Part shown: in pieces, positions 1 to 64,000 of the stretch
Numbering within the stretch: the first letter of the stretch is position 1
Layout of the letters: each line of letters starts with the position of its first letter
Origin: Streptomyces sp. PCS3-D2
GTDB taxonomy: Bacteria; Actinomycetota; Actinomycetes; Streptomycetales; Streptomycetaceae
Length of the DNA stretch: 64,000 bases
Assembly (NCBI RefSeq): GCF_000612545.2
Contig: NZ_CP097800.1
Coordinates: forward strand, 434,001 to 498,000
Direction: 5' to 3'
The notes under the pieces: model-generated
Told to the model about the DNA's origin: nothing
Database searches by the model: none
The model's input: the letters and a program-made list of their open reading frames with translations, nothing else
Program-made: the position numbers and the translations under genes

Positions 1-787
1 GGTAGGTCTCGGGACGGCCGACGGCGTCGATGACGACGTCGGCTCCGTTGCCGCCGGTCAAAGCCTGGACCGCCTTCACGACGTCCTCGGTGCGGCCGTT
101 GACGGTGTGTGTGGCGCCGAGGCCGCGGGCCCATTCCAGCTTCCGGTCGTCCAGGTCCACCGCGATGATCCGCGAGGCGCCCGCGAGCCTGGCGCCGGCC
201 ACGGCCGCGTTGCCCACTCCCCCGCAGCCGATGACGGCGACGGAGTCGCCGCGCCCGACGTTCCCGGTGTTGAGGGCGGCGCCGAGGCCGGCCATCACGC
301 CGCAGCCGAGGAGTCCGGCTGCGGCGGGGGACGCGGCCGGGTCCACCTTGGTGCACTGACCGGCCGCGACCAGGGTCTTCTCGGCGAAGGCGCCGATCCC
401 GAGGGCCGGGGAGAGCGGGGTGCCGTCCTCCAGTGTCATGGGCTGGGTGGCGTTGTGCGTGGCGAAGCAGTACCAGGGGCGCCCGCGTTTGCAGGCCCGG
501 CAGGTCCCGCACACCGCTCGCCAGTTGAGGACGACGAAGTCGCCCGGCGCCACGGAGGTGACGTCCGGCCCGACCGACTCGACGATTCCGGCGGCCTCGT
601 GGCCGAGCAGGAAGGGGAACTCGTCGTTGATCCCGCCTTCGCGGTAGTGCAGGTCGGTGTGGCAGACCCCGCAGGCCTGCACCCGGACGAGCGCCTCCCC
701 CGGTCCCGGGTCGGGCACGAGGATCGTCGTCGTCTCCACCGGTGCGCCCTTGCTCCGGGCGATGACCCCTCGTACTCGATGTGTCAC
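1..787 (-). CDS. Zn-dependent alcohol dehydrogenase, C-terminus cut by window edge
   Basis: Medium-chain Zn-dependent dehydrogenase read on the minus strand and running off the left edge. Visible are the catalytic-zinc segment [10 protein letters not shown], the GHEAAG motif, a four-cysteine structural zinc region ([15 protein letters not shown]) and the Rossmann GCGGVG. The spacing matches class III-like and mycothiol-dependent formaldehyde dehydrogenases (S-(hydroxymethyl)mycothiol dehydrogenase / nitrosomycothiol reductase), which would fit an actinomycete, but substrate cannot be fixed from this part. The GTG start at 787 follows an AGCGGGG ribosome site. It lies 73 bp downstream of the LysR gene in the same direction. 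Confidence 0.85.
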
Positions 788-860
788 GTCGTACCCCGCT
801 CTGATCGGTTCGGTATGGATCAACGAACGTACACGGACGGCACCCGGTAAGGGAGTTGTG

Positions 861-1850
861 TCACGCTTCGGCGCGCGACCCGGCTAGATCCGGTGGTAGG
901 GCGGCGCGAACTGCGGCGCCGAAGGCGGCCACGGCGGGGTGGGCGGCGGCCCCGCTGCGGAAGGCGAGGCCGGTGCGCCGCTGCATCACCAGCCGGGTGA
1001 GGCGCACCGCCGGGTCGGGGCGGCCCGCCACCCCGAGCTGGGGTACGACCGCCACGCCCTGGCCCGCCGCGACCAGCGCGAGCACGGTCGCGAAGTCGTC
1101 GACCTGGTGGCGCACCCGGGGGGTGAACCCGGCCGCCTGGCAGGCCCGTGTCGTCATGGTGTGGCAGAGGGTGCCGTCCGTGGCGGTGATCCAGGGGGAC
1201 CTGGCGTGCGTACGCAGGGCCGCGCCCTGGTCGGGCGCCGGGGGCGGCTGCGGGAGGTCCCCGGCGGCCGCCCGGCCGCCCGGCGGGCCCGACCCCCCGG
1301 CCGCCCCGGGACTCCCGCCGGTCGGCTCGGCCAGGTACATCGCCTCGCCGTACAGGGGCTCGGTGTCCAGCCCCGGCTCCCGCTCGGCGGGTACGAAGTC
1401 GTACGCGTGGACCAGTGCGACGTCCAGGTCCCCGGCCCGCAGGGCATGGGCGACCGCCGCCGGGTCGGTCTCGCAGAGCATGGGTTCGAGCCCCGGGTGG
1501 CGACGGGCGAGGGTCATCAGGGCAGCCGGGACGATCGCGCGGGTCGCGGTGGGGAAGGCACCGATCCGCAGGGCGCCGGCGAGGCCCCCGCGGGCCTCGG
1601 CGAGGTCGGCGTCCGCCTGCTCCAGCCGCTCCAGGACCGCCTCGGCGTGCCGCACCAGGTTCTGCCCGGCCGGGGTGAGCCGCACCCGCCGGCCGGTGCG
1701 CTCCAGCAGGGGCAGGCCGGCCTCCCGTTCCAGCACGCCGAGCTGCTGGGACACCGCCGAAGGGCTGAAGCAGAGGGCCTCGGCCACAGCGGCGATCGTG
1801 CCGCGGCAGGCGAGTTCGCGCAGCAGGCGCAGGCGCCGTACATCGAGCAT
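861..1850 (-). CDS. LysR-family transcriptional regulator
   Basis: A 329-residue LysR regulator. Residues 1-60 are the winged HTH ([20 protein letters not shown]), followed by the linker helix and a periplasmic-binding-protein-like ligand domain. Residues about 177-212 are a Gly/Pro-rich stretch inserted between the two lobes of the ligand domain, which is unusual for the family and is probably a disordered loop. The gene is divergent from the DapA-like gene, with 71 bp between the two starts containing a perfect LTTR-type inverted repeat, so it probably controls that lyase and itself. The inducer is unknown. Confidence 0.9.
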
Positions 1851-1858
1851 CGGCTCAG

Positions 1859-1875
1859 CTTACGCAGGGAGTAAG
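1859..1875. promoter_or_regulatory. LysR-type operator (CTTAC-N7-GTAAG)
   Basis: Perfect inverted repeat CTTAC-N7-GTAAG in the divergent interval between the LysR gene and the DapA-like gene. It contains the T-N11-A core expected of LysR-family boxes. Position and symmetry are seen directly; binding by the adjacent regulator is inferred. Confidence 0.55.
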
Positions 1876-1921
1876 AAACGTGAACTGGATTCGATGCTCA
1901 CGGGCGGTGAGGCTCGTGCGC

Positions 1922-3067
1922 ATGACACAGAACACCTCACAGGACACCTCACAGAACGCGTCCCGGAACACGTCAGGGAACACCGCAGCGGTCCCGCTCC
2001 ACGGGATCCACGTACCGCTCGTCACTCCCTTCACCCTCACCGGGGAGATCGCCGCCGAGGCCCTGGAGGGGCTCGCTCACGCGGTGCTCGACGGGGGCGC
2101 CACCGGGATCGTCGCCCTCGGTACGACCGGGGAGGCGGCCTGCCTCGACGAGGCGGAGCGCGAACGCGTGACCGGTGTGTGCGCCCGGGTGTGCCGGGAG
2201 CGCGGGGCCCTGCTGACCGTGGGGGCGGGGGCGGTCGGCACCCGGGCCGCGGAGGCCTCGCTGGCGGGTCTGGCTCGGTGGCCACGCGCGGGGGCGGCTC
2301 TCGTCACCGTCCCGTCCTTCGTGCGGCCTTCGCCGGCCGGAGTGTTGGCGCACTTCGGGCGGCTGGCCAGGGTGAGTCCCGTACCGCTGGTCGTCTATCA
2401 CATCCCGCACCGCACGGGGCAGCCGCTGGACGCCGCCGCGCTGCGGGCCCTCGGTTCGCTGCCCGGGATCGCCGGGGTGAAGTACTCCACCGGCAGCATC
2501 GACCAGGACGCGGTGGAACTGCTCGGCGACCGGCCGGCCGGCTTCCAGGTGCTGGCCGGGGACGACCTGTACGTGTCACCGATGCTCGCCATGGGCGCGT
2601 CGGGCGGGATCCTGGCCTCGGCCCACCTCGCGACGGAGCGGTTCGCGGAGCTGGCCGAGGCCTGGCGGGCGGGGAACGCGGTCCATGCCCGGGCACTGGG
2701 GCACGCACTGGCCGGGCTGTCGGCGGCGCTCTTCGCCGAGCCCAATCCGGCCGTCGTCAAGGGCGTGCTCCACGCCCAGGGCCGCATCCCGGCCGCCGCC
2801 GTGCGGCTCCCTCTGCTCCCGGCCTCGGATGCGGCGGTGGCATCCGCCCTGGAGCGGCTGGAGCGGCTGGAGCGGCCGGCGGGGCCGGAGCGGCCGGCAG
2901 GGCTGGCGGGGCCGGAGCGGCCGGCAGGGCTGGCGGGGCCGGAGCGGCCGGCGGGGCTGGACGCACCCTCTCCCGAGGGGAGCGCGGGGGCCATCGGCGC
3001 CGCGAAGGGAAGTCAGCTCCGGGAGGGGGAAATCGGCGCCGGAAAGAGTGCCGGATGGGCGTTTTGA
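1922..3067 (+). CDS. DapA-family (dihydrodipicolinate synthase-like) aldolase/lyase with repeat-expanded C-terminus
   Basis: A class I aldolase of the DapA/N-acetylneuraminate lyase superfamily, 381 residues. The GTTGE phosphate/carboxylate-binding motif is at 67-71, the catalytic Tyr at 159 (VVYHIPHRTG, a variant of the usual YNxPxRTG) and the Schiff-base Lys at 187 (GVKYS). The barrel ends near residue 310. The remaining tail is made of PAGLAGPER-type repeats encoded by DNA tandem repeats and is longer than in usual family members. An ATG at 1880 is possible, but 1922 clears the operator region. Divergence from LysR suggests a catabolic lyase rather than the housekeeping lysine enzyme. Confidence 0.85.
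   Translation: MTQNTSQDTSQNASRNTSGNTAAVPLHGIHVPLVTPFTLTGEIAAEALEGLAHAVLDGGATGIVALGTTGEAACLDEAERERVTGVCARVCRERGALLTVGAGAVGTRAAEASLAGLARWPRAGAALVTVPSFVRPSPAGVLAHFGRLARVSPVPLVVYHIPHRTGQPLDAAALRALGSLPGIAGVKYSTGSIDQDAVELLGDRPAGFQVLAGDDLYVSPMLAMGASGGILASAHLATERFAELAEAWRAGNAVHARALGHALAGLSAALFAEPNPAVVKGVLHAQGRIPAAAVRLPLLPASDAAVASALERLERLERPAGPERPAGLAGPERPAGLAGPERPAGLDAPSPEGSAGAIGAAKGSQLREGEIGAGKSAGWAF
2849..2961 (+). repeat. Tandem 9-bp and 27-bp repeats inside the DapA-like gene
   Basis: Three copies of the 9-mer CTGGAGCGG (2849-2875) are followed by three copies of a 27-bp unit beginning GGGGCCGGAGCGG (2881-2907, 2908-2934, 2935-2961; the third differs at an A to G position). Both units are multiples of three, so they lengthen the protein tail in frame without breaking it. 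This is a plausible slippage-prone site. Confidence 0.85.
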
Positions 3068-3404
3068 CCTCTACGCGCGAGTCGCCCGAATAAGCCCACC
3101 AGGTACCGGACTTACCCCTATTGACCCGCGGCGGTCCAGCTGGTGATGTCAGTCACGCGGGACACGTCAACATCATTTCCCCCGAGAGGCCGATTCCCTT
3201 TTCCCGGAAAGGGAATCGGCCTTTCCGTCGAGATGCCCACAAGGTCATTTCCGGTGCGGATAGCGGGATGTCGATCTATGGGTGGAATTCGGGGCTTGTT
3301 CCCGCCCGGCGGGCTCACCTACGGTCACCTCACTCCAGGTGACGGGCGGCCCCGTACGGCCCCGCCATCCGGATCTCCCGTCCCCCCACGTGAGGAATTC
3401 CGCC
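3068..3404. other. Intergenic region ahead of LysM/transglycosylase gene
   Basis: 337 bp without a supportable gene. Besides the terminator-like hairpin it holds a second inverted repeat, GTCACCT-N6-AGGTGAC (3324-3343), about 60 bp before the LysM gene start, a reasonable place for an operator or leader stem. I looked for a c-di-AMP riboswitch, often found ahead of Streptomyces wall hydrolases, and did not recognise one. Confidence 0.5.
3187..3222. terminator. Perfect 15-bp stem hairpin downstream of DapA-like gene
   Basis: Arms 3187-3201 and 3208-3222 (AGGCCGATTCCCTTT and its complement) pair perfectly around a 6-nt loop, followed by a short T-containing tail. It lies about 120 bp after the DapA-like stop and about 180 bp before the LysM gene, so it most likely insulates the two. 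Confidence 0.65.
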
Positions 3405-4148
3405 ATGCCTGCAAAGGGTAAGCGCCGTCGGCCGAAGCAGAACCCGATCACCCGTAAGCTGGCCCTCGCCGGCACAGGTGGCGCGGCCCTCACGCTCCCG
3501 CTGATCAGCGCGACGACCGCAGGAGCGGTCGGGACGAGCGCGCCGGCAGCGGCGGTGACCAGCGTCACCGCGGCCACCGCGGTGAACGTGGCGGCGACCC
3601 CTCCCACCACGTATTCCGTGGTCGCCGGCGACACCCTTTCGGAGATCGCCGCGGACCACTCCCTCAGCGGCGGATGGAAGCAGCTCTACGAGGCGAACCG
3701 TGCGGTGGTCGGCGACAACCCTTCGGTCATCCGACCCGGAATCAAGCTGAAGATCGTCTCCCAGGCGAAGACCGCCACGGCCGCCACCGCCGCGTCCAAG
3801 ACCGCCGCCAAGCCGGCAGCCTCCTACCCGAACAATCTCGACGGGTGGATCCGCGAATCCCTCGACGTGATGGCCAAGCACGGAATCCCCGGCAGCTACA
3901 ACGGAATTCACCGCAATGTGATGCGGGAGTCCTCGGGCAACCCCAGGGCGATCAACCTGTGGGACATCAACGCCCGGAACGGAATTCCCTCCAAGGGACT
4001 GCTCCAGGTCATCGACCCGACCTTCAAGGCCTACCACGTGCCCGGCACTTCGCTGGACTCCTACGACCCGGTCGCCAACATCACCGCGGCCTGCAACTAC
4101 GCGGCCGCCCGCTACGGCTCCATCGACAACGTCAACGGCGCCTACTAG
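3405..4148 (+). CDS. Secreted LysM-domain lytic transglycosylase-like protein
   Basis: A 247-residue exported wall-active protein. A basic N-terminus and hydrophobic stretch (about 10-42) form a signal peptide. A LysM domain spans about 70-118 (TYSVVAGDTLSEIA) and binds glycan. After an Ala/Thr/Lys linker comes an SLT/goose-lysozyme-type fold (about 142-247) with the RESSGNP signature; Glu175 is the likely catalytic acid. The start at ATG 3405 follows TGAGGA. It is monocistronic and overlaps the stop of the convergent prenyl-synthase-like gene by 4 bp. Likely role: peptidoglycan remodelling during growth, germination or sporulation. Confidence 0.85.
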   Translation: MPAKGKRRRPKQNPITRKLALAGTGGAALTLPLISATTAGAVGTSAPAAAVTSVTAATAVNVAATPPTTYSVVAGDTLSEIAADHSLSGGWKQLYEANRAVVGDNPSVIRPGIKLKIVSQAKTATAATAASKTAAKPAASYPNNLDGWIRESLDVMAKHGIPGSYNGIHRNVMRESSGNPRAINLWDINARNGIPSKGLLQVIDPTFKAYHVPGTSLDSYDPVANITAACNYAAARYGSIDNVNGAY

Positions 4149-5071
4149 CGGCTGCCGGTGCGGGCGGGGCCCCGGCCGCCGGCCGCGGCACGCAGGAGGA
4201 TCCGCAGGGGCGCGGTGAGGCCGTAGCCCACGTCGCGGCGCAGCGCGCCGGCACCGGCCCGCTCGACGGCGGCCAGCTGGTGGGCCATCAGGTCCACCAT
4301 GGTGACGATGACGGGGCGGAGTCCCGGCTCGGCGAGGTCGAGGATGCCGTGGGTCGCGTCGAGGGCCGTCCGGGCGCGCCGGGTCTCGGCGGCGAGGAGG
4401 GCCCGTACGGCAGGGGTGTCACGTGCCGCCTCCAGATCGGCCCGGGTCACAGAATGCTCGTCGAGGCGGGCGCGCGGGAGGCAGAGCCGGCCGTCGGCCA
4501 GGTCGCCGTGGAGGTCGGCGAGGAAGTCGACGCGCTGGGCCGCGTCGACGAACCGGCGCCAGCCTGCGGCCTGTTCGGGATCCGGGCCGCCCTGGTACTG
4601 CAGGCCGGTGAAGACGAGGACCCCGGGCCAGGCGTACGCGTCGAGGTAATGCTGGAAATCCGCTTCGTCGGCGAAGCCGTCGAAGGCCGCCTCCGCGGTG
4701 GCGGCGCCCGCCAGGAAGCGGGACACCCAGTGCCCGGGCAGCCCCCGGGAGTGCACGGCATGGGCGTAGGCCCGCAGCACGGGATCGGGGCTGTCCCCGG
4801 ATTCCAGCGCGGCCTCGACCCGTGCGGTCAGCGCGGCGAGGGCGGAGGCCCGTTGCTGTGGGGTGCCGGTCTCGGCCACGTCGTCGACGAGGTTCATGAA
4901 GGCGAGACCGGCGGCGAGGGCCGGTACCAGCGGCGGCGCGGCGAGCAGTCGCAGCGCCAGGTACGGCGCGGGTTCGCGGCGGAGCACCCGGCGGGCGGCG
5001 TGGGTGTAGTCGTCCCGCAGCGGGGGGCCGGATATCCCGGCCGCCGTGAGGGTGGTGCGCCAGCTGGGCAT
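4145..5071 (-). CDS. Squalene/phytoene synthase family protein
   Basis: 308 residues with the trans-isoprenyl-diphosphate head-to-head synthase fold. The first acidic motif is DDVAE near residue 63 and the second is in DFLADLHGDLADG near 183-195; both are needed to hold Mg-diphosphate. The length is typical of the squalene/phytoene synthase family. No carotenoid or hopanoid partner gene is next to it, so the product (squalene, dehydrosqualene, phytoene or other) cannot be assigned. The upstream Ser/Thr kinase is 102 bp away on the same strand and may share a transcript. Confidence 0.75.
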   Translation of the reverse strand: MPSWRTTLTAAGISGPPLRDDYTHAARRVLRREPAPYLALRLLAAPPLVPALAAGLAFMNLVDDVAETGTPQQRASALAALTARVEAALESGDSPDPVLRAYAHAVHSRGLPGHWVSRFLAGAATAEAAFDGFADEADFQHYLDAYAWPGVLVFTGLQYQGGPDPEQAAGWRRFVDAAQRVDFLADLHGDLADGRLCLPRARLDEHSVTRADLEAARDTPAVRALLAAETRRARTALDATHGILDLAEPGLRPVIVTMVDLMAHQLAAVERAGAGALRRDVGYGLTAPLRILLRAAAGGRGPARTGSR

Positions 5072-5173
5072 GGTGGTGAGGCTCCTCGGTGTGCGCGTGG
5101 AGGGAAGTGCGGGCGCGCGGACGCGCCCTCGTTCGGCTGCGGAGCCGTGCGGCCCGGTGCGGGCCCGGGCCGG

Positions 5174-6874
5174 TCAGGTGGCGGTGACCTTCCTCAGGCT
5201 GCCGTCGGTCTTCCACAGGACATAGCCGCCACGGCCGTACTCGTCGCTGAGGTAGGTGCGGATCGAGGGGACCTGGTCCATCATCCAGGGGTCGACGATG
5301 ACGTGGCGCGAGGTCGGCTTCTCGACCTTCAGGTCCTTCTGGGATTGCTCCAGCATGCCGGGCAGCGCGTCCCAGTTGACCGTGGCCATGTCGATCAACG
5401 GCTCGCCCTCCTCGACTGTGCCGTCCGGTCCGGTGCGCGAGGCGACGCCGTCCCGGTACTGCCAGGAGTCGACGGTCTCGGCTCCGGCCGCGGTGGGGAT
5501 GGAGGCCAGGATGTAGCCGTCGTAGAGCGTCATGTCGACGAAGGTGGTCGTCCCCGTCGCCTTCTTGAACGCCTCCAGGGCGGTGCGGATGTTCCCCGGC
5601 GTCATCATGCTGCCCCGGGGCGCGTCCGCCGTCTGCGCGCTCGCTCCGGGCGTGGGGGCCGAGACGGCGTTCCGCCCGGACGGCGCGGCGGAGGCGCCGG
5701 CCGCGCGCGTCGCGGCACCGCCCGTCGCCTCGTCGTCGCCGGAATTGCCGTCGGGCAGCAGCTGGACGATGCCGGCGATCGCTGCCGCCAGGACCGCGGT
5801 GACCACGGCGCCGATGAGGGCCGGACGCCTGCGCGCGGATGATGCCACCGGTAGCGGTGCGGTCGGAGCCGCGTAGGGAGAGCCTCCGGAACCGTAGGGC
5901 GGCGGGACGGGCGGGGTGTGCGGGGCGCTGTTCGGCGCGTAGGGGCCGAACTGCCCGTACGGGCCGGGCACGGCCGGGGAGGCGGCGGGCGGCGCGGAGG
6001 CGGCCGCGGGGCCGGCGCCCGCATCGAGAGCGGCGCTCGCGTCCCGGAGCAGGTGTTCCAGCTGTGCTCCGTCGGGGCGCGTGGCCGGGTCCCGCACGAG
6101 CAGCCGTTCCAGTACGGGCCCCAGCGGGCCGGAGCGCACCGGCGCGGGGATGGGCTCGTCGAGTACGGCGACGACGGTGGCCAGGCTGGTGGCCCGGCGC
6201 AGCGGGTGGCTCCCCTCGGCGGCCACGTAGAGCAGCATGCCGAGCGACCACAGGTCGGAGGCGGCCAGCCCCTCCTCCCCGCGGACCCGCTCGGGCGCGA
6301 TGTACTCCGGGGAGCCGATCAGCACACCCGTCGCGGTGAGCGCGGTGGAGTCGTGCAGCGCGGCGATGCCGAAGTCGGTCAGCACGGCCGACCCGTCGGG
6401 GCGCAGCAGCACGTTGGCGGGCTTCACGTCACGGTGGAGGATCCCCTCGGCGTGCGCGGCGCGCAGCGCGGACAGCACGTCGAGGCCGAGCCGCGCCACC
6501 TCGGCGGGCGGCATGGGGCCGGACTCCAGGCGGTCGTGCAGGGAGCCTCCCCGGACCATCTCCATGACGATCCACGGGTGCGCGTCCGTGCCGTCCGCGG
6601 GCTCGACGATGTGGTGGATCGTCACGACGTGGGGGTGGGCGAGGCGGGCGAGGGCGCGTGCCTCGCGGACGGCACGTTCACGCATCTGTTCCGCGAGGCC
6701 GGGCTGGGCGGCTGCGGTCGCCGGGTCCGGCGGGCGCACCTCCTTGAGAGCCACTTCTCGGTGCAGGGCGATGTCGCGCGCCCGCCAGACGGTACCCATG
6801 CCGCCGCTGCCCAGGGGCGCGACCAGTTCGAAGCGCCCGTCGATCAGCCGTCTGCCGGCCTCACTCGTGTCCAT
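5174..6874 (-). CDS. Membrane Ser/Thr protein kinase (PknB type)
   Basis: A 566-residue Hanks-type kinase. Visible are the Gly-rich loop LGSGGMGTVW (about 21-30), ATP-binding Lys44, HRDVKPAN (from residue 147), DFG (167-169) and SPEYIAPE in the activation segment. A Pro/Ala-rich juxtamembrane region leads to one transmembrane helix at about residue 350 and an extracellular domain of about 190 residues without PASTA repeats. That outer domain resembles no sensor family I can name. The kinase is complete at the level of catalytic motifs. The substrate is unknown; the upstream secreted amidase gene ends only 27 bp before its start. Confidence 0.9.
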   Translation of the reverse strand: MDTSEAGRRLIDGRFELVAPLGSGGMGTVWRARDIALHREVALKEVRPPDPATAAAQPGLAEQMRERAVREARALARLAHPHVVTIHHIVEPADGTDAHPWIVMEMVRGGSLHDRLESGPMPPAEVARLGLDVLSALRAAHAEGILHRDVKPANVLLRPDGSAVLTDFGIAALHDSTALTATGVLIGSPEYIAPERVRGEEGLAASDLWSLGMLLYVAAEGSHPLRRATSLATVVAVLDEPIPAPVRSGPLGPVLERLLVRDPATRPDGAQLEHLLRDASAALDAGAGPAAASAPPAASPAVPGPYGQFGPYAPNSAPHTPPVPPPYGSGGSPYAAPTAPLPVASSARRRPALIGAVVTAVLAAAIAGIVQLLPDGNSGDDEATGGAATRAAGASAAPSGRNAVSAPTPGASAQTADAPRGSMMTPGNIRTALEAFKKATGTTTFVDMTLYDGYILASIPTAAGAETVDSWQYRDGVASRTGPDGTVEEGEPLIDMATVNWDALPGMLEQSQKDLKVEKPTSRHVIVDPWMMDQVPSIRTYLSDEYGRGGYVLWKTDGSLRKVTAT

Positions 6875-6901
6875 GGCGGATCATCGTAAGTGCCGCCGCG
6901 G

Positions 6902-8524
6902 TCAGCAGCGCCGCCGGTCCACCGTGACCGTTCCCTGGACGGCGGTCACCGTGCGGTCGTAGCACCCGCCGGGCACCTGCGCCCCGTACAGCCGGTGTCG
7001 GACGGTGGTGGTGGCGACCGCGTGGCGCTGGTCGCGCGGGACGTTCGCGGTGTAGGTGGCGTCGCCGGTGTACCGGTCGTCGAGCCGGGAGGTCCCGATG
7101 GTCCGGCCGCCGCGCAGGGTGACGGTGTCCGCGTGGTCGCCCAGGGTCAGGACCGTGCGCAGGCGGTCGCCCGCGCCGAGGGTGGTCTCGCCGTCCATGG
7201 TGTAGGTGCGGCCTGTCCGGGTGGTCGTCGGTCCGTGCGTCACGCTCTCGTCGTCGGTCCAGGCCGCGGTCAGCGCGTCGCGGCTCTCGCCCTCGGTCCA
7301 GCGGTGGGCGGAGGTGTGGTGCACGGAGCGGCTGACGGTGGTGGCCACCCGGCCGCGGGAGGTGTTGAGGTATCCGGCGGTGGTCAGCCGGTGGCCGCCC
7401 TCGGTGTCCACCCGGTGCAGTTCGCCCGGGACTGCGGGGGTCCAGCGGGAGTGGCCCGTCGGGGCGCTCTCCTCGTGCCGGGTGAGGGCGCCGGTGACGA
7501 CCCGGCGGGCCTCGTCCTGCCAGAGCAGCAGGTTGGTGGGGGTGCTCCAGCCGCTCTGCCCGGCGGGCAGCCCCGCGACGGTCACCTCGATGCGGTGCGG
7601 GCGGCCGTCGTTGAGGAGGGCGGCGTAGGGCGTGAGGTCGTAGCGGATCGGCTGGACGTCGAAGGCGCGCGGGCCGGGGGTGACGTACCAGAGGAAGGGG
7701 TTGGACCAGCCGCCGGTCCAGACGGTGGGGAAAGGCGCGGCGATGCCGGCGAGCCGCCCGTCGACGAGGACGCGGACCTCGCGGTGGGGGCCGCCGTCGG
7801 CCGTGCAGGAGTACGGGGTTCCGGCGGGGGTGGTCAGATACCAGTACTCCTCGCAGCCGCCGCCGGAGCCGGTGGCGTACACCTCGGCGAGCAACCGTTC
7901 GGTGTTGCGCGGAGTGGTGATCGTCGGCGTGATGAGGGGCAGCACCCGGTCGGGGGTATCGGGTGCGGGGGTGCGTCCGTCGGCCGCGTAGAAGGTCAGG
8001 GTCACCGTGACGTCGATGACGCCGGTGTAGGTGTCGTTCACGACGTTGCCGATGAGCATCTCGACGGGCTGCGGGCGGGCGAGGGTGTCGCGGTAGCGGG
8101 TGACGTCCTTCTCGACGGACCAGGCGATGCCGTCGGGCGAGGGCTGGGGCGTCGAGGTGCGCAGGATCTCCACACCGCCCAGGGAGAGGTGGCCCAGGCG
8201 GTCGTACTGGCGGCCCTTGACCTTGCCGTCGAGGCGGAGCACCACTGCGGCCCAGTCGGCCGCGCCGCAGGCGGTGGGGGGCGTGTAGTGGCCGCGGAAG
8301 GGGGTGAAGTCGCGGAACCGGGCCTGCGCGAGGGTCACCCGGCAGGACCGGGTGGCGGGCTTGGTGACGGGCGGAGCGGCGGTGAGGGGGTCGTGCCAGT
8401 CGGTGCCGAACTCGGCGGGCGGCGGGTCGGCCGGTGGCAGCCCCTGCGCGGGACCCGCGGCGGCCAGGGTGCCGGCGGCCAGCGCGAGCGCTCCGAGCAG
8501 GCCCGTGATCCTGTGTCGTCTCAT
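6902..8524 (-). CDS. Secreted peptide-N4-asparagine amidase A (PNGase A)-like protein
   Basis: A 540-residue exported protein with a clear N-terminal signal peptide (MRRHRITGLLGALALAAG through about residue 28). The body matches the PNGase A family, which removes N-glycans from Asn in plant and fungal glycoproteins: beta-rich, with the VTLTFYAADG segment and conserved Trp/Asp positions. No membrane anchor is seen. Likely role: scavenging from plant or fungal glycoproteins by a saprophyte. It stands in line with the kinase gene downstream. The family assignment is from overall sequence character rather than verified catalytic residues. Confidence 0.7.
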   Translation of the reverse strand: MRRHRITGLLGALALAAGTLAAAGPAQGLPPADPPPAEFGTDWHDPLTAAPPVTKPATRSCRVTLAQARFRDFTPFRGHYTPPTACGAADWAAVVLRLDGKVKGRQYDRLGHLSLGGVEILRTSTPQPSPDGIAWSVEKDVTRYRDTLARPQPVEMLIGNVVNDTYTGVIDVTVTLTFYAADGRTPAPDTPDRVLPLITPTITTPRNTERLLAEVYATGSGGGCEEYWYLTTPAGTPYSCTADGGPHREVRVLVDGRLAGIAAPFPTVWTGGWSNPFLWYVTPGPRAFDVQPIRYDLTPYAALLNDGRPHRIEVTVAGLPAGQSGWSTPTNLLLWQDEARRVVTGALTRHEESAPTGHSRWTPAVPGELHRVDTEGGHRLTTAGYLNTSRGRVATTVSRSVHHTSAHRWTEGESRDALTAAWTDDESVTHGPTTTRTGRTYTMDGETTLGAGDRLRTVLTLGDHADTVTLRGGRTIGTSRLDDRYTGDATYTANVPRDQRHAVATTTVRHRLYGAQVPGGCYDRTVTAVQGTVTVDRRRC

Positions 8525-8596
8525 GGACCGGCAGTGAAACCCGGTGCGCCGGGCGGCGGCCAGGCCCCAAGGGCCGGACCTGGCCGGTTCCGGTCG

Positions 8597-9076
8597 TCAG
8601 CCGCGCAGGACGACCACTCCGTCGTCGTCCGCGTGGACGGTGTCCCCGGTGCGGAAGGTGACCCCGCCGATGGTGACGGGCTCGTCCACGGCGCCGGCGC
8701 CGGTCTTGCCGCTCTTGCGGGGGACGGTGCCCAGGGCCTTCACACCGAGGTCGAGCCCGCCGAGGGCGACGCTGTCGCGGACTGAGCCGTTGATGATCAG
8801 GCCTGCCCAGCCGTTGCGTTCGGCGGCGCCGGCGATGAGGTCGCCGACCAGGGCGGTGTGCGGCGAGCCGCCTCCGTCCACGACGAGGACGGCGCCCCCG
8901 CCCGGAGCGTGAAGCAGTTCGCGCAGCAGGGCGTTGTCCTCGTGGCAGCGGACCGTCCGCACGGGGCCGGCGAAGAGCCTGCGGCCGCCGAACTGCCGGA
9001 ATCCGGTGGTGCAGATGCCGAGGGCTTCGCCGTGCTCGTCGTACAGGTCTGCGGTGGGGACAGGGGTGACGCTCAT
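8597..9076 (-). CDS. rraA: RraA family protein (ribonuclease E inhibitor / HMG aldolase-like)
   Basis: A 159-residue protein of standard RraA length. The RraA/4-hydroxy-4-methyl-2-oxoglutarate aldolase signatures are clear: [19 protein letters not shown] and [11 protein letters not shown], where the Arg and following Asp lie in the conserved active-site or ring region. In Streptomyces such proteins (RraAS1/S2) bind RNase ES and modulate mRNA decay. Some homologues act as metal-dependent aldolases; sequence alone cannot separate the two. The gene is preceded by a hairpin and a tandem-repeat block rather than a close upstream gene. Confidence 0.9.
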
Positions 9077-9138
9077 GTCGGTACCGGTTCCTCGCTACTC
9101 GTTCTCCTGGGTCGCGCCGTGCGGACAGGGTAGGGGGC

Positions 9139-9193
9139 CGGGCCTTGCCTCGCCGGCGGGGGCGGGGGCGGTGGCGAGGCAAGGCAAGGCCCG
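9139..9193. terminator. Long bulged hairpin upstream of rraA
   Basis: CGGGCCTTGCCTCGCC (9139-9154) pairs with GGCGAGGCAA...GGCCCG (9173-9193). The only interruption is a 5-nt bulge, a duplicated GGCAA. It lies between the end of the EamA-like gene and the start of rraA, both minus strand, so it could terminate the upstream operon or form a leader structure for rraA. Confidence 0.55.
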
Positions 9194-9255
9194 ACAACGG
9201 CCGGAACCCGGCGGGCCCGAGGGCGACGCGCCGGGGATCCGCGCGAGGCGAAACG

Positions 9256-9372
9256 TTTCCGCGCAGCCTTTCCGCGCAGCCTTTCCGCGCAGCCTTTCCG
9301 CGCAGCCTTTCCGCGCAGCCTTTCCGCGCAGCCTTTCCGCGCACCGTTTCCACGGAGCCTTTCCGTGCACCG
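9256..9372. repeat. 13-bp tandem repeat array, nine copies
   Basis: Nine head-to-tail copies of a 13-bp unit TTTCCGCGCAGCC. Six are identical (9256-9333) and three are degenerate at the right end (9334-9346, 9347-9359, 9360-9372). It is intergenic, between the EamA-like stop (9390) and the rraA hairpin. All frames through it are open only because of the repeat, so it is not coding. The period of 13 is not a codon multiple, which fits a non-coding minisatellite. Confidence 0.9.
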
Positions 9373-9389
9373 TCGCGCGGCCCCCGGGA

Positions 9390-10289
9390 TCAGACGGGAA
9401 CCCGTCCCCCGGGTACGGCCAGTTCGGCCGCGGCGGCCGAAACCCCGGTCGGTGGGGCGCCCGTCGGAGCGGCCGGCGCCCGGGTCAGCAGGACCACGCC
9501 CCGCGCCGCCACGAGGGCTCCGGCCCCCGCCAGCACCAGCCCGGCCGGCCCGCCCTGGAGGCGTTCGCCGAGCAGGGCCGCACCGATGGCGGCCGCGGCA
9601 AGCGGGTTGGCCAGGTTCACCACGGCGAGCGGGGCGCCGAGCCCGCCGCCCCGGTAGGCCCGCTGCGACAGCAGCATCCCGCCGACCGCGAACATCACGA
9701 CCAGCAGCGCCACGGCGACGACCCGGACGCTCAGCAGCGATCCCCCGCGGCCGCCCGCGACGGCCACGGTCTGGGTCAGTGCGGAGGCCACCGCGGAGGC
9801 CAGCCCGGACGCGGTGGCGTGCCGCAGGCCCGTGCCCGGGTCCCTGACCGCGGTCAGGAGCAGGATCACCGCCGTCGTCGTCCCGGAGACGACCAGCGCC
9901 TCGGCCAGCGTGAGGGTGTCATCGGGGGCCGGCCCGGAGGCCGGGAGCAGCAGCAGGCCGAGCCCGACGACGGTGGCGAGGGTCCCACGCCATTCGGTGG
10001 CCGCCACCCGGCGTCCGGCCCGGCGCGCCCCCATGGGGACGGCGGCCACCAGGGTGAGCGCGCCGAACGGCTGCACCAGGGTGAGGGGCCCGTAGCGCAG
10101 TGCCGCCGCGTGCAGCAGGGCCGCGGCCGCGTTCAGTCCGGCCGACCACCACCAGACTCCGGAGCCCAGCAGCGCCCCCGCGCTGCGCGCGGCGCCGGCG
10201 CGGGCCAGCCGTTCCTGGGCGACAGCGCCGGCCGCGTAGGCCACGGCCGAGGCGAGGCAGAGCACGACGGCGAGGGCGGTGTCGTTCAC
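9390..10289 (-). CDS. EamA/DMT-family membrane transporter
   Basis: A 299-residue protein with about ten hydrophobic helices arranged as two EamA-like halves, of the drug/metabolite transporter superfamily. Helix-dense segments such as TLVQPFGALTLVAAV and a second-half GAPLAVVNLANPLAAA are clear. The GTG start at 10289 follows GGGAGCGGGAAG and overlaps the stop of the PAP2 gene by 4 bp (GTGA), so the two are translationally coupled. Substrate unknown. Both are probably controlled by the divergent TetR regulator through the operator array at 11205-11262. Confidence 0.8.
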   Translation of the reverse strand: MNDTALAVVLCLASAVAYAAGAVAQERLARAGAARSAGALLGSGVWWWSAGLNAAAALLHAAALRYGPLTLVQPFGALTLVAAVPMGARRAGRRVAATEWRGTLATVVGLGLLLLPASGPAPDDTLTLAEALVVSGTTTAVILLLTAVRDPGTGLRHATASGLASAVASALTQTVAVAGGRGGSLLSVRVVAVALLVVMFAVGGMLLSQRAYRGGGLGAPLAVVNLANPLAAAAIGAALLGERLQGGPAGLVLAGAGALVAARGVVLLTRAPAAPTGAPPTGVSAAAAELAVPGGRVPV

Positions 10290-11161
10290 CTTCCCGCTCC
10301 CACGGACGCGGCGGTGCTCTCCCGGCGCGGCCCCGCGCGTACGGCGCCCTCGGCTTCCGTGCCGTCCTGGCCGCTTCGGGCCCCCGCGCCCGCGTCCGTG
10401 TCGTCCCGGCCGCCCGCCCGCGGCCGCGGGACCACCAGCAGGGCGATCCCGAGGAGAGCGGCGGCCACGGCCGCGTCGAGCCAGTAGTGGTTGGCGGTGC
10501 CGACTATCACCAGCAGGGTCACCAGCGGATGCAGCAGCCACAGCATCCGCCAGGGCGAGCTCTTCGCGCCCTTCGCCCCCCGGGTCGCGACGATCACACC
10601 GATCGCGAGCATCAGCGCCCAGCCGAAGTGCAGCGAGGGCATCGCGGCGAACTGGTTGGCCAGGGTGTCGGTGTCCGGCGCGGCCCGGTAGACGGAGGGC
10701 CCGTAGACCTGACCGGTGTCGACGAGCCCCGCCGTGGGGAGCATCCGCGGGGGCGCCAGGGGATAGGCGAGGTGCAGGACGAGCGCGGCTCCGGTGAGCA
10801 CGGCGAGCACCCGGCGGGTCCACAGGTAGTGGGCGGGGCGGCGAATGTAGAGCCAGACCAGGAAGAGGGCGGTGGCGGGGAAGTGGACGGCCGCGTAGTA
10901 GGTGTTCGCGGTGATCACGAGGGCGTCCCCGTGGAGCAGTAGCCGCTGCACCGCGCCCTCGCCGGGCAGGTGCAGCAGGCGCTCCGCGTCCCAGATCCGG
11001 TCCGCGTTGCGGAAGGCCTCGTCGGTGCGGTCGGTCGAGAGCAGTCGGCCCGCCTTGTAGACGATGAAGAAGCCGGCGACGAGCAGCAGCTCGCGTATGA
11101 GGCGCCGGCGGGCGGCTCTCGGTCCGCCTGCCGGCCCGGCAGGCGTGGTGTGGGCGGTCAT
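10286..11161 (-). CDS. PAP2-superfamily (Aur1-like) membrane phosphatase/phosphotransferase
   Basis: A 291-residue polytopic protein of the PAP2 superfamily. The key segments AMPSLHFGWALM and ANHYWLDAAVA hold the catalytic His-Asp pair typical of the inositolphosphotransferase (Aur1/Ipt1-like) branch, which acts on phospholipid head groups. I chose the ATG at 11161 because upstream in-frame codons read through the operator array. The C-terminal about 40 residues are hydrophilic and low complexity. It is first gene of a two-gene operon with the EamA-like transporter. Confidence 0.85.
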   Translation of the reverse strand: MTAHTTPAGPAGGPRAARRRLIRELLLVAGFFIVYKAGRLLSTDRTDEAFRNADRIWDAERLLHLPGEGAVQRLLLHGDALVITANTYYAAVHFPATALFLVWLYIRRPAHYLWTRRVLAVLTGAALVLHLAYPLAPPRMLPTAGLVDTGQVYGPSVYRAAPDTDTLANQFAAMPSLHFGWALMLAIGVIVATRGAKGAKSSPWRMLWLLHPLVTLLVIVGTANHYWLDAAVAAALLGIALLVVPRPRAGGRDDTDAGAGARSGQDGTEAEGAVRAGPRRESTAASVGAGR

Positions 11162-11204
11162 CCCCCGGTCTCTCCTCCTGTTGCGCGCACAGCGACACGC
11201 CAGT

Positions 11205-11262
11205 GTATCGATACATTGTCGTATCGATACGTCGGTGTACCGATACGGTCGCGTTCCCGTAC
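11205..11262. promoter_or_regulatory. TetR operator array: four 10-bp palindromes spaced 16 bp
   Basis: GTATCGATAC occurs at 11205-11214 and 11221-11230, GTACCGATAC at 11237-11246 and a weaker GTTCCCGTAC at 11253-11262. The start-to-start spacing is exactly 16 bp each time. They fill the divergent interval between the PAP2/EamA operon and the TetR gene. The array is seen directly; binding by the TetR protein is inferred from position. Confidence 0.75.
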
Positions 11263-11313
11263 ACTTCTCAGCGGAACCAGCAGCCGAGGCGCCCCCGAGG
11301 AGAGCCGCAGCCC

Positions 11314-11946
11314 ATGACGTCGACGCCGCCCCCCGCACGCCGCTCCAAGATCACCCCGGAGCGGGAGCAGGAGTTCTACGACGCCGTCCTGGAGCAGCTG
11401 CGCGAGCACGGTTACGAGGCCCTGACGATGGAGGGCATCGCCGCCCGGGCCAGCTGCGGCAAGTCCACGCTCTACCGGCAGTGGAAGACCAAGCCCCAGC
11501 TGGTGGCCGCCGCCCTGCGCTCCGCACGGCGGGGCACCCTCGCCGCGGTGGACACCGGGACCCTGGCGGGCGACCTGCGCGAGGCGGCCCGGATCGCTGC
11601 CGGCACCTCCGGGCGCGACACCCGGCTGACGCAGGCCCTCGGGCACGCCGTCCTCAGCGACGAGGCGCTCCAGGCCGCCCTGCGCGAGGCCCTGGTCGAA
11701 CCCGAACTGGCCGCCTTCGACGCGATGGTGGAGCGGGCCGTGGCCCGCGGCGAGATCTCCGCGGGCCATCCCGCCGCGGAGTTCCTGCCGGCCCAGCTGA
11801 TGGGCGTGCTCCGCATCCGGCCGGTATTGGAAGGGCAGTACGCGGACGCCGACTACCTGATCCGGTTCGTGGAGGCGGTCATGCTCCCGTCCCTGGGCCT
11901 CGGGCCCGACCGCCCCGCCCGGCCGGCGGCCGGCCAGGCCCCCTGA
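11314..11946 (+). CDS. TetR/AcrR-family transcriptional regulator
   Basis: A 210-residue TetR repressor. The HTH is at about residues 15-60, with the recognition part GIAARASCGKSTLYRQW, followed by an all-helical ligand domain. The ATG at 11314 sits just after a GAGGAGAGCC ribosome site. It is divergent from the PAP2/EamA operon and separated from it by the periodic palindromes, so it probably represses both directions and responds to a compound exported or sensed at the membrane. The end of the gene is followed by two opposed hairpins. Confidence 0.9.
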   Translation: MTSTPPPARRSKITPEREQEFYDAVLEQLREHGYEALTMEGIAARASCGKSTLYRQWKTKPQLVAAALRSARRGTLAAVDTGTLAGDLREAARIAAGTSGRDTRLTQALGHAVLSDEALQAALREALVEPELAAFDAMVERAVARGEISAGHPAAEFLPAQLMGVLRIRPVLEGQYADADYLIRFVEAVMLPSLGLGPDRPARPAAGQAP

Positions 11947-11949
11947 ACC

Positions 11950-11987
11950 GGCGGGGCGCCGTCCCGGTGACCGGACGGCGCCCCGCC
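11950..11987. terminator. Terminator hairpin after TetR gene
   Basis: Perfect 15-bp stem GGCGGGGCGCCGTCC (11950-11964) with its complement at 11973-11987 and an 8-nt loop, starting 4 bp after the TetR stop codon. Confidence 0.75.
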
Positions 11988-12029
11988 CGCGCTGCCTCGT
12001 GGGGACGGCGGCAGCGCGCCACCCGGACC

Positions 12030-12063
12030 GGGCGGTGGCCACTCACCCCAGTGGCCACCGCCC
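12030..12063. terminator. Terminator hairpin after TerD gene
   Basis: Perfect 14-bp stem GGGCGGTGGCCACT (12030-12043) with its complement at 12050-12063 and a 6-nt loop, 37 bp beyond the TerD stop on the minus strand. With the preceding hairpin it forms a back-to-back pair between convergent genes. Confidence 0.75.
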
Positions 12064-12100
12064 GCTCTGGGCGGACCCTCGGCGGTCTCCTCCGCCGCAC

Positions 12101-12652
12101 TCAGCGGCCCCCGCCCATGACCCGGGTGAACTCCTCCGGGTCGGCGTCGAAGCCCTCCAGCCGTAGGGCGAAGGACCAGGCACCCGAGGCGTCGCGGGTG
12201 AACTCGGCGACGGTGGCGGCGGTGGCGGCGGGCACCGCCGCGAAGTCACCCTGGGCGAGGTCGGTGTGGCCCTCGCGGATCCGGAACCCGGTGCCCGCGA
12301 CATCGGCGAAGGTCTTCGCCCGGCCCGCGCCACCGCCCGCTCCGACCCGGGTGTCCTGGATGACCACGCCGATCACCACGCGGCCCTTGTCCGGCGCCAT
12401 CCTGTGCAGTTCGACGGTCATCACCTCGTCGAAGCCGAAGCCCTGGCCGGTGTGGCTGTCCCGGTTGAGGGTGATGGTTCCGTCCGGCGACCGGCTGCCG
12501 AAGTGCACGAGTTGGACGGGCGCCCCGTGCGGATCGGCCGCCGGGTAGACCGCGGCGACGATGTCCAGGTCGTTCGCAGGAGTGCCGGCGGGGCTGGGGT
12601 CCCACCGCAGCGCGACCTCCACCTTGGCCAGTCCTTTGCGTACACCGGTCAC
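12101..12652 (-). CDS. TerD-family (tellurium resistance) protein
   Basis: A 183-residue protein of the TerD/TerE/CABP1 family. Diagnostic stretches are EVALRWDP near the start, DLDIVAAVY and the calcium-site-like DSHTGQGFGFDE. These proteins bind Ca2+ and are linked to stress and tellurite tolerance; in Streptomyces they occur in many paralogues with roles in differentiation. The GTG start at 12652 is preceded by GGGGGAG. It is downstream of, and probably co-transcribed with, the Pro-rich gene at 12784-13902. Confidence 0.85.
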   Translation of the reverse strand: MTGVRKGLAKVEVALRWDPSPAGTPANDLDIVAAVYPAADPHGAPVQLVHFGSRSPDGTITLNRDSHTGQGFGFDEVMTVELHRMAPDKGRVVIGVVIQDTRVGAGGGAGRAKTFADVAGTGFRIREGHTDLAQGDFAAVPAATAATVAEFTRDASGAWSFALRLEGFDADPEEFTRVMGGGR

Positions 12653-12783
12653 CGAACTCCCCCTTCGTCTGCTGGCATTGCCCTGGCATGATCCCACGGG
12701 CGCCGCACCCCGGCCCGAACGGCCGTACTTTCCCGGCCAGTCGGGCCGGCCGGAACGACCGCCGGGCCGCCCTCCACCGCCTG

Positions 12784-13902
12784 CTACCAGTCGCCGTCCT
12801 GTACGGGGCTGCCCGGCCTCGGGGCGTTGCCGAGCGGCTTGACCTGGCCGGGGGCGGGCTCGGCCCACGGGGTGTGGTCGTCGCCGAGCCACTCCCCCAC
12901 CGGCTTGACCCCACCGAGCACATCGGTCGGCGCCAGATCGGCGGCCGAGTCGTCGTAGTAGTCGAACCACGGCAGCCCGGCCCGGGTGTAGGCGGCGCGG
13001 TCGACCGGCGAGGGCGGGGGATCCTCGCCCGTGATGCGGCGCCACGCGGGCGGGGTCACCAGGTGCACGAAGACCCGCGCGGACGGCTCCCCGGCCCAGT
13101 CGGACAGCGGGCGCTCGTCCCGGTAGACCTCCTGGCGCATACTGCCGCCGACGCCGAGCCCCATCGCGGGGGCCGCGGGCGCACCCGGCCTGCCGCCCGG
13201 ACCGGCACCCCGGGGCGCCCCCGGCCCGGCCGGGGCGGGCGGCGCCGCCATCGGCGCGGGGACCGGTCCGCCGAAGCCGCCGCCCGTCGGCGCCGGGCCG
13301 GGCGGAGCCCCGTAGAGCCCCCCGCCCTGGGCCGGCGCAGGGGGAGGTACCGGTCGCGCGGCTTCGGCCCGGCGCCACCGCGCCAGCGCCTCGGGGCCCA
13401 GCGGGAACACCTGGAGCTGCACGCCGCCGGTGGTCTCCTCACCGGTGACCTGCCCCTCGACCGTGGCACCGAGCCCCAGCGGCACGGCGACGAACTGGCG
13501 CACCGTGCCGTCCCCCGAGTTGATCCCGTCCAGCCAGGGCTGCCGGGGCAGCACCGTGTAGTTCTGCGGGGTCCGCGCCAGGCGGCCGCTCCACCGCTCG
13601 CCGGAGACGGCGCACACCTTGCCGACGCCGACCTGGAGCGCCGCGGGCGTCCGGGTCCCCCCGAAGCTCAGCCACATGGCCTCGCGCAGGTACACGGGCA
13701 GCATCACGCCGCCCTTCGCCAGCCATTCCGGCGGGACCGTGTCGGGGTGGTCCTCGACCCTGCGCAGCGGGAATTCACCCAGTCCCGGCGGCAGCGCATG
13801 CGTTCCGCTTTCGGGCAGGCGCAGCGTCCGTATGAACCGGATCTGCACTCCTTCTCCCATAAGCAGTGCATTTCCGTCCACCCGTACCGAACCTGTTCCC
13901 AC
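12784..13902 (-). CDS. Conserved hypothetical protein with Pro/Gly/Ala-rich linker, TerD partner
   Basis: A 372-residue protein I do not recognise by name. Residues about 1-190 form a soluble domain without signal peptide, with Trp/Arg-rich conserved-looking segments such as WLSFGGTRTPAALQVGVGKV. A long Pro/Gly/Ala linker follows (about 200-265), then a C-terminal domain of about 100 residues ending in acidic and aromatic text (WFDYYDDSAADL). The GTG at 13902 follows AAAGGGGCGA. It lies 131 bp upstream of the TerD gene on the same strand, so a stress role together with TerD is possible but inferred. Confidence 0.6.
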   Translation of the reverse strand: MGTGSVRVDGNALLMGEGVQIRFIRTLRLPESGTHALPPGLGEFPLRRVEDHPDTVPPEWLAKGGVMLPVYLREAMWLSFGGTRTPAALQVGVGKVCAVSGERWSGRLARTPQNYTVLPRQPWLDGINSGDGTVRQFVAVPLGLGATVEGQVTGEETTGGVQLQVFPLGPEALARWRRAEAARPVPPPAPAQGGGLYGAPPGPAPTGGGFGGPVPAPMAAPPAPAGPGAPRGAGPGGRPGAPAAPAMGLGVGGSMRQEVYRDERPLSDWAGEPSARVFVHLVTPPAWRRITGEDPPPSPVDRAAYTRAGLPWFDYYDDSAADLAPTDVLGGVKPVGEWLGDDHTPWAEPAPGQVKPLGNAPRPGSPVQDGDW

Positions 13903-14120
13903 ACTCGCCCCTTTCTGCTGGTCAGAGCCGGTTTTACCGAAGCAATGACGGTCAAGCCGGATCGTTATCCTCAAGTTTTGCTCAAATGTAGTGACGCTGC
14001 GGCCGCCCGCTTCCTAGCTTCCTCGTACACGTGTCCCGACGTGTCGTACGTTCCCGCGGTTCCACACGCCCGGCGATCCCGGTGACGCGTCCCGCGTTCC
14101 CCCCAGGAAAGAGTGCAAGC

Positions 14121-14930
14121 ATGAAGGTTCCCCAGGCCGGCGCGGTCGCCGCAGTGATCGCCCTCGCCCTGACCGCATCCGGGTGCGGTGGTGGAGACGA
14201 GGACCAGGGGATCCTTCCCATCGGCATCAAGTTCGACCAGCCGGGCATTGGCATGCGCGAGACCGGTGGCACATTCACCGGGTTCGACGTGGATGTCGCC
14301 ACCTACGTGGCCAAGGAGCTCGGCTACAAGCCGGAGCAGATCGAGTTCAAGCAGGTCCTGAGCAACGACCGTGAGCTGCTGCTCCAGTACAACGAGGTCG
14401 AGTTCGTCGTCGCGAGCTATTCGATCAACGAGAAGCGCAAGGAGAAGGTCGATTTCGCGGGCCCGTACTTCGTGGCCCACCAGGACCTGCTGACCCGCGC
14501 CGACGACGCCTCGATCACCAAAGCCGAGGACCTCAACTCCAAGACGATGTGCTCGGTGACGGGTTCGACCTCCGCCGAGAACCTCAAGAAGAACCTCGCC
14601 CCGAAGGCGTCCCTGCTGGAGCTCGGCGGCTACTCGGACTGCGTCGTCGCCCTGCAGGAGGGCCGCGTCGACGCCATGACCACGGACAACGCGATCCTGG
14701 CCGGATACGCCGCCCGCAAGGGCAACGAGGGCAAGTTCAAGCTGACGGGCCAGAGCCTCAGCAACGAGAACTACGGCATCGGTGTCAAGAAGGGCGAGAA
14801 GGAGCTTCAGCGCAAGATCAACGATGCTCTGAAGAAGATGGTCCAGGACGGCTCCTGGGAAGCGGCCGTGAAGAAGAACTTCGGCGCGAACTACAAGCAC
14901 GAGCCGGCTCCGGCGATCACCACCGGCTGA
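14121..14930 (+). CDS. ABC-type polar amino-acid-binding lipoprotein (GluB-like)
   Basis: A 269-residue extracellular solute-binding protein, family 3. The lipobox LTASGC near residue 20 marks lipoprotein export. The mature part has the family signature FTGFDVDVATYVAKELGY and a glutamate/glutamine-type binding cleft (VASYSINEKRKEKVDFAGPY). No permease or ATPase gene is adjacent, so it is an orphan receptor that either serves transporters encoded elsewhere or acts as a sensor. The start at ATG 14121 follows AGGAAAGAG. A very strong hairpin follows its stop. Confidence 0.9.
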   Translation: MKVPQAGAVAAVIALALTASGCGGGDEDQGILPIGIKFDQPGIGMRETGGTFTGFDVDVATYVAKELGYKPEQIEFKQVLSNDRELLLQYNEVEFVVASYSINEKRKEKVDFAGPYFVAHQDLLTRADDASITKAEDLNSKTMCSVTGSTSAENLKKNLAPKASLLELGGYSDCVVALQEGRVDAMTTDNAILAGYAARKGNEGKFKLTGQSLSNENYGIGVKKGEKELQRKINDALKKMVQDGSWEAAVKKNFGANYKHEPAPAITTG

Positions 14931-14935
14931 CGCCC

Positions 14936-14989
14936 GACGCACGGGTGGCCGTGACCCCTTGCCGAAGGGGTCACGGCCACCCGTGCGTC
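14936..14989. terminator. 25-bp perfect-stem bidirectional terminator
   Basis: Arms 14936-14960 and 14965-14989 pair perfectly over 25 bp with a GCCG tetraloop. It starts 6 bp after the binding-protein stop and ends 12 bp before the convergent DJ-1/PfpI stop, so it can serve both genes. Confidence 0.85.
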
Positions 14990-15000
14990 CCGGCCCCGCG

Positions 15001-15567
15001 TCAGGCCACCGGGGCCTTGCCGCGCAGCACGGTCAGGAACTCCCTCATCCAGCGCGAGTGGTCGGGCCACGCTCTGGCCGAGACCAGGGTGCCGTCGACC
15101 ACCGTCTCGGAATCCTCGAACCGGGCCCCGGCGGCCTCCATGTCCAGTTCCAGCGCGGGATACGCGGTCACCCGGCGGCCGGCCAGCCCCCCGGCCGCGG
15201 CGGTGATGAGCGGGCCGTGGCAGATCTGCGCGATCGGCTTGTCTGCCTCCGTGAAGGCGGCCAGGATGCGCCGCAGCTCGGGATCGTTGCGCAGGTACTC
15301 GGGCGCCCGGCCGCCCGGCACGACCAGGGCCGAGTAGTCCTCCGTCACCACGTCCGCGAAGGCCAGGTCGGCCGGCCAGGTGTAGCCGGGCTTCTCGGTG
15401 TAGGTGTCGTAACCGTCCTCGAAGTCGTGTACCGCGAAGCGCAGTTGCTTCGCACGCGGCGCCGCGATGTGCACCTCGTACCCCTCCTCGCGCAGACGCT
15501 GGTAGGGATACAGCACCTCCAGCGACTCGGCCGCGTCGCCGGTCACGATGAGGATCTTCACTGCCAT
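15001..15567 (-). CDS. DJ-1/PfpI superfamily protein
   Basis: A 188-residue flavodoxin-like protein of the DJ-1/PfpI superfamily. The nucleophile elbow AQICHGP has Cys116 followed by His117, and a conserved acidic residue lies near the start (SLEVLYPYQRL). Family members are proteases, deglycase/glyoxalase III-type enzymes or chaperones; the Cys-His pair supports catalytic competence, but the substrate is open. It is single-gene and convergent with the binding lipoprotein. Confidence 0.85.
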   Translation of the reverse strand: MAVKILIVTGDAAESLEVLYPYQRLREEGYEVHIAAPRAKQLRFAVHDFEDGYDTYTEKPGYTWPADLAFADVVTEDYSALVVPGGRAPEYLRNDPELRRILAAFTEADKPIAQICHGPLITAAAGGLAGRRVTAYPALELDMEAAGARFEDSETVVDGTLVSARAWPDHSRWMREFLTVLRGKAPVA

Positions 15568-15785
15568 GGGCTGCTCCAGGTAGGGCTGTGGGCGGTCGGG
15601 GCGGCCCCGCCGGGGCCACCGCTACCCTGCCCGCGGCCCTCGGGACGCACACCCCCGGCTTCCACGTTCCCGACACATGCTTTTTGCCTGATGGGCACAT
15701 GACAATGCGATGCTCCTGTCGCCACCCGATCCCCCGCCGAATCCCCGGGCGGGGACGGTGCGTACGGAGAGGTACCCCCCACCGA

Positions 15786-16610
15786 ATGAGAATCTCGCGC
15801 CTGACCCCCTGGGCTGCCGGCCTCGCCGCCGTGGCCCTGGTCGCCGTACCGGCGGCCGCGTCCGCCGGCCAGCAGGTCGCGGCGGCGCCCCCGGCCCCCG
15901 GGACCGCCCCCGCAGCGGCCGACGCGTACGACGCGTACTACGCGCCCGCCGAGGGCAAGACCGGTGCCGCGCTCAAGGCGGCCCTGCATGACGTCGTCAA
16001 GACGCAGTCCAGGATCTCCTACGACGGGGTGTGGAACGCCCTGAAGGCGACGGACGAAGACCCGGCGAACCCGAACAATGTCATCCTGCTCTACTCCGGC
16101 CGCTCGCAGTCGAAGTCGTCGAACGGCGGTGGCGCCAACGACTGGAACCGCGAGCACGTCTGGGCCAAGAGCCACGGCGGCTTCGGCACGGCCACCGGCC
16201 CGGGCACCGACCTGCACCACCTGCGCCCCGAGGACGTCAGCGTCAACAGCACCCGCGGGAACAAGGACTTCGACATGGGCGGCAGCCCGGTCAGCGAGGC
16301 CCCGGGCAGCCTGACCGACGCCGACTCCTTCGAGCCTCGGGACGCGGTCAAGGGCGACGTGGCCCGCATGCTGCTCTACATGGCCGTCCGCTACGACGGC
16401 GGCGACGGCTTCGCGGACCTGGAGATGAACGACAGGGTCAACAACGGCTCCGCCCCGCTCTTCGGCCGGATCAGCCTGCTGAAGCAGTGGAACCGGATGG
16501 ACCCGCCGGACGCCTTCGAGCAGCGTCGCAACCAGCTCATATTCGACGTGTACCAGCACAACCGCAACCCGTTCATCGATCACCCGGAGTGGGTCGACTC
16601 CATCTGGTGA
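15786..16610 (+). CDS. Secreted endonuclease I family nuclease
   Basis: A 274-residue exported nuclease with a signal peptide at about 1-27 (SRLTPWAAGLAAVALVAVP). The catalytic region NDWNREHVWAKSHGGFG, with the His and Asn of a His-Me (beta-beta-alpha-metal) finger, matches the Endonuclease_1/EndA/Bsn family. These extracellular enzymes cut DNA and RNA for phosphate scavenging. The ATG at 15786 follows GGAGAGG at about 11 bp spacing. No inhibitor gene is nearby, as expected for an enzyme active only after export. Confidence 0.85.
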   Translation: MRISRLTPWAAGLAAVALVAVPAAASAGQQVAAAPPAPGTAPAAADAYDAYYAPAEGKTGAALKAALHDVVKTQSRISYDGVWNALKATDEDPANPNNVILLYSGRSQSKSSNGGGANDWNREHVWAKSHGGFGTATGPGTDLHHLRPEDVSVNSTRGNKDFDMGGSPVSEAPGSLTDADSFEPRDAVKGDVARMLLYMAVRYDGGDGFADLEMNDRVNNGSAPLFGRISLLKQWNRMDPPDAFEQRRNQLIFDVYQHNRNPFIDHPEWVDSIW

Positions 16611-16721
16611 CGTCGGACCGCGACCGCGGCGGCCTCCGGGGGTTGACGTGCGTCAGGCCGGGTATGCGCAGGCCAGAGGCTGCGGACCGCGCCCGACGGC
16701 GGCAGCCCACGGAGGTACGTC

Positions 16722-17027
16722 GTGATGGACGGAGCCGGCCTCTCCGATCGCGAGCAGCGCGCCCTCTCCGCGATCGAGGCAGAACTGCGGGGCGACCGGG
16801 CCCTCGACCGGATGCTGCGGTCGGGGCGCCGGCGGCGCCGTGCCGCCTGGGGGGCTCTGTGGGGCGCGGCGACCGCGGCGCTGTTCGTCGCCGCTTCGGT
16901 CACCGTGTCCGAGCCGCTGCTGTGGGGCTGCGCCGCAGCCTGGACCCTGACCGTCGTCACGGCCCTGCCCGCGGCCGTCGAATGGGCCGGCCGCCGCAGA
17001 CGGGTCGGCGGGCACCCGGAGGGATGA
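16722..17027 (+). CDS. DUF3040 small membrane protein
   Basis: A 101-residue protein of the actinobacterial DUF3040 family. The N-terminal conserved part LSDREQRALSAIEAEL is followed by a basic stretch and two transmembrane helices (about 42-62 and 65-88), then a basic tail. GGAGG lies 6 bp before a GTG at 16722 and 9 bp before an ATG at 16725; either can be the start. Function is unknown; family members are common, small and monocistronic in Streptomyces. Confidence 0.75.
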   Translation: MMDGAGLSDREQRALSAIEAELRGDRALDRMLRSGRRRRRAAWGALWGAATAALFVAASVTVSEPLLWGCAAAWTLTVVTALPAAVEWAGRRRRVGGHPEG

Positions 17028-17081
17028 CCTGCCGCGGGCCGGCAGGCGCACCGGGCGGGGGACGGTCAGGCGGTCAGGCGG

Positions 17082-18716
17082 TCAGACCCGGCCGGCCAGG
17101 GCCTGGAACTCGGGCCAGGACAGCGTGGGCGTGCGCGCGTCCCACACCTTCTGGGACAGCGCGGCCAGCGGCATCCGGATGCCCGCCGCCACCTGGTCCT
17201 GGGTCTGCGCGCCGGACAGGTCGGCCCAGACGGCGAGGCGCCCGCCGAGTATCTGGCCGTCGTAAGAGGTCGGCACCGGTGCGGTGCCGCGCAGGACCAG
17301 AGGGGTCCACTGCTCGTAGATGCGCCGGCCGGTGGGGTAGGTGAACTGGTTCGGCTCGCCCAGCACGTAGTACAGGTACTCGTCGTTGAGGTTCACGAGC
17401 TTGCGGCCCTCGCGCAGGTACTCCAGCGGCGGTCGTGCTCCGATCTCCTTGCCGGTCCAGTACTCGACCTGGATGTCCTCGGCGGCACTGGTGACCCCGC
17501 CGGCGAAGAAGCCGTCGTTCCACGCCTTGAGGGCCTTGCCCGAGGGGCGGACCACGTCGGCCCGGTCGTTCAGCCATCCCGTGGCCAGGTCCTGCACGCG
17601 TGCCGAGGGCCCGTAGCGCTGCTGCGCCGCGCGGGCGAGCTGGGGGAAGGAGGCCTGCGGGTCGCGGACGACGAGCGCCTGGTACTCGTCGGCGCCCAGG
17701 TGCCAAGCCCCGCCGGGGAAGAGCGGCCGGTACTCACGCAGCAGGTCGTCGACAAGTGCGGCCGCGGCCGGGTTCGATATGTCCACCGCTCCCTTGACCG
17801 CCCGGCCGTTCACGTCGCGCAGCTGCAGATCCGGGTGGGCGCGCAGCACGGCGCCGAGGTGTCCGGGCGAGTCGATCTCAGGGACCACGGTGATGTGCAG
17901 TCGGGAGGCGAGCGCCGTGATGTCGCGTACCTGCGCCTTGGTCAGGTGCGGGGTGGAAACGATCTCGGGGTGGCTGTCGGACTGGATCCGGAAGGCCTGG
18001 TCGTCGGAGAAGTGCAGCCCGAGCTGGTTGAGTTTGAGGTCGGCCATCTCGCGCAGGCGGCCCTTGATCCACTCGGGCGTGAAGTGCTTGCGCGCTATGT
18101 CGAGGTTGAGGCCGCGCTGGGGCTTGGCCGGCGCGTCGCGCACGGTGCCCTCGGGGGCCGAGCCGGAGGCGCGCACGGCCTGCTTGAGGGTACGGGTGCC
18201 GTAGAAGACGCCGGCCTCGTCCGGGCCGCTGATGCGCACGCGGCCGTCCTTGACGGTGAGGGTGTAGGACTCGGGCCCGCCCGCACCCTCCACGGCGAGC
18301 TCCACGTCTCCGGAACGGGGGGCCGCCGACGCGCCGTAGGTGATGCCCAGTTCCCCGGCGAGCAGTCGTGCCTCGTCGGAGAGCGCGGCCGTGTCGTCCT
18401 GTGCGACGACCACACGGGCCTCGGGGGCGGGCTTCCATCCGGGACCGCGGGCCGGCTCGTGGTCGCGTACGGCCGGGATGGTGCGCGGGGCGGTGGAGAG
18501 GGCGTAGCTGGGCGACGGGGGCGGTGGCGGGGTGGGGGCGCCGGCCGGGGTGGTGGTGCCGGCGGGGCCCGGGGTGGTGGTGCCGGGGGTCGCCGGGCCG
18601 GGGGCCCGCGCCGCGTCGGAGGCGGCCGTGCACCCGGGCAGGGCAAGGGCGACGACCGCGGCGACAGCTGCCGTCGCGATGACGTGGACCCTTCTGCGCT
18701 TCATCGGTTTCCGCAT
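17082..18716 (-). CDS. Lipoprotein beta-N-acetylhexosaminidase (GH20)
   Basis: A 544-residue GH20 enzyme. A signal peptide with lipobox LALPGC and a long Pro/Thr linker precede a GH20b-type domain and a TIM barrel. The catalytic Asp-Glu pair is in WHLGADEYQ, and substrate-side residues appear in LNLDIARKHF and HFSDDQAFR. It would release GlcNAc from chito-oligomers outside the cell and so complements the chitinase at 32587. ATG 18716 or 18704 can start; only 18716 has an upstream GGGGGA, at 12 bp. Confidence 0.85.
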   Translation of the reverse strand: MRKPMKRRRVHVIATAAVAAVVALALPGCTAASDAARAPGPATPGTTTPGPAGTTTPAGAPTPPPPPSPSYALSTAPRTIPAVRDHEPARGPGWKPAPEARVVVAQDDTAALSDEARLLAGELGITYGASAAPRSGDVELAVEGAGGPESYTLTVKDGRVRISGPDEAGVFYGTRTLKQAVRASGSAPEGTVRDAPAKPQRGLNLDIARKHFTPEWIKGRLREMADLKLNQLGLHFSDDQAFRIQSDSHPEIVSTPHLTKAQVRDITALASRLHITVVPEIDSPGHLGAVLRAHPDLQLRDVNGRAVKGAVDISNPAAAALVDDLLREYRPLFPGGAWHLGADEYQALVVRDPQASFPQLARAAQQRYGPSARVQDLATGWLNDRADVVRPSGKALKAWNDGFFAGGVTSAAEDIQVEYWTGKEIGARPPLEYLREGRKLVNLNDEYLYYVLGEPNQFTYPTGRRIYEQWTPLVLRGTAPVPTSYDGQILGGRLAVWADLSGAQTQDQVAAGIRMPLAALSQKVWDARTPTLSWPEFQALAGRV

Positions 18717-18880
18717 CGTGCACCAGTGTCCCCCGTACCAACGTGGCACGCGGAGCACGTGCGCGCGACCCGGCCTGGGCCCGGACCCGGTGCCGCGCGC
18801 CGCGCCTCTCAGCACCGTCTCCGGCGGCCCCGCGGAGTCGGGCGACACCCGCGGGGCACGCCTTCGGCCAGGGGCGGCCG

Positions 18881-20110
18881 TCACTGCCGGGCGGGATCGG
18901 CGGCGATCGTCGCGCGGCTTTCGGCGACGGCCACCACCCGGCTGGCGGGAGCGGTGCGCGCGGCCGTACGGCGTTCCAACGCGCCCGAGACCAGGGCGAG
19001 CAGCAGGGCCGAGGCGGCGAGCGCGGCACCGACCCAGTTCGGGGCGGTCCAGCCGAGGCCGGCGGCGATGACGAGCCCGCCGAGCCAGGCGGCGAGGGCG
19101 TTGCCGAGGTTGAAGGCACCGATGTTGACAGCGGAGGCGAGGGTGGGCGCGGCGGCGGCCTGGTCGAGGACGCGCTTCTGCAGTGGAGGCACGGTCGCGA
19201 AACCGAGGGCGCCGATCAGCGCGAGGGTGATGGCGGCTCCGGTCTTGCTGTGGGCGGTCAGGGTGAAGACGGCGAGGGTAACGGCGAGGGCGGCCAGGGT
19301 CGCGTAGAGCAGGGGCATGAGCGCGCGGTCGGCGTAACGGCCGCCGACGAGGTTGCCGGCGACCATGCCGAGGCCGAAGAGGACCAGGAGCCAGGTGACG
19401 GAGGAGTCCGCGAACCCGGCGACGCCCGTCATCATCGGCGTGATGTAGGTGATCGCCGCGAAGACGCCGCCGAAGCCGAGGACCGTCATGGCCATCGCGA
19501 GCAGCACCTGGACGTTGCGGAAGGCGGCGAGTTCGCTGCGGATGCGCACCTCGCCCCCGAGCCGGGGCAGCTCCGGCACGAGGCGGGCGATGCCGAGCAG
19601 TCCGGCGACGCCGAGCGCGGCGACGATCAGGAAGGTGACACGCCAGCCGAGGGTCTGCCCGACGAGGGTGCCGAGGGGAACTCCGACCACGTTGGCCACG
19701 GTCAGGCCGGTGAACATCATGGCGATCGCGCCGGCCTTCTTCGCCGGGGCGACGAGCTCGGCGGCGACGACCGCGCCGATGCCGAAGAAGGCGCCGTGGG
19801 CGAGCGACGCGATCACGCGGCCGGTGAGCATGGCCCCGAAGGCGGGGGCGAGTGCGGAGAGCACGTTGCCCACGACGAAGAGGCCCATGAGCAGCATCAG
19901 CATGCGCTTGCGGGGGATGCGGGTGCCGAGCACGGTCATGAGGGGGGCACCGAGAACGACGCCGAGGGCGTAACCGGTGACCAGGAAGCCGGCCGTGGGG
20001 ATCGAGACGCCGTAGTCCGCAGCGACCTCGGGGAGCAGGCCCATGATGACGAATTCGGTGGTGCCGATCCCGAAGGCCCCGACGGCGAGGGCGAGGAGCG
20101 CGAGAGGCAT
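18881..20110 (-). CDS. MFS efflux transporter (DHA1 family)
   Basis: A 409-residue transporter with 12 predicted helices. The DHA1 motif A-like region lies after TM2 (GAPLMTVLGTRIPRKRM) and the start GTTEFVIMGLLPEVA is characteristic of the AraJ/CmlA-like sugar or drug efflux group. It is divergent from a MarR regulator with 220 bp between them, an arrangement typical of regulated drug efflux. The substrate cannot be read from sequence. Confidence 0.85.
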   Translation of the reverse strand: MPLALLALAVGAFGIGTTEFVIMGLLPEVAADYGVSIPTAGFLVTGYALGVVLGAPLMTVLGTRIPRKRMLMLLMGLFVVGNVLSALAPAFGAMLTGRVIASLAHGAFFGIGAVVAAELVAPAKKAGAIAMMFTGLTVANVVGVPLGTLVGQTLGWRVTFLIVAALGVAGLLGIARLVPELPRLGGEVRIRSELAAFRNVQVLLAMAMTVLGFGGVFAAITYITPMMTGVAGFADSSVTWLLVLFGLGMVAGNLVGGRYADRALMPLLYATLAALAVTLAVFTLTAHSKTGAAITLALIGALGFATVPPLQKRVLDQAAAAPTLASAVNIGAFNLGNALAAWLGGLVIAAGLGWTAPNWVGAALAASALLLALVSGALERRTAARTAPASRVVAVAESRATIAADPARQ

Positions 20111-20201
20111 GGGGAGGTGCCCTTCAGGGAGGTGGTGGTGCCGGGTGCGGACGCGACCTGCGCGCAGGGATGCTTCCGACGCTTACATGCGCACACATTA
20201 A

Positions 20202-20234
20202 TTGCAGACGCGGGATATATGCAAGCGCGGGCTA
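20202..20234. promoter_or_regulatory. Candidate MarR operator: 17-bp direct repeats
   Basis: TGCAGACGCGGGATAT (20202-20217) and TGCAAGCGCGGGCTAT (20219-20234) are a 13/16 direct repeat in the AT-richer stretch between the MFS and MarR genes. Their phase of 17 bp and the divergent promoter position suggest an operator for the MarR protein. This is inference from position only. Confidence 0.4.
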
Positions 20235-20330
20235 TTGCGCAGATGGCATATCCTGGGGGCACGCGGCCCGCACGCTCGCCCCACACGCCCCGCACGCCCC
20301 GCGCGCCCCGACGCTTCGATGGAGGAGCCC

Positions 20331-20786
20331 ATGACGGCCACGGACAGCACGCCGACCGCCCTCTCCCAGGGCTGGTGCGCCCTCTCGCTCCTGCACGGCC
20401 GGATCGAGGCGCACATCGAGCGCGCCCTCCAGGCCGGCCACGGACTCAGCGTGCGCGAGTATTCGCTGCTCGACGTCCTCAGCCGCCAGCACGACGGACC
20501 GGGCGGGCACCTGCGGATGCACCAGGTCGCCGACTCGGTGGTGCTCAGCCAGAGCGCGACGACCCGGCTGGTCAGCAGGCTGGAGGACCGCGGCCTGCTG
20601 AACCGCTACATCTGCGACACCGACCGGCGCGGCATCTACACCGACGTCAGCGGATCCGGCCTGGCTCTGCTGGCCGCCGCCCGCCCCACGAACGACGCCG
20701 CCCTGCGCGAAGCCCTCGACGAAGCCGCCGGCCATCCGGAGCTGGCGCCCCTGGTGGCGGCCGTGGAGAACCCCCGCAGGCCGTAG
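20331..20786 (+). CDS. MarR-family transcriptional regulator
   Basis: A 151-residue MarR protein. The winged HTH includes LRMHQVADSVVLSQSATTRLVSRLEDRGLL, with the wing near DRRGIYTDVS, and the flanking helices form the dimer interface. The ATG at 20331 is preceded by GGAGG at 5 bp. It is divergent from the MFS exporter and probably represses it until a substrate-like ligand binds. Confidence 0.88.
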   Translation: MTATDSTPTALSQGWCALSLLHGRIEAHIERALQAGHGLSVREYSLLDVLSRQHDGPGGHLRMHQVADSVVLSQSATTRLVSRLEDRGLLNRYICDTDRRGIYTDVSGSGLALLAAARPTNDAALREALDEAAGHPELAPLVAAVENPRRP

Positions 20787-20789
20787 GGC

Positions 20790-21314
20790 CTACCGGCGCG
20801 GAACGGGCGGGGACGAGGTGGCGGCCGCGCCCGGCGCCGGAGACGCACCGCGCGACGGCGGCACCGACCCGGACGGCCCCGGGGAGGCCCGTACCGTCGG
20901 GCCGAGCGACCGGTCGGGCGTCGGGACGCCGGACGGTGCCGCCGACGCGTCCCCGCCCGGGGGCCGGCCCGGTCTGCTCGGCGAGGGCGACGGCGGTCCG
21001 CCGGAGGACGGGCCCGGAGTCGTCAGGCGCGGCGGGGTCGCGGGCAGCTGCGGACCGGGCTCGGCGTCCGGGACGAACAGCAGGTACCCGACACCGGCGA
21101 CCGCGGCCGCGGCCGCCGTGAGAGCCGCGAGCGGCACGGCGAACCGCCGCAGCCGCTCCGCCGGCCGTCGTCCGGCGCGCGCTCCCGGCGGGCTCGCGGT
21201 GCGCAGGCGGCGGGCATCGACGCCGTCCGCACGCGCGGACAGCGCTTGGCGCAGCCGGCGCTCCACCGGGCGCTCGCCCTGATGCGGGCCGAGGTGTTCG
21301 CCGTCGGGCGTCAT
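20790..21314 (-). CDS. Single-pass membrane protein, probable anti-sigma/partner of SigE-type sigma factor
   Basis: A 174-residue protein with an N-terminal cytoplasmic region of about 60 residues, one transmembrane helix (about 60-85, FAVPLAALTAAAAAVAGVGYLLF) and an external Pro/Ser/Gly-rich low-complexity tail. It overlaps the sigma factor gene by 4 bp (ATGA), and such coupled single-pass proteins often act as anti-sigma factors. No zinc-binding HxxxCxxC motif is present, so it is not a standard ZAS protein. Role inferred from context. Confidence 0.6.
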   Translation of the reverse strand: MTPDGEHLGPHQGERPVERRLRQALSARADGVDARRLRTASPPGARAGRRPAERLRRFAVPLAALTAAAAAVAGVGYLLFVPDAEPGPQLPATPPRLTTPGPSSGGPPSPSPSRPGRPPGGDASAAPSGVPTPDRSLGPTVRASPGPSGSVPPSRGASPAPGAAATSSPPVPRR

Positions 21315-21994
21315 ATCCGTCCCTCCAGGTTCCGTTCCAGCGCGTCCAGGCCGCGGCTCGCGCTGGACTTCACCGCTCCCCGGCTGATCCCCAGGGTGGT
21401 CGCGATCTCCGCCTCGCTGAGGTCGGCCCAGTACCGCAGCACGAGGACCTGTCGGCGCCGGGGCGTGAGCCGGGCCAGCGCCGCGAGCACTTCGCGGTGT
21501 GCTTCGTCCAGCACCACGTGGTCCTCGGCGGACGGCAGGTCGGCCGCCGGAGGCGGGGTCCAGGCCCGTGCGGTGCGCCTGCGCCGCAGGACGGAGCGCG
21601 CGGTGTTGACGACCGCGGTGCGCAGGTAGCCGAGGGCGTTGTCGACCTCGGCCACCTGTTCACCGTGACGGCGGTACAGGGCGGTGAAGGCGTCCTGTAC
21701 CACGTCCTCGGCGGTGGCCAGGTCGTCGACGAGCAGCACCGCCAGCCGGACCATGCCCAGCCGGTGCGCGTGGTAGAGCTCGGTGACGGTGGGCGGTCCC
21801 GGGTCCCCGTCGCCGGTGTGGTCGTGGGCGTGGGCGTGGGGCGGGCCGTACGCGGAACCGTACGCCGGAGCGTGCGGCCCGGCGAAGATCCGCGGGGTGG
21901 TGGCGCGCTCGTGGCGCAGCAACGACCACAGGCCCCGCCACGCCCGGCCGAAACCGGGCGCGAGGGGGCCGACGGGTGGTGCGAGGTGGAGCAC
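21311..21994 (-). CDS. SigE-family ECF RNA polymerase sigma factor
   Basis: A 227-residue sigma-70 family protein. Region 2 covers YHAHRLGMVRLAVLLVDD and AEDVVQDAFTALYRR; region 4 covers ADLSEAEIATTLGISRGAVKS. This is the actinobacterial SigE-family (ECF41/SigE-like) pattern. The first about 60 residues are a His/Pro-rich extension. The GTG start at 21994 has GAGGA upstream and follows the LAXTG gene by 8 bp. Probably one operon: surface protein, sigma factor, membrane partner. Confidence 0.85.
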   Translation of the reverse strand: MLHLAPPVGPLAPGFGRAWRGLWSLLRHERATTPRIFAGPHAPAYGSAYGPPHAHAHDHTGDGDPGPPTVTELYHAHRLGMVRLAVLLVDDLATAEDVVQDAFTALYRRHGEQVAEVDNALGYLRTAVVNTARSVLRRRRTARAWTPPPAADLPSAEDHVVLDEAHREVLAALARLTPRRRQVLVLRYWADLSEAEIATTLGISRGAVKSSASRGLDALERNLEGRI

Positions 21995-22002
21995 GGGATT
22001 CC

Positions 22003-22458
22003 TCAGCTGTTCGCGCGGCGCCGCACGGCGTAGAGGGCTCCGGCGCCCGCAAGGACCAGACCGGCCGCTCCCGCCCCCATCGCGACGGTCGTCGCCGAGG
22101 AGCCAGTATGCGCGAGCTCGGCCCTCGTGCCCGCCTCGGGTGACGCGGCGGGCGACGAGGGAGAGGCACCGGGGCCGGAGTCGCCGCCCGCGCTGCTCGG
22201 AGAGGCGCCGGGGGCGGCTCCGGGGGAGGCACTGCTCGCGCCGCGGCCGGTGATCGAGGGGGAGCTGACCGAGGGGACGGGCCTGGGGGCGACCTCTCCG
22301 GGCGAGGCGTCGGCCGGGACGCTGACCGACGGGGAGGGCGCGGCCGGGCCGGCGCTCGCGCCGTACGCCGGGCCGGCCAGGACGACGGCCGCCCCCGCGG
22401 CGGCTGCGGCGACGGCCGTGCGGCGCACGGCCAGGGGGACACGCTTGAGGTTCTTCAC
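22003..22458 (-). CDS. LAXTG-anchored, Ser/Pro-rich surface protein
   Basis: A 151-residue exported protein: signal peptide (about 1-33), a Pro/Ser/Ala-rich low-complexity stalk, then the sorting signal ELAHTG, a hydrophobic helix and an RRR tail. LAXTG is the motif recognised by class E sortases in Streptomyces, so the protein is probably attached to peptidoglycan. It has no folded domain that I can see. Being first in an operon with a sigma factor, it may be an envelope sensor or target. Confidence 0.75.
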   Translation of the reverse strand: MKNLKRVPLAVRRTAVAAAAAGAAVVLAGPAYGASAGPAAPSPSVSVPADASPGEVAPRPVPSVSSPSITGRGASSASPGAAPGASPSSAGGDSGPGASPSSPAASPEAGTRAELAHTGSSATTVAMGAGAAGLVLAGAGALYAVRRRANS

Positions 22459-22613
22459 GGTGGGTCTCCACGGTCGGTTCCGGGGTGAAGGGGCGCGGAC
22501 TGCGCCCCTTCACCCCGCACGACGCGCGACCCTCCAGGAGGTTGCCGCCACCGCGGAAAAACTTTCGTCCGCCGTGCAGCTCCGTCTCCGGAGCGACCAC
22601 CTGCTGGAGAAGG

Positions 22614-22988
22614 TCAGGTGGAGGCGGGGACGAGCACGACGGCCGTCCCGTAGGCGCAGACCTCGGTCCCTACGTCGGCGGCGTCGGTGACGTCGAAACG
22701 CATCATCAGCACGGCGTTGGCGCCGCGCGCCTTCGCCTGCTCGACGAGCCGGTCCATGGCCTGGTTCCGGGTCTGGACCAGGGTCTTGGTCAGGCCCTTC
22801 AGCTCGCCGCCGATCATCGACTTCAGTCCGGCGCCGATCTGGCTGCCCAGGTGGCGGGAGCGCACCGTGAGGCCGAAGACCTCGCCGATGACCCGCTCGA
22901 CCCGGTATCCGGGGACGTCATTGGTCGTCACGACGAGGACGCCGGTCTCGTGCGCGCCGGCTCCACCGCCGTAGTCGTCGATACCCAT
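22614..22988 (-). CDS. YbjQ/UPF0145 family protein
   Basis: A 124-residue protein with the YbjQ (heavy-metal-binding-like) fold: VLVVTTNDVPGYRVERVIGEVFG at the start and ARGANAVLMMRFDV in the middle are the family hallmarks. Family members form small pentameric rings; function is unresolved. The ATG at 22988 is single; no operon partner is visible. Confidence 0.8.
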   Translation of the reverse strand: MGIDDYGGGAGAHETGVLVVTTNDVPGYRVERVIGEVFGLTVRSRHLGSQIGAGLKSMIGGELKGLTKTLVQTRNQAMDRLVEQAKARGANAVLMMRFDVTDAADVGTEVCAYGTAVVLVPAST

Positions 22989-23323
22989 GCGTCCACTCTT
23001 GCGCCGCCCGCCCACCGCCGCATCCGGGCAGCCCGCGATCGGGGCACGGGGACGGCGAGCCCCGGCCCGCGGGCGACGACGGGCCTGACGCGGCCGGAAA
23101 GGGCGAGTCCGCTCATGCGGCCGGGGCCGTGCATCCGCACCGCGGTGCCCGGTACTCCCCAGGGCGGCCCCCTGGTGGACACATTGGGCATATCGGGTTA
23201 CAAGCCGGTGAGGCACCGGAGCCGCAGGGCCCGTCCTCGTCATAGTCGTCCCTGGCAGCCGCCTGTTGCCATCCCGCGCCGCACCACGCGGCCGGTCGGA
23301 CGTCTTCACAGAGGAGTCGGCTC
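22989..23323. other. Divergent intergenic region, no gene seen
   Basis: 335 bp between the YbjQ-like gene and the SH3 gene. Promoters for both must lie here. An AT-richer stretch at about 23180-23210 is a possible promoter core for the SH3 gene. No repeat or RNA structure stood out. Confidence 0.4.
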
Positions 23324-23803
23324 ATGCTGATGCCCACCAGAACCATCCTCGCTCTCGCCACCGGAAGCCTGGTTCTCGGTCTGGTCGGGGTGGGCGCCGC
23401 CGTCGCGGACGAGGGCCCGCGGGAGATCATCGTCGGCGAGGTCCCCCCGTACGCGCAGCCGGGCGGGTACCCGTACGAGAGGTACGCGTACGGGAAGGTC
23501 GTCTCCAGGGGGCCGCTGAAGGTCCGCAGCAGGCCGACCACCGAGTCGCGGGCGATCGGCCACGTGCAGCCGAACAGCCGGGTCGAGATCGAGTGCAAGA
23601 AGTACGGCGAGAAGGTCGACGGGAACCGCATCTGGTACCGCCTGCACGTCGAGCGGGAGGACTGGGAGAACGGGTCCGGCCGTGAGGACCGCCAGGACCG
23701 TCAGGACCGTCAGGACCCCGACCGCGCGAAGGCCTACGAGAAGGAGCACTGGGTCTCCGCCCGCTACGTCAAGAACCTCTCCGAGGTGCGGTACTGCCGC
23801 TGA
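23324..23803 (+). CDS. Secreted SH3-domain protein
   Basis: A 159-residue exported protein. A signal peptide (about 1-27) precedes a bacterial SH3 domain (about 55-125) recognisable by GPLKVRSRPTTESRAIGHV and the late WVSARYVKNL. Between these parts a DRQ tripeptide repeats, from a 9-bp DNA repeat. Two ATGs are possible (23324 and 23330); GAGGAG upstream fits both. SH3b proteins bind peptidoglycan or act as adaptors. Its last 35 bp overlap the convergent NYN gene. Confidence 0.8.
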   Translation: MLMPTRTILALATGSLVLGLVGVGAAVADEGPREIIVGEVPPYAQPGGYPYERYAYGKVVSRGPLKVRSRPTTESRAIGHVQPNSRVEIECKKYGEKVDGNRIWYRLHVEREDWENGSGREDRQDRQDRQDPDRAKAYEKEHWVSARYVKNLSEVRYCR

Positions 23804-24176
23804 CCCCCGGCGAGTCCAGCGGGCGTACGGTACGCGGCCCCACGCACCGCGCACCGTACGCCCCGACGCGTTCGCGCAGTTCGCGGTCGGCCGTGACCAC
23901 GACCACCGGGCGGCCGTCGACCGCCCGGGCCGCGACCAGTTCCACGATCCGGTCGTCCGCGCTACCGGGCGCCGTCTCGACCCGTACGCCGGGCACGGAC
24001 GCTACGCCGCCGGCAGCGCCCTCGACGACGAGGACGATCTCCTCGCCCTCGTCCCGGGCGGCCAGCCGGTCGCGCAGCCGCTCGGTCGCGCCGCGCCGGT
24101 CGCGCCACCAGCCGTCCGGCACCGAGCCGACCACGTTCGCGGCATCGACGATCAGCACGGTCAGCACGTTGCGCAC
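23769..24176 (-). CDS. NYN/PIN-like domain ribonuclease (YacP-like)
   Basis: A 135-residue protein with the acidic pattern of NYN/PIN-like nucleases: VDAANVVG at residue 10, SADDRIVE in the middle and VVTADRELRERV near the end. Homologues include YacP/Rae1-type endoribonucleases. It begins 9 bp after the stop of the RNA ligase/kinase/phosphatase gene, so the two are an operon. The GTG start at 24176 has only a weak ribosome site, suggesting coupling. Function as an RNase is inferred from motifs. Confidence 0.65.
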   Translation of the reverse strand: MRNVLTVLIVDAANVVGSVPDGWWRDRRGATERLRDRLAARDEGEEIVLVVEGAAGGVASVPGVRVETAPGSADDRIVELVAARAVDGRPVVVVTADRELRERVGAYGARCVGPRTVRPLDSPGVSGSTAPRRGS

Positions 24177-24185
24177 ACCCGGACT

Positions 24186-26468
24186 TCAGAAGTCGCCGTA
24201 ATTGACCTGCCAGGTGGGCAGGCCCATGCGGCGCCAGACGGCGACGACCCGGTCGCGGTCGTCGAGGGAGACCCGCACCGCGAAGCGGTGGCGCACGTGC
24301 GCGTCGAACAGCTCCGCCTTGACCACGTCGTCGCGGCGCGTGTCGCCGGCCGCGCGCATCCACAGCTCGTCGTAGGGCACCTCGTGCCGGCGCAGCCAGG
24401 ACTCGGTCTGGGCCCGGTACTCCTCGCTGCGCCCCGACAGCAGCACCACCGTGTCGCCGTCGGCGCGCCGGAAGGCGTCCAGCGCATGCCGGACCGGCTC
24501 GTTGAGCAGGTCGAGCTCGCAGCGCGTGAAGTCGTACGGCCCCCGGTCGCCGGTCAGTGCGAGCGTGCCGTCGATGTCGCACATCACCGCCGCCGGCAGT
24601 GCAGGGTCGGCGACGTAGGGCGTCACGGGCGGCGCGGCCACCTCCCCCGAGCCGGCGTTCATCCACTCGCTCGTCAGGCGCCAGCCGCCCCGGCGGATGT
24701 TGCGGTGCTTCTCGGCCAGCACTCGGATGATCTCCTCACCGACCTGGCGCTCGCGGGCGGCGTCCCGACTCAGGCACTCCTCCAGCGACACGTCGGTGAA
24801 ATCGTGCACGACGAAGGTCGCGCGGCCGCCGACGGCCGCCTTCAGCCGCTTCGGGATGTGCTTGGTCAGGTGGGTGTTGTCGACGACCACGTCGAACCCG
24901 TCGTCGACGGCCGCGCGGACGGCCGCGTCCTGGATCGCCAGGACCGTCTGCTCGTGGGCGAAGCCGCGGCCGCGCCCAGGATCCGGCAGGTCGAGCATGG
25001 CCCGCAGGTCGTCGAGGTTGACCCGGCGCATGCGGCCGCCGGACTCGGCCTGCAGGGCGCGTGCGGCCGTCGTCTTGCCCGAGGCGGGCAGACCCGTCAT
25101 GACGTGGACGACGGGAATGGGTGACTCGCCCTCGGCGGGCCGGTGGGGCAGGTCCGCAGCCGGCGCCGGGATCCCTGGCGCAGCCCGGGACACGCGGCCG
25201 GCCCCGCCCGACGTCCGCGCGGGAGCGGGCGCGGTCCGGTTGTCCTCGTCGGACACGCTCCTGTCCTCCTCGTCGGTGACGTACGGGTCGACGGCCTCCG
25301 GCCGGACCCGGCGCCAGGTCGTGAGCTCGGTCGACCGGCCGTCGAGCCGCATGAACATCGCGGGCCGAACGGCGCGGTCGGGCAGCTGCGCCACGGCCCG
25401 GGCGAAGGCTCCCCGGTCGGAGGCCAGGTGCACGAGGCCCGCGTAGGCCTCGTCGATCGCCCGCTCGTGGCGGGCGGCGGCCTCCTCCAGGCCGGCGATG
25501 ACCTCGCGCACCCAGTGGTCGAACTCGTCGGGCACCTGCGCCAGCAGAGCATCGAGGGGCTTGCCGCCGGACGCCTCGATGTCGGAGACGGTGCAGTTCA
25601 GGCCCTGTGCGAGCTGCTGGGCGGGCAGGCCGGCGAAGCGCTGGATGCCGTGGCCGCGCCAGATGTCCCGCGCGGTCACGCCGGTGAGCACCCTGTGCAG
25701 CCGTACGTACTCGGACAGCTTGGCCTTGGCGCGCACGCCCGAGGCGAAGCGCAGCACGAAGCCCTCGGCGTCCATGCCGGTGGCGGATGAGCCGCCCGGC
25801 AGGGTGTTGGACTCGGTCAGCGCGAGCAGCTCGTCGAGCGGCATGGCGGGCCACACCGTGACGACGGAGCCGATCCCGGTCCACTGGGTGGCGGCCTCGG
25901 CGAGCGGCACCTCGGTGCCGCCGACGGTGAAGGCCGCAAGGAGGACGAGGTCGCGCCGGTCGCCGTAGTCCACGACGATGCGGTTCTGCGGGTACAGGAT
26001 CTCCGCGAGATAGGTGGTGCCCGGCTTGAGGGCCGAGGTGTCCGCGCCGTCGAGCCGGCGCTGTGCCCAGGTGGCCTGGGCACTCGTGAAGGACGCCTTG
26101 GAGGCGACGCGCCAGCTGCCCGCGTAGTGGAAGACGATCGCGAGGCTGCCGTCGACCTTGTCGTACACCTCGAACGGCTCGTCGGGCAGGGCCGGGGCGT
26201 ACGGCCGGCCCGACGCGTGTTCTCCGACGTTGAAGAACTTCGGCAGCGGCAGCGCGACGATCGCACCGGTCTCGTCGTCGGCGACCAGGCCGCGGCAGCG
26301 CGTGGTGACCTCGTTCCAGACGCCCTCGTACTGGGCCGTCCGCGTGTACGTGTAGATGGACAGCGGCAGCTCTGGGTGCGATTTGCGGGTCACGTACCCG
26401 GCGTCGATCGAGTGTGCCAGCGCCTGGGCGGGCAGCAGGTCATGCAGAGTCAGGCTCTCCTGGCTCAT
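24186..26468 (-). CDS. Trifunctional RNA repair enzyme: RNA ligase, 5'-kinase, 3'-phosphatase
   Basis: One 760-residue polypeptide with three catalytic domains. Residues about 1-390 are a T4 Rnl1-like RNA ligase: nucleotidyl Lys104 in DKVDGS, motif IV near MDAEGFVLRF (about 232-241) and motif V near RAKAKLSEY. Residues about 450-600 are a P-loop polynucleotide kinase, GLPASGKTT at 459-467. Residues about 625-760 are a HAD phosphatase, DIDGT at 631-635. Together these could heal and seal broken RNA ends, as T4 Pnkp plus Rnl1 do for tRNA. All key motifs are present. The NYN nuclease follows at 9 bp. Confidence 0.85.
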   Translation of the reverse strand: MSQESLTLHDLLPAQALAHSIDAGYVTRKSHPELPLSIYTYTRTAQYEGVWNEVTTRCRGLVADDETGAIVALPLPKFFNVGEHASGRPYAPALPDEPFEVYDKVDGSLAIVFHYAGSWRVASKASFTSAQATWAQRRLDGADTSALKPGTTYLAEILYPQNRIVVDYGDRRDLVLLAAFTVGGTEVPLAEAATQWTGIGSVVTVWPAMPLDELLALTESNTLPGGSSATGMDAEGFVLRFASGVRAKAKLSEYVRLHRVLTGVTARDIWRGHGIQRFAGLPAQQLAQGLNCTVSDIEASGGKPLDALLAQVPDEFDHWVREVIAGLEEAAARHERAIDEAYAGLVHLASDRGAFARAVAQLPDRAVRPAMFMRLDGRSTELTTWRRVRPEAVDPYVTDEEDRSVSDEDNRTAPAPARTSGGAGRVSRAAPGIPAPAADLPHRPAEGESPIPVVHVMTGLPASGKTTAARALQAESGGRMRRVNLDDLRAMLDLPDPGRGRGFAHEQTVLAIQDAAVRAAVDDGFDVVVDNTHLTKHIPKRLKAAVGGRATFVVHDFTDVSLEECLSRDAARERQVGEEIIRVLAEKHRNIRRGGWRLTSEWMNAGSGEVAAPPVTPYVADPALPAAVMCDIDGTLALTGDRGPYDFTRCELDLLNEPVRHALDAFRRADGDTVVLLSGRSEEYRAQTESWLRRHEVPYDELWMRAAGDTRRDDVVKAELFDAHVRHRFAVRVSLDDRDRVVAVWRRMGLPTWQVNYGDF

Positions 26469-26525
26469 GGGGTCCTCCCGGTTTGAGACGGCTCATTCTC
26501 GCCTCCGGGAGGTGATGCCCGGTAC

Positions 26526-27212
26526 TCAATTATGCCTGGTCGGGGCGGCTCCAAGGCGGTTGATGTCCGCGGGCCGCAAGATGTGGCCGGGCACCTCGGT
26601 GCCGGGAGTGGCGACGGCGATCATGGCCCGGCCGAAGGCCTCGGAGGTGATGACGAGGTCCGGTGCGAACCGCTGCAGCAGCGGTACCAGCGGTGCGGTG
26701 ACGGCGTGGAGGACACGGTGGAGCCGGGTCCGGGGCCTGGCGCCGCGCGCCGGCCGGACGATGCCGGGGCGGAACATGTAGGCGCGGAAGGGGAGTTCCA
26801 GCAGGTCGTTCTCGGTCCTGCCCTTGACGCGGGCCCACATGGAGCGGCCCCGGCCGGTGCTGTCCGTGCCCTCCCCGGAGGCGTACGCGAAGGTCATACC
26901 GGGGTTGGCTGCGGCGAGCGGCCGGGCGACCGCGAGCGTCAGGTCGTGGGTGACGCGCCGGTAGTCCTCCTCCTTCATGCCGACGGAGGAGACGCCCAGG
27001 CAGAAGAAGCAGGCGTCGAGGGCGGCCGGGTCGACTCCGGCGGCGGACAGGTCGGACGGGTCGTCCTGCACCCGCTCGCGCAGTTTGGGGTGGGTGACGC
27101 CGAGCGGGGAGCGACCGACGGACAGGACGCTGTCGACGGAGTCGTCACGCAGGCACTCGCGCAGGACGGCCCGGCCGAGCATCCCGGTCGCGCCGAAGAG
27201 GATGACGTTCAC
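26526..27212 (-). CDS. NAD(P)H-binding SDR-like protein
   Basis: A 228-residue atypical short-chain dehydrogenase/epimerase with the N-terminal dinucleotide motif GATGMLGRA. It resembles oxidoreductases of the NAD(P)H-binding (DUF, HTATIP2-like) group. The Tyr-x3-Lys pair of classical SDRs is not obvious. The GTG at 27212 starts directly with NVILFGATG; an upstream in-frame start would add a low-complexity tail and is less likely. No functional link with its neighbours is evident. Confidence 0.75.
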   Translation of the reverse strand: MNVILFGATGMLGRAVLRECLRDDSVDSVLSVGRSPLGVTHPKLRERVQDDPSDLSAAGVDPAALDACFFCLGVSSVGMKEEDYRRVTHDLTLAVARPLAAANPGMTFAYASGEGTDSTGRGRSMWARVKGRTENDLLELPFRAYMFRPGIVRPARGARPRTRLHRVLHAVTAPLVPLLQRFAPDLVITSEAFGRAMIAVATPGTEVPGHILRPADINRLGAAPTRHN

Positions 27213-27354
27213 CTCAGGAAGCGTAGGCGTCGGCGGTCGGCGGCGCGCGGGGGCGGGGAGGCGGGCCGGTCCCGCCGGGACGGGCGGGACGGTCGGGACC
27301 GGCTGGTGCGCGGATCGGCGGACGGGCGGACCTGATGCCCGGGATCGCCGGGGC

Positions 27355-27789
27355 TCAGTGGGAGACGCAGAGCTCGTTGCCCTGGGGGTCGGCGAGGGTC
27401 GTCCACGTACTGGGGCCCTGGCGGCCCTCGTGGAGGAACTTCGCCCCCTTGGCGACGAGGCGCTCGACCAGTACCTTCGGGTCCTCGTCACCGGTGCGGA
27501 CGTCGAAGTGCATCCGGTTCTTGACGGTCTTGGCCTCCGGTACGAGCTGGAAGAGGACGCGCGGGGCGCCTTCCAGTCCCCCGGGGTGGCGGATCGCCGC
27601 TCCCGCCTTCCAGACGAGCGTGCCGCGGTGGGTGGTGGTGTCGTCCTCGGTCGCGTGCCCCGCGGCGATCAGGCCGCGGATGAACTGCTCGTCGCTGGGC
27701 TCCACTTCCCAACCGAGGGCGTCGGCCCACCAGTCGGCGAGGGGGTGCGGATCGGGCGAGTCGATGGTCACCTGGAACGTGTACGCCAT
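27355..27789 (-). CDS. VOC-superfamily (glyoxalase-like) protein
   Basis: A 144-residue VOC-fold protein made of two beta-alpha-beta3 modules. Recognisable are the opening FQVTIDSPDPHPLADWWADALGW and the closing LADPQGNELCVSH. This subfamily is usually annotated as glyoxalase-like or bleomycin-resistance-like; the metal ligands are not all clear. Single gene, minus strand. Confidence 0.8.
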   Translation of the reverse strand: MAYTFQVTIDSPDPHPLADWWADALGWEVEPSDEQFIRGLIAAGHATEDDTTTHRGTLVWKAGAAIRHPGGLEGAPRVLFQLVPEAKTVKNRMHFDVRTGDEDPKVLVERLVAKGAKFLHEGRQGPSTWTTLADPQGNELCVSH

Positions 27790-27859
27790 GCCGGGACCCT
27801 ACTGACCGGGCGCGGGCCGCGCCACAGGAGGACCGCCGTGACCACGGCGGGCGGCGCGC

Positions 27860-28810
27860 TCATTGCGGCGGGCGGGGGGCGGCGAGCCGCGAGGAGACGA
27901 GCACGCCGACGATGGCCAGCCAGGCGGCCACGGCGATCCAGAGCAGAAACTCCCCCACCGGAACGAGCCAGGCGATGCCGGCCGGCTCCGCGACGGACAG
28001 GCACGCCGTGGCCGTCATTCCGAGGGGGAAGACGGTGGCCCAGCGCCGGATGTCGCCGCGCGTCCGGGGGTGGCGCAGTTCGGCGGTGAGGAGGACCGCG
28101 TACCAGACGAGGGACAGCGCGAGCGTCACGAGCGTGACGCCGCGCAGGGCCGTGTGCGCCGCGGCCGTCCACACGGGAGACGCGGTGAGCTTGGAGCCGG
28201 CCAGGGCGGAGAGGGAGAGCGCCCCGCCCGCCACCCAGTGGTCGCCCGCGCCGCCCGCCACCTCGCCCAGGTCGAACCTGAGGAGAGCGGCCGCGTAGAG
28301 CAGCAGCCCGAGGCAGAAGGCGGCCAGCGCGGCCCGGGCCAGCCAGTCCTGGTGGCACGCGGCGGCGAGCACGGCTGCCAGGAGGGCGAGCCCCTGCGTC
28401 GCCACGCAGCCGAGGAAGGCGCCTCCGGGCATGCGGCGGTGCCAGTGGCGTACGACGTTGACCAGCAGTCCCGGCCAGAGCACCGCCGCCAGCGCGAGCA
28501 GTGCCGCGGCCGTGGTCTGCCGGCCGAGGAGGGAGATCCGGGTGCCGATGACGGTGGTCGCGGCCACGGCCGTCAGGGCGGCCGGGGTGTCGGCCTCGGC
28601 GCGGAACCGCCCGCGATCGCCCACGAGCCGGGCCGTGAAGTCGAAGCCGAGGACGAGCCACAGGGCGACCGCGACGACGAGTGCGACCAGCGACGCCGCC
28701 TCGTGTCCCGTCATGTACAGCCCGACGGAGATGATGCCCGTGGCCATGACGGCGGCCCCCGCCGCCGGCGGAAGGCCGGTCCACCAGCCCGGGCCCGGAA
28801 GGATGCTCAC
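27860..28810 (-). CDS. TDT-family membrane transporter (tellurite/C4-dicarboxylate, SLAC1-like)
   Basis: A 316-residue protein with ten hydrophobic helices of the TehA/SLAC1 (voltage-dependent anion channel/C4-dicarboxylate) family. The family opening PGWWTGLPPAAGAAVMATGIISVG is present. The GTG at 28810, with GGAA just upstream, fits the family start better than the one at 28828. Likely anion or sulfite/dicarboxylate export; tellurite resistance is a historical label. Confidence 0.8.
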   Translation of the reverse strand: MSILPGPGWWTGLPPAAGAAVMATGIISVGLYMTGHEAASLVALVVAVALWLVLGFDFTARLVGDRGRFRAEADTPAALTAVAATTVIGTRISLLGRQTTAAALLALAAVLWPGLLVNVVRHWHRRMPGGAFLGCVATQGLALLAAVLAAACHQDWLARAALAAFCLGLLLYAAALLRFDLGEVAGGAGDHWVAGGALSLSALAGSKLTASPVWTAAAHTALRGVTLVTLALSLVWYAVLLTAELRHPRTRGDIRRWATVFPLGMTATACLSVAEPAGIAWLVPVGEFLLWIAVAAWLAIVGVLVSSRLAAPRPPQ

Positions 28811-29136
28811 GCTTCCAGCGGACCGCACGGTTCAGCGGGCCGCCAGCGGGCGGGGCCGACTGGCGGGCCGCCCCCGCGCGGCAATCCCAGGGTACGTGTG
28901 CAGGGTGCACGTGACGGGACGCGGCCGTCCCGGGCCCTGGACGGAGCGGGAGAGACAGCGGTCCGCCACGGGGGCGATGCGGACGGCCGAAGGGTCCCCT
29001 CGACGGCGCCCGCGCCGCCATCGAGGTGGCCGGAACTTGCGCTTGCCAGGCCTGTTAGGTCTACCTAACCTATGGCTCGCTCGCGCACGCTCGGCACGAC
29101 TTCGGGATCCGTCCCCGACCGAAGGAGCCTCCCCCC
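28811..29136. other. Divergent intergenic region between TDT transporter and DoxX genes
   Basis: 326 bp with no supportable gene. The only clear element is the palindromic iron-box-like site at 29054-29073; the surrounding stretch is relatively AT-rich and probably holds the DoxX promoter. Confidence 0.5.
29054..29073. promoter_or_regulatory. Candidate DmdR/DtxR-type iron box upstream of DoxX gene
   Basis: TTAGGTCTACCTAACCTAT (29055-29073) agrees with the 19-bp DtxR/IdeR/DmdR consensus TTAGGTTAGGCTAACCTAA at 14 positions. It includes a perfect 16-bp palindrome GTTAGGT-CT-ACCTAAC (29054-29069). It lies 64 bp before the DoxX start. Regulator identity is inferred. Confidence 0.5.
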
Positions 29137-29592
29137 ATGAACACACGTCTCGACCACGCCCAGCCCTACGCCATCGGCCTGTTCCGGATCGTCACGGGCC
29201 TGCTCTTCGCCTCGCACGGCGCCGCTTCCCTCTTCGGCGTGCTCGGCGGCGCCCATGGCGGCGGCACCGTCGCGGCGGGCACCTGGCCGGGCTGGTACGC
29301 GGCAGTCATCCAGCTGGTCGCCGGTGCCCTGGTCCTGCTGGGCCTGGGCACCCGCGCGGCCGCGTTCGCAGCCTCCGGCTCCATGGCGTACGCGTACTTC
29401 ACGGTGCATCAGCCCGGTGCGCTCTGGCCGCTGCAGAACGGCGGCGAGGCCTCCGCGATGTTCTGCTGGGCCTTTCTGCTCCTTGTCTTCACCGGACCCG
29501 GCGCCCTCGCGCTGGGCTCCCTGTTCGCGTCGCGAACGACCGCCTCTTCGAGGCACCGCGACGACACCCGACCGGAAACCGTGGCCGCCTGA
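29137..29592 (+). CDS. DoxX family membrane protein
   Basis: A 151-residue protein with four transmembrane helices and the DoxX signature (IGLFRIVTGLLFASHGAASLF at the start). DoxX proteins are thiosulfate:quinone-oxidoreductase-like subunits; in mycobacteria DoxX works with superoxide dismutase and a sulfurtransferase in a redox-protection complex. An iron-box-like palindrome upstream suggests iron or redox control. The YdeI-like gene follows 44 bp later. Confidence 0.85.
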   Translation: MNTRLDHAQPYAIGLFRIVTGLLFASHGAASLFGVLGGAHGGGTVAAGTWPGWYAAVIQLVAGALVLLGLGTRAAAFAASGSMAYAYFTVHQPGALWPLQNGGEASAMFCWAFLLLVFTGPGALALGSLFASRTTASSRHRDDTRPETVAA

Positions 29593-29636
29593 GGAATGGA
29601 TTCGTCCGCAGATCAACGGCCGATAGCCTGTCGCAC

Positions 29637-30212
29637 ATGGACGAACTCAACGGGGCGGAGATCGTCGGCTTCGCGGACGCCGAAGCGTTCGAAAGCTGGC
29701 TCGCCGAGCACTACACACGCCAGGAAGGGGTGTGGGTCAAGCTCGCGAAGAAGAAGTCCGGGATCCCGTCGGTCACCGATGACGAGCTCGTCGACGTAGG
29801 GCTCTGCTACGGCTGGATCTCCGGGCAGCGACGCTCTCTCGACGACACGCACTACCTGCAGAAATACGTGCCGCGCCGACCCAGGAGCCTGTGGTCGCAG
29901 GTGAACGTCGACAAGGTCGCGGCGCTGACCGCCACGGGCCGGATGCGGGAACCGGGGCTCGATGAGGTGCGCAGGGCACAGGCGGACGGTCGCTGGGTCG
30001 GCGCCTACGCCCCACAACGCACCGCGGGGGTGCCGGAGGACCTCGAAGCGGCACTCGCGGCGCGTCCCGAGGCCCGCGCGGCCTTCGACGCACTGGACCG
30101 GACCGGTCGCTACCTGGTCGCCCTGCCGCTGCTCCAGGCCCTCACGCCGGAGACCAGGAAGGCCCGGCTCGACCGGGCCGTGCGCCTGCTGGCCGGTGAC
30201 CCTCCGCAATGA
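29637..30212 (+). CDS. YdeI/OmpD-associated family protein
   Basis: A 191-residue protein with the YdeI/OmpD-associated signature FESWLAEHYTRQEGVWVKLAKK near residue 16 and the VDVGLCYGWISGQRR motif. In enterobacteria YdeI is linked to antimicrobial-peptide tolerance; in actinomycetes the role is unknown. The C-terminal part carries the family's helical domain. It may be co-transcribed with DoxX. Confidence 0.8.
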   Translation: MDELNGAEIVGFADAEAFESWLAEHYTRQEGVWVKLAKKKSGIPSVTDDELVDVGLCYGWISGQRRSLDDTHYLQKYVPRRPRSLWSQVNVDKVAALTATGRMREPGLDEVRRAQADGRWVGAYAPQRTAGVPEDLEAALAARPEARAAFDALDRTGRYLVALPLLQALTPETRKARLDRAVRLLAGDPPQ

Positions 30213-30381
30213 GGCGGTGAGATGTCGGGGCGGCGGCCGGGCTCTCCCCGCCCCCGGAGAAGGCATCGGGCCCGACCCCACCGCTCACGGGGAGGCCGGG
30301 CCCGGCGACGATCCGGGAGCCCGGGAGCCTGAGACTCGGGGGACCGAGGCCCGGGGGCCCGGGAAGTCGGCCCTCGGCGGG

Positions 30382-30786
30382 TCAGGAATCCTGGTGGCGC
30401 GCCTGCTCCGCCCGCTCCGCGTTCCGCTCCTTGATCCGCACCGCTTCCTTGCGGACCTCTGCCTGGGTGGCGCGCTCCCGCAGGAGCCACTCGGGGGACT
30501 CCTGCTTCAGCGCTTCGATCTGCTCCGTGGTGAGGGGCTCGGTCACTCCGCCGCGGGCGAGGCCGGCGATGGAGACGCCCAGCTTGGAGGCGACGACCGG
30601 GCGGGGGTGCGGACCGTTGCGGCGCAGTTCCTGGAGCCACTGGGGCGGGTCGGCCTGGAGCGCGCTCAGTTCACTGCGCGAGACGACACCCTCCTGGAAC
30701 TCTGCGGGGGTGGCCTGGAGGTACACGCCCAGCTTCTTCGCCGCGGTCGCGGGCTTCATCGTCTGGGTGTTCTGGTGCGACGTCAT
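30382..30786 (-). CDS. DUF5997 family protein
   Basis: A 134-residue soluble protein of the actinobacterial DUF5997 family, with KPATAAKKLGVYLQATPAEFQ near the start and a basic, helical C-terminus. It is divergent from the LysR ligand-domain protein with only 58 bp between starts, a pairing that recurs in Streptomyces. Function unknown. ATG 30786 or the internal 30759 could start; no clear ribosome site, so the transcript may be leaderless. Confidence 0.7.
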   Translation of the reverse strand: MTSHQNTQTMKPATAAKKLGVYLQATPAEFQEGVVSRSELSALQADPPQWLQELRRNGPHPRPVVASKLGVSIAGLARGGVTEPLTTEQIEALKQESPEWLLRERATQAEVRKEAVRIKERNAERAEQARHQDS

Positions 30787-30844
30787 GAGGTCAAGGGTAT
30801 CGAGCATGTGCACGGCTTCCGACCACGCCCGGTAACCTTGCGGG

Positions 30845-31657
30845 GTGACAGGCTCGGAAACACCCCCAGCGTTCCGGCTCGCTTATGTCCCCGGCGTGAC
30901 CCCTGCCAAGTGGGTGCGGATCTGGAACGAGCGGCTGCCCGACGTACCCCTGACCCTCGCACAGGTCTCCTCCGCCGAGGTGTTCGGCGTCCTGCGCGCC
31001 GGTGACGCCGACGCGGGCTTCGTCCGCCTCCCGGTCGACCGCACCGACCTCAGCGCGATCCCCCTCTACACCGAGACCACGGTGGTCGTGGTCCCCAAGG
31101 ACCACCTCGTGGCGGCGGCCGAGGAGGTCACCACCGAGGACCTCGCCGACGAGGTCGTGTGGCAGCCGCTCGACGACACCCTGGACTGGGAGAAGCTTCC
31201 CGGCCGGCCCGCGATCGAGCGGCCCGCCACGACGGCGGACGCTATCGAGCTGGTGGCGGCGGGTGTGGGCGTGCTCGTCGTGCCCCAGTCCCTGGCCCGC
31301 CTGCACCACCGCAGGGACCTCACCTACCGGCCGGTCTCCGACGCACCCACGTCACGGGTGGCGCTGTCGTGGCCACAGGCGGAGCCCACCCCCGACCTGG
31401 TGGAGGAGTTCATCGGGATCGTCCGCGGACGGACGGTGAACAGCACGCGGGGCCGGCAGCAGGGGGCTCAGCAGCCCAAGGCCAAGGGCAAGCGGCCCGA
31501 GCGGGGCACGGGCAAGGCCGTCGGCAGCGGACCCCGGCGCGGGTCCGGGGCCGGGTCCGGCAAGCCCGCTTCGGGCAAGGCGGCCGGGAAGAACGCGCGC
31601 GGTGGCTCCGGCGGGGCCAAGGGATGCAAGGGCGGCAAGCCCCGGCGGCGCCCCTAG
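30845..31657 (+). CDS. LysR substrate-binding-domain protein lacking the DNA-binding domain
   Basis: A 270-residue protein whose residues 1-200 match the LysR effector domain (FRLAYVPGVTPAKWVRIWNERLP, then GVLRAGDADAGFVRLPVD). No HTH precedes it: upstream sequence is the DUF5997 gene on the other strand. The last about 70 residues are Gly/Lys/Arg-rich and could bind nucleic acid. The GTG at 30845 has almost no leader. It may be a ligand-binding adaptor working with DUF5997; this is inference. Confidence 0.75.
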   Translation: MTGSETPPAFRLAYVPGVTPAKWVRIWNERLPDVPLTLAQVSSAEVFGVLRAGDADAGFVRLPVDRTDLSAIPLYTETTVVVVPKDHLVAAAEEVTTEDLADEVVWQPLDDTLDWEKLPGRPAIERPATTADAIELVAAGVGVLVVPQSLARLHHRRDLTYRPVSDAPTSRVALSWPQAEPTPDLVEEFIGIVRGRTVNSTRGRQQGAQQPKAKGKRPERGTGKAVGSGPRRGSGAGSGKPASGKAAGKNARGGSGGAKGCKGGKPRRRP

Positions 31658-31745
31658 GGCTCCGGCCCCCGGCGTCCCGGACGGCGGGGACCGTGGAATG
31701 GTCCTCGAAGAACCGTCACCGGCAAGGATTTGCCAGAATCGGATC

Positions 31746-32117
31746 ATGCTGACCATCGGGACGATCGTCATGGGCGCCGAGGACGTGCGGCGGGCCGCCG
31801 CATTCTGGTCCGGGGCGCTGGGCTACGTACCACGTGACGGCGCGGTGGACGACGGCTGGACCGTCCTGGAACCGGCCGACGGCGCCGGACCCGCACTGGC
31901 CCTCGGCCGCAGCATCACGCCGGTCCAGCGGCGCCCCCGCGTCCACCTCGACCTGTACGCGGCGGACGCGGCCGAACAGGCGGCGGAGGTGGCACGGCTG
32001 GTGTCGCTGGGAGCCCGGCACGTGGAGTGGGACTCCTACCCCGAGAACCCTGACTTCGTGGTCCTGGCGGACCCCGAGGGCAACCGCTTCTGCGTGATCG
32101 ACGCGACCCACGGCTGA
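31746..32117 (+). CDS. VOC-superfamily (glyoxalase-like) protein
   Basis: A 123-residue VOC-fold protein, with GAEDVRRAAAFWSGALGY at the start and FVVLADPEGNRFCVIDAT at the end. It belongs to the glyoxalase-like-domain group rather than to lyases with confirmed metal sites. It is monocistronic and 88 bp after the LysR-domain gene. Confidence 0.8.
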   Translation: MLTIGTIVMGAEDVRRAAAFWSGALGYVPRDGAVDDGWTVLEPADGAGPALALGRSITPVQRRPRVHLDLYAADAAEQAAEVARLVSLGARHVEWDSYPENPDFVVLADPEGNRFCVIDATHG

Positions 32118-32586
32118 CTCCCCCGCCCCGTCTGCGGGAGACGGACGGGGCGTGAAGCCCTGCGGAGGGGACTGCGAGGCCTCGCCGCCGTGCCGTTCCT
32201 CACTGATGCGGATCGACTCGATGACGACGTCGTCGACCGGGCGGCCCCCTGCTCCGACGGCTGTGCCGGCGATGGAGTCCACGACCTTGCGTGGGAACGG
32301 CGGTCCCGCACGGGCGGCTCCGGGCGCCCGCTCGGGCGGAAGGCGGCCGAAGCCTCACCCGGCCGGGGCCGGCATCCGCGCAACCGAAGATCCCGTCGGC
32401 GGGCTGCGGCCGGTGACGCGGGCAGAGCCACGCGGACAACGGCCCTTCCTGATCCCCCGCTTTCCCCTTCCTTAAGCGGAACCTAAGGCTCATCGAGACC
32501 GCCCCGAAGCGAACGAATGTCCGTTTCGGGGCGGCTAGCGTGCTGCCGCAACCCCAACTCCCCAGTAGCACAAAGGCAGGCACGCG
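32118..32586. other. Long intergenic region upstream of chitinase
   Basis: 469 bp with no gene I can support. Directly before the chitinase is an inverted repeat CCGCCCCGAA-N16-TTCGGGGCGG (32499-32534) whose loop carries a GAACG/CGTT-like core. No DasR consensus (ACTGGTCTAGACCACT) was found, which is the expected regulator of chitin genes. Reading frames through this stretch look like GC-rich shadow frames. Confidence 0.45.
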
Positions 32587-34080
32587 ATGGGCAGCACACT
32601 CGGTCACCGGCGCAGGACGAGTCGTACGGCGAGGGTCACGGGCGCGATCGTGGCAGCGGCGGTGATCGGCGGTGCGGCCTTCGCGCTCACCGGGACCGCA
32701 CACGCCGGGTCCGTCGGGGCCGTCTACACGAAGTCCAGTTCCTGGAGCGGCGGTTACACCGGGCAGTACGTCATCACCAACAGCACCGGGCAGCCCCGGT
32801 CGGGCTGGACGCTGGAGTTCGACCTCCCGACGGGCACGAAGATCGACTCGCTCTGGAACGGCACCCACACCGTGGCCGGGCAGCGCGTCACCGTGAAGCC
32901 GGCAGGCTGGAACGGGGAGCTGGCAGCCGGCGCCTCCGTCACCGTCGGGTTCGTCGCGAGCGGCCCCGGAGCCCCGGGCGACCCGACGGGCTGCCGTATC
33001 GACGGAGTGAAGTGCTCCGTCGACCAGAGCGCCACCACCCAGCCGAGCGGGCGACCCACCACCCGGCCGACCGCCACCGCGGCTCCGACTGCGGCCCCGA
33101 CCACCGCCCCGACGGCTTCGGCGACCTCCGCCCGGCCGACCCGCACCGCGTCGCCCTCCCCCACCGCGACCACCCCGGTCCCGGTCGGCGGCGCGCGCTT
33201 CGCGCCGTACGTGGACACCTCGCTCTATCCCGCGTACGACCTGCTCGACACGGCGGCCAAGACCGGCGTGAAGGAGTTCCACCTGGCCTTCATCACCTCC
33301 GGCGGCGGCTGCGCACCGCTGTGGGGCGGCGTCACCGAACTCGCGAACGACCAGGTCGCCGCGCAGATCGGTGCGTTGCGCGCCCAGGGCGGTGACGTGC
33401 GGGTGTCCTTCGGTGGGGCTGCCGGACACGAACTCGCCCTGAACTGCGCCACGGTGGACGACCTCGCCGCCGCCTACGGGAAGGTCGTCGACCAGTACCG
33501 CCTCACCAAGGTCGACTTCGACATCGAGGGCGCGGCCCTGCCCGACACCGCTGCCAACGCGCGCCGCGCTCAGGCCATAGCCAAGCTCCAGAAGGCCCAC
33601 CCGGGTCTGGACGTGGCCTTCACGCTGCCCGTGATGCCCGAGGGCCTGACCCAGCCGGGGGTGGCGCTGCTGGCCGACGCCCGCAAGAACGGCGTCCGCG
33701 TCGACGCCGTCAACATCATGGCGATGGACTACGGCCCCGCGTACAGCGGGGACATGGGGCAGTACGCGATCCAGGCCGCGACCGCCACCCAGGCCCAGAT
33801 CAAGGGCGTGCTCGGACTCTCCGAGGCGGCGGCGTGGAAGGCCCTGGCCGTCACGCCGATGATCGGCGTCAACGACGTGGCCAGCGAGGTCTTCACGGTC
33901 TCGGACGCGACAGAGCTCGTGGAGTTCGCGGCGTCGAAGGGAGTCGGCCGGCTGGCCATGTGGTCCTCCACGCGGGACAAGCAGTGCGCGGCCGGAGCCG
34001 TCAGCCACGCGGACGCCACGTGCAGTTCGATCCTCCAGCAGCCCTTGGCCTTCACCAGGGCCTTCGCCGCCCTCAAGTAG
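32587..34080 (+). CDS. Secreted GH18 chitinase with N-terminal CBM2
   Basis: A 497-residue exported enzyme. Signal peptide 1-40, then a CBM2 carbohydrate-binding domain (about 41-148, with the conserved SGGYTGQYVITNSTG and WTLEFDL), a Pro/Thr linker, and a GH18 barrel (about 200-497). The catalytic motif is DFDIEG (DxDxE) in KVDFDIEGAA. This arrangement is common in Streptomyces chitinases. The ATG at 32587 follows AAAGGCAGG. It should hydrolyse chitin to dimers for the GH20 enzyme encoded at 17082. Confidence 0.9.
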   Translation: MGSTLGHRRRTSRTARVTGAIVAAAVIGGAAFALTGTAHAGSVGAVYTKSSSWSGGYTGQYVITNSTGQPRSGWTLEFDLPTGTKIDSLWNGTHTVAGQRVTVKPAGWNGELAAGASVTVGFVASGPGAPGDPTGCRIDGVKCSVDQSATTQPSGRPTTRPTATAAPTAAPTTAPTASATSARPTRTASPSPTATTPVPVGGARFAPYVDTSLYPAYDLLDTAAKTGVKEFHLAFITSGGGCAPLWGGVTELANDQVAAQIGALRAQGGDVRVSFGGAAGHELALNCATVDDLAAAYGKVVDQYRLTKVDFDIEGAALPDTAANARRAQAIAKLQKAHPGLDVAFTLPVMPEGLTQPGVALLADARKNGVRVDAVNIMAMDYGPAYSGDMGQYAIQAATATQAQIKGVLGLSEAAAWKALAVTPMIGVNDVASEVFTVSDATELVEFAASKGVGRLAMWSSTRDKQCAAGAVSHADATCSSILQQPLAFTRAFAALK

Positions 34081-34107
34081 CGCACGGCCCGGTCGGCTTC
34101 GGCCGGA

Positions 34108-34755
34108 TCAGGCCAGGATGCCCGCCCGGGTGGCAAAGTCGAGCGCCATGTCGACGCGCGGGGCGGGGCGGCCTTCGGTGCCGGGCGCGGTGAGCAGGGC
34201 CGTCGCCGCCTCGGCGTCGGCCCTGCCCTCGCGTACGAGCGCCGCGAACCGGTCGACGGCGTCGGCGAGGGCCCGCTCGTGCAGGGAGGGGGCGTCGAAG
34301 GAGGAAGCCGTGAGGCCGAGGAACTCCTCGTGTGAGCCGGCCCAGGGCGCGGCTCCCTCCAGCCCGTCCTCGTGCAGCTCCCGCGGGTACGGGATGCGAT
34401 GCCAGGCTCCGTTCTCCCACCAGTAGACGAAGCCGAACATATTGCCGTCGGCGTCGTCCCGCAGGAGCTCCCAGGGCAGCCAGTCCGGCCCACCCGCCAG
34501 GAAGTCGATCTGCTCGCCGCCGATGTGGGTGGTGCTGCCGTCGGGGTCCTGACCGCAGAACACCGCGCGGTCTTCGTCGAACACGCTCAGCCGCCACCAG
34601 CCGTCGGCTCCGGTGGAGTGGCACCACAGGCCGTCCTCGTCGAGGGCGAACTCCGTGCCGGTGGAGGAGGCGACGTCGACCATCGCCATGATCGCGGCCC
34701 TGGTCCACAACTGCTGTGGGTGGTCGAGGTCTTCGGGCCGGCTCGGCGTGTGCAT
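34108..34755 (-). CDS. Conserved hypothetical soluble protein
   Basis: A 215-residue protein with no signal peptide and no membrane segment. It contains many acidic and Trp residues and the segments LWCHSTGADGWWRLSVFDEDR and FGFVYWWENGAWHRIPYP. I do not recognise a named family. The ATG at 34755 has GGAGGAG at 8 bp. It is convergent with the chitinase. Confidence 0.7.
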   Translation of the reverse strand: MHTPSRPEDLDHPQQLWTRAAIMAMVDVASSTGTEFALDEDGLWCHSTGADGWWRLSVFDEDRAVFCGQDPDGSTTHIGGEQIDFLAGGPDWLPWELLRDDADGNMFGFVYWWENGAWHRIPYPRELHEDGLEGAAPWAGSHEEFLGLTASSFDAPSLHERALADAVDRFAALVREGRADAEAATALLTAPGTEGRPAPRVDMALDFATRAGILA

Positions 34756-34837
34756 GCTTGGTCTCCTCCAGGGTCTTGGACAAGCCTCGCACGGCATCGG
34801 CGCGACGCCTCACGAGGGTCCGCCCCGGCACGGACGA

Positions 34838-34873
34838 AGGCCCGTCCCGACCGGAGGTCCGGCCGGGACGGGC
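34838..34873. terminator. Terminator hairpin downstream of chaplin gene
   Basis: GGCCCGTCCCGACCGG (34838-34853) pairs with 34858-34873 around an AGGT loop, with one A/C mismatch. It lies 16 bp beyond the chaplin stop on the minus strand. Confidence 0.65.
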
Positions 34874-34888
34874 CCGGTGCTTCGGCCG

Positions 34889-35128
34889 TCAGGCGTTGAT
34901 GCAGGTGTTACCGGCGGCCGGGTTGAGGGCGCCGATCAGGTTGATGCTGTTTCCGCACACGTTGATCGGAATGTGGATCGGGATCTGGACGACGTTGCCC
35001 GAGAGGACGCCCGGCGAGCCGACCGCGTAACCCTCCGCGACGGAGTCCGCCGAGGCCGAGGACGCACCGCCGATGACCGCCAGGCCCATCACCAGGGCGA
35101 GGCCCGCACTCTTCCAAACACGCGACAC
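34889..35128 (-). CDS. Short chaplin (hydrophobic aerial-hypha/spore coat protein)
   Basis: A 79-residue exported protein with signal peptide 1-29 (cleavage after SSASA). The mature part is a single chaplin domain: GYAVGSPGVLSGNVVQIP, then two Cys (NVCGNS and GNTCINA). This matches the short chaplins that assemble into amyloid films on aerial hyphae and spores of Streptomyces. The GTG at 35128 has AAGGAG 7 bp upstream. It stands alone, with a long leader-like region upstream, as is typical for chaplins controlled by development. Confidence 0.9.
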   Translation of the reverse strand: MSRVWKSAGLALVMGLAVIGGASSASADSVAEGYAVGSPGVLSGNVVQIPIHIPINVCGNSINLIGALNPAAGNTCINA

Positions 35129-35605
35129 GTGGAATCTCCTTGTCGTGCAGGACGGTGCCGGAGCACCGCACGGCCCCGAGGGGGGCCGCCCCTCCTTCTT
35201 CGGCAGCAGACCGTCACCGCCCGAAGCCCGGACGGCCCCGTTCCCTCGAAGAGGTGCCCGCACGACCTCCGTTTGGTGGTATGCACGGCGACGGCCCACG
35301 GCAGAGCCGGGCTCGAATTCTCTGTTCGAACACACCAGTTCGGATTCCTGCAGCACGAGGCGGAAAGCCCCAGCCAGCCTCGAAGAAACGAACCGGGCTT
35401 CCAGGGCAGCGACTTCACGGAACCTGCGGGCGGCGGAGCAGCCCGGGGCGATCCGCCACGACGCCGGGGCAGGGCCCGGCGCCGGCACCCGGCCGATCCC
35501 CCGCCGGGGGCACCGGGGGCCGCCGCGCGGGAGCGGCCTCGCCCTTGCGCAGGGCGGCGCCCGGCCCGTGTCGAACCGGACCGGGTGCACGCCCGACCAC
35601 CGATG
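35129..35605. other. Long intergenic region upstream of chaplin
   Basis: 477 bp without a supportable gene. The stretch near 35270-35400 has lower GC (TTTGGTGGTATGCAC, CTCTGTTCGAACACACC) and probably holds the chaplin promoter. Open frames across it lack codon bias typical of Streptomyces genes. Confidence 0.45.
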
Positions 35606-36064
35606 TCACACGGGCTTCTGCGACCAACTCGTGCACAGGGACCAGATGATGAACACGTCGATCGCGATGATGATGATCGACCACCACGGCTGGTACGGCA
35701 GCCACAGGAAGTTGGCGATGATGCTGAGTCCGGCGAGCACGATGCCTGCGCCCCTGGCCACGTTGGAGCCGAGGAACAGGCCCACTCCGGTCAGCACGAC
35801 GATGATCCCGACGATGAGGTGGATCCAGCCCCACGACGTCAGGTCGAATGCGAAGACATAGCTGCCGAGACGCGCGTACACGTCGTCCTCGGCGATGGCC
35901 GCGATGCCCTGGAAGATCGCGAGGCATCCGGTCACGACCAGGAGGACCGCGGCCAGGAACGTACCGACCGCCCCTCCGGTTCCGTCGCCTCCGCTGGACA
36001 GCGGTGTGGTGCCCGGCGCGGGGCCGGTGTTCCAATTTCCCCCGGTCGGTGTCGACTGGCCCAT
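35606..36064 (-). CDS. DUF7144-type four-helix membrane protein
   Basis: A 152-residue integral membrane protein with four helices and the Streptomyces family signature LTSWGWIHLIVGIIVVLTGVGLFLG. The N-terminal 30 residues are Gly/Thr/Pro-rich. The ATG at 36064 has GAGGTGAG 6 bp upstream. Function unknown; such proteins are abundant in the genus. Confidence 0.75.
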   Translation of the reverse strand: MGQSTPTGGNWNTGPAPGTTPLSSGGDGTGGAVGTFLAAVLLVVTGCLAIFQGIAAIAEDDVYARLGSYVFAFDLTSWGWIHLIVGIIVVLTGVGLFLGSNVARGAGIVLAGLSIIANFLWLPYQPWWSIIIIAIDVFIIWSLCTSWSQKPV

Positions 36065-36188
36065 CGAACTCACCTCACAGTTGGCGGTACCGCGCCGGAC
36101 ACACCCCACAGTGTCGTCCGGCCGACGGTTTCTCGTGATCACCCGAAGCGGGTGGTCCTCCCTTCCGGGTCGTGGAGCGGGCGCGGCG

Positions 36189-36401
36189 TCAGGCGGCGGG
36201 TACCTGGCGCATTTCGAGCACCCGCAGGCCCATGGCTTGGAAGCGGGTGAGGAGCCCGTACAGGTGCGCCTCGTCCGCAACGGTGCCGAGGAGGAGCGTC
36301 TGTTCCCGGACCGGGATCCGGTCGAGCTCGGGGAAGCTCGCGGCGAGCGTGTCCGGCACGACGCCCGAGATGTGGAACGCGTAGCGCATGAGAGCACTCA
36401 C
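36189..36401 (-). CDS. Small conserved hypothetical protein
   Basis: A 70-residue soluble protein without recognisable domain; it keeps the genus-typical codon bias and a compact alpha/beta composition (MRYAFHISGVVPDTLAASFP). The start may be GTG 36401 or ATG 36389; the GGAGAG site is closer to the first than ideal. It is 124 bp upstream of the DUF7144 gene on the same strand, so the two may be co-transcribed. Confidence 0.6.
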   Translation of the reverse strand: MSALMRYAFHISGVVPDTLAASFPELDRIPVREQTLLLGTVADEAHLYGLLTRFQAMGLRVLEMRQVPAA

Positions 36402-36568
36402 TTCTCTCCGGAGGAAGACGTCAGGTGCCGTGACTCGGCCTGCCTGGTTCCTGCCTCATCGCTGCCTGGTTCTGCCGTGTGCTGCCGGGTTTCGCGGAGT
36501 TCTGCCCTGCCATCGTCGGCCCGGCTCCCGCAGCCCGGCATCGCCCGGTACGGGCGAGGCGCTTCCCC

Positions 36569-39220
36569 CTAGAGCAGCCCGAGGTCCTGGGCTCGGTGGA
36601 CGGCGTCGCTGCGGCGGGTGACACAGAGCTTGCGGTAGATGCTCTTGAGGTGAGTCTTGACGGTGTTGGCCGACACGTACAGCTCGGCAGCGATCTCCTC
36701 GGTGGACAGCATCCGTGCGGCCTGGCGCAGCACCTCGGTCTCCCGTGCGCTGAGCGCCTCCACCACGGGCGACGGCGTGCCGGGCCCGGTCGCCGGGTCG
36801 GCCGGGCGGACGCGGCCCGGGGCCGGACGGGAGCCTTCTCGCAGGTGTCGGCGAACCCAGGGGCCGCTCTCGGCGAACGGCCGGCGCAGTCCCTCCGGCC
36901 GGGCGAGGTCCACGGCTTCGGCCAGCTTCCGGCGGGCCTCCACGGCGTGGCCGTCCGCGGCGGCGATCTCTGCTCCGAGCAGGTACGCCGCCACCCGCAC
37001 CGGCGGCGCGACGCCGTCGCCGGCGGGCAGGCCCGCGAGCTCTCGCGCGGCGGCCCCGGCGCGGCCGACCGCCAGGAGGGCGCGGGCACGGGCCAGCACG
37101 TGCTCGGGCCGCGCGGAGGGTGCGGCGTCGAGCACCCGGAGGGCCGCCACGGCGTCACCGCATGCCAGGTGGGCTGCCGATCCGGCCACGGCCAGCGCGT
37201 CCGCCGCCCACGCGGACAACGGCTCCGCGGCCCCCGTCGAGCGCAGTCGGGCGAGGACGGCGAGAGCGGCCTCGCCGTCGCCCCCGGCGGCGGCGATCCT
37301 GGCTCCGATGACGGCGGCCTGGACCGCTGCCGTGCTGTCGGGGCGGAGGCCGGCGGCGGCCGCCGTGGTCGCCAGGTCCAGGTGGATTCGGGCGGCCGGC
37401 AGGTCGTCGTGCTCCACGGCGACGCCTGCCCGGACGAGGTGACCGGTGCCGGAGCGGCGCTCGGGCGGGAGCGCCGACTGCTCGGCGACGGCGAGGGCGG
37501 CACGCGCGTGCTCGGCGGCCCGCCGCAGCCGGCCCCGCATCAGCTCGGCAAGGGCCAGCGAGCCGAGCGCGTCGCAGAGCGGATACCGGGTGCCGGGATC
37601 CCCTACCGGCTCGGCGGCCGGCTCCGCGCAGGCGTCGGCGGCAGCCGCGAGGGCAGCCCGCGCCGAGTCGAGCCGTCCGGCGCCGAGCCTGACCGCGCCG
37701 AGTGCCGCGAGGAGCAGGGCACGGATCTCGGGGTGCGCGGCGACCAGCGGGACCGGCAGCTCGCCGAGGAGCCGCTCGGCGTCGGCCGCCGCCCGCTCGG
37801 TGGCCGCCAGGTCCCCGGTCGCGCGCCCGGCGAGCGTCCCGAGGAGGGCCCGGCTGAACCTGGCGGCGGCGCCGGAGCCGGGGCCGAGATGGGTGTCCGC
37901 GCGGCGCACCGCATCCCGGTAGCCGGGGAGGTCCTGTACCACCAGCCGGAGGGCCGCCCCGACCAGGGCGGGCTCCGCGCCCGCCGCGTCCGCGGGCAGG
38001 GGCGCGAACGCCCGGTTCAGCCGCTCCGCCCGCAGGCCGGTGAACAGCCGGCCGATCGCCAGGTCGTCGACGAGCCGCCCCGCGGCGAACGACCAGTCGC
38101 CGGCGGCCGCTGCCTGGACCACGGCCTCGTCGAGCCGGCCGGTCCCGGCGAGCCAGCGTGCCGCCCGCCCGTGCAGCTGCTGCTCCAGCCCCGGGTGGCG
38201 CTGACGCAGGTGTGCGCGCAGGACCTCGGCGAAGAGGGGGTGCAGCCGGTACCAGGCGGATGCGTCGACCTGTTCCAGGAAGGCGTTGTCGCGGGCCAGC
38301 CGGGCGAGGGTGAGGGCGGCGTCGTCACGGCCGGTCAGCGCGTCCGCGAGGTCGGGGTGGACCCGGTCCGTGATGCTGACGCGCAGCAGGAGGTCCCGGG
38401 TGGCCGGCGGCTGCGCGTCGAGCACCTCTTTGAGCAGGTAGTCGGCGATCGTGGTGCGGTCGGCCGCGAACTGGCGGACGAAGGCTTCCGGGTCGGGGCT
38501 GCGCTGCATCGCGAGGGCGCACAGCCGCACCCCCGCGGCCCATCCCTCGGTCCGTTCCATCAGCAGCCGGATCCCGGCCTGCGAGAGGTCCAGCCGGTGC
38601 TCGGCCAGCAGGGCCTCGGCGTCCGCGTCGGTGAACCTGAGGTCGGCCTGGCGAATCTCCGCGATCTCGCCCGCCGCCCGGTAGCGGTGCAGCGGCAGCA
38701 GGGAGTCCGTCCGGCTGGTGAGGACGACGCGCAGGCCTCCGGCGGCGTGCCGAAGCACGAAGTCCAGTCCCTCCGTCATGGCGGGCGGGCGGGCCGTGTC
38801 GAACTGGTCGAGCACGAGTACGGCGGGCTGCGCGGAATCGGCCAGAGCCGCCGCCAGACGCACCAGGAAGGACTGGGTCACCCCTTCGGCCCGGGTCGGC
38901 CTGCCCACGGCGGCGGGCAGCTCGACCCCGCCCCGGTGGAGGGCCTCCATGACGTACGCCCAGAAGACGCCGGGGGCGTCGTCGGGTTCGACGGTCAGCC
39001 ACAGAGGGGGCCGCGGCGCCCGGCCGCCGGCCGCCCAGTGCGCGGTGAGCACCGTCTTGCCCGAGCCGGCCGGACCGTTGATCAGGGTGAGCGGGCCCCG
39101 CACCCCGGCCGTCAGACGGCTGAGCAGCTCGGGTCGGTGGACGAGGGTCTTGGGCACGGCCGGTGCGGTGAAGCGGGCCGTGAGCATCGGGTCGCTCTGC
39201 GGTCGGGCCACAGCCTCCAC
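36569..39220 (-). CDS. Large ATP-binding LuxR-family (LAL/MalT-type) regulator
   Basis: An 883-residue LAL regulator. The N-terminal P-loop NGPAGSGKT at 48-56 and Walker B-like VLVLDQFD at about 134-141 form a STAND-type NTPase, followed by a long helical repeat region (TPR-like, about 330-800), and a C-terminal LuxR HTH (LSARETEVLRQAARMLSTEE, then ANTVKTHLKSIYRKL). Such proteins bind ATP and an inducer, and activate transcription of secondary-metabolite or sugar genes. No biosynthetic cluster is adjacent, so its target is unknown. An internal ATG at 39187 could also start. Confidence 0.88.
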   Translation of the reverse strand: MEAVARPQSDPMLTARFTAPAVPKTLVHRPELLSRLTAGVRGPLTLINGPAGSGKTVLTAHWAAGGRAPRPPLWLTVEPDDAPGVFWAYVMEALHRGGVELPAAVGRPTRAEGVTQSFLVRLAAALADSAQPAVLVLDQFDTARPPAMTEGLDFVLRHAAGGLRVVLTSRTDSLLPLHRYRAAGEIAEIRQADLRFTDADAEALLAEHRLDLSQAGIRLLMERTEGWAAGVRLCALAMQRSPDPEAFVRQFAADRTTIADYLLKEVLDAQPPATRDLLLRVSITDRVHPDLADALTGRDDAALTLARLARDNAFLEQVDASAWYRLHPLFAEVLRAHLRQRHPGLEQQLHGRAARWLAGTGRLDEAVVQAAAAGDWSFAAGRLVDDLAIGRLFTGLRAERLNRAFAPLPADAAGAEPALVGAALRLVVQDLPGYRDAVRRADTHLGPGSGAAARFSRALLGTLAGRATGDLAATERAAADAERLLGELPVPLVAAHPEIRALLLAALGAVRLGAGRLDSARAALAAAADACAEPAAEPVGDPGTRYPLCDALGSLALAELMRGRLRRAAEHARAALAVAEQSALPPERRSGTGHLVRAGVAVEHDDLPAARIHLDLATTAAAAGLRPDSTAAVQAAVIGARIAAAGGDGEAALAVLARLRSTGAAEPLSAWAADALAVAGSAAHLACGDAVAALRVLDAAPSARPEHVLARARALLAVGRAGAAARELAGLPAGDGVAPPVRVAAYLLGAEIAAADGHAVEARRKLAEAVDLARPEGLRRPFAESGPWVRRHLREGSRPAPGRVRPADPATGPGTPSPVVEALSARETEVLRQAARMLSTEEIAAELYVSANTVKTHLKSIYRKLCVTRRSDAVHRAQDLGLL

Positions 39221-39303
39221 TGAAACCGCGATCGGTCGTGATCACCACTCGTGCCGTCCGGTACGGGTGAGGTGCGGGCCCGCCGCCGGGCTCCCGGGCG
39301 GGC

Positions 39304-40188
39304 TCACCGCTGGGCCGGCCCGGGGCCGGGTGCGGGCTGCGGCGGGTCGTCGGCCGTGCCCAGCCGACGCGCCAGCAGGTGCTCGTGGGCCAGTACGTAC
39401 CCCACGGCGACACCCATGGTGACGACGACGAAGAACATGATCAGCCAGGACAGGACGACGAAGACCAAGCCGAGGCCGCCGAACTGTTGGAGGCTCCGGT
39501 TCAGGGCGCGGGGCATGTAGAACTGGGAGCCCCAGCTGATCAGGCCCGCCCCGACCGCGACCAAGACCGCACCGGGCAGCAGGGGAAGCCATGCCACCCG
39601 CCCGCCGAGCAGGAGGTGCTGGGTCCACCACCACAGCAGGATCCCGCTGATCAGGGAGACCACCGCGCCGAGGACCCGGCCGGCGCCGAACGCCTGCTGC
39701 ACGGGCCCCTGGAACAGCAGCGCCGTCAGCCAGACCAGCAGCCAGGCCAGCCAGCGCCAGGCCGCCAGCCGGGCCCCCGCCTTCGGCAGGTGCCAGGCGC
39801 GCTCGCAGGTCCGCTGGAGAGCGCGGCTGCAGGCGGTCGCGGACAGCAGTGTGACCACGACGCCCACCACCCCGGTGCTCGCGAGGGCTGCCGTGTCCTC
39901 GCCGCTGTTCTGCACCACCGAGCGGATCTGGTCCAGTGCCGGGCCCGTGAGGCCCAGGGTCCCGCTGATGGTGGAGACGAGTTGCTTGCGCATCCAGTCG
40001 GGTGCGAGGGCCCCGATGACGAAGATGGCGGGGATCGCGCCGAGGAAAGCCTGCGCGGCCAGCCGGGTCGCGCAGTCCAGCAGGTTGACGCGCGCGAACT
40101 GTTCGAGGATCCGGCCGAGGAACGGCGTGTAGGTGCGCATCCAGGCCGGCACGGTGAAGCGGGGCGGCTTGTCACGCGGTTCCGACAC
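39304..40188 (-). CDS. YihY/BrkB-family inner membrane protein
   Basis: A 294-residue protein with six transmembrane helices and the YihY/virulence-factor BrkB family pattern (RLAAQAFLGAIPAIFVIGAL, later GVAVGYVLAHEHL). Earlier thought to be RNase BN, the family is now regarded as membrane proteins of unknown transport role. The GTG at 40188 has AAGGAG 8 bp upstream and gives the family's normal length. It lies 83 bp downstream of the LAL gene's start and is not obviously linked. Confidence 0.8.
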   Translation of the reverse strand: MSEPRDKPPRFTVPAWMRTYTPFLGRILEQFARVNLLDCATRLAAQAFLGAIPAIFVIGALAPDWMRKQLVSTISGTLGLTGPALDQIRSVVQNSGEDTAALASTGVVGVVVTLLSATACSRALQRTCERAWHLPKAGARLAAWRWLAWLLVWLTALLFQGPVQQAFGAGRVLGAVVSLISGILLWWWTQHLLLGGRVAWLPLLPGAVLVAVGAGLISWGSQFYMPRALNRSLQQFGGLGLVFVVLSWLIMFFVVVTMGVAVGYVLAHEHLLARRLGTADDPPQPAPGPGPAQR

Positions 40189-40655
40189 GGTGACGGCTCC
40201 TTCCCCGGACGGCGCCTGTCGGCTGCGGTTGCCCTCCACGAGAAGGATGGGGCCGCACCGGACGTCCGGCACGTCGGGAGCGGCCCCCGCGCGGGTGGGG
40301 AGCGCGGCCCCGGTGGCTCCGGCCCGAGGTCCGAGGCCGGCCCGGAGCGGACGTACGGCCGTCGTCCCGGGCGGCCGGTCCGGCCGTACCGCAGGGCCTG
40401 GCACGCGCGGCGGTCGACGGCCCGCCCTGTGTCACCGGCGGCCTGCGGGAGCCGCGGCACGGGCGCCGGGGCTCCCGGGACGCGGGGCGGCGGCCGAGGC
40501 CCGCCACCGCCCTCGGGAACGGAGTCCAGCTTCGACCCGGCCACGGTAGGCCGGTCGGGGGCGGCGGCGGGCGGAACCTCACTGGCGCTGGTGAGGACCG
40601 GTCCGGGTCCGGGCGGAAGGCCGCCCGACGCCGCCCTCCGCGTCCGCCGTCCCCG
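40189..40655. other. Intergenic region, nothing recognised
   Basis: 467 bp of GC-rich DNA between the BrkB-like gene start and the end of the TPR-like gene. Several frames are open but none has a ribosome site with genus-like codon use. No repeat, RNA or operator was recognised. Confidence 0.4.
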
Positions 40656-41102
40656 CTACGGACCCTGGTGACCGCCGTCCAGGCGGACGATCTCCCTTTC
40701 CAGCGGGCCGAGTTCCCCCTGCCCGTCCGCCTCCAGCCGGACTATCTCCTCCCGCACCGCGGTGAGTTCCTCCTGACGCCCCATGACCGCCAGCTGCAGA
40801 CCGTAGGCCTTGAGCACGACCATGAGCAGCTGCGCCCGTCCGGCCTCCAGGGAGTGCATCCGGCGGGCGGCCCCGACCGCCTCGGCCCGCAGGGCGAGGG
40901 CCGTGCCGGGCTGATCGGCGAAATCCTGCCGGCTGTAGGTGCACAGTGCCCGAGCCAGCTGGGGCAGATAGGCGAGCGGGCTCACCTGGGCGAGTACCCG
41001 GTAGGCGGCGACCTCCTGTCGGGTGGTCAGGGTCTGGGAACCGAGGAGGGCCACTCGGGCCCGGAGTACCGCGTCGTGGTTGATGTGCGCCGTGTGATTC
41101 AT
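40656..41102 (-). CDS. Small TPR-like helical protein
   Basis: A 148-residue helical protein with two to three TPR-like repeats (LAYLPQLARALCTYSRQDFAD and ALRAEAVGAARRMHSLE), the kind seen in Streptomyces regulatory or signalling proteins. It has no enzyme motif. ATG 41102 is the best start; the ribosome site is poor. Its promoter region (41103-41231) is AT-richer than its surroundings. Confidence 0.6.
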   Translation of the reverse strand: MNHTAHINHDAVLRARVALLGSQTLTTRQEVAAYRVLAQVSPLAYLPQLARALCTYSRQDFADQPGTALALRAEAVGAARRMHSLEAGRAQLLMVVLKAYGLQLAVMGRQEELTAVREEIVRLEADGQGELGPLEREIVRLDGGHQGP

Positions 41103-41231
41103 GACGCTGATTCTGAAAGCCGCGAAGGGGCCCGAACAAGGGCAATCCACTGTGCTCTTGATCCTACGAAAACGTGCTCTGACCTGTCATGATGGATACG
41201 TCTTCACCCCTGCGCCCGCTCGGCGCCCCGG

Positions 41232-41657
41232 TCATCCGGCCAGGAAGGACAGCCGGACCCGACGGCGGGGGTTGTCCCGGTTGGTGTCCACCAAGGTGAC
41301 GGACTGCCAGGTTCCGATTGCCAGCGTTCCGTCGATCACCGGAAGCGTCGCGTGCGGCGGGACGAACGCGGGCATGACGTGGTCACGCCCATGGCCCGGA
41401 GAGCCGTGGCGATGCCGCCACCGATCGTCGGCCGGCAGCAGGGACTTCAGGGCGGTCAGCAGGTCCTCGTCGCTACCCGCTCCCGTCTCGATGACGGCGA
41501 GCCCGGCGGTCGCGTGCGGCGTAAAGATGTTGAGGAGTCCACTCCGCCCGCGCGCGACCTCCTGAAGGAAGGCGGCGCAGGCGGAAGTCAGGTCGTGGAC
41601 GGTCTCCCGGTTCCCGGTCGTCACGTCGACGGTGCGCGATACGAAGGCGTCGGCCAT
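41232..41657 (-). CDS. YjbQ/UPF0047 family (secondary thiamine-phosphate synthase-like)
   Basis: A 141-residue protein of the YjbQ family; the diagnostic region NIFTPHATAGLAVIETGAGSDEDLL and HVMPAFVPPHATLPVIDG are present, with the His ligands of the family metal site. Some members show weak thiamine-phosphate synthase activity; the physiological role is unknown. Monocistronic. Confidence 0.85.
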   Translation of the reverse strand: MADAFVSRTVDVTTGNRETVHDLTSACAAFLQEVARGRSGLLNIFTPHATAGLAVIETGAGSDEDLLTALKSLLPADDRWRHRHGSPGHGRDHVMPAFVPPHATLPVIDGTLAIGTWQSVTLVDTNRDNPRRRVRLSFLAG

Positions 41658-42043
41658 GGCGTCATCCTGCCGCCGCACCCGTGCGCGACGGCGCAACCCG
41701 GCCGGCTGTCCGCGCGAAGATGATCGACCGTCACTGGGCCGCCAGGGGTTCCGGTTCGCGGGGTCGGCCGGACACGGCGGCGGACCGCCGACCTGACGTT
41801 CGCGCGCCGCAGGACGTCCGGGGCGCGGGTGCAACCTCCTCGCCGCGCCCGGTGGGCGCGGCCGGCCGGGGAAAGCGCGCTTCGGCATCGAGCGGCCGCG
41901 GCGGGGTGGTGAAGGTCGTGCGGGCGAACCTGCACGCCGTCGGTGCGGCGGGCGTTCTGTGGGTGTGGAACGACAACTGGAGCGGGCATACCTTCCATGC
42001 TTACCTCCACAGTCCGCACAGCCTTCGGTTGAAAGGATGATCG
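41658..42043. other. Intergenic region ahead of ANTAR/DUF5133 gene
   Basis: 386 bp with divergent promoters for the YjbQ-like and ANTAR/DUF5133 genes. The portion just before 42044 is AT-richer and probably holds that promoter. No gene or repeat was recognised. Confidence 0.4.
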
Positions 42044-42547
42044 GTGACCTCTCAAAGCATTCATCAGTCTTCTGATGAGCATGTACCGGTACTCCGTGGC
42101 GCGACGACGGTGGAGTGGGCGACGGGCATGGTGATGGCTCTGGCACCCTGCGGGGCCCGTGAGGCGCGGTTCGCGTTGGCGGCGGCAGCCGAGCGGGCGC
42201 GGGTACCGGTGGCGGACCTCGCGGCCGCGGTGGTCGCGGGCTCGCTCGGGGACCCCGTACCCGCCCGGTGGGATCGCGCACTGCGGCGCGCGGTCGAGGC
42301 CCTGCGGAGCGCCCGGCCGGGGGCGGAGGGCGACCGCGGCGTGGGGCTACTGCCCAGCCGGACCCGGACCGAGGACGTCCTGGCGCGGTTCCGGGCGGCC
42401 CGGGAACGGCTCGCCGGGGCCCCCGGTGACGCGGTGGCCCGCGGCGCCATGGACGACATGGCCTACACCCTGTGCGTGCTGATGGGCCGCTCGACCGTGC
42501 ACGAGGCCGTGCTGGCGGCCGAACGACACCTGGCCGCAGCGCACTGA
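42044..42547 (+). CDS. ANTAR-like plus DUF5133-like regulator
   Basis: A 167-residue protein. The first half (about 18-70) has the ANTAR-type helical pattern (VEWATGMVMALAPCGAREARFALAAAAERARVPVADLA), usually an RNA-binding anti-terminator. The second half (about 130-165) carries the DUF5133 signature DDMAYTLCVLMGRSTVHEAVLAA, a domain of Streptomyces small regulators. The GTG at 42044 has GAAAGGA upstream. RNA binding is inferred from the fold, not shown. Confidence 0.6.
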   Translation: MTSQSIHQSSDEHVPVLRGATTVEWATGMVMALAPCGAREARFALAAAAERARVPVADLAAAVVAGSLGDPVPARWDRALRRAVEALRSARPGAEGDRGVGLLPSRTRTEDVLARFRAARERLAGAPGDAVARGAMDDMAYTLCVLMGRSTVHEAVLAAERHLAAAH

Positions 42548-42570
42548 CCCGACCGGCGGCCGACCGGGCC

Positions 42571-42609
42571 GGCACTGGAGCCCAGCGGGACCGGCCGGGC
42601 TCCGGTGCC
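42571..42609. terminator. Terminator hairpin after ANTAR/DUF5133 gene
   Basis: GGCACTGGAGCCC (42571-42583) pairs with GGGCTCCGGTGCC (42597-42609), one G-T wobble, 13-nt loop. It starts 24 bp after the stop. Confidence 0.55.
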
Positions 42610-42790
42610 GTCGTCGAGCGCGGAGGCGAGTCCGATGCACTCGACGTCGATCTGTCGGCCGGCTCCGCCAGGACCGCGGAGAGGTCGCGGGCGGTCGACG
42701 GGCCGCGCGGGGCGGAGCCCGTGTGCGGCGCCCGGGCACGGGTAGGCGCTGGACGTACCGGAGCGTCCGTACGGCAGTGAGGAAGTCGTC

Positions 42791-43114
42791 ATGCCCCGCG
42801 GTTCCAGTTCGAAGAGGGAACGACAGTACGAGCACATCAAGGAGAGCGCCGAGGAGCGCGGCGAGAGCCCCGAGAGGGCGGAGGAGATCGCCGCGCGGAC
42901 CGTGAACAAGGAGCGGGCCCGGGCCGGCGAGACGAAGATGGCGAGCAGGACCTCGCTGGAGGACATCTCCTCGGGCCGGCGCGGCGGACTGCGCTCCCAC
43001 AAGGGAGCCGGAGGCCCCACCTACGACCAGCTCTACGAGGAGGCCAGGCGCAGGAACCTCCACGGCCGCTCCTCGATGGACAAGGCGGAGCTCAAGCGGA
43101 AGCTGGGTTACTGA
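42791..43114 (+). CDS. Small basic protein, Rho-N-like / plasmid-stabilisation family
   Basis: A 107-residue highly charged protein. It contains the Streptomyces family repeat ERQYEHIKESAEERGESPERAEEIAARTVNKERARAGE, followed by a Rho-N-like SAP-type C-terminal part (YDQLYEEARRRNLHGRSSMDKAELKRKL). Such proteins are often annotated as plasmid stabilisation proteins, with a likely nucleic-acid-binding role. GAGGAAG lies before the ATG. Confidence 0.75.
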   Translation: MPRGSSSKRERQYEHIKESAEERGESPERAEEIAARTVNKERARAGETKMASRTSLEDISSGRRGGLRSHKGAGGPTYDQLYEEARRRNLHGRSSMDKAELKRKLGY

Positions 43115-43252
43115 GCGCGGTGGGCGGACGGAGCAGTCCGGTGGGCGAGCACGCGCCGCGCCGGACGGCGACGACCGCTGAGCGGGGCGGCAGCCTAGGC
43201 CGGTCGGCGCAGGCGGCGGATGATCAGGGCACTCCCGGGGTAACCGCACCGC

Positions 43253-44347
43253 GTGATCACATTCGGCGTCGAAGAGGAATACCTCCTGGTGGACCCGGTG
43301 ACGGTGCTGCCGGTACCCGGGGCCGAGTACGTGCGCAGGGCGGCCGGTCTGGGCCCGATCGCGGAGGACGGCGAGGTCCAGGACGAGCTGCTCCAGGCAC
43401 AGGTCGAGGTGGCGACGCCGGTCTGCACGGAGCTGGAGGAGGTCGGCGGCCACCTGCTGCGGCTGCGGCACGCCGTGGGCTCGGCCGCCGAGGAGCACGG
43501 CTGCCGGGTCGCCATGGCCGCCGCAGCACCGCTGCGCGACCCGTCGGCGGTGCCGGTCACCCGCAAACCGAGGTATCTCAGGATGGAGGGCCAGGCCCGG
43601 CAGCTGGTGGACGAGCAGCTGATCAACGGTATGCACGTGCACGTGGGGGTGCCCGATCCGGCGACCGGCGTCGCAGTGCTGAACCGCATCCGGGTCTGGC
43701 TGCCGACCCTGCTGGCCATGTCCGCGAACTCTCCGCTGTGGGACGGCAAGGACACCGGCTTCGCCAGCTGGCGCACGATCGTCTTCGGCCGCTGGCCGGT
43801 CAGCGGCCCGCCCCCCTACTTCGACGGGCACGCCGACTACGAGCGGCGGATCGACGCGCTGGTCGCCTCCGGGGTGATCGCCGACCGGGGTCAGCTGTAC
43901 TGGCAGGCACGGCTCTCCGACCGTTTCCCGACCGTCGAGGTGCGGTGCCTGGACGTGCAGCTGCGGGCCGACGACGCGGTCATGCTGGCCGGTCTGGTGC
44001 GCGCCCTGGTCACGGTCGCCCTCGCCGAGGAGAAGGCCGGGGCCGCGCCCGCGCAGTGCTGTCCGGAACTGCTGCAGGCCGCCAACTGGCACGCGGCCCG
44101 GCACGGCCTGAACTCCACCCTGGTCGATCCCGAGGGTCGCTGCCGCAGCAGCGGTGACGTGCTGTCCTCCCTGCTGGCCCACGTCGCTCCGGCACTCGCC
44201 GAGTCCGGCGACGAACGCGAGGTGGCGTCGCTCGTGCACCGGCTCCTCCAGGAGGGGACACCGGCCGACCGGCAGCGCCGCGCCCTGCGGGAGGGCGGCA
44301 TGCCGGCCCTCAGGAACCTGATCGTGGGCGACTCCCCGTCCGGCTGA
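43253..44347 (+). CDS. Carboxylate-amine ligase, glutamate-cysteine ligase family (YbdK-like)
   Basis: A 364-residue enzyme beginning with the hallmark [11 protein letters not shown]. It belongs to the GCS2 (YbdK-like) ATP-dependent carboxylate-amine ligase group, with further motifs [11 protein letters not shown] and [18 protein letters not shown]. Streptomyces lack glutathione, so gamma-glutamyl transfer to another amine is more likely than glutathione synthesis. The GTG at 43253 starts directly on the family sequence. Confidence 0.85.
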
Positions 44348-44432
44348 GCCGGGTGGCAGGCGCGGACCGGGGGGACGAGCGGACCGGGCGGACGCCCCCG
44401 CCGACCGTTTGCGTCGTGCGATGCTGGTGGGC

Positions 44433-44906
44433 ATGACCTTGGAGGACCTGGTGAGGCTGCGCCGTGCCCGGGACGTGATCGACCGCGACTACGCGGAGCC
44501 GCTGGATGTTCCGGCGCTCGCGCAGGTCGCCCTGATGTCCCCCGGGCACTTCTCCCGCAGCTTCCGCGCCGCTTTCGGGGAGACCCCGTACAGCTATCTG
44601 ATGACCCGCCGCGTCGAACGCGCGAAGGCGCTGCTGCGGCGGGGCGACATGAGTGTGACGGAGGTCTGCTTCGCCGTCGGGAGCACCTCGCTGGGATCGT
44701 TCAGCTCGCGATTCACCGAGCTCGTCGGCGAGAGCCCCAGCGCCTATCGGGCTCGCGCGCACGAGGCGGGCGAGGCCATTCCGGCGTGCGTCGCCAAGTA
44801 CATGACGCGACCGGTCAGGGGCGGGCGGCCGCCCGGTGACCAGGGCACGGAACCCGTCGCGGATCCGGTCAGAAATGGAGAAGCGAAAACGGCGGGCGCC
44901 TCGTAG
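44433..44906 (+). CDS. AraC-type HTH regulator (DNA-binding domain only)
   Basis: A 157-residue protein whose residues about 5-110 are an AraC DNA-binding domain ([29 protein letters not shown] and [29 protein letters not shown]). No ligand domain is attached. The VOC gene begins 10 bp after its stop and the UvrA-like gene after that, so it probably regulates them. Confidence 0.85.
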
Positions 44907-44916
44907 CGTCGAAGCC

Positions 44917-45330
44917 ATGAACATCAATCTCTCGCAGTGCTTCATCGCGGTGGACGACCACGACAAGGCGATCGCGTTCTACCGCGACGTCCTGGGCCTG
45001 GAGGTGCGCAACGACGTCGGGTTCGAGGGGATGCGCTGGGTGACCGTCGGGTCGCCCTCGCAGGACGTCGAGATCGTCCTCGAACCGCCGCTCGCCGACC
45101 CCGGCGCCCCCGCCGCGGACCGGCAGGCGATGGCCGAGCTGCTGGCCAAGGGCATGCTGCGCGGCGTGATCTTCTCCACCGACGACGTCGACGCCACCTT
45201 CGAGCGCATCCGGGCGGCCGGCGGGGAGGTCATGCAGGAGCCCATCGACCAGCCGTACGGAGTCCGTGACTGCGCGTTCCGCGACCCGGCCGGCAACATG
45301 CTCCGCTTCAACCAGCCCCGCAAGCAGTAG
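44917..45330 (+). CDS. VOC-superfamily (glyoxalase/bleomycin-resistance-like) protein
   Basis: A 137-residue VOC-fold protein, with [23 protein letters not shown] and, at the end, [17 protein letters not shown]. It lies between an AraC regulator and a UvrA-like ABC protein, which suggests a drug-sequestering or detoxifying role. A strong hairpin follows its stop. Function inferred. Confidence 0.82.
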
Positions 45331-45347
45331 CACCACCTTCCCCTCAC

Positions 45348-45395
45348 GGGCCGCGGTCACGTCCACGCCATCCGGCGTGACCGTGACCGCGGCCC
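45348..45395. terminator. Terminator hairpin between VOC and UvrA-like genes
   Basis: GGGCCGCGGTCACG plus CACGCC (45348-45369) pairs with 45374-45395 around an ATCC loop, with two mismatches inside a 22-position stem. It would separate the AraC/VOC transcript from the UvrA-like gene, or attenuate between them. Confidence 0.65.
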
Positions 45396-45421
45396 TCCCC
45401 ATGGACGGAGACACCTCGCGC

Positions 45422-47806
<2,385 letters not shown>

Positions 47807-47807
47807 C

Positions 47808-47849
47808 GGCCGCGGGGTCCGCGGCCCCACCGCCGCGGACCCCGCGGCC
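47808..47849. terminator. Terminator hairpin after UvrA-like gene
   Basis: Perfect 17-bp stem GGCCGCGGGGTCCGCGG (47808-47824) with its complement (47833-47849), 8-nt loop, beginning 1 bp after the stop. Confidence 0.8.
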
Positions 47850-47993
47850 GATCCGGCCGGGTGCGGTGCGGCCGGGCCGGGTGCGGGGCTGGGTCCGGCA
47901 CACGGTTCCCGCCAACTCTGGCTGTTCCCGGACGAGTTGCACGCTATCTGACTATCTTCTACGGGGCACATCAGTTCGCCCCAGGAGGTCAGA

Positions 47994-50549
47994 TTGCAGC
48001 CCAGGCGCTCCTTCGCGCTCCCCGGCCCGTTACGCCGCTCCCACCTGCTCATAGCCTTCGCCCTCGGCTCCCTGCTGATCGGCCTGACGCCCTGGCTCGG
48101 CGTCACGAGCACCGCAGCGGCCGGCCGCGCACCGGGGCCGCGGGCCGCGCCCGTGCCCACCGACCAGCAGGCGGCGGTGCAGTCGCCGCACCACGGCGTC
48201 GCGCCGGCGAACGCCATGGAGCCCACCGCCCCCGTCCTCGACCGGGCCGGGTGGACGGCGAGCGCGAGCGACGAGGAGACCACCGGCGAGAACGGCCGCG
48301 CCGCCAACGTCCTCGACGGCGACGCCACCACCATCTGGCACAGCAAGTGGACCGGCACCCCCGCGCCCCTGCCGCACAGCATCACCATCGACATGCACCG
48401 CACCGCGGTCGTCTCCGCCCTCGTCTATCGGCCGCGTGCGAACGGGCCGAACGGGCGCGTCGGCGAGTACGGCATCAGCGTGAGCGCCGACGGCCGGAAC
48501 TGGGGCACCCCCGTCGCCACCGGCACGCTCGCGGACGACGCCACCACCAAGACCCTCGGCTTCGCCCCGACGGGCACCCGGTTCGTACGACTGACGGCGA
48601 CGACCGAGGCGGGCAACCGCGGGCCCTGGACCTCGGCCGCGGAAATCAACCTGCTGGGCGACCCGGGCACCCCCGAAGCCACCGTCGACCTGTCCCGGGC
48701 CGGGTGGACGGCGAGCGCGAGCGACGAGGAGACCACCGGCGAGAACGGCCGCGCCGCCAACGTCCTCGACGGGAACGCCACCACCATCTGGCACAGCAAG
48801 TGGACCGGCACCCCCGCGCCCCTGCCGCACAGCATCACCATCGACATGCACCGCACCGCGGTCGTCTCCGCCCTCGTCTACCAGCCCCGCGCCGACGGCC
48901 CCAACGGGCGTGCCGGCTCATACACCGTGGCGACCAGTACCGACGGCACCTCCTTCGGCGCCGCGGTGGCATCCGGCACCTGGCGGGACGACGACACCGT
49001 CAAGACCGCCACCTTCATCCGTGCCGAGCAGGCCCGGTACGTACGTCTCACCGTGACCGCCGAGGCGGGCGGCCGGGGTCCCTGGACCTCGGCGGCGGAG
49101 ATACGCCTGAGCGGGCCGGCCAACCCCGCCGTACACGGTTCCTGGGGCCGGATCATCGGCTTCCCCCTGGTCCCGGTGGCCACCGCCGCCCTGCCCGGGG
49201 ACAAGCTGCTCGCCTGGTCCGCGTACGCCGTCGACCGCTTCGGCGGCAGCAACGGCTACACCCAGACGGCGATCTTGGACCTGAAGACGGGCAGGGTCAC
49301 CCAGCGCCGCATCGACAACACCGGCCACGACATGTTCTGCCCCGGCATAGCGATGCTGGCCGACGGCCGGGTGCTGGTCACGGGCGGCAGCAACGCGGAG
49401 AAGGCCAGCATCTACGACCCGGCCTCCGACTCCTGGTCCGCGACCACCAGCATGAACATCGCCCGCGGCTACCAGGCCATGACACTGCTCTCCACCGGCG
49501 AGGCCTTCGTCCTCGGCGGCTCCTGGAGCGGGAACGCGAGCACCGACAAGGCCGGTGAGGTCTGGTCGCCCGACACCCGCACCTGGCGGAGGCTTCCCGG
49601 CGTTCCCGCCTCCCCGGCGCTGACGGCCGATCCGGCCGGGCCGTACCGCGCCGACAACCACATGTGGCTGCACGCCGTTTCGGGCGGCAAGGTGCTCCAG
49701 GTCGGCCCGAGCAAGCAGATGAACTGGATCTCCACCAGCGGCCAGGGCAGCATCACGCCGGCCGGCACCCGGGCCGACAGCCAGGACGCCATGACCGGCA
49801 ACGCCGTTCCGTACGACATCGGCAAACTGGTCACGCTGGGCGGTTCTCCGGCCTACCAGGACTCCCCCGCCACGCGGCGGGCGTACACCGTGGGCATCTC
49901 GGGCAGCCAGGTCCAGGCGGCACGCACCGGGGACATGGAGCACCCCCGTGCGTTCGGCAACAGCGTCGTGCTGCCCGACGGCAAGGTGGCGGTCTTCGGC
50001 GGCCAGGCCTATCCGGTGCCGTTCAGCGATGCGACCTCGGTCCTGACGCCCGAGCTCTGGGATCCGGCGACCGGCAGGTTCACCCCGCTGGCCTCCATGG
50101 CCGTCCCGCGCAATTACCACAGCGTGGCCAACCTGCTGCCCGACGGCCGGGTCTTCTCCGGCGGCGGCGGCCTGTGCGGCGACTGCGCCACCAACCACCC
50201 CGACGGAGCCGTCTTCACTCCGCCCTACCTGCTGAACGCCGACGGTTCGCCGAAGCCGCGGCCGGTGATTACCGGGGGCGTGCCTCCCCGGACGTCGCCC
50301 GGCACGCAGCTGACGGTGAGCACCGGGTCGTCCGTGGCCTCCTTCGTCCTGATGCGGGCCTCGGCCGCGACCCACTCCACCGACAACGACCAGCGGCGGG
50401 TACCGCTCGTGTCCACGCCGGCGGGGGCGGGCTCGTACACGGTATCCATCCCTGCGGACACCGGTGTGGTGCTGCCGGGGACGTACATGCTGTTCGCCCT
50501 CGACGCCCAAGGGGTGCCGAGCATCGGCCGGTTCGTCACCGTCTCCTGA
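47994..50549 (+). CDS. Secreted galactose-oxidase-like protein with two F5/8C domains
   Basis: An 851-residue exported protein. Signal peptide about 1-43, then two tandem F5/8 type C (CBM32-like) domains (about 84-225 and 234-378), then a Kelch-type seven-blade propeller and a DUF1929/GlxA-like C-terminal domain (about 740-851). The propeller keeps the radical-copper-oxidase scaffold ([41 protein letters not shown]). The TTG start at 47994 is set by a perfect AGGAGG 5 bp upstream. Likely role: extracellular oxidation of a glycan, as GlxA does in Streptomyces; the substrate is unknown. Confidence 0.75.
48242..48880 (+). repeat. 186-bp near-identical duplication inside F5/8C-encoding gene
   Basis: 48242-48427 and 48695-48880 align without gaps at a 453-bp (151-codon) offset and differ at only two nucleotides (GGCGAC versus GGGAAC). 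They encode the front halves of the two F5/8C domains; the remainder of the domains is more divergent. This points to recent duplication or gene conversion. Confidence 0.85.
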
Positions 50550-50736
50550 ACCGGTGGGCGGTGGCGGAGGTCCGACTCCGCCCACCCGCCGCCGGTGACC
50601 GGCCCACGCACCGAGGCCGGGACGGGTGACGCGTACCGGCCTTCCGTGCCCCCCTCCGTGGCCGAATCACGGCGGGGGGCACGGGTGTTCGGGTGACCGG
50701 GCTCCTCACACGGCCGTCCACGGGTACGGTTCCGGC

Positions 50737-51459
50737 ATGGACGTTTCCACAACCCATCCGAGCGACGACGTGGCTCCGGCCGCGGTGGTCAAGCACGCCG
50801 CACGCCGGCAACTGGCCGAACTGGGGGCGTCGGGCCTGTCCCTGGACGGCGTGGCCCGCGAGAGCGGTCTCGCCGTCGCCGATGTGCAAGCGGTCTTCCC
50901 GCACCGGGACGACCTGCTGACCGCGCTCGTCATCGACGCCTACGACGCGTCCGGTTCCGCGATGGAGCGGGCCGACCGGGCCGCCGCGGACGCCGGTGCC
51001 ACGGGGGGCGCCCGGCTCCTCGCGGCGGCCCGGGCACTGCGGCAGTGGTCCTTCGCGCACCCCGCCGAGTTCACCCTGATCTACGGCTCGCCCGTGCCTG
51101 GCTACCACGCCCCGCAGGACACCGTCCCGCCCGCCTCGCGCACCCCCGCGGTGCTCGCCGGCATCCTGCGATCCGCACTGGCGGCCGGCGAACTCGTCCC
51201 GCCCCGCCGGACGCTGCCGGGCGGGCTGCTGCGACCGGAGGCCCTGGAGCTCTTCGGCGGTGCGCCCGAGGCCCCCTTCGCGGACGTCGTCGAGCGCGGC
51301 ATCGTGCTGTGGAGCAGCCTGATCGGCCTGCTGGCGTTCCAGGTCTTCAGCCGTACGCACGACAGCGTCCTCGACGAGGCCGCCTACTTCGACCACGCCG
51401 TCGCGGTGGCGGCCGAGACCGTCGGACTTGAGGTCCCGGTGGGCGAGGGCGACCGCTGA
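50737..51459 (+). CDS. TetR-like transcriptional regulator
   Basis: A 240-residue TetR-type protein. The HTH covers GLSLDGVARESGLAVADVQAVFPHRDDLL, a fairly divergent version, and the ligand domain resembles the TetR_C-like domain (WSFAHPAEFTLIYGSPVPGY). It ends 1 bp before the MAB_1171c-family gene start, so they form an operon. No operator was identified. Confidence 0.82.
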   Translation: MDVSTTHPSDDVAPAAVVKHAARRQLAELGASGLSLDGVARESGLAVADVQAVFPHRDDLLTALVIDAYDASGSAMERADRAAADAGATGGARLLAAARALRQWSFAHPAEFTLIYGSPVPGYHAPQDTVPPASRTPAVLAGILRSALAAGELVPPRRTLPGGLLRPEALELFGGAPEAPFADVVERGIVLWSSLIGLLAFQVFSRTHDSVLDEAAYFDHAVAVAAETVGLEVPVGEGDR

Positions 51460-51460
51460 C

Positions 51461-52612
51461 GTGAACGCCATCCGGACCCTCTGCTTCGCGACAGCGGCGC
51501 TCTCCTCCTACGCCGCGCTCTTCTACCGCCTGTCCCAGGCCCGGCGCAGCTGGCGGGACGGCGCCTACCGGGCACTGATCGCCACCCTGCTGCTGCAGTG
51601 CCTCACCTTCACCATGGGAGCCGTCGCCATGGGTGGTGGAAGCTTCCTGGGCGTCGGCAACCTGGCCATCCTCATCATGCACCTGGCCGCCGTGGCCTTC
51701 TGCGTCGCGGCGCAGATCATCCTGCTGCGATGGGCTGCCACGGACGAGGCCGCGGCCCGTGGGACACGGTACTGGCTCGTCACCGGCATCGTCCTCGACG
51801 TGCTGCTGACGGCCCTGTTCTTCCTGGCGGACGGACCCGGACGGCCCACCTCCGACTTCGACGGGACCAGCAGGCCGCTGCTGCTCACCTACCTCCTGGT
51901 CTTCGTCGTGTCCCAGGCGGTGCCGTGCGTGACGATCTACCGGCAGTGCGGCCCGTACGCGCGGATGACGGACAACGCCTCGCTGCGGCAGGCGCTGCGG
52001 ATGCTCTCCGTCGCCGCCGTGGTGCTGTTCCTGTACTGCACGGCCCGTACGGTCAACATCCTGACCGCGGCGACCGGGGTGGACATCGGCGCCTGGAAGC
52101 TCGCCTCGAACGTCTTCAGCGCGACGGGCATCGTGATCCTCTCGCTCAGTCTGATCAACTCCTTGTGGGGGCCGCCCGTTTCCCGGCTCAAGGAGTGGGC
52201 CCGCAGCTACCGCGCCTACCGGGCGCTGCATCCGCTGTGGCGGGACCTCTACGAGTCCTCGCCGGACATCGCGCTGGAACCCCCGGGGGCGTCTGTCTCC
52301 GACCTCAACTACCGGCTGCACCGCCGGGTGGTCGAAATCCGTGACGGGTGGCGGGACTTGCGCCCGTACATCGACCGGGAGACGAACACCGCCGACGGGG
52401 CGAACGGGGAGGCGGGCGAGGAGCTGCGACAGGCGTTCGCGGAAGCGGCGCAGATCAGGCAGGCCCTCCAGGCCAAGCGGACCGGGACGGTCCCCGATCA
52501 CAGCAAGGACGCGGGCGACTTCGACGACCGCGACACGGACAACTTCGTGGCGGAAGTAGCCTGGCTCACCCAGGTTGCCGCCGCCTACAGTAAGCTCGGT
52601 AAGGCGAGTTGA
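51461..52612 (+). CDS. MAB_1171c-family membrane protein
   Basis: A 383-residue protein with seven to eight transmembrane helices in the first 235 residues and a soluble helical C-terminal part of about 150 residues. It matches the actinobacterial MAB_1171c putative-transporter family, which commonly occurs beside XRE and ImmA/IrrE genes, as here. The GTG at 51461 directly follows the TetR stop. The role is not established; the family context suggests an envelope sensor or exporter coupled to the XRE/ImmA switch. Confidence 0.7.
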   Translation: MNAIRTLCFATAALSSYAALFYRLSQARRSWRDGAYRALIATLLLQCLTFTMGAVAMGGGSFLGVGNLAILIMHLAAVAFCVAAQIILLRWAATDEAAARGTRYWLVTGIVLDVLLTALFFLADGPGRPTSDFDGTSRPLLLTYLLVFVVSQAVPCVTIYRQCGPYARMTDNASLRQALRMLSVAAVVLFLYCTARTVNILTAATGVDIGAWKLASNVFSATGIVILSLSLINSLWGPPVSRLKEWARSYRAYRALHPLWRDLYESSPDIALEPPGASVSDLNYRLHRRVVEIRDGWRDLRPYIDRETNTADGANGEAGEELRQAFAEAAQIRQALQAKRTGTVPDHSKDAGDFDDRDTDNFVAEVAWLTQVAAAYSKLGKAS

Positions 52613-52617
52613 GAGCT

Positions 52618-52653
52618 CCCGCCCGGTTTGCATCCCCCGTCAAACCGGGCGGG
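52618..52653. terminator. Terminator hairpin after MAB_1171c gene
   Basis: Perfect 13-bp stem CCCGCCCGGTTTG (52618-52630) with its complement (52641-52653) and a 10-nt loop, CATCCCCCGT. Confidence 0.7.
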
Positions 52654-52702
52654 CACTCCCGTTCCCCCGTGTTTCATCGGGCCGGACGGGTGGCTTCCGC
52701 CC

Positions 52703-52741
52703 GGACTGGCCCGGCCCATCCCCCGAGGGCCGGGCCAGTCC
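52703..52741. terminator. Second hairpin between MAB_1171c and XRE genes
   Basis: Perfect 15-bp stem GGACTGGCCCGGCCC (52703-52717) with its complement (52727-52741) and a 9-nt loop ATCCCCCGA. Its loop shares ATCCCCC with the preceding hairpin. Confidence 0.7.
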
Positions 52742-52788
52742 GATTCTCCGCAGCAGCAACCCGACCCCGTTTCCCCCGTGAGTCGCGT

Positions 52789-52885
52789 TAGCTGACAGCT
52801 ATCGGCGAGACCCAACGTTGGCGGAGTCCCGGCCAATTGTCAACTGACCGCTATTCTGGGAAACTGACGTATAGCCACGGGCTAT
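52789..52885. promoter_or_regulatory. Three candidate XRE operators (TAGCY-N3-RGCTA)
   Basis: TAGCTGACAGCTAT (52789-52802) and TAGCCACGGGCTAT (52872-52885) share a TAGC-N5/6-GCTA palindromic form; CAACTGACCGCTAT (52841-52854) is a weaker third copy. All lie in the AT-richer 130 bp before the XRE start and after the double terminator. Binding by the XRE protein is inferred. Confidence 0.55.
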
Positions 52886-52915
52886 GCCGAGGAGGTGACG
52901 GGAGGAAGGTTCACC

Positions 52916-53368
52916 ATGACGGAGACCGAGACCGGGGGCGATGACCGGCCCCTGCTCGCAGTGCGTCTCGACGACCTGTTCAAGACGGTTCGCCCGAAGG
53001 GCCGGCACTGGACCAACGCCGAGGTGGCGGAGGAACTGAAGCGGGCCAACCCCGAACTCAAGGCCGGGGGTGTGTATCTGTCGCAGCTGCGGACCGGCAA
53101 GCGCTCCAATCCCTCGCCCGACCTCCTGGCCGCCCTCGCCCGCTTCTTCGGCGTATCGGTCGCCTACTTCTTCGACGACAAGGTGGCCGAGTCCGTCCTC
53201 AGCGAGGTCGCCGCGATCGAGGCGCTGCGGCAGTCCGGGGTCCGGGCGGTGGCGATGCGGGCGGCCGGGATGAAGAAGGAGAACCTCCAGGCCATCACGG
53301 CCATCATGGACCAGTACCGGCAGTTGCAGGGCCTGCCGCCGGTCGACGACCCGTCCGGCCCCGAATGA
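52916..53368 (+). CDS. XRE-family HTH regulator
   Basis: A 150-residue regulator. Residues about 20-100 form an HTH of the XRE/Cro type (NAEVAEELKRANPELKAGGVYLSQLRTGKRSNPSPDLLAALARFFGV), followed by a helical dimerisation part. The ATG at 52916 follows GGGAGGAAGG. Its stop overlaps the start of the ImmA/IrrE gene (ATGA), showing coupled expression. Confidence 0.85.
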   Translation: MTETETGGDDRPLLAVRLDDLFKTVRPKGRHWTNAEVAEELKRANPELKAGGVYLSQLRTGKRSNPSPDLLAALARFFGVSVAYFFDDKVAESVLSEVAAIEALRQSGVRAVAMRAAGMKKENLQAITAIMDQYRQLQGLPPVDDPSGPE

Positions 53369-53946
53369 GGGGCGCCAGGAAGGAGCGGTCGGCGGACCAG
53401 GATCGCCGCAGCCGCCTCAAGAAGCTCCGGAAGGCCGGTGCGCAGCGGATCGCCGAACTCGACCTGCCGAAGGCGACCGACGTGGCCGAGCTGTGCCGCC
53501 ACCTCGGTGAGGCACGGGGCCGCCCCATCCTCCTGGTCCCGATGCAGATGCCTGCGACGCATCCGTGCGGCATGTGGGTCGCCGCCCGCGACGAGGACCT
53601 CATCTTCTACGACGCCAACACCACCAGCGCGCATCAGGAGCACATCATCTTGCACGAGCTGGGCCACATCATCTGCTGCCATCGCGGGGCCGGCGGGCTG
53701 GACGAGACGGCCGCCCGTCTGCTCTTCCCCAACCTCGACCCCGAACTCGTACGCGACATGCTCCTGCGGGCCGCCTACGACGACGTGCAGGAGCAGGAGG
53801 CGGAGATCATCGCCTACCTGCTCTCCCAGCGGATGGGCGCCACCGGCGAAGGACGGGATCGGACGGCCTCCGCCGGGGAGGCGGAAGCCGCCGGCGATCC
53901 GGGCACGAGTGCCATGCTCCACCGCATCGAACGCACCTTGTTCTGA
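53365..53946 (+). CDS. ImmA/IrrE-family zinc metallopeptidase
   Basis: A 193-residue protein with the zinc motif HELGH at 97-101 and a downstream Glu-rich helix (EQEAEIIAYLL) as the third-ligand region. ImmA/IrrE proteases cleave XRE-type repressors in mobile elements and DNA-damage responses. Translational overlap with the XRE gene makes that repressor the likely substrate. The gene ends 10 bp from the convergent megaenzyme gene, with no terminator visible between them. Confidence 0.85.
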   Translation: MRGARKERSADQDRRSRLKKLRKAGAQRIAELDLPKATDVAELCRHLGEARGRPILLVPMQMPATHPCGMWVAARDEDLIFYDANTTSAHQEHIILHELGHIICCHRGAGGLDETAARLLFPNLDPELVRDMLLRAAYDDVQEQEAEIIAYLLSQRMGATGEGRDRTASAGEAEAAGDPGTSAMLHRIERTLF

Positions 53947-53956
53947 CGTGGCCCGG

Positions 53957-56900
53957 TCACACCGCGGCGCTCGCCGCCACCTCCTCGGCCAGCACGGCGA
54001 CCGCCCGGCGGATGTCGTCCCGGCGGTGTTCGGACGTGAGGAAGAACCGCAGCCTCGCCTGTCCCTCCTCCACGGCGGGATGGAAGATCGGATCGGCGAT
54101 GACCCCGCGGGCGAACAGCTGGTCCGCGACGTGCAGGGTCCGCGCCGAGCCGCCGAGGACGACCGGGACGATGGGGGTGTCCGCGCTGGCGCCGGTCGGC
54201 AGGCCGGCCGCCGCGGCCAGTCCGAGGAACAGCTCGGCGTTCGCCCTCAGGGTGCGCACCCGGTGCGGTTCCGCGGCGATCAACTCGAGGGCGGCCAGTG
54301 CGGCGGCCGCGTTCGCCGGGGTCAGGCCCACGCTGTAGACGAAGCCCGGAAGGGTGTGCCGCAGCCAGCGGACCATACGGGCCGATCCACCCAGGTAACC
54401 GCCGCAACTGGCCAAGGACTTGGAGAGGGTGCCCATCCACACGTCCACGTCGGAGCGGTCCGCGCCGAAGAACTCGCCCACGCCGCGGCCGCGCTCGCCG
54501 ACGGTGCCCATGCTGTGCGCCTCGTCGACCATCAGCAGGGCGCCGTAGCGCTTCTTCAGCTCGATGAACGCGGGCAGGTCCGCCAGGTCGCCGTCCATGC
54601 TGTAGGCACCCTCCACCACGATCAGCACCCGTCGGAAACGGGACCGGTTGACTCTCAGGAGGTGTTCCAGGTCGCCGCGGTCGTTGTGGGCGAAGGGTCT
54701 GCGCGCCGCCCCGGACAGGGCGCATCCCTGGAGGATGCTGTCGTGGGCCAGCGCGTCATGCAGGACGAGGTCCCCGGCCCCGACGAGGTGCCCGATCGCG
54801 GTGACGTTGGTGGCATGGCCGCTGACCAGGGTGAGGCAGTCCCCGACGCCGAGGAAGGCGGCCAGGGAGCGTTCGAGACGGACCGTCAGCTCCCGTTCAC
54901 CCGAGAGCGGACGGCTCGCGGAGACGGAGGTCCCGTACCGTTCCACGGCCCGGTGCGCGGCTTCGTTGACCGCCGGATGGCCCGACATCCCCAGGTAGTT
55001 GTAGGAGCCGAAGGAGAGGTACGAGCGGTCGCCGATCACCGTGGTGTCGCGGACGGTGCCCTCGTGGACGCGGAAGTACGGGAAGCCGGACCCGCCGGCG
55101 GTGACCGAGGCCAGGCGCTCCTCGAAGAGGGAGACCTCCGGGAAGTCGTCGACAGTGGTGGAATCTCGGCGCCACTCGGCCGGCCGCGCCTCGCGGGAGG
55201 GGCCGCCGGAAGCCGCCGGCCGGGCGCGGCCCGGATCGATCAGCGCGATCAGGGCACCGACGGTGAGTTCGGGCGCGAACAGGTCCTCGGTGCGGAATCC
55301 GGGCGCGCGCCTGGCGATGTTGACCGCCAGTTCCTGGAGCATGAGGGAGTCGAACCCGAGGCCGGCCACCAGCGCCATGTCCTCGCCGAGGTCCTCGCGG
55401 GGGAACACCCCGGTCCGCGACACCTCCTCGAACACGATGGACACGGCGTCCTCGCGGGGCGCGGGGGACGGAGCCGGCGCCCGGGACGGCGCCGCCACGG
55501 CCGGCTCGGCGGCCGCGCCCACCGCCGGCGGGGACCCGGCAGGCTCCGCCGGGGTGTCCAGCGCGCGCGCCGCGTCGTCCACGACCCAGTGGCGGCGGGG
55601 TGCGAGCGGACTGGGAGGCAGGGTGCACGGGGGTGTGCGCCGGGCCGCGGAGGCTTCGGCGGGCATCGGCGCGGGCCCGGGCTCCACAGCGCGTCCGGCC
55701 TCCAGCGCCGCGGCCTCCGCGATCAGGCGGGCGGCGGCATCGGCGGGGTCCCGGGCCGACAGCGCGAGGTGCTCCTGCAGGGGTGCCCGCCGGGCCAGGG
55801 TGTCCGCGACCTGGGCCAGCGGCGGCCGGTCCTCGGTGAGCGACCTCGCCACGTCCCTGGCGTACCGGGCCAGTCCGGCCCGGTCGCGCGCGGTGAGGAC
55901 CAGTTCGCGGGGCCCCTCGGGTGGCACCGGGCGGACCGCCGGCCCAGCGTGCTCCTCCAGAACCAGGTGGACGCCGGTGCCGCCGAAGCCGAAGGCGCTC
56001 ACCCCGGCCCGGCGGGGCAGGTCGCTCCCGGGCCACGCGACCGGTGCCGTCGCGACGGTCAGTCGAGCGTCGTCGAGGACGGTGGTGTCGGCGAGGGCGA
56101 AGTCCGGCTGCGGCGGGATCACCCCCCGCTGCACGGCCAGGACCGACTTGATCAGTCCGGCCAGGCCCGCCGAGTTGAGCGAGTGCCCGACGACCGCCTT
56201 CACCGCGCCGAGGTGGGCGGGGGCCGCGGCCTCACCGCGCAGTTCGCGCAGGACCGCGAGTTCGACGGGGTCCCCGACGGTCGTCCCGGTGCCGTGCGCC
56301 TCCAGGTAGCCCACCTCGCCCGGGGGCAGGCCCGCGTCGCGGTAGGCCCGGCGCAGGGCCCTGAGCTGGCCGCCCGCCTGCGGGTGCATGCCGCCCTGGA
56401 CGGTCCCGTCGTTGGCCGTCCCCACACCGCGGATCACCGCGTAGACCCGGTCGCCGGCCGACAGGGCGTCGGCCAGTGGCCGCAGCACCAGCACCCCGGC
56501 GCCCTCCCCGAGGACGAATCCGTCGGCGTCGGTACCGAAGGGCAGGCATCTGCCGCTGCGCGAGATGGCACCGATCCGACACAGTCCCACCAGCAGGTCC
56601 GGGGTGAGGACCAGCTGGGCGCCACCTGCGATCGCGATGCGGGACCGGCCCGCGCGCAGCGCGTGGACCGCGTTGGCGACGGCCATGAGCCCGCCGGAGC
56701 AGGCGGCGTCCAGGGCGTAGCTCTCGCCGTGCAGGTCGAAGACCGAGCTGATCGTGTTGGGCCCCATGTTGAGGAGGAGCCCAGCCACGGAGGTGCCGTG
56801 CAGACCTTGGACGGCGCGTACGGCCTCCGTCCCGGAGTCCGTCGCCCTCGCCCCGAACTCACCTCCGGCCAGCTGGCGCATCCGTATCCGCATGGTGCTC

Positions 56901-57328
56901 AGCTCGCGGTAGCCGCTCTCGGTGAGGGCGGTGATCACCGAGGTCTCTTCGCGGTCGAAGCCGTCGGCCTCCCAGCCCGCGTCCTGGACCGCCTCACGGG
57001 TCAGGTCGATCAGCAGCCGGTGCTGGGGATCCATCGCCGCGGCCCGGCGCGGCGGGATGCCGTAGTGCGCCGCGTCGAAGTGGCCCACGTCCGGCAGCAC
57101 GGCCATGGTGTCGGTGTAGGTGGACGACGTGTCGCGGAAGTCGCCGCTGAGAAAGGCCGCACTGCGCCAGCGCGTGTCGGGGATGGTGGAGAACTGCGGT
57201 CGCGGGTCCGTCAGCAGCCGCCAGTACTCGTTCAGGTTCCGGGCTCCCGGGAACCGGCAGGCCATTCCCACGACTGCTATCGCCGCGTGCCCCTCCCCCG
57301 GGCTCCGCGCCCCCGTCACGGAGGTCAT
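53957..57328 (-). CDS. KS-ACP-alpha-oxoamine synthase fusion megaenzyme
   Basis: A 1123-residue single protein. Ketosynthase about 14-460: Cys210 in DAACSGG, His345 in EAHGTGT and His382 in VGHSLNSAG. A Pro/Ala-rich linker leads to an acyl carrier protein (about 625-700, Ser661 in GFDSL). The C-terminal about 390 residues are a PLP alpha-oxoamine synthase: DEAH at 935-938 and PLP-Lys970 in TLSKSLA. There is no acyltransferase domain, so extender loading must be in trans. The AOS would join the ACP-bound acyl chain to an amino acid with loss of CO2. The ATG at 57328 overlaps the SDR stop by 4 bp. Confidence 0.88.
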   Translation of the reverse strand: MTSVTGARSPGEGHAAIAVVGMACRFPGARNLNEYWRLLTDPRPQFSTIPDTRWRSAAFLSGDFRDTSSTYTDTMAVLPDVGHFDAAHYGIPPRRAAAMDPQHRLLIDLTREAVQDAGWEADGFDREETSVITALTESGYRELSTMRIRMRQLAGGEFGARATDSGTEAVRAVQGLHGTSVAGLLLNMGPNTISSVFDLHGESYALDAACSGGLMAVANAVHALRAGRSRIAIAGGAQLVLTPDLLVGLCRIGAISRSGRCLPFGTDADGFVLGEGAGVLVLRPLADALSAGDRVYAVIRGVGTANDGTVQGGMHPQAGGQLRALRRAYRDAGLPPGEVGYLEAHGTGTTVGDPVELAVLRELRGEAAAPAHLGAVKAVVGHSLNSAGLAGLIKSVLAVQRGVIPPQPDFALADTTVLDDARLTVATAPVAWPGSDLPRRAGVSAFGFGGTGVHLVLEEHAGPAVRPVPPEGPRELVLTARDRAGLARYARDVARSLTEDRPPLAQVADTLARRAPLQEHLALSARDPADAAARLIAEAAALEAGRAVEPGPAPMPAEASAARRTPPCTLPPSPLAPRRHWVVDDAARALDTPAEPAGSPPAVGAAAEPAVAAPSRAPAPSPAPREDAVSIVFEEVSRTGVFPREDLGEDMALVAGLGFDSLMLQELAVNIARRAPGFRTEDLFAPELTVGALIALIDPGRARPAASGGPSREARPAEWRRDSTTVDDFPEVSLFEERLASVTAGGSGFPYFRVHEGTVRDTTVIGDRSYLSFGSYNYLGMSGHPAVNEAAHRAVERYGTSVSASRPLSGERELTVRLERSLAAFLGVGDCLTLVSGHATNVTAIGHLVGAGDLVLHDALAHDSILQGCALSGAARRPFAHNDRGDLEHLLRVNRSRFRRVLIVVEGAYSMDGDLADLPAFIELKKRYGALLMVDEAHSMGTVGERGRGVGEFFGADRSDVDVWMGTLSKSLASCGGYLGGSARMVRWLRHTLPGFVYSVGLTPANAAAALAALELIAAEPHRVRTLRANAELFLGLAAAAGLPTGASADTPIVPVVLGGSARTLHVADQLFARGVIADPIFHPAVEEGQARLRFFLTSEHRRDDIRRAVAVLAEEVAASAAV

Positions 57329-58263
57329 CGGGCGGCCGATCGCGCACGCCACCAGTCGACGGTGGCCGTGACCTGTTCGGCGACGGGGGTGGCCCGCACC
57401 GCGAAAGCCTCCTCGTAGGCAGTCGCATCAACCACGAAGGGGCGGTCGAACTGGTAGCGGATCTCTCCCAGTTCACGCATGAGCGGCGAGAAGAGCCCCG
57501 CAAGCGACAGTGCGGCCGACGGGATCCTGCGCACCACCGCCGGCCCGCTCCCCGACTCCGCGGCGAGCCGGTCGGCCATCTCCCGTACGGACCGGGGAGG
57601 TTCGGTGGGAATGTGCCAGGGACGCCCCCAGGCCCGCTCCTCGCCCGCGACCTCGGCCATCGCCGCGGCCACGTCGGGAAGGTAGGTCCAGCTGTGCGGG
57701 GCGTCCGGATCTCCCAGCGTGGCGACCGGCTTGCCGCGCAGCAGCGCCGGTACGACCCGTCCGGCGAGGTGGCCCCCGGTGGTGACGCCCGGGCCGAAGA
57801 AGTCGCTGGCCCGCACCTCGACCGCCCTGATGCGGCCCTGCTCGTGCAGGGTCCGCACCTGTTCCCACGCGGCGGCGCGGACCCGGCCCTTGGGGCCGGT
57901 CGCGGCGAGCGGGAGTTCCTCGGTCAGGGGGCCGTCCACCGGCCCGTAGCCGTAGAGGTTGCCCAGCATGACCAGGACGGCACCGGTGGCCTCGGCCGCG
58001 GCGCAGACCGACGCGACGAGCGGCGGCCATGCGCGCACCCAGCGGTGGTAGGGGGGTGCGGCGCAGTGGTGGATCGCCGTCGCGCCCCGTGCGGCGGCGA
58101 TCAGCCGCTCCCGGTCCGCCGCGTCGAACGCGACGTGTTCGAGCCCCGGTTCCGGGCTTCTGCCCGACCTGGTGACGACGCGTACGGAATGTCCCTGCTC
58201 TGCCAGCAAACGGGCGGTGGCGGCGCCTGCGGGTCCGAAACCCACGACCACATGAAGACTCAC
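57325..58263 (-). CDS. NAD(P)-dependent epimerase/dehydrogenase-like protein
   Basis: A 312-residue atypical SDR with the N-terminal dinucleotide motif GFGPAG. It resembles NAD-dependent epimerase/dehydratase proteins; the classical Tyr-x3-Lys pair is not evident, so catalysis is uncertain. The GTG at 58263 gives the complete Rossmann start. Its stop overlaps the start of the KS-ACP-AOS gene (ATGA), so the two are translationally coupled. It could reduce the aminoketone made by that enzyme; this is inference. Confidence 0.72.
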   Translation of the reverse strand: MSLHVVVGFGPAGAATARLLAEQGHSVRVVTRSGRSPEPGLEHVAFDAADRERLIAAARGATAIHHCAAPPYHRWVRAWPPLVASVCAAAEATGAVLVMLGNLYGYGPVDGPLTEELPLAATGPKGRVRAAAWEQVRTLHEQGRIRAVEVRASDFFGPGVTTGGHLAGRVVPALLRGKPVATLGDPDAPHSWTYLPDVAAAMAEVAGEERAWGRPWHIPTEPPRSVREMADRLAAESGSGPAVVRRIPSAALSLAGLFSPLMRELGEIRYQFDRPFVVDATAYEEAFAVRATPVAEQVTATVDWWRARSAAR

Positions 58264-58437
58264 GCGCGCACCCTAGCGCGAGTCCGGATCGATCTCTTCC
58301 GAGTTTGGCCGGTACCGGACGGTCCCGGACCGGGACGGGCCCGGAACAGGTACGGGATCGGCAAGGCGCCGCTGCGGGCCCGGACCGACGGCGCCCGGGA
58401 TCCGCCGGACGCGGTTGGCCAGGACCCGACCCGTCGT

Positions 58438-58468
58438 GCCGGGCCGGACCCGTCGTCACGGGCCCGGC
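58438..58468. terminator. Weak hairpin after methyltransferase gene
   Basis: GCCGGGCC (58438-58445) pairs with GGCCCGGC (58461-58468) across a 15-nt loop, in the 220 bp between the methyltransferase stop and the SDR start. It is the only candidate stop signal between the terpene operon and the SDR/KS operon, so read-through is possible. Confidence 0.35.
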
Positions 58469-58483
58469 CGTCCCCGTTCGGCG

Positions 58484-59380
58484 TCAGACGCGATCGGCGG
58501 CGATCAGCACGTACTGGAAGGAGCCGTCCCTGTAGGAGTTGATGAACGCCTCCTCGATGCCCGTGACCAGAGACGACGTGGCGCGCAGCTCCCAGTACGG
58601 CAGGGTCTCGGGGGTCAGGTCGATCACGACTTGCGGCACGAGACGGTTGTCGGCCATGGCCCGCATGTACTCACGGCGGGAGTGGATGTTGCACTCGAAG
58701 TGGGCATTGATCTGGGAGACCCACTTCGAGGGCTGGCCGTAACGCGGGTTCCAGCAACCGGTGATGGTCACGTAGCGGCCGCCGACCGCGAGGACGCGGG
58801 AGTGCTCGGCGAACAGGTCGTGCAGGTCGACGTACATGCTGGACTCGTTGTTCCAGGAGGCGGCGGCCTGTCCCGTCTCGAACGGCGTGTTGAGCATGTT
58901 GCAGACGCGGGCGTGGACGGAGTCCTCGATACCCAGCTCGCGGGCGCGCTGGTTGGCGAAGTCGGCCTGCTTGGCCGACAGGGTGACGCCCTCGACCTTG
59001 CATCCGAAACGCTGGTGGGCCATGACCATCGAACCGCCGCGGCCGCAGCCGGCGTCCACGAGCGTGTCGTCGCGGCCGATGGCGCCCAGGTGGTTCAGCA
59101 GGACGTCCGCCTGCGCGGACTCCAGGCGGTGGAGCTCGGCGATCAGCTTCTTCTCGTATGCGCTGTCGCCGGAGTCCCCGAGGGCCGCGTGGTCGATGTC
59201 ACCGATGCCGTAGTGGTGGTGGTAGAGACCGTCGACATCTCCGAGGCGGAGGTTCACCGGCCGCGCCTCGTGGTCCCAGTAGCGGGCGATGTCGCCCTGG
59301 TAGGGCGTCGCCGGGGAGGGAATGAAGGCGGACGTGGGGGCTGCAACGGTGAAATCGGTGCTAGTCACAGAGGGATCCAT
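58484..59380 (-). CDS. Geranyl diphosphate 2-C-methyltransferase
   Basis: A 298-residue SAM-dependent C-methyltransferase. The SAM-binding motif VDAGCGRGGS and the family-specific text YWDHEARPVNLRLGDVDGLYHHHYGIG and NPRYGQPSKWVSQINAHFEC match GPP methyltransferases that make 2-methyl-GPP, the substrate for 2-MIB synthase. The ATG at 59380 lies 2 bp after the MIB synthase stop, where its own ribosome site is poor; GTG 59368 is an alternative. Close coupling to the cyclase gene is expected. Confidence 0.9.
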   Translation of the reverse strand: MDPSVTSTDFTVAAPTSAFIPSPATPYQGDIARYWDHEARPVNLRLGDVDGLYHHHYGIGDIDHAALGDSGDSAYEKKLIAELHRLESAQADVLLNHLGAIGRDDTLVDAGCGRGGSMVMAHQRFGCKVEGVTLSAKQADFANQRARELGIEDSVHARVCNMLNTPFETGQAAASWNNESSMYVDLHDLFAEHSRVLAVGGRYVTITGCWNPRYGQPSKWVSQINAHFECNIHSRREYMRAMADNRLVPQVVIDLTPETLPYWELRATSSLVTGIEEAFINSYRDGSFQYVLIAADRV

Positions 59381-59382
59381 CC

Positions 59383-60774
59383 TTACCAGAAATCGGGCAG
59401 GCTGTAGCGGTAGGTGTTGGTCTGGTGCCAGTAGTGGTTGCCGTCGACCCAGGCGGCCACGCCCCGCAGGAAGCGCAGCATGCGTGGATCGGGGCAGGAG
59501 GCGGCCAGTTCCGCGGCCGCGGCTTCGAAGGCGTGCATGAGGTCGTTGTGGACCTCCACCGCCTTCAGGTAGGCCTCCTTGTCGGACAGGCCCTCCCGTG
59601 CCGCGATGACCACCGGCAGGTTCAGGTGCAGGCCGGGGCTTTCGAGTTCCTTGGTGTAGGAGTACAGGTCGTTGGCGAGGGTGGTGGCGTTGCCGGCGAG
59701 CGCGATCACCCGCTGCGTGGCGGGCATGGCGTGGAGATCGGCCGGGAGTTCGTAGCCGCCCACGGTGTCGGTGATGGTGGGACAGGGGCGGAAGTTGTTG
59801 AACTGGCGCATCGCCAGGTACTCGGACACCTCGGGGACGTACTTCGTCTCGGCCCATGCGGCCTCGGCGAGGTACCCCAGGTGCAGCCGGGCCATGTCGT
59901 GCCGGTACCGGTCGGCCTGCGACGGGGTCGCCGCCCGGGTGAAGTACTCCATGGCCGAGCGGTAGGAGCGCCGCGGGGCGTCCGAGAGGAGTGACTGCGC
60001 CCAGGCCGGCTGGTACTCCGCGGTCGTGTGGACCGGGTCCAGAGCGGTGTGCGCCAGCAGAAGCCTTCCTCCTAGTCCGACGGGCGATCCACCGTGGTCC
60101 TCGCAGTAGCAGTCGTCGACCACGTTCTCGGCGACCATCAGCCGGGTGGCGATCATGAGGTGGTCGACGGTCGGGGCGTCCGGGTGGCAGGCGACCATGT
60201 AACGGCCCACGGAGAAGCCGTCGAACTGGTCCTCCCACTCCGGCGGGTAGGCCTCGACCTCGTCCACGGCCCAGCGCTTGATCCGGCGGCTGACCTCCTC
60301 GACCCGGACGGGGTCGGGTTCCGGGACCTGGTGGTGGTAGAGGCCGGGGACCGGCCTGCCCTCCGCGGCGGGCCGCGGAGCGGGCACGTCGGCCACCGCA
60401 GGCGGGCTGGCGGTCGGTGCCGGGCGCGGCGTGAAGAACAGCCCCGCCGTACCCACACCGCTGGGACCGCGCATGATCCGCTCCAGGGCGGGGTTCGGTG
60501 TTGCCGGCGCGGCGGCGGCCTCCCGCACCGGCGCGGCGACCAGGTCGCCCCCGGGTCCTTCAGTGGTTCCTTCGCCGGGTACGGGCAACGGCCCGGGAAC
60601 GGCAACGGGGTGGGAAGGCCGGGTCGCCGGCCCGAAGGGCAGCGGCGGCCCGGTCGGCAGCGCGGGCTTGCCTCCGGTGACGGGGTCGGCGCCCCGGCCG
60701 TGACCGTGGGTTCCGAAGCGGGCCGCGGCGGCAGGCAGGCTCGACTGCGCAGGGGAAGGCCCGGGAACGGGCAT
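59383..60774 (-). CDS. 2-Methylisoborneol synthase (terpene cyclase, encapsulin cargo)
   Basis: A 463-residue class I terpene cyclase. The Asp-rich motif DDCYCED (220-226) and NSE-type NDLYSYTKE (368-376) are those of 2-MIB synthases. Residues 1 to about 148 are Pro/Ala/Gly-rich and disordered; in the family this extension holds the segments that load the enzyme into the family 2B encapsulin shell, and the conserved-looking ERIMRGPSGVGTAGLFFTPR lies at about 98-117. The ATG at 60774 has AGGAG 6 bp upstream. It follows the shell gene with a hairpin between. Confidence 0.92.
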   Translation of the reverse strand: MPVPGPSPAQSSLPAAAARFGTHGHGRGADPVTGGKPALPTGPPLPFGPATRPSHPVAVPGPLPVPGEGTTEGPGGDLVAAPVREAAAAPATPNPALERIMRGPSGVGTAGLFFTPRPAPTASPPAVADVPAPRPAAEGRPVPGLYHHQVPEPDPVRVEEVSRRIKRWAVDEVEAYPPEWEDQFDGFSVGRYMVACHPDAPTVDHLMIATRLMVAENVVDDCYCEDHGGSPVGLGGRLLLAHTALDPVHTTAEYQPAWAQSLLSDAPRRSYRSAMEYFTRAATPSQADRYRHDMARLHLGYLAEAAWAETKYVPEVSEYLAMRQFNNFRPCPTITDTVGGYELPADLHAMPATQRVIALAGNATTLANDLYSYTKELESPGLHLNLPVVIAAREGLSDKEAYLKAVEVHNDLMHAFEAAAAELAASCPDPRMLRFLRGVAAWVDGNHYWHQTNTYRYSLPDFW

Positions 60775-60808
60775 CCGTGGCTCCTAGGTGATGGGGGTGG
60801 GCGGTGCG

Positions 60809-60847
60809 GGACCCTCCCGGGCACGGTCGGCCGGCCCGGGAGGGTCC
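60809..60847. terminator. Hairpin between encapsulin and MIB synthase genes
   Basis: Perfect 14-bp stem GGACCCTCCCGGGC (60809-60822) with its complement (60834-60847), 11-nt loop, inside the 94-bp intercistronic gap. As an attenuator or RNA-stability element it could raise shell over cargo expression. The effect is inferred. Confidence 0.55.
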
Positions 60848-60868
60848 GGGCTGCTGGCGGCCGGGCCG

Positions 60869-62281
60869 TCAGTCGCGCCGGCGGCCGATCTGGACGTTTT
60901 CCATCACCCCGAGCGCGTCGGGCACCAGGATGGCGGCGGAGTAGTAGGTGGTGACCAGGTACGAGATGATCGCCTGCTCGCTGATGCCCATGAAGCGCAC
61001 GGACAGGCCCGGCTCGTACTCCTCCGGAAGTCCGGTCTGGTGCAGGCCGATGACGCCCTGGTTGTCCTCGCCCGTGCGCATGGCGAGGATGGAGCTGGTG
61101 TTCTCCTTGCTGATGGGGATCTTGCTGCACGGGAGGATCGGTACCCCGCGCCAGGCCGGAACCTGCTGGCCGCCGAGGTCGACGTGGTCCGGGTAGAGAC
61201 CGCGGGCGTTGAACTCCCGCCCGATCGCCGCGATGGTCCGGGGGTGGGCGAAGAAGAACTTGGTGCCGCGGCGGCGGCAGAGCAGTTCGTCCATGTCGTC
61301 CGGGGTGGGCGGCCCGGAGTGGGTCTGGATGCGCTGCTTGAAGTCGGCGTTGTGCAGGAGCCCGAACTCCCGGTTGTTGACGAGTTCGTGCTCCTGGCGC
61401 TCGCGCAGCGCCTCGATGGTGAGTCGGAGCTGCTCCTCGGTCTGGTTGTGCGGGCCGTTGTAGAGGTCGGCGACACGCGTGTGGACCCGGAGCACGGTCT
61501 GGGCGATGGAGAGTTCGTACTCGCGCGGCTTGAGTTCGTAGTCGACGAAGGTGCCGGGGAGCGCGGCTTCGCCGGTGTGGCCGGCGGACATCGCGATCTC
61601 GGCCTCGCCGTGCTTGTTCTGCCGCTGGTGCGGGAGCGAGCCGAACCGCTCGACGTGGGCCCGGAGGTTCGGTGCCGCGTCGAGGACGGCGCCAAAGTCG
61701 GCGCGGGAGAGGGTGAGCAGGGTGCCGGAGGTCTCGGCGGTGGCCGTGTAGTCGGCCGTCGCGTCCGCGTCCAGCAGCGCGTTCTCACCGAAACGGTCGC
61801 CGTCAGCCAGTACCGAGACGGCGATGGCGTCGCCGTACTTGCCGACCGAGGTCTGGCTGACGCGGCCGTGGGCGATCAGGTGGATCCGGTCGGCGACGGC
61901 CCCGCGCTCGATCAGCACCTCGCCGGCGCGGAAGTCACGCTGGACGCACCGGTCGGCGAGCGTGACCAGCACCTGCTCGTCCTCGAAGCCGCGCAGCATG
62001 GCGAGTTCGCCGAGTTCGCGCGGGATCACCCGGACGTCCGCCCCGTCCTGGACGAACTCGATGCGGCCGTCGCCGACGGTGTAGGTGAGGCGGCGGTTGA
62101 CACGGTAGGTGCCGCCCTTGGTCTCCACCCAGGGGAGCGTCTTCAGGAGCCACCTGGAGGTGATCTCCTGCATCTGCGGGGCGGACTTGGTCGTGGTGGC
62201 AAGGTTGCGGGCGGCCGCCGTGCCCAGACTGGTCTGCCGGATCGGCTCCAGCTGCGCCTCTGGGCTGGTGTCCACGGTCAT
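60869..62281 (-). CDS. Family 2B encapsulin shell protein with cyclic-nucleotide-binding-like domain
   Basis: A 470-residue protein of the family 2B encapsulins (SrpI-related). HK97-type coat regions flank a cyclic-nucleotide-binding-like domain (about 85-215), recognisable by [17 protein letters not shown] and [10 protein letters not shown]. The canonical phosphate-binding Arg after the FGE motif is not seen ([10 protein letters not shown]), so cyclic nucleotide binding is doubtful. The late part [38 protein letters not shown] is typical of the family. It should assemble a shell around MIB synthase. RBS AAGGAGAG precedes the ATG. Confidence 0.88.
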
Positions 62282-62706
62282 CGCGCAGGGCTCTCCTTCG
62301 TGCGGGCGGTGATCGGCGCACGCGTGTGCACGTCACCATTGAAAGAAGAAAAATAGGGTGAATACCCGGGCAATCCCTCTAGATCCGCAAGCACACTAAC
62401 GGCCCATGGAGCGGATGCCCCATGGAGGGACGGGGGGATTACCTCGATTCGGTGATCTTGAGCCGCGCCGTGTTTGATCAATGCCTCAGCGGTTCCGGAC
62501 ACGTGCGCCGTGCACTTTCCGCCAAGAACACGGCGGAATGTCAACTTCCTCATCAGTCATGCCGGTTGTCCGGCCGGCCGAACGGCATACGGGCGTCCTC
62601 CCCGCCCCGGGTACGCTCCCCGGCCGGGCGGCGGACCCCCGCGGACGGCCCCCGCGGAGGGGCGGAAAGGTGACCGCAGCGCGGGTCGTGCGGTACGAAG
62701 ATTCCT
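62282..62706. promoter_or_regulatory. Divergent promoter region of encapsulin operon and thpR
   Basis: 425 bp. The encapsulin-proximal part (62330-62365) is strikingly AT-rich for this genome. TTTCCGCC-N8-GGCGGAA (62517-62538) is a 7+7 palindrome upstream, a candidate operator. A minus-strand frame (62278-62553) is open and even overlaps the encapsulin start by 4 bp, but its codon use is unlike Streptomyces coding DNA, so I treat it as non-coding leader. Confidence 0.45.
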
Positions 62707-63309
62707 GTGAAGGAACAGATCCGGCCCTCGACCGTGCGCGTGTTCATCGCGCTCGCCCCGCCCGACGACGCCAAAGAGGAGCTCGCGCGGGCGCTGCGGC
62801 CCGCCTACGCGGCGTACCCGGGCCTGCGGTGGAACCGCATCGAGGACTGGCACATCACCCTGGCGTTCCTCGGCGAGCTCCCGGTGGGAACCGTGCCGCT
62901 GCTGCGGCCCCCGCTCGCGCAGCTGGCCGCGACCCGCCAAGGCCTCGACCTGGCGCTGAGCGGTGGCGGACACTTCGACGAGCGGGTCCTGTGGAGCGGG
63001 GTCGGCGGGGACGTCGAAGGCCTGCAGGTACTGGCCTCCGAGGTGCGCGCCGTGGTCAGGGCATGCGGTGTCCCCTTCGAGGACCGGCCGCTGCGCCCCC
63101 ATCTCACACTGGCCCGGACCCGCCGCAACGATCCCGCGTGCGTGGTGGAGGCCGCCGCCGGACTGGCCGCGTTCTCCGGTCGCCGGTGGCGGACCGCACG
63201 CCTGCACCTGGTCGGCAGCAACATCGGCCGCGGCCCGGGCCCGATCCACTACCGCGACATCGAGGCCTGGAGCTTCCACCACGGCGACCGAGGCCGCGCC
63301 GGAACGTGA
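62707..63309 (+). CDS. thpR: RNA 2',3'-cyclic phosphodiesterase
   Basis: A 200-residue 2H phosphoesterase. Both His-x-Thr motifs are present: HIT at 49-51 (DWHITLAFLG) and HLT at 132-134 (RPHLTLARTR). The length and layout match bacterial ThpR/LigT, which opens 2',3'-cyclic phosphates on RNA. The GTG at 62707 starts the family sequence. Single gene. Confidence 0.9.
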   Translation: MKEQIRPSTVRVFIALAPPDDAKEELARALRPAYAAYPGLRWNRIEDWHITLAFLGELPVGTVPLLRPPLAQLAATRQGLDLALSGGGHFDERVLWSGVGGDVEGLQVLASEVRAVVRACGVPFEDRPLRPHLTLARTRRNDPACVVEAAAGLAAFSGRRWRTARLHLVGSNIGRGPGPIHYRDIEAWSFHHGDRGRAGT

Positions 63310-63376
63310 TGCGGCCCCGCGGGGGTGCCCCTCTCCCGCGGCGTCGTCACCGCCCACCTCCAGCGCCATCCAGCCG

Positions 63377-63803
63377 TGTCAGCGGTCATCCAATTCCCCA
63401 CGTCCGGCGGGTCCGACGTCAGCCAATTCGCCACCCTCGTGGTCACGTTTCCCCAAGGGGGCGGTGGCCGTGGTCGGCAGATGATCGTCCGCGGTTCCGG
63501 ACTTGCGTTCCCCGTTTCGGATGGTTTGGCCGCCGCGTCGTCTTCTCTTTCGATTCCTCTGGTCTTCCCATGGCCATGCCGGAGCCGGGTTGAGGGACCT
63601 GACCATCTCGGAGTTGCAGTCGTCCCTCGGCCTACGGGCCGAGAGGTCAACGGACACGCGGGATGGCAAGGAGAACATTCACCGTGGTCGACATCGTCGA
63701 GATCTACGTCCACTGGTATACGGGCCGCTCGAAGAGCCGGGTCGGGGCATCGTTCCGCCGGCGGCCTGGAAAATCGGTTCCGGGCTCTGATGGACCTGTG
63801 TGA
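63377..63803 (+). mobile_element. Left end of a truncated IS21-like element
   Basis: The element appears to begin at TGTCAGCGG (63377), the TG...CA type of end used by IS21 elements. Inside the end, GTCATCCAATTCCCCAC (63385-63401) and GTCAGCCAATTCGCCAC (63418-63434) are 15/17 direct repeats, the multiple terminal repeats typical of IS21. About 300 bp further begins an IstA-like frame that stops after 39 residues. No right end or istB lies within the window. Confidence 0.6.
63684..63803 (+). pseudogene. Truncated IS21 transposase (IstA) N-terminus
   Basis: The first about 20 residues, VVDIVEIYVHWYTGRSKS, match the N-terminal HTH region of IS21-family IstA. AAGGAG lies upstream of the GTG at 63684. 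The similarity fades after about residue 22 and the frame stops at 63803, so only a remnant is left. The catalytic DDE core is absent here. Confidence 0.65.
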
Positions 63804-64000
63804 CGACACTCCGCTGTTCGATCTGCGTATCCGCTCCGAGCACCGAGGGCGGGGCCTCGGAGGACAGGCCCCGACCTGGCTCACCAGGTACGTGTTCACC
63901 GAGTTTCCGCAGGTCCAGCGGATCGAGGGCACCACTCGTCAGGACAACATAGCGATGCGCCGCGCTTTTCAAGGATGCGGTTACGCAAAGAAAGCGCACT
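63790..64000 (+). pseudogene. GNAT-family N-acetyltransferase fragment, runs off right edge
   Basis: In another frame, from an ATG at 63790 onward, the sequence reads FDLRIRSEHRGRGLGGQA..., containing the acetyl-CoA-binding RGRGLG (R/Q-x-x-G-x-G/A) and, later, TTRQDNIAMRRAFQGCGY, the usual GNAT end. The N-terminal half expected upstream is replaced by IS-like sequence, so it is either a truncated gene or one restarted at the IS junction. It continues beyond 64000. Confidence 0.55.

Follow-up and report, generated by a model that had tools for sequence, protein, structure and literature searches.

RedL, which works together with RedK in the undecylprodiginine pathway of Streptomyces coelicolor, has an acyltransferase (AT) and a loading part in its domain list. 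According to the sections of two papers that deal with it, RedL carries out a chain extension followed by condensation at the α-oxoamine synthase (AOS), its product closes to 4-keto-2-undecylpyrroline, and RedK finishes the sequence (PMC11188435; PMC12654105); the amino acid is given there as glycine (PMC11188435). A related logic is described, in the accessible part of the source, for the sphinganine pathway of Pseudomonas fluorescens MYb115 (PfSgaA, PfSgaB and PfSgaC), in which a PKS-made acyl chain reaches an AOS and an SDR is encoded in the cluster (PMC12134224). The same part reports that PfSgaB is nearly exclusive for L-serine (PMC12134224). Unlike the fusion protein described here, the PKS of that pathway acts iteratively and is a protein of its own.

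A pair of genes of Streptomyces sp. PCS3-D2, lying in the 64-kb stretch of DNA analysed here (the window), looks like a pared-down form of this machinery, which is otherwise associated with red pigments and bacterial sphingolipids. The window protein carries ketosynthase (KS), acyl carrier protein (ACP) and AOS domains in the same order as RedL-type synthases, and differs from RedL in that the cis AT and the loading part are absent. Likened by published description only, and within the parts of those accounts cited above, the pair would share with RedL and RedK the KS extension to a beta-ketoacyl-ACP, PLP-dependent condensation with an amino acid, release, cyclisation and a separate reductase. 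No Streptomyces prodiginine locus with RedL and RedK was recognised among the best 25 of 694 plasmid records retrieved with a PigH-type query (L002). The features of the pair are the following.

57325..58263, minus strand: SDR-like gene, 312 aa, GTG start; predicted atypical extended SDR (Pfam Epimerase)
57325..57328, minus strand: ATGA stop/start overlap of the SDR and KS-ACP-AOS genes, 4 bp
53957..57328, minus strand: gene of the KS-ACP-AOS fusion protein, 1123 aa (Pfam domains, motifs, orthologues, dN/dS)
55931..57286, minus strand: KS domain, residues about 15-466, with Cys210, His345 and His382 (Pfam, motifs, KS tree)
55445..55930, minus strand: apparent KS-AT linker remnant and post-AT linker, where the AT is missing (alignment with relatives)
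55229..55444, minus strand: ACP domain, residues about 629-700, with Ser661 (PP-binding)
53960..55108, minus strand: PLP AOS domain, residues 741-1123, with His862, Asp935, His938, Lys970 and Arg1094

The original prediction of a KS-ACP-AOS gene and an SDR-like gene sharing an ATGA overlap was borne out by both open reading frames, and the overlap is suggestive of translational coupling. While the mechanical list of reading frames opens the synthase at GTG 57352, the ATG at 57328, 8 codons further on and within the overlap with the SDR stop, is most likely the start. In the resulting 1123-aa numbering, motif reading finds all five predicted catalytic residues in place: DAACSGG starts at 207 (Cys210), EAHGTGT at 343 (His345), KAVVGH at 377 (His382), GFDSLM at 658 (Ser661) and LSKS at 968 (Lys970). 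Pfam recognises ketoacyl-synt (216.7 bits), Ketoacyl-synt_C (112.7), KAsynt_C_assoc (48.0) and Aminotran_1_2 (126.1) in the protein, and no KR, DH or ER domain. The ACP goes undetected at E 1e-3 in the whole-protein scan; scanned alone, the region scores 23.1 bits against a PP-binding cut-off of 20.8, and its counterparts in two orthologues fall short of that cut-off, with 15.0 bits in L004 and 12.5 in L005. The GFDSLM motif is common in the alignment to the window ACP, L004, L005 and a further relative, L008, and the codon of Ser661 was checked. In the AOS domain, Lys970, Asp935, His938 and Arg1094 align with the AOS reference rows; we take Lys970 to be the PLP lysine, Asp935 and His938 to neighbour it, and Arg1094 to be the carboxylate-side arginine. 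Among NCBIfam models, bioF (328 bits) scores above the SPT models (300 and less), all of them below their own cut-offs.

A search of genome contigs with two short peptide patterns matched 588 stretches, of which 578 were confirmed and the best 80 of the 578 examined. Among these 80, a full-length AT-less orthologue with its SDR was found in at least two loci, so that the KS-ACP-AOS order with an SDR neighbour does recur in Streptomyces, as the original prediction had proposed to check. The synthase is 73% identical in Streptomyces sp. APSN-46.1 (L004) and 74% in Streptomyces lavendofoliae (L005), and the SDR lies directly upstream in both (80% and 75% identity, respectively). The 4-bp overlap is kept in all three loci, as ATGA in the window and L005 and as GTGA in L004. 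Whole-gene dN/dS of both the synthase and the SDR genes is 0.26-0.32 in all three pairs of the window, L004 and L005, more constraint than chance reading frames would show. By region, the three pairs give 0.17-0.20 for the KS, 0.16-0.21 for the AOS, 0.46-0.52 for the ACP, 0.40-0.57 for the linker and 0.28-0.32 for the SDR. The KS and AOS domains are thus under purifying selection, and the linker, where relatives hold an AT, is under looser constraint than either.

In the KS and AOS trees alike, the proteins closest to the AT-less trio are those of Streptomyces anthocyanicus (L001, a plasmid record) and Streptomyces dysideae (L006), the nearest AT-bearing ones, with the same domain order except for a cis AT (KS-AT-ACP-AOS). 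These two loci also differ from the window in that MMPL transporter and Acg-type FMN oxidoreductase genes adjoin the synthase, and no relative of the window SDR was found at E 1e-5 in their fetched stretches. We know of no product for either protein. In the alignment, L001, L006 and L009 carry the AT at the position of the linker, and the window, L004 and L005 lack it and retain the KS-AT linker and the post-AT motif, the shortest scar of the three being that of the window protein. There is also a second kind of AT-less relative, in Planosporangium thailandense (L008), from which most of the linker has gone too. As predicted for the 64-kb window, it gave no AT match, and the stretches fetched for L004, L005 and L008 gave none either; a free-standing AT was likewise not found in the window or around the L004 and L005 synthases. 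Likewise, the claim that the window holds no other PKS gene stood up to tblastn with KS, AT, ACP and AOS (E up to 1), which returned, besides the query itself, two short matches at E 0.55 and 0.65 and no second KS or AT.

A KS tree built by a quick method on 38 rows (the window and 37 loci, namely 15 of the 16 named loci and the next best 22; L088, with no KS match of at least 330 residues, was left out) groups the window, L004 and L005 with L001 and L006 (SH-aLRT 99). L008, L007 and L009 join next to form an eight-row clade (SH-aLRT 98), and of its seven other KSs six belong to proteins with an AOS as well; the record of L007, the seventh, stops at a contig end short of the C-terminus. This placement suggests that the AT was lost from a cis-AT ancestor of the order KS-AT-ACP-AOS, of which the linker remnants remain, and, because of where the window trio and L008 fall, the loss apparently happened twice in this small family. 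A single loss shared by L008 and the trio may have occurred instead, since support for placing L008 apart from the other five is low in the AOS tree (85/56). The locus had been viewed as a minimal trans-AT route: supply of malonate in trans is indeed likely, while the trans-AT family label was not supported for the KS, which clusters with AOS-fused proteins and apart from L018. The latter locus has six KS matches and no AT match in 24.9 kb, and its KSs group with those of L017 and L022 outside the window clade, in a quick tree that holds few such AT-less rows.

The AOS domain was placed in a tree of the window, all 20 AOS matches at E below 1e-10 in 88 loci and three references. Its clade there (18 rows, 100/99) includes the AOSs encoded on Sinorhizobium meliloti pSymB (L086) and on a Pseudomonas plasmid (L085), in each case next to a PKS gene of about 7.5 kb. 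Rows of the PigH type (L002), KBL, ThAOS and SPT lie outside this clade; a long-branch warning applies in the tree to L002, KBL, ThAOS, L003, L030 and L088. Identities to the window AOS are 59.1% for L006, 58.5% for L001, 51.6% for L085 and 49.1% for L086. By its sequence, the window AOS is of the PKS-linked type of the S. meliloti rkp-type and Pseudomonas SgaAB-type loci. The original comparison with prodiginine-type and sphingoid-like AOSs is refined accordingly to that PKS-linked type, and the PigH type was rejected, L002 being outside the clade at 34.2% identity.

L085, which stands in for PfSgaB in the AOS tree and represents the SgaAB arrangement there, shares its AOS clade with the window, but its KS belongs to another clade and its SDR is classical (YxxxK), with no BLAST match to the window SDR. 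The L086 locus, which we take to be of the rkpA/rkpG/rkpH type, has a PKS-size gene, an AOS gene and an SDR gene in a row, but these encode separate proteins, the neighbours are of capsule type, the SDR is classical and the KS is again of a different clade. Since the KSs of the SgaA/RkpA-type PKSs lie in a clade other than that of the window KS, the AOS specificity of the SgaAB and rkp systems need not transfer to the window protein. The open-licence literature on AOS and PKS, in the portions consulted, holds no description of a KS-ACP-AOS protein of this kind, in agreement with the earlier view that no known product can be assigned.

The SDR matches Pfam Epimerase with 62.8 bits against a cut-off of 20.9, and glycines 8, 10 and 13 of its N-terminal glycine-rich NAD(P) motif are invariant in nine of nine aligned rows; it appears to be an extended, atypical member of the NAD-dependent epimerase/dehydratase family. 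NCBIfam offers no more than a weak match, to OleD (27.5 bits), and an AlphaFold2 model made from 3 sequences is poor (pLDDT 56.6). YxxxK is absent from the window SDR and present in all three SDRs of L084-L086, the best BLAST match to which has an E of 0.33. Lys125 and Arg129 are invariant in all nine aligned members and, placed by eye, occupy the expected Tyr and Lys positions of YxxxK. A classical KDSR/SgaC/RkpH type, that is, orthology to RkpH or SgaC, was rejected for want of YxxxK and of recognisable kinship. Because YxxxK is missing and useful similarity to the SDRs of the rkp and SgaAB loci is absent, a keto-reductase role for the window SDR is uncertain. The family is widespread: 113 plasmid records match, 65 of them over at least 80% of the SDR, and the fetched stretches of the homologues L087 (72% identical) and L089-L093 (35-51%) hold no KS-AOS match.

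From the observed domain order, catalytic residues, conserved pairing and overlap, purifying selection, AT absence and AOS clade, we favour, at about an even chance, a stand-alone single-module synthase that performs one in-trans malonyl extension, decarboxylative amino-acid condensation and cyclisation, followed by an SDR step. The KS would accept a fatty acyl starter from the host fatty acid synthase or an acyl thioester, and the ACP would be loaded with malonate in trans, host FabD being the likeliest donor. A single decarboxylative condensation would then give a beta-ketoacyl-ACP, and the AOS would free the chain from the carrier in a PLP-dependent decarboxylative condensation with an amino acid; serine, which PfSgaB prefers, is the likeliest. 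This would yield a 2-amino-3,5-diketone, for which ring closure to a 4-keto-2-alkylpyrroline is expected by analogy with the proposal for RedL, and the coupled atypical SDR may act on the diketone or its ring form. One malonyl extension before the condensation is favoured, by analogy with RedL, because an intact-looking KS without reducing domains feeds the AOS; the glycine of RedL counts against serine. Observations that run against this main reading are the SDR homologues without a KS-AOS, the ACPs of L004 and L005 under the Pfam cut-off and the bioF scores above those of SPT.

The main rival dispenses with net extension: the KS would move a ready-made acyl chain to the ACP, or extend it with reduction by the host fatty acid synthase, and the AOS would act as an ACP-fed serine palmitoyltransferase whose 3-ketosphinganine is then reduced by the SDR or host enzymes. 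Such a sphingoid route, to which the AOS clade and a YegS/DAG-kinase neighbour in L008 would be well suited, is nevertheless rather doubtful, as the Cys-His-His of an elongating KS is kept under purifying selection, the protein lacks KR, DH and ER domains in Pfam, and the SDR, without YxxxK, is not of the classical KDSR-like type. Less probable, and on the whole unlikely, is a RedL/RedK-like route in which the AOS uses glycine and the SDR performs the reduction and dehydration of RedK to give a 2-alkylpyrrole. Its logic equals, AT aside, the last steps of RedL in the portions of the published accounts cited above, and a coupled protein of NAD(P)-binding type is at hand; against it, the PigH-type AOS of L002 lies outside the window clade, the SDR lacks YxxxK, and the likeness to RedL and RedK is drawn from published description. 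That the synthase is a decaying relic making nothing since the AT was lost, as the missing AT, the longer scar in L004 and L005 and the weak ACP scores might suggest, is highly improbable given the kept catalytic residues, KS and AOS dN/dS of about 0.2 in all three pairs, the overlap kept in all three loci and the second kind of AT-less relative.

The surroundings of the pair bear on its regulation, and the features concerned are the following.

58445..58466, minus strand: 9-bp hairpin just past the methyltransferase stop (by folding)
58270..58275, minus strand: TAGGGT, -10-like box 6 nt before the SDR GTG; probable leaderless promoter
53365..53946, plus strand: ImmA/IrrE-type metallopeptidase-like gene, HELGH (by eye); convergent; orthologues in L004 and L005
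52895..53368, plus strand: XRE-type HTH regulator (Pfam HTH_3); conserved in L004 and L005
51428..52612, plus strand: MAB_1171c family protein (DUF6545; NCBIfam NF042915, 324.8 bits, and Pfam DUF6545); conserved
50626..51459, plus strand: TetR family regulator (Pfam TetR_C_33); conserved in L004 and L005

A TAGTGT box stands 6 nt before the SDR start in L004 and L005, and TAGGGT 7 nt before that of the stand-alone homologue L087; counted over 63,995 positions of the window, TANNNT has 31 matches on one strand and 43 on the other. Because such a box directly precedes the start in the window, L004, L005 and L087, a leaderless SDR transcript is suggested, and the SDR probably has its own leaderless promoter. 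The box is absent from the corresponding place in the remoter homologues L089-L093, and the promoter may predate the association of the SDR with the synthase. A scan for consensus promoters and terminators, tuned to sigma-70 and to T-rich terminators, returned nothing; needing a T run, it did not call the hairpin at 58445..58466, a possible transcription end of the 2-MIB operon. That operon (terpene cyclase, methyltransferase and encapsulin) lies directly upstream of the pair. The stretches fetched for L004 and L005 (about 23 kb each) gave no match to its genes, and among 93 loci searched at E 1e-3 no relative of the terpene cyclase or encapsulin and one weak match of the methyltransferase, in the unrelated L079, were found. 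A functional link with the 2-MIB/encapsulin operon was rejected on its absence from those stretches of L004 and L005, the hairpin in between and the apparent promoter of the SDR.

On the other side, the block of ImmA-type, XRE, MAB_1171c and TetR genes is convergent with and downstream of the synthase in the window, L004 and L005, so that six genes, with the KS-AOS and the SDR, stay together in all three; the ImmA/IrrE-type gene has no Pfam or NCBIfam match. TetR relatives are divergent beside the SDR homologues in L089 and L091 and also adjoin the AT-bearing synthase of L006, which makes the TetR of the block a candidate regulator. The six genes might even form a self-contained signalling or self-sensing cassette, with a diffusible product of α-aminoketone or pyrroline type, chemically in the spirit of CAI-1-type AOS signals, that is sensed by the TetR, XRE/ImmA and MAB_1171c proteins, a speculation we consider quite unlikely.

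If the favoured reading of one extension followed by amino-acid condensation is true, few one-protein routes that lead from primary fatty acid metabolism to an aminoketone or an alkyl-pyrroline would be as small. The synthase would join RedL-like extension logic to an AOS of the PKS-sphinganine kind, a kind described only recently, and since the AT was apparently lost twice in this small family, the source of malonate would be directly testable in vitro with one protein and FabD. Actinomycetes would then be possible makers of such lipids.

Homologues of both genes of the AT-less KS-ACP-AOS/SDR pair, a comparable pairing, and the genes beside the window's pair are listed by locus.

Features at the relative loci and beside the pair
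L001 (Streptomyces anthocyanicus), 14414-22830: single-protein KS-AT-ACP-AOS with neighbours
L006 (S. dysideae), 5447-14866: the same
L008 (Planosporangium thailandense), 6445-13956: AT-less KS-ACP-AOS and flanking genes
L087 (S. viridifaciens plasmid), 8001-15917: SDR homologue locus
L094 (Streptomyces plasmid), 3070-7107: gene annotated as bifunctional SDR/PLP aminotransferase-family
Window, 58484-62281, minus strand: Family 2B encapsulin shell, terpene cyclase and methyltransferase genes

The three genes beside the pair are matched by NCBIfam-type NF models for a Family 2B encapsulin shell (NF041163, 769 bits), an encapsulin-cargo terpene cyclase (NF041167, 480 bits) and a geranyl diphosphate 2-C-methyltransferase (NF041943, 475 bits), and make up a 2-methylisoborneol-type encapsulin operon. 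Elsewhere in the window, reading by eye the translation of a large plus-strand ORF of 851 aa (47994-50549) suggests that discoidin-like stretches recur in it and that its C-terminal part resembles galactose oxidase.

The SDR homologue of L087 (72% to the window SDR) carries a TAGGGT box 7 nt ahead of its start, and an XRE/ImmA/MAB-like trio lies ~5 kb beyond it; no KS-AOS match was found in the L087 stretch examined. L094, in which a gene with a beta-ketoacyl synthase domain is followed two genes on by the SDR/PLP aminotransferase-family gene, is a further case of SDR plus AOS-fold pairing.

In the two Streptomyces loci L001 and L006, an MMPL transporter and an Acg-type FMN oxidoreductase adjoin the AT-bearing protein, and this layout is a second conserved arrangement within the family. 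Around the AT-less protein of Planosporangium lie genes for an AMP-binding ligase and a CMAS-type methyltransferase as well as a YegS/DAG-kinase-like gene, neighbours that would suit a long-chain base pathway.
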